Virus record (IMG/VR): IMGVR_UViG_3300010430_000333
Span: 1-30,872 of that record
Strand: one strand, 5' to 3'
DNA length: 30,872 nt
Origin: a virus
Each line of letters begins with the position of its first letter. The stretch's first letter is position 1. Below the pieces are notes generated by a model that was not told the origin of the DNA, did no database searches, and worked only from the letters and a program-made list of their open reading frames with translations. A program made the translations under genes and the position numbers. Below, in pieces: positions 1 to 30,872 of this stretch.

Positions 1-1509
1 CTCCAAAGGGTGTGGACTCCTTACGAGGCTAGACGCCTCTCAGACGATCACACCTTCATGAAGGACCTAACCTCGACCGACTATTACCCAGAGGAAGGAC
101 AAAAAACCATAGGAAAGGCTATTCTGTCCGGTAAATACCGCTTGGTATTCGTTCAGCTAGGTAGACAGACAGGAAAGACCGAATTAGTCAATGGCCTAGT
201 ATGGTACAAAGGCCTTCTTTCTCCCAGAGCAGGAATGTATTACTTTTGTCCTAAACAGAAGCAGGCTAAGGAAGTTGTGTGGTCAAAAAACCGCATCCAA
301 ACAATGAACGCCGCTACAGCCCTAGACTTAGACAAGTTAGACGACTTTACCGCCTATGGAAAGAAATACGTTAAGGGAAAGCCCAATAACTCAGAGATGC
401 GACTATCTTGGATTAACGACTCCTTTGTAAAAGTCGATGGTTCCGACAACTACGATGAATATCGAGGTATCACACCCGACCTATTAATCTTTGACGAGTA
501 CAGAGAGTTCCGCCCTGGTGCCTACGACGCCCTTAAAGCGTCCACCACGACCAAGAAGGCGTGTATAGTGATCATCTCTACTCCACCACCTGCTAAAGGC
601 TTCTACACCGACCTAATGAAGCAGGCACAGAACCCAGCAAACAAAGATTCCATCTTCTTCCAAGCTCCTACCTGGATGAACCCCCACCAAGACCTAGAGG
701 AATTGGCCAGTATTAGAGAAACCTACATTCAACGCGGCGAATTCGACGTGTGGTTAAGAGAATACTGTGGAGAATTCGTAGTAGGTGGCTCAAGATCCAT
801 CTTTCCCATGGTCAGAGGAGATGAACTAGTACCCCACGTTCAAGCAATGGCAGCAGCAGAGAGGTCACAAGACTTTTACTGCATCTGCGATCCAGGCTCA
901 GCCGCAAAGGGTTCAGCCTTCGCCGTCCTGTTCGCCTCTATCAACCCTTACACTAAACGTATAGTATTACTGGACGAACTCTACCTAACCAAGGAAGGAG
1001 AGAAGACGGTAGGCGTCATCGAACCCATGATAAGAGAAAAACTAGCAGAGTTAGCCCCTTACATAGGTCGAGATAACTGGAACTTCTACTATGACGAAGC
1101 TGCCACATGGTTTAAAAACGAAATGGTGGAAAGAGGTTACGGATTCAACCCAACCAACAAAAAAGCTAAGTCAAAAGACGAAGGGCTCTCCACAATCAAA
1201 GACGCCTTCCTAGCAAAGAAGGTTATTTGGTCCAAGAGGTGCGCCAACCTAATGTGGGAGATGACCAACTATGTCAAAGACGAGCATGGTCGCATACCCA
1301 AGAAGGATGACCACTTAATTGACGCCTTCCGATACTTAATCCAATGTTCACATTACCACATCAACTATGCAGGCACTCCCCAAGAGAGAAGCCACAAAGT
1401 AGACGGCCGACCACGCTGGGTATCACTAGACGAAGACTTAGAATCTATGAATCACGACAATCTTATGGGCGGTGACTTAAATAATGACTTTTTGAATGAT
1501 TACATGTAA
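1..1509 (+). CDS. Terminase large subunit (ATPase and nuclease), 5' end probably cut by window
   Basis: This is the packaging motor that drives DNA into the prohead and cuts the concatemer. Counting from the GTG at base 10, the ATPase half shows Walker A GRQTGKTE (51-58), Walker B LLIFDEY (158-164) and a coupling motif IISTPPP (188-194). The nuclease half has an RNase H-like acidic set: D294 in CICDPG, D362 in YYDE, and D433/D434 with D438 in KKDDHLIDAF. The frame stays open to base 1, and the only purine-rich stretch directly abuts the GTG, so that GTG is a poor start; the gene probably begins outside the window. The stop codon lies inside the GTAACACA box of the first late promoter. The product call is firm; the 5' end is not. 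Confidence 0.93.
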   Translation, partial: LQRVWTPYEARRLSDDHTFMKDLTSTDYYPEEGQKTIGKAILSGKYRLVFVQLGRQTGKTELVNGLVWYKGLLSPRAGMYYFCPKQKQAKEVVWSKNRIQTMNAATALDLDKLDDFTAYGKKYVKGKPNNSEMRLSWINDSFVKVDGSDNYDEYRGITPDLLIFDEYREFRPGAYDALKASTTTKKACIVIISTPPPAKGFYTDLMKQAQNPANKDSIFFQAPTWMNPHQDLEELASIRETYIQRGEFDVWLREYCGEFVVGGSRSIFPMVRGDELVPHVQAMAAAERSQDFYCICDPGSAAKGSAFAVLFASINPYTKRIVLLDELYLTKEGEKTVGVIEPMIREKLAELAPYIGRDNWNFYYDEAATWFKNEMVERGYGFNPTNKKAKSKDEGLSTIKDAFLAKKVIWSKRCANLMWEMTNYVKDEHGRIPKKDDHLIDAFRYLIQCSHYHINYAGTPQERSHKVDGRPRWVSLDEDLESMNHDNLMGGDLNNDFLNDYM

Positions 1510-1537
1510 CACATATTGGGCCGAGTAACATATAAGT
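1506..1537 (+). promoter_or_regulatory. Late promoter candidate P1 (GTAACACA-N14-ACATATAAGT)
   Basis: GTAACACA at 1506-1513 is followed after exactly 14 bases by ACATATAAGT at 1528-1537. The same two boxes with the same spacing recur at 6905 and 12901, always upstream of virion genes. Read in sigma70 geometry this would be AACACA-N17-TATAAG: normal spacing but a -35 box unlike the TTGACN boxes of the - strand. It would serve the small membrane protein, portal, scaffold and capsid genes. Promoter activity is inferred from recurrence and position. Confidence 0.62.
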
Positions 1538-1596
1538 GTAGGCCGGATACGATCCAAAGAGGGAGCCTACTAACCAAATCCCTCACCCACTAGGGT
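1538..1596 (+). other. Structured 5' leader between P1 and gene at 1615
   Basis: This non-coding stretch can fold into several small stems. GTAGGC (1538-1543) pairs with GCCTAC (1565-1570), enclosing GGAT/ATCC (1545-1548 with 1552-1555, loop ACG). A further ACCC/GGGT hairpin lies at 1585-1596. No run of T follows, so a terminator is unlikely. It would lie in the leader of the P1 transcript and might affect mRNA stability. No tRNA or known riboswitch pattern is visible. Confidence 0.3.
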
Positions 1597-1614
1597 CTTA
1601 TAAACGGAAGGTAT

Positions 1615-1857
1615 ATGATAGCAATTGTGATTTCTTCGATAGCGTTCCTCTTCTCCATTAGCGGTTTTATACTGGGACTAATGGGGTATATACAGGCTCG
1701 AGCCACATCACAATCTACACACACAGTACATGGCCAACCTCAGGCGATGCAAGAAGATATCTCCCACCTATTCGGAGCTCCAGAAGAAGACGGCCAGCCC
1801 GTCACTGAGGTTCCTACAGGAAAAATAGAAGAGATGCTACTTAAGGGTTTTGAATAA
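1615..1857 (+). CDS. Small single-pass membrane protein between terminase and portal
   Basis: An 80-residue protein with one strongly hydrophobic segment at about residues 2-28 (MIAIVISSIAFLFSISGFIL...), followed by a polar, mostly acidic tail to residue 80. The ATG is preceded by GGAAGG with a short spacer. The stop overlaps the portal start as TAATG, so the two are probably translationally coupled. Its place at the head of the morphogenesis operon, next to terminase and portal, suggests a role in head assembly at the membrane or in lysis timing, but no family was recognised. A holin role is possible (one membrane segment with a soluble C-terminus) but unsupported by any partner endolysin. 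Confidence 0.7.
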   Translation: MIAIVISSIAFLFSISGFILGLMGYIQARATSQSTHTVHGQPQAMQEDISHLFGAPEEDGQPVTEVPTGKIEEMLLKGFE

Positions 1858-4025
1858 TGTTAGATAATACTTCTGGGAAAGCTCCCACTATAGCTCCTTG
1901 GTGGACTCATAATTTAGAGAGTCCCGATAACAAAAAACTACTAAAGGCTCTTAACGAAGCTCATGAGGAGCTAGTTGAGTACACCAAACCGTTTAAAGAT
2001 CTTTGTCTACAGCATCTAGCCCTTTACAAAGGCATGTCTGTTACAAAGCCTGTCGACACCAAAGGTAGACTATACAGAGACTCTGAGGGTCATGCCGGGT
2101 CAGCTCAGTCCAGTACTAAATTTCGCCACATGATAGTCAACCACCTAAGAGATATAACCGACTCCTCAGTCTCAAGATTGGGCACTTTCAAACCATCTAC
2201 TACAGTTCTACCTAATCACGGCGTTGAGTTCGAAGACAAAGCCAAGTGTAAAGTCGTAAAGTCTTGGTTAGATTCCTACAACTACGAGTATAACGTTGAC
2301 GAAAAGCGTAGAAGGGTACAACGCGACTCTTTCATTTTCGGAGAATCTTATCTCCTAGTGGAATGGGATACTGAGCTCGGAGACCTTCACCCTTCAGCCC
2401 GTAAGCTACAAAAGACAGTTGAGATTACCACAGACGAAGGCACCATAAAGGTAACCAAAGTTAAGAAGACTGGCGATGTTGGTCTAAAGACGATTCTTCC
2501 TTTTAGGGTCTTTCCAGAACCTCACCCATCGACAAGGTACGAAGATTCGTCATGGGTCATGGTAGAAGAGTTCGAATACATAGAAAAACTAAAGGTCGAC
2601 TTCCCTGAAAGCGCAAAAGAGTTAGGTCCTTCCTGCGAAGGCGGATCAACAGATGATGAATACCGCTACGGCCTCCAAAAGCCCGACAACCGAACCAAGG
2701 TCATCACTCTTTACCATAAGGCAACCCCCGAGATTCCTGATGGTCGCCAAATCCGATTTACCTGCAAGACTATCCTTGAGAATAAACCACTACCTTATTC
2801 CCATGGTGAGCTACCTCTTCGACGCCTAACTAGCATAGACGTTCCAGGCGAAATGCGCGGCATGAGTCCTTATCTAGACTTGAAAGCTCTACAGGGATCA
2901 ATCAATACTCTTTACTCTATCATGCTACGTGATCGATCACTAGCCGCACCCAAGCTATTCGTCCCTACAGGGTCCATCGATCCCAACGAACGTCAAACCA
3001 ACGCCCCTGGGGTAGTGCAGTATAAAGGTGGGGTACCTCCTACCTGGTCCGTACCGAACATGGTAAGCAACGACATCATGCAGATGATCGAGAAGTTAGA
3101 GAACACTTTCGAGAAGCTAAGCAACTCACTAGGAACTAGAAGAGGTGAGGGCATCCCTAACGTGGAAGCATTCAAAGCTTTTGGGTTCTTTGAAGAGCAG
3201 GCTACTAAGCGCGAGTCAACAACAATAGCTAAGCACGTAGACTTTTTACAGAGTCTTTACCTTCTAATCGCCCTAACTGCCGGTGACTTTTACACCCAGT
3301 CAGATGAGCGAATGATTAAGATGGTAGGACGACACAACCAATACCTACTTAAGTTCTTCAACACTGACGATCTAAAGCACTCCTACGACATTCGAGTACA
3401 GAACGTCACAGCCTTACCAGACTCCAAGGCTGCAAGGATTCAAACAGTTATACAACTAAACCAGGCATTCCCTGACCTCTTTACCCAAGAGAAGATAGCG
3501 GATATGCTAGACTTTTCCAGCCCTGACGCTTTCTTCGACCTAAGCACAGCAGCAGTTAACGCAGCAGAAGCAGAGAACGAAGATATGATGGCAGGCAACG
3601 ACGTTGCTGAAGCACAACCGTTTGAGGACCTTCTAAGGCACTGGGAAGCGCACGTTAAGCAATTCAACAACCCAACTGTCAAAGCAACCCTACCAACCGA
3701 GCCAGGCCTAGCTAACGCAGCTCTAGCGGCCATTCTTTCCGGTGAGGAAGACGTAGAAACCAATTCCCCAGCTTTGTTACTAGCAAAACACCTTAATACG
3801 ACTGAAGGGCTAATGTTCCAGAAAGCTTTGATTAATCCAAAGTTCGCTGGCATGCTGTCCGATTTCGAAAACTACCCTGTGTTCTTTAATCTACCAATGA
3901 CAATCAGCGAGATTATGCAGAGTCATCAGGCACCATTAGAGCCTATCCCGGCAGATACAGGGGTCGATCAAGAGATCGTATTACCAGAAGCACAAGATCA
4001 AAACCCCGCTGACTTCGGCGGCTAA
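1857..4025 (+). CDS. Portal (head-to-tail connector) protein
   Basis: A 722-residue protein sitting between terminase and scaffold, the standard portal position. It has the mixed alpha/beta layout of large podovirus portals: an N-terminal region rich in KPFKDLC...YKGMS helices, a central segment with PFRVFPEPHPSTRYEDSSWVMVEEF (around residues 218-242) and a long helical C-terminal part from about residue 400. It would form the dodecameric ring at the capsid vertex through which DNA enters and leaves, and dock terminase and the tail adaptor. Its ATG overlaps the upstream stop (TAATG). The call rests on size, context and overall character rather than a diagnostic catalytic motif. Confidence 0.85.
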   Translation: MLDNTSGKAPTIAPWWTHNLESPDNKKLLKALNEAHEELVEYTKPFKDLCLQHLALYKGMSVTKPVDTKGRLYRDSEGHAGSAQSSTKFRHMIVNHLRDITDSSVSRLGTFKPSTTVLPNHGVEFEDKAKCKVVKSWLDSYNYEYNVDEKRRRVQRDSFIFGESYLLVEWDTELGDLHPSARKLQKTVEITTDEGTIKVTKVKKTGDVGLKTILPFRVFPEPHPSTRYEDSSWVMVEEFEYIEKLKVDFPESAKELGPSCEGGSTDDEYRYGLQKPDNRTKVITLYHKATPEIPDGRQIRFTCKTILENKPLPYSHGELPLRRLTSIDVPGEMRGMSPYLDLKALQGSINTLYSIMLRDRSLAAPKLFVPTGSIDPNERQTNAPGVVQYKGGVPPTWSVPNMVSNDIMQMIEKLENTFEKLSNSLGTRRGEGIPNVEAFKAFGFFEEQATKRESTTIAKHVDFLQSLYLLIALTAGDFYTQSDERMIKMVGRHNQYLLKFFNTDDLKHSYDIRVQNVTALPDSKAARIQTVIQLNQAFPDLFTQEKIADMLDFSSPDAFFDLSTAAVNAAEAENEDMMAGNDVAEAQPFEDLLRHWEAHVKQFNNPTVKATLPTEPGLANAALAAILSGEEDVETNSPALLLAKHLNTTEGLMFQKALINPKFAGMLSDFENYPVFFNLPMTISEIMQSHQAPLEPIPADTGVDQEIVLPEAQDQNPADFGG

Positions 4026-4042
4026 TAGTAGAGGATTAGATA

Positions 4043-5233
4043 ATGAGCGAAGAAGACCAATCAAGAAACGAGTTTCTCGAAGCAGCAGACGCCGCACTAG
4101 ACGAGATGACGCTTACTAATACACGCAACACTTATAACTCGACACCGTCGGAGCCCCAAGACAATGAAGAACCCACACCTGAAGCAATTGAAGATGAAGC
4201 CGGAAAGCCTGAACACGAGCCTAGCGATAATTCACGAGATGCTGAATCTGGAGATAACCCTACTGAGCTGGGAGAAGAAGCTAAAGGAGAGCCTGAATCA
4301 GATGGAGAGCTCCCAGAAGAATCTAACGATACAGAAGGAGAGCCCGAGCAATCAGAGGAGCCTACCCTCCACAAAGTAACCGTAGACGGCGAAGAGTCAG
4401 AGGTTTCTTTACAGGACCTCAAAGACAACTACGCTGGACAACAGAACTACGACAAGAAATTTCAAGAACTCTCTACAGAACGTCAGACGCACTCTGAGAC
4501 TGTGGAAAAATTTAACAACAATGCATCACAATTTCAAGAACTTGCAAAGACGGGAAAAGCTCAGGAAGCACTAGATTTCTTATGCGAAGTGGCAGGCCTA
4601 GATAGGAACCAATTCGTAGAAAACTATGTTTCGCAACTGGCTCCGACTATAGCAGAGTACCTTGATTTGTCTCCAGCAGAGCGTGAGCAACGCGCAATGC
4701 AGCAGCAACTCGACTATTACAAAGGACAGAACGAGAAGATCCACTCTTCACAGAAAGCTGACGCCGAGGCCTCATCGCTAAGGAACCAGGTTAGTGAAGT
4801 AATGGAAAATACCGGGATGGACATTGCAAGGTTTGAAGAGCTTCATAAGGAGTTAAAAGAATTCGGAATCGAAGACCTTACACCAGCTACCGTTGGCCAA
4901 TATCATGAGTTGGTTAGCCAGCAAGACGTTGCAGTAGAAGTACTTAGGGACCTCAACCCCGAATTGGTCAAAGATAATTCAGCAATGGAGTATCTAACCT
5001 CGTTGCAAAAACATAACCCAGGGATAACAAAGGAAGAACTCTCAGCAAAGGCGGCTAAGGCATTCGAAGCGAAAGCAGTAGAAGCCCTAACCGAACGAGT
5101 CAAGAAGGACTCCAAAGCAACAAAGTCTAAGGCAAAAGCCAAGGGCGCGCCATCCTCTTCACGAACGAAGATGGATGACATTATAACTTTTGACGATTTA
5201 GAAAACATTAACATATTGGATTTGCTCGACTAA
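4043..5233 (+). CDS. Capsid assembly scaffolding protein
   Basis: A 396-residue, strongly acidic protein between portal and major capsid protein. Residues about 30-110 are a low-complexity stretch rich in Glu, Pro, Ser and Asp (repeated GEPE/EESND-type patterns). Residues about 120-300 look helical and coiled-coil prone, and the C-terminus has a Lys/Ala-rich basic patch (KKDSKATKSKAKAKG, about residues 355-370) before a short acidic end. A basic helical C-terminus that binds the capsid protein is typical of phage scaffolds. It would act as the internal core during prohead assembly and then leave. AGAGGA precedes the ATG. Confidence 0.82.
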   Translation: MSEEDQSRNEFLEAADAALDEMTLTNTRNTYNSTPSEPQDNEEPTPEAIEDEAGKPEHEPSDNSRDAESGDNPTELGEEAKGEPESDGELPEESNDTEGEPEQSEEPTLHKVTVDGEESEVSLQDLKDNYAGQQNYDKKFQELSTERQTHSETVEKFNNNASQFQELAKTGKAQEALDFLCEVAGLDRNQFVENYVSQLAPTIAEYLDLSPAEREQRAMQQQLDYYKGQNEKIHSSQKADAEASSLRNQVSEVMENTGMDIARFEELHKELKEFGIEDLTPATVGQYHELVSQQDVAVEVLRDLNPELVKDNSAMEYLTSLQKHNPGITKEELSAKAAKAFEAKAVEALTERVKKDSKATKSKAKAKGAPSSSRTKMDDIITFDDLENINILDLLD

Positions 5234-5251
5234 TCCAAAGGAGATACAATC

Positions 5252-6454
5252 ATGGCAGACTATAGCCTGTCCACAGTAAACGAACTATTTAAAACTAAAT
5301 ACGGTAAGCTATCAGAGAAGATTTACAACTCTGAGAACGTACTACTCTCACGAGTTAAGAAGACCAACGACTTCACAGGTAACGACCTAAAAACTACCAT
5401 GCCTAAAGGCTTCGGCGGTTCCGTTGGTTCTGGTTCACTACCAGCAGCCAACCCTAAGACTTACCTACAGATGACCGTTAAACCTAAGAAGCTTTATGCT
5501 CGCATGACTATCGATCGTGAGTCAATGATGGCTTCTCAGGATAACGCAGGCTCTTTCGTTCGCCTTCTACAGGAATCTATCAAGAACTCTGTTGAGTCAT
5601 ACAGCCGTAACCTTGAGCGAATCCTCTTTAGTGATGGCACTGGAGCACTAGGTACAATGGCTGGCACCAACACAGGCACCGGCTCTAGTGGTGACCCGTA
5701 CCTAGTACTCATTTCTGACGCTACTTGGAAGGAAGCTAACTGGGAAGAAGATGACTATGTAAACATCGGATCAGGCAGTGACCTACTCGAAGTTGTAGCT
5801 GTTAACCCAGACACTAAGACTATCAGCCTAGTTATCGTAACTGGAACACCTTCTATCGGCGCAACTGACACCGACATTCTTTACATGCAAGGCTCTAAGG
5901 ACAACGATCCTCTTGGTCTAGCTGGAACCGTTGGAACTGCAACTGGTACCGTTTACGGCATCGACCTAGCAGCAGAACGCCGTTGGAGATCTTACCGTGA
6001 AAACGCTGGTGGTGCTGAAATCTCACTAGACATCCTAAACAAGGTTGTTCTACAGGTTCACCGTAAAGTTGGTAAGTACCCTAACTTGGCCCTTACCTCC
6101 TACACCCAGTACACCAAAGTACAGAACCAACTAGAGGACATCAAGTATCTTGAGGTTTCCCCTCGTGATAAGGAACTTGTTGGACGTATCGGCTTCAAAG
6201 CTATCGACCTACAAGCAGGACCTGCTCGTATCCCTCTACTAATTAGCCGCTTCTGCGCTGATGATGAATTCTGGCTTCTTAACGATAACTTCATCGACGT
6301 TATGCACCGCCCTGGTTTCGGATGGTTCGACGAAGACGGAACAGTTATCCTACGTCAAGCAAACAGTGACGGCTTTGAAGCTCGTTACGGCGGATACCTA
6401 GAAGCAGTTATCAAACCTGCTTTCCACGCACAAATCCACAACCTAGCTGTATAG
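5252..6454 (+). CDS. Major capsid protein
   Basis: A 400-residue protein directly after the scaffold gene, with a strong AAGGAG ribosome site ahead of the ATG. The N-terminal part (STVNELFKTKYGKLSEKIYNS) followed by a Gly/Ser-rich stretch (FGGSVGSGSLPAANP, about residues 54-68) and the RMTIDRESM...SFVRLLQESIKNSVESYSRNLERILFSDGTG region (about residues 86-131) has the look of podovirus major head proteins of the HK97 fold, with a long spine helix followed by beta-rich domains. It would be the most abundant virion protein. A hairpin at 6464-6501 just past the stop may separate its expression from the next gene. Confidence 0.87.
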   Translation: MADYSLSTVNELFKTKYGKLSEKIYNSENVLLSRVKKTNDFTGNDLKTTMPKGFGGSVGSGSLPAANPKTYLQMTVKPKKLYARMTIDRESMMASQDNAGSFVRLLQESIKNSVESYSRNLERILFSDGTGALGTMAGTNTGTGSSGDPYLVLISDATWKEANWEEDDYVNIGSGSDLLEVVAVNPDTKTISLVIVTGTPSIGATDTDILYMQGSKDNDPLGLAGTVGTATGTVYGIDLAAERRWRSYRENAGGAEISLDILNKVVLQVHRKVGKYPNLALTSYTQYTKVQNQLEDIKYLEVSPRDKELVGRIGFKAIDLQAGPARIPLLISRFCADDEFWLLNDNFIDVMHRPGFGWFDEDGTVILRQANSDGFEARYGGYLEAVIKPAFHAQIHNLAV

Positions 6455-6463
6455 GCTAAATAA

Positions 6464-6509
6464 CCCTTCGAAGGCTGCTATTAATACGCGTAAGCCCTTC
6501 GATTTAATT
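6464..6509 (+). other. Inverted repeats after capsid gene (attenuator or processing hairpin)
   Basis: CCTTCGAAGG (6465-6474) is a perfect palindrome, and CGAAGGCT (6469-6476) can instead pair with AGCCCTTCG (6493-6501) through one bulged C. An AT-rich ATTTAATT follows. This may be a weak terminator or RNA-processing structure that lowers readthrough from the capsid gene. The T tract is poor, so termination is uncertain. Confidence 0.35.
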
Positions 6510-6523
6510 ATAGGAATTTAAAC

Positions 6524-6871
6524 ATGGCACTAGGAAATAGAAGAGAAATACGCATCGAAAGGCGCAAAATGCGCGAAGAAGTTGCAACAGTAGACTCCTC
6601 TGCGGTTTCTGCATCAGCAGCGGCTAGCACAGGTCTTTCCAGCAACACACCAAACCTCTTAGCTTTAAGGTCGACAGCTGAAATAATCTTCACCTTTACC
6701 AAGAACTTCACCGAAGCACCAAACGTCTTCATTACAGCTATCGGAGCACATACAGCACCTGCATACATAAAAGCAGCTACTCTATCAGCTTCCGGTTTCA
6801 CTGTTGTTACAGACACAGGAGCAGAAGACTTCTGTATTCGTGTACTAGGCTCAGATAAGCCGTCAGTATAA
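6524..6871 (+). CDS. Unknown 115-residue protein after the capsid gene
   Basis: The N-terminus is charged (GNRREIRIERRKMREEVATV, helical), then an Ala/Ser-rich linker (about residues 26-40), then a beta-rich domain from about residue 50 to the end with alternating hydrophobic residues (AEIIFTFTKNF, NVFITAIGAH, AYIKAATL, GFTVVTD, DFCIRVLG). Such a coiled helix plus small beta domain fits a capsid decoration or head-fibre protein, which are often encoded beside the capsid gene, but no family was recognised. It is the last gene of the P1 transcription unit: a strong terminator follows its stop within 10 bases. Confidence 0.72.
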   Translation: MALGNRREIRIERRKMREEVATVDSSAVSASAAASTGLSSNTPNLLALRSTAEIIFTFTKNFTEAPNVFITAIGAHTAPAYIKAATLSASGFTVVTDTGAEDFCIRVLGSDKPSV

Positions 6872-6877
6872 TCTACT

Positions 6878-6904
6878 CCCAGGGGCCAAACCCTGGGTTT
6901 TTCT
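6878..6904 (+). terminator. Rho-independent terminator T1
   Basis: CCCAGGG (6878-6884) pairs with CCCTGGG (6891-6897) around a six-base loop, followed at once by TTTTTCT (6898-6904). This is a textbook intrinsic terminator closing the capsid transcription unit. Its T tract runs straight into the GTAACACA box of the next late promoter at 6905. Confidence 0.88.
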
Positions 6905-6941
6905 GTAACACATGTCCGCCCGAAAGACATATATTAGTAAG
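6905..6941 (+). promoter_or_regulatory. Late promoter candidate P2 (GTAACACA-N14-ACATATATTAGTAAG)
   Basis: GTAACACA (6905-6912), 14 bases, then ACATATATTAGTAAG (6927-6941). It matches P1 and P3 in both boxes and in spacing, and begins on the first base after terminator T1. It would restart transcription for the fibre and tail genes from 6961 on. Its position between a terminator and a TAGGAG ribosome site makes it the best supported of the three copies. Confidence 0.68.
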
Positions 6942-6960
6942 CACTTAGGAGTTTAAAAGT

Positions 6961-8346
6961 ATGGCTGGATTTACCACCACCACAGGGGGACTTAATTTCC
7001 AATACCCCAACCGAGATACGACGAATTGGGACGCTGTCATGTCCAACTCGTTTACTACCATTTCGGCACACAATCACGACAGAGACAGCGCAGGTTCAGG
7101 CAACGCCCTGACTGATCGCTCCATCCTACTAAACAATACAGGGTGGCTCCAAGGAGCCGATTTCGCTGGTTCTGGTACAGTTAACCTTATTAGGGTCAAC
7201 ACTAGTGACGAAATAGAACTAGGAGCTACACTCTCAGTAGAGCAAGGCGGCTCAGGTGCTACATCCTTCACCGATCACGGCATCATACTCGGCTCAGGCA
7301 CTGACCCACTATCCGTCACAGCAGCTCCAACTACCGGCCAACTCTTAGTAGGATCAACCTCTAACGACCCAATTTTACTTAACTCCCAGATGATGCAAGG
7401 TCACCGCTGTCATTTCTGGAACTTATCCTTTACCCACACAGCTGGAGTCCTAACCATTGCAGGAGCAGACGGTACAGCACTATCCACTACAAACCCAGCC
7501 TATGTTACCATGGCCTCGAATGTTACTCCTGGTCGCCTAGTTCAACACGTCATCACAGCTAATCAAACCCTTACAGCCTCCGACATGACCGGTAACACAC
7601 AAGGTACTACAGCCTCAATAGCTTGGGGAGAGAACCTACTACAATACGTGTGTTGTTTCGCGGATAGCTCCGACGCCAACCTAGTCTTCGGTATAACCAG
7701 ACTACCCAACCTAATAATTACCCCAGCTTCATCAGCCAACATCGGCGACCCCTCTGCCGCTAATATGAATCAGCAATATGGACTCTTTAGTTTCGATGAC
7801 ATTACAGAGTCGAATTACACCAGCAAGGCTATAGGTTACATAGGTTCCTTCAGAGCCTCCAAAGACGCAAGTGATGCATGGACTTTCACCAGCCTAGACG
7901 TAAGTGATGGAGCAGGGCAATTTAATGAGGCTAGAGGTCTAGTGTTTCCTACAAATCAGAATGGAGCAGCGGCCAACACACACTTTCAAGACAATGGTGG
8001 TACAGCCCCCCATTTTACTACTATCACAATGAATTATTATATAGGTTTATCCGGAAATATATTCGTCTCTGTCTTCCAAGGCGGGGACGGGGGAACAGAC
8101 GGCGCAGGCGCAGTTGGTCTAACCATGTCCACCCCTTTCATATCTCGTGATAGTTACATCAATGGAACATTCGATATAACCGCTGTTACGGCTCAACCAG
8201 CCGCGAGTTCTGTACTAGGTAATGGAACACCTCTTGTAGTCTTCCGACAAGTTACTAACCAATCACAACTAACCAACGGCCAATTCACTAATGGTAACCG
8301 AACGGTCACAGGAACTCTAATCTACAAAGCTAAGGCAGAAGCCTAA
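6961..8346 (+). CDS. Fibre / tail-spike-type virion protein, 461 aa
   Basis: The N-terminal module (residues 9-40, GGLNFQYPNRDTTNW...ISAHNHD) and a second segment (about 68-90, AGSGTVNLIRVNTSDEIELG) are shared with the 147-residue protein encoded at 8594. Residues about 94-140 carry the fibre repeat QGGSGATSFTDHGIILGSG...TGQLLVGSTSNDP, common in phage tail-fibre proteins. The remaining C-terminal half is Ser/Thr/Gly/Asn-rich beta structure, as expected of a receptor-binding or surface domain. It would be a surface appendage joined to the virion by its N-terminal module. TAGGAG lies ahead of the ATG. Whether it is a tail or a head fibre cannot be told here. Confidence 0.78.
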   Translation: MAGFTTTTGGLNFQYPNRDTTNWDAVMSNSFTTISAHNHDRDSAGSGNALTDRSILLNNTGWLQGADFAGSGTVNLIRVNTSDEIELGATLSVEQGGSGATSFTDHGIILGSGTDPLSVTAAPTTGQLLVGSTSNDPILLNSQMMQGHRCHFWNLSFTHTAGVLTIAGADGTALSTTNPAYVTMASNVTPGRLVQHVITANQTLTASDMTGNTQGTTASIAWGENLLQYVCCFADSSDANLVFGITRLPNLIITPASSANIGDPSAANMNQQYGLFSFDDITESNYTSKAIGYIGSFRASKDASDAWTFTSLDVSDGAGQFNEARGLVFPTNQNGAAANTHFQDNGGTAPHFTTITMNYYIGLSGNIFVSVFQGGDGGTDGAGAVGLTMSTPFISRDSYINGTFDITAVTAQPAASSVLGNGTPLVVFRQVTNQSQLTNGQFTNGNRTVTGTLIYKAKAEA

Positions 8347-8357
8347 ACAGGAGTATT

Positions 8358-8594
8358 ATGAACAATATACACGACATGCACTGCCTTTGCCGATTCTTCG
8401 ACGTAGAAGACGTAGTGCAGGCGCTATTACATAACGATGAAGAAGCCCTAGCCGAAATGCGAAGAGTCGACCTAGAGCTGAAGGATAGACTAGTCTTGAT
8501 CGAGCAGACAATGTTAAGTGGCGACGAGGCAGAGATAACCTCCCTAGTCTCTACCTTCACCGCACCAACTAAAGAAGACTTGGAGATGGAATAA
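8358..8594 (+). CDS. Small unknown protein between two fibre genes
   Basis: A 78-residue acidic, helix-prone protein with a His/Cys cluster near the N-terminus (HDMHCLCRFF, residues 5-14) followed by leucine-rich amphipathic helices (VVQALLHNDEEALAEMRRVDLELKDRLVLIEQTML). A good AGGAG site precedes the ATG, and its stop overlaps the next gene as TAATG, so it is very likely translated. Sitting between two related fibre proteins, it may be a fibre assembly chaperone, an inference from position only. No family was recognised. Confidence 0.65.
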   Translation: MNNIHDMHCLCRFFDVEDVVQALLHNDEEALAEMRRVDLELKDRLVLIEQTMLSGDEAEITSLVSTFTAPTKEDLEME

Positions 8595-9037
8595 TGGCAG
8601 GAGACAAAACCACCAGCGGTGGCCTAAACTTCACATATCCCAGCAAAGGCAGAGCCAATTTCTCTGGTCTATTCGACGTCCTTTGGGCCAAGATCTCAGC
8701 GCACGACCACTCCGGCAACGGCAACGGCACTACCTTAACTAACTCTGCCTTCACCGACCTAAGTATTAGGGTGGCGAAGCTTAACATACAAAACGACGAA
8801 TATCTAGATGCCTTAGACAATGCTGGTACTGGCCGAGTAGACATGATCAAAGTCAACTCCAGCGACGTAGTAGAATTAGGAACAGCCCCCCTGGCCCCAC
8901 ACTTTACCCTTACCGACGGAGTTACAGCCCCTGCCACAACCGCAGGACAAGCCCACCTCTATATCGATACGGCAGATGGAGACTTAAAAATAAAATTCGG
9001 TGACGGAACAGTCAAAACCATAACAGTGGATACCTAA
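8594..9037 (+). CDS. Short fibre-module protein related to the 461-aa fibre
   Basis: A 147-residue protein. Residues 9-39 (GGLNFTYPSKGRANF...ISAHDHS) match the N-terminus of the fibre encoded at 6961, including the His-x-His motif, and residues 77-99 (AGTGRVDMIKVNSSDVVELG) match its second module. It lacks the fibre repeat and long surface domain, ending instead in a compact beta tail (AGQAHLYIDTADGDLKIKFGDG, about residues 118-139) of a kind common at the ends of phage fibres. It may be a short companion fibre or an adaptor sharing the same docking site. Its start overlaps the preceding stop (TAATG). Confidence 0.72.
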   Translation: MAGDKTTSGGLNFTYPSKGRANFSGLFDVLWAKISAHDHSGNGNGTTLTNSAFTDLSIRVAKLNIQNDEYLDALDNAGTGRVDMIKVNSSDVVELGTAPLAPHFTLTDGVTAPATTAGQAHLYIDTADGDLKIKFGDGTVKTITVDT

Positions 9038-9038
9038 G

Positions 9039-9320
9039 ATGAAAAGAATAGCCCCAGGGTTCTTTAGCCCGACAGCAATCGGCGGAGTACTAGGTGGATT
9101 AGGTTCAGTATTCGGCAGTAAGCAGAAGTTTATAGATAACTCTCCTGTGCAACAGCAAATGCAAGCTAACCAAATCAAATCTCAGCAGGCAGAGCAAGCC
9201 AATGTTAGAGAGCAGCAAGCTAGCCAACAGCACCTAAAATCCCAGTCAGACGCAGCACGACAGCGTGTTGATGCCTTAGATCGCATCATCCGCACTTTCC
9301 AACAAAACTTGAGGGTATGA
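9039..9320 (+). CDS. Small Gln-rich protein, probably virion-associated
   Basis: A 93-residue protein with a Gly-rich, weakly hydrophobic N-terminus (GFFSPTAIGGVLGGLGSVFG, residues 7-26) and a Gln/Ala-rich coiled-coil stretch (residues 38-90). This resembles the small, tail-proximal or internal proteins that podoviruses encode just before their tail tube genes, but the resemblance is one of composition only. It starts one base after the preceding stop and ends three bases before the next gene, so it belongs to the tail operon. Confidence 0.65.
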   Translation: MKRIAPGFFSPTAIGGVLGGLGSVFGSKQKFIDNSPVQQQMQANQIKSQQAEQANVREQQASQQHLKSQSDAARQRVDALDRIIRTFQQNLRV

Positions 9321-9323
9321 TTA

Positions 9324-10289
9324 ATGAGACGGATGGAAAGACTTATTGCGCAGGTACGCCGATTATCAGATAACGAGGAGTTTGATGACGATTCCTCTAA
9401 TTCCCTCGGTATTACGACCCAGGAGATCTCTGAATACATTAACGATGCTCAAGACAATATACAGGCTGCCATCAGTCTAGCCCACCCTAAAATCTTTATA
9501 GAGACTACATTGTTTGACCTGGTGGCTAACCAAGAATTGTACGATCTGCCCTCTGATATCTTCTTAGACGGAAGAATAGTACACGTAGAAGCAAAGTTCT
9601 CTGAGCGAACAGCGGATTACACGGCCCTAAAGCAGAGACACATTAAGACCCGGCTACCCGACGTAAAGTCAGAGATCCCAGATGGGTACATTAGAATAGC
9701 TAAGAAGTTGGCTATACAGCCCATCCCATCAAGGTCCTGGACCAATGGTATTAGGTTGACTTATCAAAGACGTCTCCCTAACCTAGGTTTTAGGATAGGA
9801 CAAGTAACCGCCACGCAGTCAGCCGGTGGAGACCTAACACGTATAGATTTAAACGCTTCCCCTACCAAGGCTCAAGATACAGACCTACCTACACTTGCCT
9901 CTAACTACATAACTCAGTACGACGAGCTAACCATAGTTAACAAGAAAGGTGTGATTCAAGCCTCAGCAATTCCGGTAAGTACTTACGATGCAGACCTTGG
10001 GTATATAACCATTGAACCGGGTCACACCCTAGGCGCAACAGAATCCATTAGCGTAGACGATTACGTAGTTGGCGGAGACTTCAATACGACTCACTCGGAA
10101 GCTCCCGACACCTGCGAAAGATACCTAATAGCCTACGGTGCTTGGAAATGCTTGAAGTCCGACAGCATGGTTGATTCTAGAGATCAAGAGAACGAACTAG
10201 CAGCAATGTTGCAAGAGATAGTTAACTCTTTTAGAGAGATAGACGAAGACCAGATCGAACTAAGAATAGATACAGATTGGGTAATATAG
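9324..10289 (+). CDS. Tail adaptor / head completion protein (tail tube A-like)
   Basis: A 321-residue protein directly before the large nozzle-type gene, the usual order for podovirus adaptor then nozzle. The N-terminal half has the helical adaptor pattern (TTQEISEYINDAQDNIQAAISLAHPKIFIETTLFDLVANQELYDLPSDIF), with the phrase LYDLPSD that recurs in phage adaptor proteins of this class. About residues 160-240 are an inserted beta region, making it longer than T7 gp11. The C-terminus returns to helices (ERYLIAYGAWKCLKSDS). It would form a ring beneath the portal and connect it to the tail nozzle. The call is moderate and rests on order and pattern. Confidence 0.65.
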   Translation: MRRMERLIAQVRRLSDNEEFDDDSSNSLGITTQEISEYINDAQDNIQAAISLAHPKIFIETTLFDLVANQELYDLPSDIFLDGRIVHVEAKFSERTADYTALKQRHIKTRLPDVKSEIPDGYIRIAKKLAIQPIPSRSWTNGIRLTYQRRLPNLGFRIGQVTATQSAGGDLTRIDLNASPTKAQDTDLPTLASNYITQYDELTIVNKKGVIQASAIPVSTYDADLGYITIEPGHTLGATESISVDDYVVGGDFNTTHSEAPDTCERYLIAYGAWKCLKSDSMVDSRDQENELAAMLQEIVNSFREIDEDQIELRIDTDWVI

Positions 10290-12920
10290 ATGGCAGTAAC
10301 GCATGGCATAAGGAAATTTTACTCTTCATTCCGAGGCCTTAACGAGATCCTAGATGACGTAGTACGAGAGGCCGGATTTGCCACCGTAGCGGAAAACGTT
10401 AGAATTTTAGAGGATGGTGCACTATCCAAAAGAAGAGGATACAAGATTTTCGCAGAGAGTGAAGGTGGTTACGGAGTCATTGGTTTCGACAGGATCGACC
10501 CAGAAACCGGTATGATTACCCAGGAAATCCTAGTGTTGTCCGAGACTCTAAGAAGGATGCGGACAGCTACTATTACACTAACTAATGTCAACTCCGACGG
10601 CCAAGACATCAACGTCTCTATACAAGGGGATTCAACAGCTGATGTAGCTGCATCAGGTTGGGGCTCATCGCCTTGGGGTGCTTTTGCTTGGGGAGACGCA
10701 GCAGGAAGAGGTTTTACCCTCACCTTAGGTGTGGCTGCAGTAATCGACAACAATGGCGACACTGTAACGGACGAAAAGACCACAGTAGCTTACCTAGGCG
10801 ATGAGATAGAGAGTCCTGGCCTAACTATAGCCAGTCTAGTAACTTTCCTTAATTCTGGCACAGATGTTACAGCCTCTGCCACAGTAGATACTGCAACTCC
10901 AGCACCGTTTTTAAGATTATTAGACGGCCTCACAATCGAACCAGGTGAGGTTATAGAGTTAGTCTATTACTACACCGAGGATATCACCGCCGACTCAGCC
11001 GCAGGGTTTCCTCTAGGGTTCGCAGATTTCAAGACCAACGACCAAGCCAGACATGTAGACTATGCAATCTTTAACAGATCTGTTTACATAACCACAGGCC
11101 TAGACAAATTACAACAATACGACGGCCAGGCTCTGTTCCAAGCAGGTATGAAAAAAGGCACTATCCCGACTACAGCAACAGGGGGTGCAGGGCTTCCAGT
11201 AGGAGACTACCTATACAAGGTACAGCCAGTATTTAGAGACAGGAACGGAGCTTTCCATGAAGGAGCTATCAGCGACCCAAGTATTAGTCTAACAGCTGCC
11301 TCAGAAGAAATCGACGTAGTGGTCACCAACATAGAAGACGGTAACGGTTACGATTCTCGTGGCGGCCTAGCTCAGGGAGCACAGACACTCTCCCCAGTAA
11401 GTGGCGTAGTCACAATATCCTTGGATGATGGTTCAGGTGGAGCACACACAGTAGTATCAGGGGACAAAGTACGAGTTCTTAACAGAGACGTAGCTACCAA
11501 CGCTTACGCTGAGTATGTAGTTGTTACGACTACCACCAACTCTATTGATGTTGCCTCATCTGTCGACATAGATCTGAACGATAATGACATAGTCAGCACA
11601 GGCATAACATTAGATGTTTACCGCACTATAGCAGGTGGCACCACAGAGTATTTACTGGTGGAGTCACTTAACAACAACCCTTTTGCTACAACTCAAACCT
11701 TTACTGATAACACCGCAGATTCTGCCCTAGGTGCTAGGTTCTTGGAACCTCTAGCTCCACCGGCTGAACCACCTACGTGTCGATACATTACAACGTTTAA
11801 CAACTCCTTAGTATTAGGTTATCAGAAGACAGACCCAAACAAAGTGTTTTATTCAGAGCCCGATGATCCTACCAACTTCCCAGTTCTTAACAACTTCCTT
11901 ACGGAATCCAATGACGGCGGCACGATCACAGCCGTTACCCAGTCCAATGAAACTCTAGTGGTATTCAGAAAGCGCAGTATATTCCTAGTAACAGGAGACT
12001 TCGCCAGAGACTCTATCCGAGTTACCAACCTAAGTAGCGGCGGTATCGGGTGCTCTTCTCACTCGTCTGTCCAAGACATAAACGGGGTGATCTTCTTCTT
12101 AGGAGAACGAGGCGTGTATACCATGGCAGGGGCAGGGATACCTACCTTGATATCCAACCAAGTCATTAAGTCTCTAACAACAAAGAGGACCCTAGAAGCT
12201 GAGAGGCTACACTTTGACAGGGCTGTAGCCGTCCACCACATCCAGGACAAACAGTATCTCCTATATATTCCCGCTGAATCAGTAGATTCGGGCAATATCT
12301 ACAGTAATGAGAGTTCGTTGCTGTTAGCCTATGATTACGTTAAGGATGATTGGACCACCTGGAAAAATACCCATTTCTCATCAGGAGTAACCTACCAAGG
12401 AGACGATCTTTGGTTTAGTTCCAGAGAGTTACGAGTAGCTGATTCTCAGGTTGAGTACAGAGTATGGAAACAACACAATGACAACCGGCTTCATGATTAC
12501 GGAGATCAACTCGATCCTGTAGAATTCACATACGGTAGTAGTTGGGAGGCTGTGGGAAATCCCTCAGTAGCAAAGAAGTTTCTACGTGTAAAGCTCCATT
12601 CTTACACCGATGTCGATTCCCCCTTACCAGTATCGGCTTTCAATGTCGACGCTTCCACCGAGATAGACTACAAGGAGAATACCCCTCACTCGCAATTCTC
12701 GTTTAACTTCCCCGATAGAGGATCAACGTGGGACTCTAGGCCCTGGGATGAATTTACATGGGGTGGAGCACAGCAACCGACCTTTAAGACTAAACTACGA
12801 AAGGGTCAAGCCCGCTCTATGCGTCTAATCCTAGAAAACTCTCAGTATGATACGAATGTTATATTCACAGGTTGGGAAGTAGAATATGCTGCTCCACAAG
12901 GTAACACAATCAAGCGGTAA
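10290..12920 (+). CDS. Large tail nozzle / stabilisation protein (P22 gp10- or T7 gp12-type)
   Basis: An 876-residue, beta-rich protein next to the adaptor. The N-terminus (GIRKFYSSFRGLNEI...ENVRILEDGALSKRRGYKIF) is the ring-binding opening seen in such proteins. The centre (about residues 500-700) has a propeller-like series including NNSLVLGYQKTDPNKVFYSEP, NETLVVFRKRSIFLVTGD, GVIFFLGERGVYTMAG and SSLLLAYDYVKDDWTTW. The C-terminus (RKGQARSMRLILEN...GWEVEYA) is a typical ending. A Trp-rich phrase WGSSPWGAFAWG (residues 124-135) recurs as WDSRPWDEFTWG near residue 813. It would form the end of the short tail. P3 begins within its last codons. Confidence 0.77.
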   Translation: MAVTHGIRKFYSSFRGLNEILDDVVREAGFATVAENVRILEDGALSKRRGYKIFAESEGGYGVIGFDRIDPETGMITQEILVLSETLRRMRTATITLTNVNSDGQDINVSIQGDSTADVAASGWGSSPWGAFAWGDAAGRGFTLTLGVAAVIDNNGDTVTDEKTTVAYLGDEIESPGLTIASLVTFLNSGTDVTASATVDTATPAPFLRLLDGLTIEPGEVIELVYYYTEDITADSAAGFPLGFADFKTNDQARHVDYAIFNRSVYITTGLDKLQQYDGQALFQAGMKKGTIPTTATGGAGLPVGDYLYKVQPVFRDRNGAFHEGAISDPSISLTAASEEIDVVVTNIEDGNGYDSRGGLAQGAQTLSPVSGVVTISLDDGSGGAHTVVSGDKVRVLNRDVATNAYAEYVVVTTTTNSIDVASSVDIDLNDNDIVSTGITLDVYRTIAGGTTEYLLVESLNNNPFATTQTFTDNTADSALGARFLEPLAPPAEPPTCRYITTFNNSLVLGYQKTDPNKVFYSEPDDPTNFPVLNNFLTESNDGGTITAVTQSNETLVVFRKRSIFLVTGDFARDSIRVTNLSSGGIGCSSHSSVQDINGVIFFLGERGVYTMAGAGIPTLISNQVIKSLTTKRTLEAERLHFDRAVAVHHIQDKQYLLYIPAESVDSGNIYSNESSLLLAYDYVKDDWTTWKNTHFSSGVTYQGDDLWFSSRELRVADSQVEYRVWKQHNDNRLHDYGDQLDPVEFTYGSSWEAVGNPSVAKKFLRVKLHSYTDVDSPLPVSAFNVDASTEIDYKENTPHSQFSFNFPDRGSTWDSRPWDEFTWGGAQQPTFKTKLRKGQARSMRLILENSQYDTNVIFTGWEVEYAAPQGNTIKR

Positions 12921-12936
12921 TGACATAAATAAGTAA
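12901..12936 (+). promoter_or_regulatory. Late promoter candidate P3 (GTAACACA-N14-ACATAAATAAGTAA)
   Basis: GTAACACA (12901-12908) lies in the last codons of the nozzle gene, followed after 14 bases by ACATAAATAAGTAA (12923-12936). It is the third copy of the P1/P2 element with identical spacing. The next gene and the three ejection-type genes lie just downstream. Because the first box is coding here, its preservation is the more notable. Confidence 0.62.
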
Positions 12937-12955
12937 CCCCAAACAGGACGACGAT

Positions 12956-13294
12956 TTGAAATTTCGAACGATAAAACCATTCACTCAAGGGAGACCAGTA
13001 GAGGAGTACTTAGCAAATTCGTTACGTGCTGACTTGCTGGATCTAACAGATGGCCTAAGTCGAATCACATTACTAGATAACCTGGAGTCTTTTCAATATG
13101 AAGGCACTATTACTAACGGTACTGAAGCTGAAATACGCAATCCTTTATCCACTCCTCCTAGCGGTAGATTCATTATCAAGCATAGCGGTGATATTTCAAT
13201 TGTTGATGGTGATACGGCTTGGACTACAGATTTTGTCTACCTGAAGAACTCAGGTTCTGCGCCCGCTACAGTAAAAGTTATATTTTTTAAATAA
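12956..13294 (+). CDS. Unknown 112-residue virion-block protein with TTG start
   Basis: It reads from TTG with AGGACG about five bases upstream; no ATG lies nearby in frame and the first residues (KFRTIKPFTQGRPVEEYL) look like a real N-terminus. An N-terminal helical part (residues 14-45, VEEYLANSLRADLLDLTDGLSRITLLDN) is followed by a beta domain (ESFQYEGTITNGTEAEIRNPLSTPPSGRFIIKHSGDISIVDGDTAW...VKVIFFK). This pattern of a short coil plus small beta domain is common in phage structural operons, but no function could be assigned. It is the first gene after P3, with the ejection-type genes following. Confidence 0.65.
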   Translation: MKFRTIKPFTQGRPVEEYLANSLRADLLDLTDGLSRITLLDNLESFQYEGTITNGTEAEIRNPLSTPPSGRFIIKHSGDISIVDGDTAWTTDFVYLKNSGSAPATVKVIFFK

Positions 13295-13305
13295 GGAAAC
13301 GATTA

Positions 13306-14535
13306 ATGGCTAACGGAAATACCCAAGAAGAGCAGGAAGCAGCAGCACTACTCAAGAAGAGACAGGCATCGGCCGATCAACTAAGATCCGAGACTCAGCG
13401 CCGCTTCCAAGATATTCGAGGGCAGCAGGACTTAGACAGAGCAGCAGCCCAAAGACAAGCACAAGAAGTTTTCGGAGAAGGATCCCTAGGAAGAGTAGAA
13501 GAGGGTAGAGCGGGCGAAGTATCGGATCTACTAAACATCGGCAGACAACAGCTAGACACAGGCGCATCCGGCCTAGACGAGGCTATAGCCCGACGAAGAC
13601 AGACTATCTCTACAGGGGGACAAGATCCCTCTTTCCAGAGAATAGGCGAAGCAGCTCGAAGAGCCCAAGACGTTCAAACCCAGACCTCCTTACGACAACT
13701 ACGAGGAGAGCTTGGGTCGCAAGGCGTTCGTGGCGGAATCAATTTACAACAACAACTAGGAACCCTAGGCCGAGCCAACTTGGCAGAGTCCCAGCTACAG
13801 GGCCAACTAGCTCAAGCTCGACTAGCTAGATTAAGTGAAGCTGAATCGGCTGAAGAGGGTCTACAGCGTTCGCGCATCGATCAACAGAGAGGTGCTCTAG
13901 CGGCTCAGGCGTCTGGCATAGAAAGAGCTAGATCTGAGGAAGCGGGCAGAGTAGCCACCAACGTACAGCGCTCGCTCCAAGAACGACTAGGTCGATTACA
14001 GCTAGTAGAAGGGGCTGCCCAACGCGGTGTCCTAGAAAGATCAGCAGCAGCACAGGAAGTGGGCTCAGAGGCTCAACTACAATCTCAGCGTGAAGCAGCA
14101 GCAGAGTCTAACCGGATCGCTCTAATACAAGCCAATAAGCCGGCAGCAGCCCCAGTACAACAAGGTGGTAAAGTGCTCTGTACTGAGCTATGTGATCTAG
14201 GGTTACTTGATCCTTACCTACTAGAGGCTGACCTACTTTATGCTACCACTATTTCCCCAATCACCAAGGTTGGTTACTGGATCTGGGCTAAACCTTTAGC
14301 AGAGTCCCTAAGAACCTCGCCTATACTCACTAAGGTAGTTACACCATTCGTAAGAGCGTGGGCTACAGAGATGGCCTACAAAGTCGGCTACGTAAGAAAA
14401 GGCTCTATCCTAGGTAAACTAATGACTGTTACATGTGAGCCAGCTTGCTACCTACTAGGCAAAACTTTACTAGCCCTTAACCTTGTCAATATGGAAGAAA
14501 TAACTTCACATGTAATACTAGGGAGAAACTCATAA
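13306..14535 (+). CDS. Internal virion / ejection-type protein 1 with coiled coil and conserved C-terminal domain
   Basis: A 409-residue protein. Residues 1-280 are Gln/Arg/Glu/Ala-rich and almost wholly coiled-coil in character. Residues about 285-409 form a distinct domain starting at GGKVLCTELCDLGLLDPYLLEAD and continuing GYWIWAKPLAESLRTSPILTKVVTPFVRAWATEMAYKVG. This CTEL...GY.-WA.P...WA.EMAY pattern recurs in phage virion proteins near the tail genes; its role is not settled. The protein is probably carried in the capsid and released with DNA. AGGAAACG precedes the ATG, and the stop overlaps the next start (TAATG). Confidence 0.65.
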   Translation: MANGNTQEEQEAAALLKKRQASADQLRSETQRRFQDIRGQQDLDRAAAQRQAQEVFGEGSLGRVEEGRAGEVSDLLNIGRQQLDTGASGLDEAIARRRQTISTGGQDPSFQRIGEAARRAQDVQTQTSLRQLRGELGSQGVRGGINLQQQLGTLGRANLAESQLQGQLAQARLARLSEAESAEEGLQRSRIDQQRGALAAQASGIERARSEEAGRVATNVQRSLQERLGRLQLVEGAAQRGVLERSAAAQEVGSEAQLQSQREAAAESNRIALIQANKPAAAPVQQGGKVLCTELCDLGLLDPYLLEADLLYATTISPITKVGYWIWAKPLAESLRTSPILTKVVTPFVRAWATEMAYKVGYVRKGSILGKLMTVTCEPACYLLGKTLLALNLVNMEEITSHVILGRNS

Positions 14536-16094
14536 TGAGTCCTTTTGGTCAGAATAACGAAAGCATCCTAGAACAAATCAATGCGCAGCGTCGGCTACGT
14601 CAGAACCCTCTACCATCTGATGTTCCTCCCCCCAAGATGCCCCAACCTATACCGGTGTCCGTTCCTCCTCCACAGGACACCATGGGTCAGGCCGACGCTG
14701 CACTTTTCGCTGCCCAAGAGATATCACAACAGAGGCAAGCAAATGCACAAACAAGAGAGATCGAAGCCGCCGACGCTACACAACTCCTTGACGACGCTGA
14801 CCGCTTTGACCAGAACGCGGCCCAAGCACAAGCAGCCGCCCAGGATTCTCAGCAAATAGCGCAAGAGAATAGAGCCCAGGCTCAACAGCTCGCTGAGTTA
14901 CACCAACAGGAAGCCCAGGAAGACGACGCCCTAGCAGAACAAGCAGAAGAACAAGCTCGTTCCGCGGACGTAATTAGGATTTCTCAAGACCCAGCAGTAG
15001 TAGAACAAGTCAAACCAGATCTAGCGGCAGCCATCGGAGTAGACCCCAAGTCTATCGATTCCGAGGTAGAAGACACTTTCCGAAATGTACAAGACATTCT
15101 TTCCGGTCAACTAGACCGTAACAACAAGAGACAATCAGAATTAGCACGTAAGCTAGAATCTGGCAGCGGTTTTACCTCCAAGGACAAGATAGCCCTAGGC
15201 ATGGCAGCACTACTTCCTATCATTATAGGAGCAGCTACAGGTAATATAGGACGAGGACTTACAGCAGCAGGCCAAAGCTTGAGTGCCATAGCTGGTCAAC
15301 AACAAGCTCAACAAAAAGCCGATAGAGCCGAACTGAAAGGTTTAGAGGGTTCCCAGCTTCAAATAGCAAAGCAATTACAATCAAGCCTAGGTGGCAAGAT
15401 TGCAGGTAAGCGACAAGCGGCAGCCTTAGTTAACGAACAGAAACAAGCAATCCAACAAGCCACTACGCAAGACCTAAGAGATCAAGGAATTAAGCTTAAG
15501 AACATCGCTTTGATAGAGAAGGCCAAGCAGGACAAAGTATTAACAAAATCTAAACTTGCTGACTTCAACGAGAAACTCAATTCCATAGTTAGCGGCAAAC
15601 CAGAGAAGGAAGGCAAAATCTCAGGAGACCAGCGAAAGGCTGCAACATTCTCCGTTAGAATGAGTCAAGCAGAAGACATTTTCGGAGTACTAGAAGACAA
15701 AGGTTTCAGCCCAGTAGAAGGTGAAGGATTCGTAGCCAACAGACTTAAGCGTGAAGACAGGCAATCTTACGAGCAATCACAACGTAACTTCGTAAACGCC
15801 TTGTTAAGAAGAGAATCTGGAGCAGCAATTTCCGAGGGAGAATTCGAGAGTGCGAACCAACAATACTTTTCTCAGCCAGGAGATTCGGCACAAGTAGCAG
15901 CACAGAAGAGAGCTAACAGAGCAGTTGCCATAGCAGGACTACAAGCAGAGGCAGGAGATACCGCAATAGGGGACATTTACTCTAGACTCGGTAACCTAGC
16001 ACCAGTATCAAGAGTAGAACAATCACAGTCACAGGTAGACTTCTCGCAGATGTCCGATGAGGAACTACAGCGCATCATTCAAGGGGGAGAATAG
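14535..16094 (+). CDS. Internal virion / ejection-type protein 2
   Basis: A 519-residue protein, Ala/Gln/Glu-rich with long coiled coils (about residues 60-150 and 255-340). One hydrophobic, Gly-rich segment (ALGMAALLPIIIGAATGNIG, about residues 222-241) could insert in a membrane. The N-terminal 50 residues are Pro-rich. Size, composition and position after the nozzle gene match the internal core proteins that podoviruses inject to build a channel through the cell envelope. No enzyme motif such as a transglycosylase was seen. The start overlaps the previous stop (TAATG). Confidence 0.62.
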   Translation: MSPFGQNNESILEQINAQRRLRQNPLPSDVPPPKMPQPIPVSVPPPQDTMGQADAALFAAQEISQQRQANAQTREIEAADATQLLDDADRFDQNAAQAQAAAQDSQQIAQENRAQAQQLAELHQQEAQEDDALAEQAEEQARSADVIRISQDPAVVEQVKPDLAAAIGVDPKSIDSEVEDTFRNVQDILSGQLDRNNKRQSELARKLESGSGFTSKDKIALGMAALLPIIIGAATGNIGRGLTAAGQSLSAIAGQQQAQQKADRAELKGLEGSQLQIAKQLQSSLGGKIAGKRQAAALVNEQKQAIQQATTQDLRDQGIKLKNIALIEKAKQDKVLTKSKLADFNEKLNSIVSGKPEKEGKISGDQRKAATFSVRMSQAEDIFGVLEDKGFSPVEGEGFVANRLKREDRQSYEQSQRNFVNALLRRESGAAISEGEFESANQQYFSQPGDSAQVAAQKRANRAVAIAGLQAEAGDTAIGDIYSRLGNLAPVSRVEQSQSQVDFSQMSDEELQRIIQGGE

Positions 16095-16095
16095 A

Positions 16096-17880
16096 ATGGC
16101 AGCAGCAGACGAAGCACGCAAAGAACTAGCTCGCAGAGAGTTGGCCAAAAGACAGGGTGGAGCACCTCAACCAGCTCCGGCACCCGAACCAATTTCACAA
16201 TTCGAGTCAGCTAAACAAGGCTTAGCTCAAGGTGTATCCTTCGGCTTTGCGGACGAAGCTTCAGGTGGAATAGGGGCCATTACCGATACAGTTACCAGTT
16301 TCATCAACGGTGACCTAGAGTGGGGCGACTTCACAGAATCTTATAGACAGCGCGTAGGCGAAGCCCGCGATGCAGTATCGGCAGCACAAGAAGCTAACCC
16401 CAAGACCTTTATGGCGGGACAAGCCGGCGGAGCTATAGCCTCAGGATTAGCAACAGGCGGCGCAGGTGCAATAGGCAAAGGACTAGGCGCAGCAACAAAA
16501 CTAGGCGCAGGACTAGGCGCAGCAGCAGCAGCCGGCGCAAGCGAAGCAGATCTAACCCGCGGAGAAGTAGGCGAATTAGCAGAAGATGCCCTGTTAGGTT
16601 CAGCCATAGGAGCAGTAACAGGCGTTGGCGGAGAACTCGTAGGAAAAGCACTAGGAGCCACAGGACGATTCGTAGGTCAATCCCAGATTGGACAAAAGCT
16701 TAGACAAGTAGCCTCTAACGTCATATCCCCCAAGGGAGCAGCTGCCTCACTAGCAAAAGAAGCACGCGCAAGTGGCAAAAAAGCATTCTCCCAAGTAGAA
16801 AACAAGAATCTGGAATCTGGCATTGCCGGACTCCAAAAGCGCGGAGTCATCCCCAGCGAGAGAGACACTTTCCTAGCAACTTCCAGGAAGGAGCTATCTC
16901 AAGCAGTCAAAGGCGAAAGGCAGACTCTAGGAAAATCCATAGAGAATCTAGCTACCCTAGCAGACGAATCAGGCGTAGATTTCGGATCTAACAAACTAGG
17001 CTTAAATAACCTACGAAAGGTTACGAAAGAGATACGTAAAGGATCCACAGCTGATGAATTCAACGTAGCACTAGACGAAGTATCTGATAGACTCACCAAC
17101 GAGAGCTTTAAAGCTACGGACCTAGCGGGCATCAAACAAGAATTAGATAACGTCATCCGAGTGGGTAACAAACTAGGTTCCTTAAAGAAGTCCCAAAGTA
17201 AAACCCTCATGGGTGTGCGTAAGCAAGTCAAAGAGGCTCTAGAGTCTAAGATAGATGAAGCGGCAGCCAATAACCCCCAGATGCAGCAAGAGCTAAACTC
17301 TCACGGCATGAAGAAATTCGCCGACCTCAACGACGCATTCTCCGACACTATCCAAGTAGACAGAGTATTAGATGACGCTGTAGCCCTAGCAGACGAAGCA
17401 GCCGGACGCCTTGAGGTGGGCAGCCTAGCAGACCAAATATCGGACCTAACTAGAATGGAAGGTGTAGTATCTGCGATCACAGGAGGAGCCGGCAAACTTG
17501 TAGGCAAAGCAGCAGAGGGAGTAACGAAGAAAGCAGGCCCAGCACTAGGAGCCGCAGGCAGAGGAATAGGCGCGACAGCGCGAGCAGCAGCCAGGCGTGA
17601 AAAAGAGTCAGCACTAGTAGCCCGTACCATTTACCAGTCAATAGACGAAGACAACATCATCAACGATGAAGGCGAACGACAAGCCCACGTCAGCCGAATC
17701 ATGAGAAACAGCACACTCCCTCACTCTCAGAAGTTTAGGGAAATCAACATGATGCAAACCACAGGCAAGATGAACCCCGAGTCTATCCCAGCCAGGGACA
17801 AGAAGCAGATACTAAAAGAGATTGATGCTGAAAACAGAGCCTTACAAGAGGAAGTGATGAATCAGCTTAGGGGATTATGA
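16096..17880 (+). CDS. Internal virion / ejection-type protein 3 with Gly/Ala hydrophobic region
   Basis: I choose the ATG at 16096 (594 residues) because AAGGGGGAG lies just upstream; an in-frame start at 16057 would overlap the preceding gene by 38 bases and has no better site. Residues about 30-45 contain FGFADEASGG, and residues about 105-195 are a long Gly/Ala-rich hydrophobic tract (GGAIASGLATGGAGAIGKGLGAATKLGAGLG...), resembling glycine-zipper membrane segments. The rest is helical with many charged residues. It is probably an ejected virion protein that interacts with the inner membrane. Another Gly/Ala patch lies near residue 470. It is the last long gene of the rightward block. Confidence 0.64.
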   Translation: MAAADEARKELARRELAKRQGGAPQPAPAPEPISQFESAKQGLAQGVSFGFADEASGGIGAITDTVTSFINGDLEWGDFTESYRQRVGEARDAVSAAQEANPKTFMAGQAGGAIASGLATGGAGAIGKGLGAATKLGAGLGAAAAAGASEADLTRGEVGELAEDALLGSAIGAVTGVGGELVGKALGATGRFVGQSQIGQKLRQVASNVISPKGAAASLAKEARASGKKAFSQVENKNLESGIAGLQKRGVIPSERDTFLATSRKELSQAVKGERQTLGKSIENLATLADESGVDFGSNKLGLNNLRKVTKEIRKGSTADEFNVALDEVSDRLTNESFKATDLAGIKQELDNVIRVGNKLGSLKKSQSKTLMGVRKQVKEALESKIDEAAANNPQMQQELNSHGMKKFADLNDAFSDTIQVDRVLDDAVALADEAAGRLEVGSLADQISDLTRMEGVVSAITGGAGKLVGKAAEGVTKKAGPALGAAGRGIGATARAAARREKESALVARTIYQSIDEDNIINDEGERQAHVSRIMRNSTLPHSQKFREINMMQTTGKMNPESIPARDKKQILKEIDAENRALQEEVMNQLRGL

Positions 17881-18005
17881 TAAAGATAATAGAAAAAATA
17901 CTAAGAAAGCTAGCAATCTTCTTCGTGTTACGCTGGGTAGCCTCAAAATCAGAGGCCACCGGCGCTACACTGGGTGTTCTTTTTGATCTACTTGATGATC
18001 TCTGA
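17877..18005 (+). CDS. Small amphipathic 42-residue protein, overlaps convergent gene
   Basis: The ATG overlaps the stop of the preceding gene as ATGA and has AGGGG six bases upstream, so coupled translation is plausible. The 42 residues begin with a basic amphipathic/hydrophobic helix (MIKIIEKILRKLAIFFVLRW), then a polar turn and an acidic leucine-rich end (GVLFDLLDDL). It could be a small membrane-active or lysis-related peptide, or a minor virion component. Its last 18 bases overlap the 3' end of the dNMP kinase-sigma gene on the other strand. A hairpin lies within its coding region. It is short, so chance cannot be excluded. Confidence 0.5.
   Translation: MIKIIEKILRKLAIFFVLRWVASKSEATGATLGVLFDLLDDL
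17936..17960. terminator. Hairpin between convergent operons, possible bidirectional terminator
   Basis: GGTAGCCTC (17936-17944) pairs with GAGGCCACC (17952-17960) with one mismatch and a seven-base loop. It lies between the rightward and leftward blocks, where a terminator is expected. No T run adjoins it on either strand; a TCTTTTT stretch starts about 17 bases further on the + strand after a small ACAC/GTGT stem. The terminator function is therefore tentative. Confidence 0.35.
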
Positions 18006-19028
18006 ATAATAATCACCGAGGTCCTCTCTAAGCTTCTTGTAAATAGAGTGCAGCCTTCGTCGTGAATAGCCTGCGGTTATCTCAAGCTCTTTCCCTATCT
18101 CCTTATGTTTGCATCCTTGGCTACGCAAGGTGAATATCTTTTTATCTAAGGGGGACAGGCGGGATACAGCTTCTTCGATCACACCACCTAGGTCAAGTGT
18201 CTCAGAGTCAAGGGGCTTTGTAGAACTATACCCATCAACACCGGCCTCACTGAAGCTTATGTATTTGTTATAAGTAGACCACTTACGACGGCGATTCTGA
18301 GCAGTAAAATAAGTTATTGAGTACGCAAAGGTCGATAACTGGCAAGTGAAGTTAAATCTACTAGGCAACAACTCCAAGATCTTACATAGGGCTTCCGAGG
18401 CAAAATCCTCTATATCTACCTGACTAAATACGTGTTTACGGCAGAGGTTAGATACCCTAGGCCTTAGTTCTGTGTAGAGGTCACCTAGAGCCTCTTGGTT
18501 TCCCATTATCGCCGATAGTATTCTAGCACGTGCCTCCAGATCTTTCTCACTCGTTCGATTAGGAATAACATAGTCAAAATTGTAGCTATCGAGTGCACAC
18601 TCGGTTGCACAGGATGACCCATGATCGCCGCGCCCAACAATGCGCACCGTCCTAGTCTCCGAAATATCTTTAAGCGCTTCCAGCTCATCGGGGTACCTAC
18701 AGTCGGTTACAACAAAACATTCTTTGTTAGATTTGTTAATCTTCTCCACGACCTTCTTGACCCAGTAGTTAGGGTCTATGGTTCTGTAGTAGCTACCGAC
18801 AGATACCAGTAAGTCTCTAGGTGACTGTAGTTTACCACCGATGACCATCGGAGTATCCTTCAAATCGCGGTTATGGAAAAAATCGATATGCAGGTCTACC
18901 AGGTCGGAGCACATCTCCTTTAGAGGGTCGGCAAAACTAACTCTTTCCCAGTCACCGACCAACATAGCTGCTAATGTGTCCTTTCCGGCCCCCGCCTTCC
19001 CAGACAAAGCAATTATTTTCTTTTTCAC
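17988..19028 (-). CDS. Fusion of dNMP kinase and sigma-factor-like domains
   Basis: A 346-residue two-part protein. Residues 1-175 match T4 gp1/T5-type deoxynucleoside monophosphate kinase: P-loop GKAGAGKDT (10-18), SFADPLKEM (31-39), DPNYWVKKV (85-93), FVVTDCRYPDELEAL (105-119) and IVGRG. Residues about 180-258 resemble sigma70 region 2 (VDIEDFASEALCKILELL, then LSTFAYSITYFTAQNRRRKW). Residues about 282-340 resemble region 4, with LSPLDKKIFTLRSQGCKHKEIGKELEITAG and a helix-turn-helix. So one chain would phosphorylate dNMPs and bind core RNA polymerase and promoter DNA. GGAGGAAAC precedes the ATG; a CCCCCAC/GTGGGGG hairpin lies between it and the previous gene. Methionine 175, exactly at the junction, could be an internal start but has a weak ribosome site. 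It is last in the pF operon. Confidence 0.83.
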   Translation of the reverse strand: MKKKIIALSGKAGAGKDTLAAMLVGDWERVSFADPLKEMCSDLVDLHIDFFHNRDLKDTPMVIGGKLQSPRDLLVSVGSYYRTIDPNYWVKKVVEKINKSNKECFVVTDCRYPDELEALKDISETRTVRIVGRGDHGSSCATECALDSYNFDYVIPNRTSEKDLEARARILSAIMGNQEALGDLYTELRPRVSNLCRKHVFSQVDIEDFASEALCKILELLPSRFNFTCQLSTFAYSITYFTAQNRRRKWSTYNKYISFSEAGVDGYSSTKPLDSETLDLGGVIEEAVSRLSPLDKKIFTLRSQGCKHKEIGKELEITAGYSRRRLHSIYKKLREDLGDYYSEIIK

Positions 19029-19044
19029 TTGTTTCCTCCAAGAA

Positions 19045-19066
19045 CCCCCACATTTTTCAGTGGGGG
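19045..19066 (-). other. Strong hairpin just upstream of the kinase-sigma gene
   Basis: CCCCCAC (19045-19051) and GTGGGGG (19060-19066) form a seven-pair GC stem with an eight-base loop. On the - strand it is followed by TTCTT, too short for a full terminator, then the GGAGGAAAC ribosome site. It probably works as an attenuator or mRNA-protecting structure setting how much kinase-sigma fusion is made from the replication operon. Confidence 0.55.
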
Positions 19067-19076
19067 ATCAAATTGT

Positions 19077-19280
19077 TTATTTCTTCATTAGCTTCTTTAG
19101 AGACTCTGAAATCCTCTTAACCAGGGATTCTTTGTTCTTCTCGATCATGTCGACAGCTGAATCATCCAGCTTGTTCTCTGTCTTAGATGCTAACTTCTTT
19201 ACACCTAGTAATACTACTGTAAGTACTCCGCCAACGATCAAGGTCATGTTATTGGCCAGCATGTTCATCATCTCTTCCAT
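19077..19280 (-). CDS. Small single-pass membrane protein, holin candidate
   Basis: I use the ATG at 19280 (67 residues): AGGAG lies just upstream, and it starts two bases after the resolvase stop. The longer in-frame reading from 19406 would overlap the resolvase by over 120 bases. Residues 1-8 are short and acidic, residues about 11-28 are one membrane segment (MTLIVGGVLTVVLLGVKKL), and the rest is a charged helical tail ending in a Lys-rich stretch (RISESLKKLMKK). One membrane helix with a basic C-terminus fits some small phage holins, but no endolysin partner is visible. Being within the replication operon argues against simple lysis timing. Confidence 0.62.
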   Translation of the reverse strand: MEEMMNMLANNMTLIVGGVLTVVLLGVKKLASKTENKLDDSAVDMIEKNKESLVKRISESLKKLMKK

Positions 19281-19281
19281 C

Positions 19282-19812
19282 TTATTTCTCCTTTTGGATT
19301 TGGTCATACATCCACAACGCCATCCCGACGCTATCAATTGCATGCTCATAGTTTGTTGCCGTAACTTTATGTACCCACGGCCAGGTAGACGGATCTCCAT
19401 TTTCAACCCGATCTAAAATTCTTGGGTGGTTCTGTTCCTTACTACGACTCTCATTCCACACCTTAGGAAGTACAAACAACTTCTTAGGCGCCTTTGTCAT
19501 AGCGTAGAAGGCTCCCGCCACTTTGCCCATTCTTATCAACACATTGGCATTAGCGCCACCACGTCCAGCTCTTCGAGGATAACTCTCTTGAGCTTCAACC
19601 ACTAGGGCATCAGCCGTAAAGAACTGAGGGTAAGCCTCTTTGTACTTCTCCAGCCCAGCGATCATAGCATCTACTTTTTCTAAGCTCTTTCCAGGAGCAT
19701 TCCAAGCAGGCAAGATAAATCCAGCGTGCTCTACGTAGATACCGTCGTCGTAAACTTCGATTTGAGCAATTCCAGCTTTTACATAACCAGGGTCAAATGC
19801 TGTGATAATCAT
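19282..19812 (-). CDS. RuvC-like Holliday junction resolvase
   Basis: A 176-residue protein with the RNase H-like resolvase pattern: AFDPGYVKAGIA (residues 5-16, D7), LVVEAQES (70-77, E73) and a C-terminal HAIDSVGMALW (157-167, D160), matching the D...E...DxxD layout of RuvC with His at the first of the last pair. A Gly/Arg-rich loop (RRAGRGGANAN) follows the second motif. It would cut branched DNA arising in replication or recombination before packaging. Its ATG overlaps the polymerase stop (TAATG), and its stop is two bases from the small membrane protein. Length is normal for the family. Confidence 0.8.
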   Translation of the reverse strand: MIITAFDPGYVKAGIAQIEVYDDGIYVEHAGFILPAWNAPGKSLEKVDAMIAGLEKYKEAYPQFFTADALVVEAQESYPRRAGRGGANANVLIRMGKVAGAFYAMTKAPKKLFVLPKVWNESRSKEQNHPRILDRVENGDPSTWPWVHKVTATNYEHAIDSVGMALWMYDQIQKEK

Positions 19813-21728
19813 TACTTAGCCTCCTTGACTGGATCTAAACTCTTGGTAACCGAGTGTATAAAAGGACCAGATTTTAACCATCTGTCCATGGCATCGGCTT
19901 CAACAGTGATCCTAACATGGGGTAAATACTCAGACATCCCCTTCAACATTAATGTCATAGCTACGTCCATTTGTTCCAATAAAGTTTCATCGTTTGGCAT
20001 TTCTAGGATGTATTCGTCATGGATAAAAGCCAAGACATCACAGCCTTGTAAAGCCCCGGTTTCACAGGCTTCAACCAGCTTAATACCGGCATTCTTTGCC
20101 CCATCGGCAGACCTAGATTGCAGCACTATCCCATTCAATCCATTACAGTATGAGCACTTGGCTCTCCATCTTCCAGAGGAGTCGTAACCCCAACCTTCAG
20201 AGCTTTCTTGTAGAGAATACCAGTTAAACAGTTGTTGAACTTCTGGGAAAGTGTCCAAGAACACCGACCTAAGTTCTACAGCCTTCTCCATGGTCATATC
20301 AGAAATCCCGTAGGATAACCTAGCGTATTCTACCATCCTAGCAGCACCAAGGCCCCCAGGAAATCCAAAGTTAGCCGCCTTGGCCATTTGTCGGAAGAAT
20401 TTAGCATCCTCATCACCAGCATCCTTAAGTGCTACGAACTCCTCGTAAGTAACTACTCGATGTTGTTTAAGGCCCATCAACTGGGCACCCATACCACAAT
20501 GAGGATCCTTACCGGCGTTGATAAGTTTCATCATCTCACTGTGCCCAAACATCTCGTAAGTAACTTGCGCTAAGCAGTCTAGCTCTAAGTGGCCGTAGTC
20601 AATGGAGACCAACACTTTCCCAGGTCTAGCTATATGGGCTTCTCTTACGTTACCACCTCTAGGTAGGTTCTGCACATTCTCCGCTGGGAACATCTCTTCT
20701 CTATTCTTAACAGCATGACCATGACTACTAGTTCTCCCAGTCTCAACCAATACGTTGTATTGTGGGTGGATAGTGGGTCCTCTAAGTAGATTAGGTAGGT
20801 AAGTACTAAGCAACTTCCTGCAACTCTGGTACTCCTTAAGTGCATCAATGATAGCATCTTGTGGATATTCTGCCACAGCTTCAGACGACAAAGAGACCTG
20901 ACCATTTGGGAAGGATTTTGACGGCTCAGAGTATTTAACAGCGTGGCTGTAGTTTTCCTCAAGGTAAGCCCTCAGTAACTTCTCGCGAATTGACACTTTC
21001 CCCTCATGTTTACCACTAGCTTTAACCGTAGCAAATCCAGCATCGACCAAGGCTGCAAGAGGAACCTTCCCCTTTGACTCAAGCTCTGCCTGAGTGGTCT
21101 CAACTAACTTAGTGTCAATGAGAAAGCCTTTGATTGTGATTAATCTGCCAATAAAGTCAAATTTGGTTTGTAGCTGTTCAGTACCCATTGAACACTCCCC
21201 TGAAGGATTGGCCAACTCTGCCTGAATCTGGTATACCCGATAACCCCATTTGGTATCGGACAGAGCGTAATCAACAGCCTCAGCAGGCCAATCAACCAGA
21301 GGAACTCCGTCCAATTCTTTGTAGCGCAGCCTCCATGCGTTAGGAGCACTCTTTCCATCACTAATATCTTCGTCGAAGTAGCGATTAACGCACCCAGCCA
21401 AAGATTTGTTATTCCTAAGATGTCCCACAACTGAGAGATGCAGCAAAGATTCTCTAACTTTGGTGCAAGCAATCCGTCCATCATTATAAGCATCCCAGAT
21501 CTTACTACGTAAGTCAGGGTAGTGTTTGTAAAGAACCGACATATCGTAAGAAGCATTGTGCCAAACCAACGTATTCCCAGAGTCCAGTAACCCCGACATC
21601 TCCTGTTCGATGTCTAGGGCTAACCGGTGCTCACTCTCACTGTAGATAGACAACACTACAGGCGGTGGGGCAATATGCTCTTTGCTTATCAACCAAGTCT
21701 CTAAGTCTAAGGCTATTACCTTACCCAT
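19812..21728 (-). CDS. Family A DNA polymerase with 3'-5' exonuclease
   Basis: A 638-residue phage replicative polymerase. The proofreading domain has ALDLET (D8, E10), HNASYD (57-62) and YALSDTKW (154-161). The polymerase domain has ETGRTSSHG (329-337), NVQNLPRGG (351-359), motif A VSIDYGHLELD (374-384, D377), motif B RQMAKAANFGFPGG (446-459) and motif C IHDEY (569-573). Motif A departs from the usual DYSQIELR (YGHLELD), and in motif B the Tyr of NFGxxYG is replaced. The position equivalent to E. coli Pol I F762 is Phe (F454). There is no 5' nuclease domain, as usual for phage polymerases. It is coupled to both neighbours by TAATG overlaps and transcribed from pF. Confidence 0.95.
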   Translation of the reverse strand: MGKVIALDLETWLISKEHIAPPPVVLSIYSESEHRLALDIEQEMSGLLDSGNTLVWHNASYDMSVLYKHYPDLRSKIWDAYNDGRIACTKVRESLLHLSVVGHLRNNKSLAGCVNRYFDEDISDGKSAPNAWRLRYKELDGVPLVDWPAEAVDYALSDTKWGYRVYQIQAELANPSGECSMGTEQLQTKFDFIGRLITIKGFLIDTKLVETTQAELESKGKVPLAALVDAGFATVKASGKHEGKVSIREKLLRAYLEENYSHAVKYSEPSKSFPNGQVSLSSEAVAEYPQDAIIDALKEYQSCRKLLSTYLPNLLRGPTIHPQYNVLVETGRTSSHGHAVKNREEMFPAENVQNLPRGGNVREAHIARPGKVLVSIDYGHLELDCLAQVTYEMFGHSEMMKLINAGKDPHCGMGAQLMGLKQHRVVTYEEFVALKDAGDEDAKFFRQMAKAANFGFPGGLGAARMVEYARLSYGISDMTMEKAVELRSVFLDTFPEVQQLFNWYSLQESSEGWGYDSSGRWRAKCSYCNGLNGIVLQSRSADGAKNAGIKLVEACETGALQGCDVLAFIHDEYILEMPNDETLLEQMDVAMTLMLKGMSEYLPHVRITVEADAMDRWLKSGPFIHSVTKSLDPVKEAK

Positions 21729-22540
21729 TACTTACCTCCAAATACAGTTCCGTCGTAACAGAACTTGCCGTTTGTAATCTTAGGGTTGTAAATTGTGCTC
21801 GTACCACAGGACATGTACTCAACAATCCCTACAGCGGTAACCCAGTTACTAGGTCGGTTGTTCATGAATTCACACTGTCCTTCATCACGTTGTGTTCCTA
21901 AGCTAACACCTTGAGTAACCCCAGAGGCGTTTATCTTGGTATACAATTGCTGAGTCTCTGTGTGTCCGTAAAGAACAGTCTTTCCTACACAATCAACGTG
22001 CTTCTTGGCGTGGGCATCATTAGTATAAATACCGTGTGTATACACAGTGTCGCCCAGATCCAGTCCCTCATTATAACCAAACACTTCGTAGCCAGCGTCC
22101 TCTAAGCCAGACACATTGGCAAAGTGTATATCCATTCCACTCTGCTTTAAGAACTTACGAAGTCCTGGTGCTTGCTTACTAATCAGACGCTTGTACCACA
22201 ACTCATGGTTGCCCAACATCATGGCCTTGTAAATCAAAGAGTCTCCACAATCTTCAGCTAGGCCTTCTAGTAGTTTAACACCACCTTCTAACTCTTCTCG
22301 TAGCAGACCAAAGTTTACGTTACCCTGCCAGTGACTGACCGGACCCATTTCGAACCAGTCTCCAATGGAGAGCAGCACATGAGGTTGGTAATACTTAACA
22401 AAGTCTACTGTAGCTTTGTGAGTCTTTTTACAGTGTTGTGGAAAGTGTTTGTCAGGAATAACCACTGTTCTAAGTACTTCGTTCTTCTTGAGGCCCGCAG
22501 CCTTGAAAAGATCCTTTACCGGCATTTTGTGTATTTTCAT
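21728..22540 (-). CDS. Calcineurin-like metallophosphoesterase
   Basis: A 270-residue protein with the metallophosphoesterase motif series: PDKHFP (29-34, DxH), SIGDWFEM (58-65), MLGNHELW (108-115), THG (168-170) and YGHTE (191-195). These residues normally bind two metal ions and hydrolyse phosphoester bonds. It is the first gene of the pF operon, overlapping the DNA polymerase gene by TAATG. That position suggests a nucleic acid role such as end trimming or nucleotide turnover, but the substrate is unknown. AAGGAAGAGG precedes the ATG at 22540, leaving a leader of about 30 bases from the predicted transcript start. Confidence 0.85.
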   Translation of the reverse strand: MKIHKMPVKDLFKAAGLKKNEVLRTVVIPDKHFPQHCKKTHKATVDFVKYYQPHVLLSIGDWFEMGPVSHWQGNVNFGLLREELEGGVKLLEGLAEDCGDSLIYKAMMLGNHELWYKRLISKQAPGLRKFLKQSGMDIHFANVSGLEDAGYEVFGYNEGLDLGDTVYTHGIYTNDAHAKKHVDCVGKTVLYGHTETQQLYTKINASGVTQGVSLGTQRDEGQCEFMNNRPSNWVTAVGIVEYMSCGTSTIYNPKITNGKFCYDGTVFGGK

Positions 22541-22578
22541 TTTTTCCTCTTCCTTGGTTAAGTTTTCCCTATGACCTA

Positions 22579-22608
22579 AGAATAACAGACGCTGTGTATT
22601 TTAGTCAA
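22579..22608 (-). promoter_or_regulatory. Sigma70-type promoter pF for polymerase operon
   Basis: On the - strand TTGACT, 18 bases, TATTCT, with TG one base before the -10 (extended -10). Its -35 context (TTTTAGTCAAGGGCTT on the + strand, 22599-22614) is identical over 16 bases to pC, and its -10 with downstream bases (TATGACCTAAGAATA, 22570-22584) matches pB at 14 of 15. It sits just after a terminator and serves the metallophosphoesterase, polymerase, resolvase, membrane protein and kinase-sigma genes. Confidence 0.8.
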
Positions 22609-22618
22609 GGGCTTGCGA

Positions 22619-22647
22619 CAAAAAAAAAGTACCGCTCCTAAGCGATA
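22619..22647 (-). terminator. Rho-independent terminator before pF
   Basis: On the - strand TATCGCT pairs with AGCGGTA around TAGG (positions 22630-22647), and after one C comes a run of nine T (22620-22628). This closes the unit ending with the small membrane gene at 22676. The promoter pF starts about 11 bases beyond the T run. Confidence 0.82.
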
Positions 22648-22675
22648 CCAGTTTAGATATTTACGTAGATTTGGT

Positions 22676-22894
22676 TTATTTGTCGTCTTTGGTCCATTTG
22701 ATGTATCCGTAGGTATCGATCACTATAAAGACCGCACAGGTTAAGGCGGCAAAGTAGTTCCCGCTACAGACTGACATTGTTCCCCATAGGATGCTATGCA
22801 AAACGAAACTCAAGAACCCTAGCTTGTTCTTTTGAATTAGCATTATCGCACCGGATATGCCGAAAGCGAACACTAGGAAATCTAAAACTAACAT
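22676..22894 (-). CDS. Small multi-pass membrane protein, PnuC/SemiSWEET-like in character
   Basis: A 72-residue, highly hydrophobic protein. Membrane segments are likely at about residues 2-20 (LVLDFLVFAFGISGAIML), 25-42 (LGFLSFVLHSILWGTMSV) and 46-63 (YFAALTCAVFIVIDTYGY), with a basic end YIKWTKDDK. The spacing, the Trp in the second helix and the DTYGYIKW ending recall half of a PnuC-type nicotinamide riboside transporter or a SemiSWEET three-helix unit. This likeness is by eye only and the protein is shorter than those families. A weak AGGTAGAG site precedes the ATG. A hairpin separates it from the SSB gene and a strong terminator follows. Confidence 0.55.
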   Translation of the reverse strand: MLVLDFLVFAFGISGAIMLIQKNKLGFLSFVLHSILWGTMSVCSGNYFAALTCAVFIVIDTYGYIKWTKDDK

Positions 22895-22902
22895 CTCTCT
22901 AC

Positions 22903-22930
22903 CTATAATAAAGGGGCCCCGAAGGACCCC
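22903..22930 (-). terminator. GC-rich hairpin with UUCG loop after SSB gene
   Basis: On the - strand GGGGTCC (22924-22930) pairs with GGGCCCC (22913-22919) around a TTCG loop, followed by TTTATTATAG. The C(UUCG)G tetraloop makes it very stable; the interrupted T tract suggests partial termination, so the SSB gene would be made in excess over the membrane gene behind it. Confidence 0.68.
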
Positions 22931-22938
22931 CAGTTAAT

Positions 22939-23442
22939 TTACTTGTCAAAGATACTGCTAACGTCTTTCTTCTTACCCTTGGCGTCATCACCATCACGTG
23001 GCTTAGGTTCCACAAGGTTATGAATAGTCACCCCAGCAAGGGCGAAACTAACACCCGTGTCGTAATGGTAGGCAGTGAAAGATACACTAGCCTCTGTCCC
23101 ACTCCAAATGAGTCCAGGAGCTCTATCCAGGCGCTCACTACTTTTAGGGCCTGTAGGCTTAAAGAATTTAGGTTCGCCGTAATCAGCATTACGCTTTACA
23201 GTAAGTTCGAGCATTCCGTCATCATTGGTCTTAAGGGGCTTATAGTCCCCTTTGTTTAGTTTACTAAATACGTGCTCCTCTAGCTTAGCAACAAAGGCCT
23301 CTACCTCTTCGTTCTTTGGGTCAAGGATGACGATTGTCTTATAGAAGGTCTTTCCGCGAAACTCGTCAGGCTTGTTAAGACGAGGATAGTGAAGTTTGCC
23401 TACTGGTGAGTAATTTACAAATCTTTTTTTCTGTTCTGTCAT
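22939..23442 (-). CDS. Single-stranded DNA-binding protein candidate
   Basis: A 167-residue protein read from the ATG at 23442. An in-frame TTG at 23457 is less likely because the GGAGGAGA ribosome site lies between the two. The sequence opens KKRFVNYSPVGKLHYPRLNKPDEFRG, continues with beta-rich OB-like stretches (TFYKTIVILDPKNEEVEAFV, ASVSFTAYHYDTGVSFALAGVTIHNLV) and ends with a charged tail (PRDGDDAKGKKKDVSSIFDK). This matches phage SSB-type proteins of the DUF2815/gp2.5-like kind, which coat single strands and contact the replication proteins through the tail. It has its own promoter (pE) and a strong hairpin after it, consistent with high expression. The family call is moderate. Confidence 0.68.
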   Translation of the reverse strand: MTEQKKRFVNYSPVGKLHYPRLNKPDEFRGKTFYKTIVILDPKNEEVEAFVAKLEEHVFSKLNKGDYKPLKTNDDGMLELTVKRNADYGEPKFFKPTGPKSSERLDRAPGLIWSGTEASVSFTAYHYDTGVSFALAGVTIHNLVEPKPRDGDDAKGKKKDVSSIFDK

Positions 23443-23477
23443 TTTGGTCTCCTCCAAGGATTACCGGTTACTTCTTA

Positions 23478-23507
23478 ATTCTACCATGCTGGGTTATTTA
23501 TCGTCAA
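23478..23507 (-). promoter_or_regulatory. Sigma70-type promoter pE for SSB gene
   Basis: TTGACG (23502-23507 on the complement), an 18-base spacer, TAGAAT (23478-23483), with TG one base ahead of the -10. It lies between the exonuclease stop and the SSB ribosome site, which is where a private promoter for an abundant protein would be. Confidence 0.72.
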
Positions 23508-23510
23508 CCC

Positions 23511-23744
23511 TTAACGAACTTTTTTGTAGATTGAGATCCCCATCTCAGCAACTCGATTAAGTAATTGGTTATAAATCAAATCTCCACCTTCACCATCTCT
23601 AATAGATACAACGTTGGTTTTCTTGTCCTTCAGGTTTCCGGCCACAGCCTCAACCACCGCATCAGCCAAATCAAACTTAGTTAACCCCTGGTCTGCGTAG
23701 TACTCTCTAGCTTTTCCTACTAATTCGTGTAGGTCTATCGGCAT
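23511..23744 (-). CDS. Nested in-frame 77-residue protein (C-terminal module of the exonuclease)
   Basis: Codon 286 of the exonuclease is an ATG (23744) preceded at seven bases by AAGGAGG, and promoter pD, a perfect TTGACA-N17-TATAAT, lies about 34 bases upstream of it. Together they predict a separate short transcript and a 77-residue product beginning MPIDLHELVGKAREYYADQG. The product is mixed helical with a TNVVSIRDGEGGDLIYNQLL stretch and a basic end (YKKVR). It could be a free copy of a regulatory or subunit-binding domain of the nuclease, or the original separate gene to which the nuclease was joined. No family was recognised. Confidence 0.6.
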   Translation of the reverse strand: MPIDLHELVGKAREYYADQGLTKFDLADAVVEAVAGNLKDKKTNVVSIRDGEGGDLIYNQLLNRVAEMGISIYKKVR

Positions 23745-24599
23745 CTTACCACCTCCTTGTGTTGGTGTCTCTTCATTATTATACTCCTTCTTGTGTTTAC
23801 TGTCAACATACTTCTTCATGCATTCTTTGTGAAAATCTCTATGGGGACAACCTCCGAAATCCCAAATAGTCTCTTGGTACTGAGTGTTAACGGAATGCGC
23901 AAAACCTTCGATACCTAACTCATCATAAACCTCTAAGACTTTGATGGCCTCAAGAGCGTCCGCCACAACACTTTCTACTACGGCATCTACTTCGCCCCAA
24001 GTGGGTTCAGCGGACAGAATGTTTACCGGCTTCTTTTTAATCTTCTTGAATAACTGGTTATGTTGAATTCTAACTGCCTCATGATCTCCTCTAAAAGCAT
24101 GGGCGTATAAGTTTAACTGGGGATCCTCTGCTAGGGTTTCAGGGGTCTTGTAAGCATAAGCCTTGTTGCCTATGGTCTTGTGATCCTGTATCACCAGGAT
24201 AGAGTCGTCCATGTTGACCACGTCAACCTTACCAATAAACTTGGGTAGGTCAGGATGTAGTTCAATGGTGAACGGTGCTTCTATGGTTACCTCGTCCGGT
24301 AAACCGCCAGAAAGCTCTACATAGTCCGCCCAGAACTTGAATACTTTACCGTCCCATGCTGGCACGTAGAATTCCTTAGCTTCCTCGGACACAAAGACTT
24401 CCTTAGGATCAAGCTCTCTCCGCTCCAACCACTTTTCAAAGTTCTCGTGGACAAAGCTACCAAATGTGGTAGCCTCAGTGGGTCCTCCTCTTTTGCCCAA
24501 TACCTTTTCACAAACCCAGGCGAAGGGTGATCTCTTGATCGTCTTCACCTGGCTAATGGAAAGATGAGTCAATCCATATTTTTTAAAAAGGGGATGCAT
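23511..24599 (-). CDS. PD-(D/E)XK exonuclease of the RecB/Cas4 type
   Basis: A 362-residue protein. Motifs in order: LSISQVKTIKRSPFAWVC (13-30), TFGSFVHENF (45-54, the GxxxH motif), FIGKVDVV (121-128, D126), VIQDHKT (136-142, the D-x-K pair D139/K141) and DPQLNLYAHA (159-168, QxxxY). These define the RecB-like nuclease fold. C30 with C251 and C260 (CPHRDFHKEC) look like a reduced version of the four-Cys iron-sulphur arrangement of Cas4/AddB. It would degrade or resect DNA ends in recombination or host DNA breakdown. The nuclease fold ends near residue 262; residues 263-285 are a low-complexity linker containing promoter pD, and residues 286-362 are a separate module that may also be made alone. 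The ATG overlaps the previous stop (TAATG). Confidence 0.83.
   Translation of the reverse strand: MHPLFKKYGLTHLSISQVKTIKRSPFAWVCEKVLGKRGGPTEATTFGSFVHENFEKWLERRELDPKEVFVSEEAKEFYVPAWDGKVFKFWADYVELSGGLPDEVTIEAPFTIELHPDLPKFIGKVDVVNMDDSILVIQDHKTIGNKAYAYKTPETLAEDPQLNLYAHAFRGDHEAVRIQHNQLFKKIKKKPVNILSAEPTWGEVDAVVESVVADALEAIKVLEVYDELGIEGFAHSVNTQYQETIWDFGGCPHRDFHKECMKKYVDSKHKKEYNNEETPTQGGGKMPIDLHELVGKAREYYADQGLTKFDLADAVVEAVAGNLKDKKTNVVSIRDGEGGDLIYNQLLNRVAEMGISIYKKVR
23778..23806 (-). promoter_or_regulatory. Perfect consensus sigma70 promoter pD inside the exonuclease gene
   Basis: TTGACA (complement of 23801-23806), exactly 17 bases, TATAAT (complement of 23778-23783). It is a full match to the consensus, in a linker-coding segment (VDSKHKKEYNNEE) between the nuclease domain and its C-terminal module, upstream of a strong ribosome site and in-frame ATG. 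Confidence 0.8.
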
Positions 24600-24883
24600 T
24601 ACTGACCCTCCTCAGAGGCCTTAAGGTCTTCCGGATTAACTGCGGCCTTCTTGTTCTCCACAGTAATTTCAGCATCAAGTAGGATCATAGCCGCTGTGTA
24701 GGAGATTCCTTCGAATCCATCACGTAGCCGTAGCTTCTCTTCAGGAGTAAGTAGTTCGTCTAGCTTGGTTAAAACCTGGCAAATCTTGTCCATGTTGGCC
24801 ATTGCGTCTTCTAATACTGGTAGCATCACTGGTTCCATGTTATCGTCAAAATCAGATCCGATGTGTGGGTTTTGGTTGCTCAT
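24599..24883 (-). CDS. Unknown 94-residue acidic protein before exonuclease
   Basis: A 94-residue, acidic, helix-rich protein (MEPVMLPVLEDAMANMDKICQVLTKLDELLTPEEKLRLRDGFEGISYTAAMILLDAEITVEN). No motif or family was recognised. It starts one base after the preceding stop, with AGGAGC upstream, and its own stop overlaps the exonuclease start (TAATG), so it is translated at the same level as the nuclease and may be a partner or modulator of it. Promoter pC lies about 50 bases upstream, within the preceding gene. Confidence 0.65.
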   Translation of the reverse strand: MSNQNPHIGSDFDDNMEPVMLPVLEDAMANMDKICQVLTKLDELLTPEEKLRLRDGFEGISYTAAMILLDAEITVENKKAAVNPEDLKASEEGQ

Positions 24884-24884
24884 G

Positions 24885-25118
24885 TTATTTGCTCCTTTTT
24901 GGTTTCGGTGACTTATTCTTTATAACCTTAATCTTATCACCACTAGGCTTTTTAGTCAAGGGCTTTGACGAAGTTTTTTCTTCGTACCCTACGATTACTC
25001 GTAAACCACTGTCCGACAGAAACTTAATCTCTATGTCTCCCAGCAAGGCCAATTCTTTCTTCAGTAGCCGCTCAGCCTCTGGAGCACTTCTGCCCACCTG
25101 TATTACCTTGATATTCAC
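24885..25118 (-). CDS. Unknown 77-residue basic protein with GTG start
   Basis: It reads from GTG at 25118 with AGGAGC nine bases upstream, inside the end of the primase gene. The first half is an alpha/beta unit (NIKVIQVGRSAPEAERLLKKELALLGDIEIKFLSDSGLRVIVGYEE), the second half a Lys/Ser/Pro-rich basic tail (SSKPLTKKPSGDKIKVIKNKSPKPKRSK) that could bind nucleic acid. Part of that tail is encoded by promoter pC, so base composition there serves two purposes. No family was recognised. It follows the primase closely and is likely an accessory replication protein. Confidence 0.62.
   Translation of the reverse strand: MNIKVIQVGRSAPEAERLLKKELALLGDIEIKFLSDSGLRVIVGYEEKTSSKPLTKKPSGDKIKVIKNKSPKPKRSK
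24931..24959 (-). promoter_or_regulatory. Sigma70-type promoter pC inside the 77-residue gene
   Basis: TTGACT (complement of 24954-24959), 17 bases, TAAGAT (complement of 24931-24936), with TG one base ahead of the -10. The 16 bases around the -35 (24950-24965) are identical to those of pF. It would drive the 94-residue gene and the exonuclease. Confidence 0.7.
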
Positions 25119-25120
25119 TG

Positions 25121-25972
25121 TTATTTGCTCCTCGTTTGCACTTTTGGTTGTTGTAAATACGCGTCTTCGACCGCTCGCTCCTTTAACTCTAGCTCGAACT
25201 CTCTACCCTGCTCAGCATAGATTTTACCTAACTTGTCTAACAAGAGGACTTTAGCTTCTGTCAAGGTGTAGTAACAGTCTCTAAGATTACAAGCAGCTAT
25301 GTATACGTTCTTGTGTCTAAAGCCTTTACGCCCTCCAGTCTTTATAAAACCTAACGTAGCTTTATGAATCTTAGCACGATAACCACTCTTTTGTATTTTG
25401 AAATACTCCTCATCAGCCATTTGTTTAACATCATTGCACACACTGTAGGGTTCGTCACACTGTCCCATCAACCACACTACCAGGTCATGAATGCTAACTC
25501 TCTTAGTAGTACTAACCAAAGTCTGCCTAGCTTCGTTCTGGTGGGTACCGCCTCCTAAGCGTGTAAACCTAGATGGATTTTTACAGGACTCATCTACCCC
25601 AGCAACTGCCGCATAGAGCCATCTAACAATGTGGTCGTACTCTGCACGATCAGCCAGGGGTTCCTCCAAGGAAACCACAAAGTGGTAGGACTTGTTGCCA
25701 GAGAACACACAGGTGGAATAAGGCAAGTCAATACTATCAACATACGCCTTCTGTTTCCCCGTAGGCAGTTCATCAAACTCCAATAAGAAGTTACGAAATT
25801 TGCTCACTGACTTATCTGACCTCTTGGTTCCCTCCTTCAAAGGGTTCAGTGTAACATAGCAGTGGTCTGTGTTTGCCTCATCAAGTGAGACACTCTTAGT
25901 TTCGTAAGGATTCTTTGAGACACAAACCTTGTCCCCCTCATCGAACAGCATCTTTGTATAATCTTCAATCAT
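25121..25972 (-). CDS. Archaeo-eukaryotic-type primase (AEP/PrimPol family)
   Basis: A 283-residue protein with the AEP signature: an acidic metal motif in NFLLEFDELP (61-70), SGNKSYHFVVSL (91-102, the sGxSxH motif) and DESCKNPSRFTRLGG (127-141). The region after about residue 205 (TGGRKGFRHKNVYIAACNLRDCYYTLTEAKVLLL) resembles the helical PriCT module found beside such primases. It would make primers for replication. Its ATG overlaps the stop of the Clp-like gene (ATGA), and the helicase gene lies just beyond, so primase, AAA+ protein and helicase form one translational block. The separation of primase and helicase into two proteins differs from the common fused primase-helicase of many phages. 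Confidence 0.8.
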   Translation of the reverse strand: MIEDYTKMLFDEGDKVCVSKNPYETKSVSLDEANTDHCYVTLNPLKEGTKRSDKSVSKFRNFLLEFDELPTGKQKAYVDSIDLPYSTCVFSGNKSYHFVVSLEEPLADRAEYDHIVRWLYAAVAGVDESCKNPSRFTRLGGGTHQNEARQTLVSTTKRVSIHDLVVWLMGQCDEPYSVCNDVKQMADEEYFKIQKSGYRAKIHKATLGFIKTGGRKGFRHKNVYIAACNLRDCYYTLTEAKVLLLDKLGKIYAEQGREFELELKERAVEDAYLQQPKVQTRSK

Positions 25973-27261
25973 GATCCGAACCCTACCCTCTTAGTTTTAT
26001 TCTGACTAGCACCCTGCTGCAATTCGTATACCCTTTCTACTTCCTGTACATTTATTCGTTTCTTCGTTGTAGCTGCACCAACCTCGTCCAACAAGTCTAT
26101 TTGAGCATCTGGAGCGTGTCTACCTTCGATCTCAGAACCAAGGTCGACTATTCTCTCCAAAGCAGCCTTAGAGTACTTAACACCGTGGTGATCCTCGTAC
26201 AGAGACTTTATCCCCTTGAGTATATCTAACACGTCTTGTCGTTCTAGGTCCTCTAGTACTACAGGTTGAAAACGTCTAGCTAAGGCAGCATCAGCTTTAA
26301 TGATGTTGTATTCGTTTAGCGTAGTAGCTCCTATGATCTGTGTAAGACCTCTAGCCAAAGTAGGCTTAATCATGTTTGCAGCGTCGTTGCCCCCCTCACA
26401 ATCTCCAGCTCCTACCAAGGTGTGTAGTTCATCACAAAAGGCGATGATGTCAGGGTTGGCCTCCAATTCGTTTATAACTCCTGTTAATCTCTCCTCAAAC
26501 ATTCCTCTGTATTTGGTTCCTGCTATCATCAAACTTAAGTCTATGCACACCAAGGTTTTGTCATGTAACTTAACGCAATGAGCTTCCTTTTTGTCAATGG
26601 AAAGAGCTAATCCTTCTACCAAAGCAGACTTACCAACGCCGGCAGGCCCTAATATTACTGGATTGTTCTTCCTTCTCCTACCTAGGATTTGAATAACTCT
26701 TTGAATTTCTCTTTTTCTTCCAATGACAGGATCTATCAGCCCATCAGCAGCCATCTTAGTCAGGTTCTTGCAATACAGGTCTAGAAAGGGAGTCGCACTT
26801 TCCTTTGGTTTCGCCTTTGGTGGAGGCTTAGCTGCAAATGGTGTAGTAGGAAAGATAAGATCCTCAGATGATTTTTTAAGGTCATCAATAAGCTTATCAA
26901 GATCAACATCAGCGCAGGCAAGGAGGTTCTGTACATCCAGACTCTGAATCAGTATCTTCCTTAGTAGTAGAGTGATAGACCCGAAAGGGGGCATCTCTTT
27001 AAGGATTTCATTCATTACAGAACAGTACTCACCTTCCCAAGGATGTGATTCTAGTTCAAACTCTTGATCAGTCTCTCGGTAAATTCTAGCCAACCTATCT
27101 TCAGTGATTAGGTGGTTAGCCATGATACGAATTATTCGTGTATTTGGGCAGCTAACAGTAGCAAACAGAGCATGAACAGGTCTAATATGATCAGCCCCAT
27201 AGTACGCAGCTATTCGACCAGCGTACTTTAACATCTCTTTTACTTCGTCATTCAAATTCAT
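25969..27261 (-). CDS. Clp N-domain plus single AAA+ ring ATPase (ClpA/B/C D1-like)
   Basis: A 430-residue protein. Residues about 1-130 resemble a Clp N-terminal domain (ADHIRPVHALFAT at 23-35). Residues about 165-415 are a ClpB/ClpC D1 module: DPVIGRKREIQRVIQILGRR (177-196), Walker A GPAGVGKS (205-212), pore loop GTKYRGMFEERL (248-259), Walker B IIAFCDELHTLVGAG (272-286), sensor 1 IIGATTLNEY (309-318) and Arg finger ALARRFQPV (326-334). The second ring, the ClpB middle coil and the ClpP-docking loop of D2 are missing; the C-terminus only carries a VGFGS tail. It would be a ring ATPase that unfolds or remodels proteins. Set between primase and helicase genes, its target is probably a replication protein (inference). 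Walker A ends in Ser rather than Thr. TAGGAG precedes the ATG. Confidence 0.87.
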   Translation of the reverse strand: MNLNDEVKEMLKYAGRIAAYYGADHIRPVHALFATVSCPNTRIIRIMANHLITEDRLARIYRETDQEFELESHPWEGEYCSVMNEILKEMPPFGSITLLLRKILIQSLDVQNLLACADVDLDKLIDDLKKSSEDLIFPTTPFAAKPPPKAKPKESATPFLDLYCKNLTKMAADGLIDPVIGRKREIQRVIQILGRRRKNNPVILGPAGVGKSALVEGLALSIDKKEAHCVKLHDKTLVCIDLSLMIAGTKYRGMFEERLTGVINELEANPDIIAFCDELHTLVGAGDCEGGNDAANMIKPTLARGLTQIIGATTLNEYNIIKADAALARRFQPVVLEDLERQDVLDILKGIKSLYEDHHGVKYSKAALERIVDLGSEIEGRHAPDAQIDLLDEVGAATTKKRINVQEVERVYELQQGASQNKTKRVGFGS

Positions 27262-27270
27262 TTAAAACTC

Positions 27271-28578
27271 CTAAGTTTTTAGCCCTGATAAATCTCTGTC
27301 CATTCCAATCCAGCGAGCTCTTACCCCGCCAACTCGTTTTCTTTCTGCTTTGCCGAACCCTAAGGAGTATAGTTCCTTAGTGAACTTGCATATCATCCCT
27401 GGGGGCTTCCTCTGCAGCTCCATCCACTCTCTGTAATGATTATATAACACCTGAACATTATTATCAACCTTACCGGGATTAAGTTCGAAATCGTCTACCC
27501 ACTGCTCCAAGGTACTCATGGTCCTAAGTTCCTCTTGGTGAGCCTCTAACGCCTCTCTAACCTTAAGAATAGGGTTCAAATCTAATTCACGAACTCCCTG
27601 CCAAACCTTAAGGAAATCTATAGGGTTTTCTGTCTTAAGTCTCTCACCGTCAACCCACTTCTCACCAGTTATGGTAGATAGATCGGCCATATCCTCCAAT
27701 TCCAACTCTACGAACCTCCGCATCCCTGTATTATCAAAGATAAGGTCAGACAAAGGACGGTTAGATGTTCCTAGGAAAGTGCAGTTTTGTGGGATAGTGT
27801 CAATGTCTTGGGACCTCATGCCTCGGGCACTAAGTGTACTAGCGGTGATTACGTTCTTCATAGACTCAATGTCTGTACGTCCTGCTCCCTGCATCTCATC
27901 GAAAATACCAATGAAGTGCTCAGAGAAGGCCTTCCGAAAGAATGAATCACGGAATACGTCCAACTGCAAATGGAGAACGAATTCCTTCAGGGGTTTAACC
28001 AAACAATCAAGTGTAACACTCTTTCCCGTACCGTGCTTCTTCGAGAACAAGATAGGCATTATGTGGTGCTCTACCTGTAACCCCTCAATTTTACGTTTCG
28101 TTTGCCAGATGAAACATTCGAAGACAGTTCTAGCAAAGTACTTCTTTTCTTTATCCGCTGAGGGGAAGAGGGCATCAATGAATCTATCAAGCTCCTCTCC
28201 ACCAACATCGGCTCTGTAACGGAGAGTGTTAGATAGCCGACAAAGCTTTTCCGCCTTGTTGTCGTACAGTAGCTCCTTTAGCTGGTTCTGCAAATCAGAA
28301 CGATTTAACCTGTTAGGGCTAGCCACCTTGAATTTTGCAGCAAAGAGCCTGTACTCCTGTTGCACCTTAGTAATAAATACGTCCCTAGAAATTCCAGGGG
28401 ATTCTCTCCAATCAATGGACCCATCGAAACGGAGGTTGATTTTGTGTTGACGAACGAATTTCTCGACGTAACTATTTTGCTGCTCCAGAACCAGCATCTT
28501 CTCGTCTCCGCCCTCTCCTGACTCTAATTCAGCAAAAAGCTTCTCCTTCAGTTCTTCTGGTAACTCTTCATAACTCAT
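27271..28578 (-). CDS. SF3/VirE-like replicative helicase
   Basis: A 435-residue protein with the P-loop set of viral SF3/D5-like and VirE-like helicases: Walker A SKKHGTGKS (179-187), Walker B HFIGIFDEMQ (221-230), a motif C-like FLGTSNRP (268-275) and a likely Arg finger in NTGMRRFV (283-290). The N-terminal 160 residues lack a primase site, agreeing with a separate AEP primase two genes on. The C-terminal 100 residues look like a winged-helix module (VLYNHYREWM...FTKELYSLGFGKAERKRV). It would unwind the replication fork as a hexamer. AGGAGG sits seven bases before the ATG; the gene ends nine bases before the Clp-like gene. Confidence 0.82.
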   Translation of the reverse strand: MSYEELPEELKEKLFAELESGEGGDEKMLVLEQQNSYVEKFVRQHKINLRFDGSIDWRESPGISRDVFITKVQQEYRLFAAKFKVASPNRLNRSDLQNQLKELLYDNKAEKLCRLSNTLRYRADVGGEELDRFIDALFPSADKEKKYFARTVFECFIWQTKRKIEGLQVEHHIMPILFSKKHGTGKSVTLDCLVKPLKEFVLHLQLDVFRDSFFRKAFSEHFIGIFDEMQGAGRTDIESMKNVITASTLSARGMRSQDIDTIPQNCTFLGTSNRPLSDLIFDNTGMRRFVELELEDMADLSTITGEKWVDGERLKTENPIDFLKVWQGVRELDLNPILKVREALEAHQEELRTMSTLEQWVDDFELNPGKVDNNVQVLYNHYREWMELQRKPPGMICKFTKELYSLGFGKAERKRVGGVRARWIGMDRDLSGLKT

Positions 28579-28636
28579 TTAACACCTCCTATATATCCTT
28601 GGCCTTGTCCATTAATGTTATTCATACCCATATTTG

Positions 28637-28873
28637 TTACAAGACGTGGTTTGCTATGCGCATAAGAATTGCAGCGGCGAACGTTAAAGGTATTATTAAG
28701 GTCGCCCCTAAGGTAAGTATGCATCCTAAGGTGTTTATAGTTTGGTTAGCGTCGGCCCTGGTGCAAGTTGTCCCAGCACACCTAGAAAAGCACCTGTCGA
28801 GGTAAGCCTCTTGATCTCTTAGGTGGGCTCGCATATCTCTTCTGAATTTACGGTTTCTTTTTCGGTTACACAT
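28637..28873 (-). CDS. Small basic membrane protein
   Basis: I use the ATG at 28873 (78 residues), with GGAGG eight to nine bases upstream, rather than upstream in-frame starts whose ribosome site would abut them. The N-terminus is very basic (CNRKRNRKFRRDMRAHLRD), residues about 23-42 hold three Cys (DRCFSRCAGTTCTR), and residues about 53-74 form a membrane segment (TLGCILTLGATLIIPLTFAAAIL). It overlaps the preceding gene by eight bases. A tail-anchored, DNA- or RNA-binding protein at the membrane is one possibility. No family was recognised. Confidence 0.58.
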   Translation of the reverse strand: MCNRKRNRKFRRDMRAHLRDQEAYLDRCFSRCAGTTCTRADANQTINTLGCILTLGATLIIPLTFAAAILMRIANHVL

Positions 28874-29045
28874 TTTCTGCATCCTCCAATAAGTCAATGA
28901 CTCTATCTAGGGAAACTGTATGTCCCTGCTTGATGTTCTCTAGTAAACCCTTAGCTTCGTCTACTCGGTTCATGATCCCGATGTATCTGTTGTCATCGTA
29001 CCAATCGGCCCATCGTCGCTCTTGTTCTACGTCCCATGCATCCAT
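28866..29045 (-). CDS. Unknown 59-residue protein directly behind promoter pB
   Basis: The ATG at 29045 has AAGGAGAG six bases upstream and lies about 29 bases from the -10 box of pB, so expression is well supported although the frame is short. The product is acidic and Trp-rich at the N-terminus (MDAWDVEQERRWADWYDDNR) with a helical remainder (VDEAKGLLENIKQGHTVSLDRVIDLLEDAENV). Small acidic early proteins like this often bind and modify host enzymes; that is only analogy. No family was recognised. Confidence 0.62.
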   Translation of the reverse strand: MDAWDVEQERRWADWYDDNRYIGIMNRVDEAKGLLENIKQGHTVSLDRVIDLLEDAENV

Positions 29046-29073
29046 TGTACTCTCCTTATTTGCTTATGACCTA

Positions 29074-29103
29074 AGTATAACACCGCTTTCCTTTTCGTGT
29101 CAA
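29074..29103 (-). promoter_or_regulatory. Sigma70-type promoter pB
   Basis: TTGACA (complement of 29098-29103), 18 bases, TATACT (complement of 29074-29079), with TG one base before the -10. The 15 bases from the -10 downstream (29065-29079) match pF at 14 positions, hinting at a common operator or initial transcribed sequence. It drives the 59-residue gene and the helicase/Clp/primase set. Confidence 0.78.
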
Positions 29104-29351
29104 ATGTTTCTTGAGTCTATCTCCTTTTTTACTACTCGATGGAACCCTTTCATCACCTCCTTGTGGATTTCTGGGGATACATTATTCCTCATATGCCCCT
29201 CTCTTACAGCGATTTCCAACTTATACACCCACCCCTCAAGCACTTCACTTTGCATCCTCTCAAATTGTGAAAGTTTATGTTGTTCTTGTAAATATTTAAT
29301 GACTTGGCCACCAACGGCGGCCCCTACTGTGGCTAAAATACCTGCTAACAC
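29100..29351 (-). CDS. Small protein with hydrophobic N-terminus
   Basis: It reads from GTG at 29351, overlapping the end of the preceding gene (GTGTTAG), with a purine-rich GAAGAGGG just upstream. The 83 residues open with a Gly/Ala-rich hydrophobic segment (MLAGILATVGAAVGGQVIKYL), which could be a membrane anchor, followed by a charged helix (EQHKLSQFERMQSEVLEGWVYKLEIAV) and a basic end. Its last codons overlap the -35 box of pB. No family was recognised; a spanin- or holin-like role is possible but unsupported. Confidence 0.55.
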   Translation of the reverse strand: MLAGILATVGAAVGGQVIKYLQEQHKLSQFERMQSEVLEGWVYKLEIAVREGHMRNNVSPEIHKEVMKGFHRVVKKEIDSRNI

Positions 29352-29776
29352 CCCTCTTCCCCCTCTTCCTCAGGTTCTTCTTTCAATTCCTCTAATCCTT
29401 CCAATTCTCTAATAGCCTTCAACATCTTATCTTGAAGCATTTGCATGTCTATTAGTGCACTCTCCTCTTCAGTCTCTTCACCAATTGCAGATCTATAGGC
29501 CTCCAAAGCTCCTAGAGACTCGTTTAGCTGATCTTCTACTAAGGTGTATACTAAGTTGACTCCTACGTGGTTACCCATCTCCGTGTACTCTGTCGTCACC
29601 TGGGAGTCGTCACCGTACATCTCACCAATAACATAACAGATCCTCTGTGCCTGCATTTCTGTAGGGTATATTCCAACACACTCATCTGAGCTACCAAATT
29701 CTGGAAAGAGTAGGGCAGTCTCTTTGCATCGGTCCAGTGCGTCGTCCAAATCATCACGGCTTTCAAATAGGTTCAT
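29345..29776 (-). CDS. Unknown 143-residue very acidic early protein
   Basis: A 143-residue protein with a good AGGAG site ahead of the ATG. The N-terminal 80 residues look folded (LDRCKETALLFPEFGSSDECVGIYPTEMQAQRICYVIGEMYGDDSQVTTEY). The C-terminal third is helical and extremely acidic, ending LKEEPEEEGEEGC. Such acidity is seen in DNA-mimic inhibitors of host nucleic acid-binding proteins, but also in many unrelated proteins, so this is only a hint. It lies in the first early operon, four bases behind the 62-residue gene. No family was recognised. Confidence 0.62.
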   Translation of the reverse strand: MNLFESRDDLDDALDRCKETALLFPEFGSSDECVGIYPTEMQAQRICYVIGEMYGDDSQVTTEYTEMGNHVGVNLVYTLVEDQLNESLGALEAYRSAIGEETEEESALIDMQMLQDKMLKAIRELEGLEELKEEPEEEGEEGC

Positions 29777-29779
29777 TTC

Positions 29780-29968
29780 TTAACTCCTGTACAATTTAAT
29801 GATTTCTTCACTAGAGGTCAGCAGCTCCCAGCTGTCAACCTCTCCAAGGCTATGTAACTCTTCTAAAAAACAGATCTCGCAAACATCCTCTTCAGTAAGT
29901 CTAATTTTCTTCCTTCCCTCGATGATGTCCTCCGGCATTGCCGTAAACATTAGTAGTGGTTTTTTCAC
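29780..29968 (-). CDS. Unknown 62-residue early protein
   Basis: A short acidic protein (MKKPLLMFTAMPEDIIEGRKKIRLTEEDVCEICFLEELHSLGEVDSWELL...) with a pair of Cys spaced CEIC at about residues 30-33. Its ATG overlaps the stop of the zincin gene by four bases (ATGA), and it ends four bases before the next gene, so it is part of the same early operon and probably translated by coupling. No family was recognised. Confidence 0.55.
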   Translation of the reverse strand: MKKPLLMFTAMPEDIIEGRKKIRLTEEDVCEICFLEELHSLGEVDSWELLTSSEEIIKLYRS

Positions 29969-30408
29969 TTGACAAGCTCCTTTATCTTTGGTCCTAAGTA
30001 ATCTAAGATTCTCTCCACTTCAGGCTGTATATCGTGGTCGATCTCTATCCCCTCGTCTTCACAGACAGTCAACAGCGACGATAGGGGGTTCTTGTTAACC
30101 TCTCCTACCATCGCAGTCAACAACACGACAGTGGCCATCTCTACTATTGTCTCTTCGACCAACTGGTGTAGCTTGTGGGAAGCATAATTTGTTAGAGAGT
30201 CGCGATTGAGTCTATCAGCAGTACCAGTAGCGTGGCAGATCTCGTGAATTAGAACGTGTAGCTTCTGGTCAGCAACCAAGTCAACGTTAAGGCGGATCTG
30301 ACTCTTCCAGTAAACACATAATCCTTTAGGATCTGCTGTGTGGTCAAGATCTTCTAAGACTGTGAATCCTAGCTTCCCTGCTAACTTTACTGCCATCGCT
30401 GTGTTCAT
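29965..30408 (-). CDS. Stand-alone zincin metallopeptidase-like protein (ArdC C-terminal type)
   Basis: A 147-residue protein whose centre reads HVLIHEICHATGTADRLNRDSL (about residues 51-72). HEICH is an HExxH zinc-binding motif, and the following ATG...RLNRD phrase with a downstream LVEETIVEMATVVLL helix (about residues 82-96, possible third ligand Glu) is the pattern of the zincin domain at the C-terminus of ArdC-type antirestriction proteins. The ssDNA-binding N-terminal half of ArdC is absent. It is the first gene after the leftmost early promoter, a usual place for genes that counter host defences. GAGAGGAAAGAG precedes the ATG. The fold is a confident call; the antirestriction role is inference. 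Confidence 0.72.
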   Translation of the reverse strand: MNTAMAVKLAGKLGFTVLEDLDHTADPKGLCVYWKSQIRLNVDLVADQKLHVLIHEICHATGTADRLNRDSLTNYASHKLHQLVEETIVEMATVVLLTAMVGEVNKNPLSSLLTVCEDEGIEIDHDIQPEVERILDYLGPKIKELVK

Positions 30409-30440
30409 GCTCTTTCCTCTCTTTCCTAAATCATATCACA

Positions 30441-30469
30441 ATCATTATATATATGCAACCCCTTGTCAA
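30441..30469 (-). promoter_or_regulatory. Sigma70-type promoter pA for first early operon
   Basis: TTGACA (complement of 30464-30469) with AATGAT 17 bases downstream (complement of 30441-30446), a 4 of 6 match keeping the key A2 and T6. A TATAAT three bases nearer would need an unusual 14-base spacer. It is the only candidate upstream of the zincin gene at 30408. Confidence 0.6.
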
Positions 30470-30872
30470 TCTTTCTCCTAAACCACAGGGGTTAAGTGGG
30501 TGACCCGGGTGTCCCCTGTCCCGGGTACTTTGAAGTTCACCGCAGATATGGAGTGCAGTGTATATAGGTTTTGTTAATTTAATGAGGTTCCATTGGTCCT
30601 GGTGGTCCCTATTTCACCCCAAAAGTACCAAATATACCTCCAAGTGTCCCGGGTAACGGACAGTGTCCCGGCAGTGTCCCGGTGAATTAAACTAGGCGGG
30701 ACAGCAAAATATGGCCGTTTCTCCTAGGTAGAAGCTCTAATTTATATAAGGTGTCCCGGGTGTCCCACTAGATTTATAGTTAACCCCATGTAGAAAAGAG
30801 ACAGTAGAAATACCATATTTGAACTCAAGGTAGAAACACCCGGGACAGTGGCCACCGGGACGGCTTAACTTA
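30470..30872. other. Non-coding control region at right end of window
   Basis: No frame with a ribosome site and more than about 24 codons was found on either strand, in contrast to the dense coding elsewhere. It holds the TGTCCCGGG site cluster, several AT-rich patches (TATATAGG near 30560, TTTATATAAGG near 30741) and short GTAGAAA repeats near 30790-30836. It lies upstream of the first early operon and may be an origin, a divergent promoter region, or the genome end. Confidence 0.55.
30501..30862. repeat. Cluster of TGTCCCGGG sites (iteron-like)
   Basis: Sites reading TGTCCCGG(G) or close variants occur at 30501, 30510, 30517, 30645, 30664, 30675, 30752 and 30761 in the forward sense and at 30697, 30839 and 30855 in the reverse sense. 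Several share a palindromic CCCGGG core. Pairs are spaced 7-11 bases apart (30510/30517, 30664/30675, 30752/30761). The pattern fits binding sites for a replication initiator or a master regulator. Confidence 0.72.

Follow-up and report, generated by a model that had tools for sequence, protein, structure and literature searches.

An uncultured virus of bacteria, known from a 30.9-kb virus record, carries a single gene in which a dNMP kinase is continued, in the same reading frame, by a sigma factor of the ECF type. The fusion recurs in related phages, and the late genes of this phage group are accompanied by a strand-biased motif of fixed spacing. We put at about three in four the probability that the product is a two-domain protein, with a C-terminal late sigma factor for the host RNA polymerase and an N-terminal dNMP kinase. 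Neither sigma factors nor kinases of this kind are new in phages; for the joining of both we found no report in a literature search that mostly covered work outside subscription journals, in line with the preliminary description of this DNA, which knew of no described protein of such kind.

Phage T4 couples DNA copying to particle production via its sliding clamp, and how the same coupling is reached in smaller phages without an RNA polymerase of their own is, to our knowledge, largely an open question. Here one chain unites a DNA-precursor enzyme with an apparent starter of late transcription, and candidate promoters can be named. With a single protein and just three short sites on DNA, one could test whether late transcription is linked directly to the supply of nucleotides. 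Throughout the text, the window means the whole stretch of DNA that was analysed, 30,872 nt in length.

One reading frame for a kinase and a sigma factor

The reading frame runs unbroken on the minus strand from a GTG at 19028 to a stop at 17988 of the window. The kinase-sigma fusion proposed in the preliminary description was borne out, both halves scoring above curated profile cut-offs within one open frame, and the motifs quoted there (GKAGAGKDT, DPNYWVKKV, VTDCRYPDE, DIEDFASEALCKILELL and LSTFAYSITYFTAQNRRRKW) are all present in the translation. The features of the gene are as follows.

17988-19028, minus strand: fusion gene, dNMP kinase followed by ECF-type sigma factor, 346 aa, GTG start, with full-length relatives
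19035-19039, minus strand: Shine-Dalgarno sequence GGAGG of the fusion gene, 6 nt upstream of the GTG start
18507-19028, minus strand: dNMP kinase half, residues 1-174 (PF21448, phrog_139; PDB 3ch4 and 1dek)
18975-19001, minus strand: P-loop GKAGAGKDT, residues 10-18; among the relatives only A14 varies, being Ser in two
17991-18497, minus strand: ECF-type sigma half, residues 178-346 (TIGR02937, phrog_1740; Foldseek matches to 1or7 and 5wuq)
18282-18479, minus strand: sigma region 2, residues 184-249 (PF04542, 26.4 bits, cut-off 24.0; TM 0.88 on 4lup_A)
18030-18179, minus strand: sigma region 4 with helix-turn-helix, residues 284-333 (PF08281, 30.2 bits, cut-off 25.7)

A search with the terminase led to relatives, two of them large: a 39.4-kb contig (3300017963_000451, locus L020; hereafter G1) and a 38.2-kb contig (3300035698_012105; hereafter G3), the latter with a 127-bp terminal repeat, so that its genome is probably complete. 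In both, the fusion is present in a single frame, and its product is 45% identical to the window protein. A profile scan added a third distinct phage, L024, with a fusion at 51% identity, together with a second contig encoding the G1 protein. In these relatives the fusion is full length and occupies the same genome position, with the neighbouring gene order kept; identities among the four phages are 47-59% for the kinase halves and 34-45% for the sigma halves. The search for the same fusion in related phages, which the preliminary description had called for, therefore succeeded, yielding three more distinct phages whose fusions are 45-51% identical to the window protein. That a frameshift or a mis-assembly has fused two genes is accordingly ruled out as far as sequence allows, given an uninterrupted fusion in those three phages and in the second contig of one of them, recovered from several metagenomes with the gene order preserved.

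The arrangement appears confined to this group. Among 148 kinase ORFs at 147 loci, gathered by pattern-based scans of viral and genome collections, a sigma tail was found on the kinases of this group alone, with the proviso that such scans rely on short peptide patterns and may miss remote fusions. No match covering 80% of the fusion was found in 50,697 phage genomes, a DNA polymerase pattern scan of viral contigs found no relatives, and a scan of viral contigs for sigma-only relatives found none. The nearest sigma factor in phage records, MT836009, was set aside, being not clearly of phage origin and sitting among Bacteroidetes-like SusD/TonB genes.

The kinase half matches phrog_139 (E=8e-41) and PF21448 (38.8 bits, cut-off 27.1); the former is matched in all four phages and the latter exceeds its cut-off in three. 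A family profile run against PDB sequences retrieved phosphomevalonate kinase (3ch4, 1e-9) and the T4 dNMP kinase (1dek, 4e-6). The P-loop, YWV and TDxRxPxE motifs expected of phage dNMP kinases of phrog_139 and PF21448 are in place: the P-loop GKAG(A/S)GKDT, the W89- and V90-type positions and TD-x-R-x-P-x-E are kept in all four phages, the W109-type position being Cys in the window protein. The N-terminal half is probably an active dNMP kinase. A different dNMP kinase fusion, with a dCMP deaminase domain as partner, lies on the Desulfovirgula thermocuniculi contig L118 (3813-4958).

The sigma half scores 63.3 bits against TIGR02937 (sigma70-ECF, cut-off 42.9) and matches phrog_1740, a family of late sigma factors, at E=6e-20 (3e-13 to 4e-21 across the four phages); phiEco32 gp36 (2e-45) and 7-11 gp47 (1e-38) match the same family. 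For this half, the family profile retrieved SigW (2e-7), and also AlgU and E. coli sigma-E, from PDB sequences. The score against TIGR02937 is above the cut-off in the window, L016 and L017; the Pfam cut-offs are narrowly missed by both regions in L016 and by region 4 in L017. The preliminary description had read a sigma70-like segment with region 2 and a region 4 helix-turn-helix and had suggested a profile search: both regions stand in the window protein, each above its Pfam cut-off, and the assignment is now narrowed to the ECF (group 4) type, these two regions occurring alone without region 1.1 or region 3. Sigma factors of phrog_1740 usually, not necessarily, stand alone, and the window sigma does not. 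By its sequence, the sigma half would be expected to bind core RNA polymerase.

It had further been suggested that Met175, at the junction, might serve as an internal start for a free sigma domain. This we consider unlikely, because no Shine-Dalgarno sequence precedes it, the methionine is missing near the L024 junction, and in L017 the methionines are displaced.

The junction between the two halves

An AlphaFold2 model of the chain, built from a five-row alignment, is of moderate confidence (pLDDT 69.7, pTM 0.56), so that the mutual placing of the two halves is not fixed by it. With the same moderate confidence it displays the sigma2 and sigma4 folds expected of ECF factors: sigma2 helices at 178-197, 203-224 and 231-256, sigma4 at 280-336, and between them a loose linker (252-277) scoring below 50. 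Foldseek with the whole model against the PDB gave E. coli sigma-E (1or7) and SigW (5wuq) as best matches, and region 2 alone superposed on region 2 of sigma-E (4lup_A) with a TM of 0.88 of the target, at 1.3 A. Against viral models kinase models predominate, the best match being A0A811AA94 (368 aa, 28% identity over 215 columns).

In the model, only three residues separate the end of the last kinase helix (161-174) from the start of the first sigma helix (178-197). The alignment holds no indel at this junction in any of the four proteins, while the kinase lid and the sigma2-sigma4 linker vary in length. From these two observations we infer a stiff joint, and as almost no linker separates the halves, they probably form one folded unit.

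Such a joint bears on a hypothesis akin to the suggestion in the preliminary description that late transcription could be tied to nucleotide pools: the sigma factor may be gated by nucleotides, the kinase half sensing the ATP, dNMP or dNTP state and thereby freeing or blocking the sigma half. Late transcription would then begin only with enough replication precursors, or when the substrate runs out, and the phage would time its late genes by its dNTP supply. A rigid, ungapped junction across four proteins whose halves share only 34-59% identity speaks in favour, as does the precedent of bacterial ECF factors with regulatory extensions, N-terminal ones included (PMC8103513). We nevertheless think gating unlikely: the catalytic motifs are kept, which a pure sensor would not need, and simple structural packing can also yield a fixed spacing. 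A stiff joint allows gating without demonstrating it.

The halves might instead act independently, the fusion doing nothing but save a gene start and fix the dose; in a variant of this reading, the kinase may be losing its role and serving as a stabiliser. Two separate constraints would be in keeping with the somewhat slower evolution of the kinase half (47-59% identity, as against 34-45% for the sigma half). In phage phiEco32, a single operon holds the sigma factor gp36 and the kinase gp34 as distinct neighbouring genes, at the corresponding end of the leftward cluster, so that joint production suffices there without any fusion. Set against this are the short, invariant junction and the fact that four divergent phages have kept every kinase motif. 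On balance, we regard a mere carrier as possible and hold that reading tentatively.

Genome plan and candidate late promoters

The rightward genes of the window (1-17880) encode packaging, capsid and tail, and the leftward genes (30408-17988) replication. The fusion gene is the last leftward gene and faces the end of the late cluster; a 42-aa plus-strand ORF (17877-18005) after the last late gene overlaps its 3' end on the opposite strand. At the head of the leftward cluster lie near-consensus sigma-70 sites, TTGACA-17-TATACT in G1 and TTGACA-17-TATATT in G3, in regions where chance matches are frequent. A T7-type RNA polymerase was considered as the late polymerase and rejected: PF00940, the one family searched for, was not found in the window, G1 or G3, the T7 control being positive. 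G1 and G3 each contain a single ECF-sigma match.

Several other features of these genomes were recorded. The gap before the leftward cluster holds repeated elements, GTGTCCC(GG) / CCGGGACAC in four to six copies in the window (30509-30851) and other repeats in G1 (10473-11105), and these are possible origin or regulator sites. A stem-loop with a conserved inner GCTGCTATTAATACGCGTAAG-like sequence directly follows the major capsid gene (window 6460-6505, G1 24400-24435, G3 8255-8295). Among the replication genes, window 25969-27261 (minus strand) encodes a ClpA/ClpB-like AAA+ protein of 430 aa (phrog_4871, 2e-80), which tblastn detected in G3 and did not find in G1. Upstream of the structural module, G1 carries genes for a cytidylyltransferase (PF02348, 12307-13035) and an MptE-like/DUF115 protein (PF01973, 14245-15483; also G3 36755-37999), that is, sugar-modification genes in phages of 38-39 kb.

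The late genes of the window and its relatives share a strand-biased motif of fixed spacing, GTAACA-N16-ACAT, first seen in the gaps between late genes. Its sites in the window are listed below.

1506-1531, plus strand: candidate late promoter GTAACA-N16-ACAT where the terminase gene ends, ahead of gene 1615-1857
6905-6930, plus strand: candidate late promoter, before gene 6961-8346
12901-12926, plus strand: candidate late promoter ahead of gene 12956-13294, with a -35 element that falls within the end of coding sequence 10290-12920
28615-28640, minus strand: weak candidate, exact GTAACA-N16-ACAT ahead of the primase/helicase-like gene 27271-28578 and oriented like the fusion gene; its matrix score equals background

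The motif was spotted by eye in these same genomes, and the following counts are therefore descriptive: TAAC-N17-ACAT occurs 6, 6 and 11 times in the window, G1 and G3 (1.0, 1.2 and 1.4 in shuffles), 22 of the 23 on the late strand and with 17 alone standing out among spacings of 8-29, and GTAAC-N17-ACAT occurs 4, 3 and 7 times (0.19-0.29 per shuffle), with 13/14 on the late strand. In a fairer test, both window strands were scanned with a matrix derived from the six G1 sites only. The top scores of 27.2, 23.3 and 21.7 bits belonged to the sites at 1506, 6905 and 12901, and the next score was 9.5; each of the three sites is on the late strand, at the end of a late gene or in a gap between two. 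With the first two matrix columns removed they scored 25.2, 23.3 and 22.9 bits (next 8.0), whereas 300 shuffles reached 20.0 at most and other loci, 1.6 Mb in all, no more than 14.5.

Each of these three window sites has a G1 counterpart at the corresponding place, and common descent thus accounts for part of a similarity that amounts to 64/90 identical motif columns and 20/36 identical spacer positions, one -35 overlapping conserved coding sequence. The recurrence of the motif at unrelated places within one genome, six in G1, is the stronger argument. In G3 the element has drifted, most sites having GTAACG or GTAACT as their -35, and the G1 matrix scores them at no more than 14.2. At the place of the weak site at 28615-28640 no motif was seen in G1 or G3; that site could give positive feedback on the sigma factor.

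A phage-specific promoter before late genes, which is a trait of phrog_1740 sigma factors, is thus found here as a sequence motif. The late sigma role suggested in the preliminary description gains support from this motif, with its ECF geometry and a layout near that of the proven promoters of Salmonella phage 7-11 gp47. One may object that an alternative sigma factor of the host reads the motif, the fused half acting otherwise, for example as a titrating inhibitor of the host RNA polymerase; an AAC in the -35 element and about 17 nt to the -10 are common among bacterial ECF promoters. This seems to us quite improbable. A strict form of the motif, sought in 2.9 million viral contigs, occurred in six stretches, five of them from this phage group; regions 2 and 4 are both retained in the fused half; and its phrog_1740 relative 7-11 gp47 reads GTAAtg-16-aCTA directly (PMC8948821).

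We therefore return to the late sigma factor joined to a kinase. On this proposal the fusion would be made early, from putative host sigma-70 promoters, being the gene with which the leftward replication cluster ends. The C-terminal ECF-type half would bind the host core RNA polymerase and take it to the late promoters of the rightward packaging and structural module, reading, as the sequences suggest, the GTAACA-N16-ACAT motif, while the N-terminal kinase would supply dNTP precursors for replication. At the least, the fusion would fix both halves in one-to-one and simultaneous production.

Relation to known systems

A close parallel is 7-11 gp47, which guides the core RNA polymerase of E. coli to late promoters of the form GTAAtg-(16)-aCTA; a sigma-70 promoter is not used by this factor, which is in competition with sigma-70 itself (PMC8948821). 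Both it and the window sigma are ECF-type factors with a region 4 and members of phrog_1740, and GTAACA-16-ACAT has the same layout and the same GTAA as the 7-11 promoters. The two phages are also alike in their early genes, read from host sigma-70 promoters (putative ones in our group), and in a sigma gene deep in the leftward cluster. The 7-11 protein differs in standing alone, with 185 aa and about 20% identity in the alignment, and belongs to a different phage group; a gene annotated as dNMP kinase lies some 5 kb from the gp47 gene, not fused to it.

Escherichia phage phiEco32 brings the same two families together, its gp36 sigma belonging to phrog_1740 and its gp34 dNMP kinase to phrog_139. 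Like the fusion, they are found on the 3' side of their leftward cluster, which faces the late genes, and they are near neighbours; unlike it, they are separate genes in reversed order (sigma, gp35, kinase). The pairing of kinase and sigma factor is thus seen elsewhere, whereas the fusion is not. The window sigma also differs from gp36 itself, which reads the single-element promoter tAATGTAtA and is without a recognisable region 4 (PMC8948821). A distant structural relationship to the phiEco32 group is hinted at by window 9324-10289, which matches the Pfam family SU10_adaptor, the adaptor from a phiEco32-like phage, at 44 bits (cut-off 27).

On the kinase side, the T4 gp1-type dNMP kinase (1dek) and the phosphomevalonate kinase fold (3ch4) have the P-loop, YWV and D-R motifs in common with the fusion. 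Both are without a sigma domain, and T4 gp1 carries extra sequence between P-loop and YWV motif, in which the window kinase differs. Among bacterial sigma factors, ECF41, ECF42, ECF36 and others resemble the fusion in carrying an extra domain in the same chain. In the portions consulted of two accounts (PMC8103513, PMC8999054), the extensions described are regulatory, anti-sigma or membrane parts, with no nucleotide kinase and no phage late sigma factor named.

Further sigma-promoter pairs in phages of the phiEco32/7-11 style have been predicted (PMC8948821). The fusion and its motif would add one such predicted pair, and possibly an orthogonal sigma tool.
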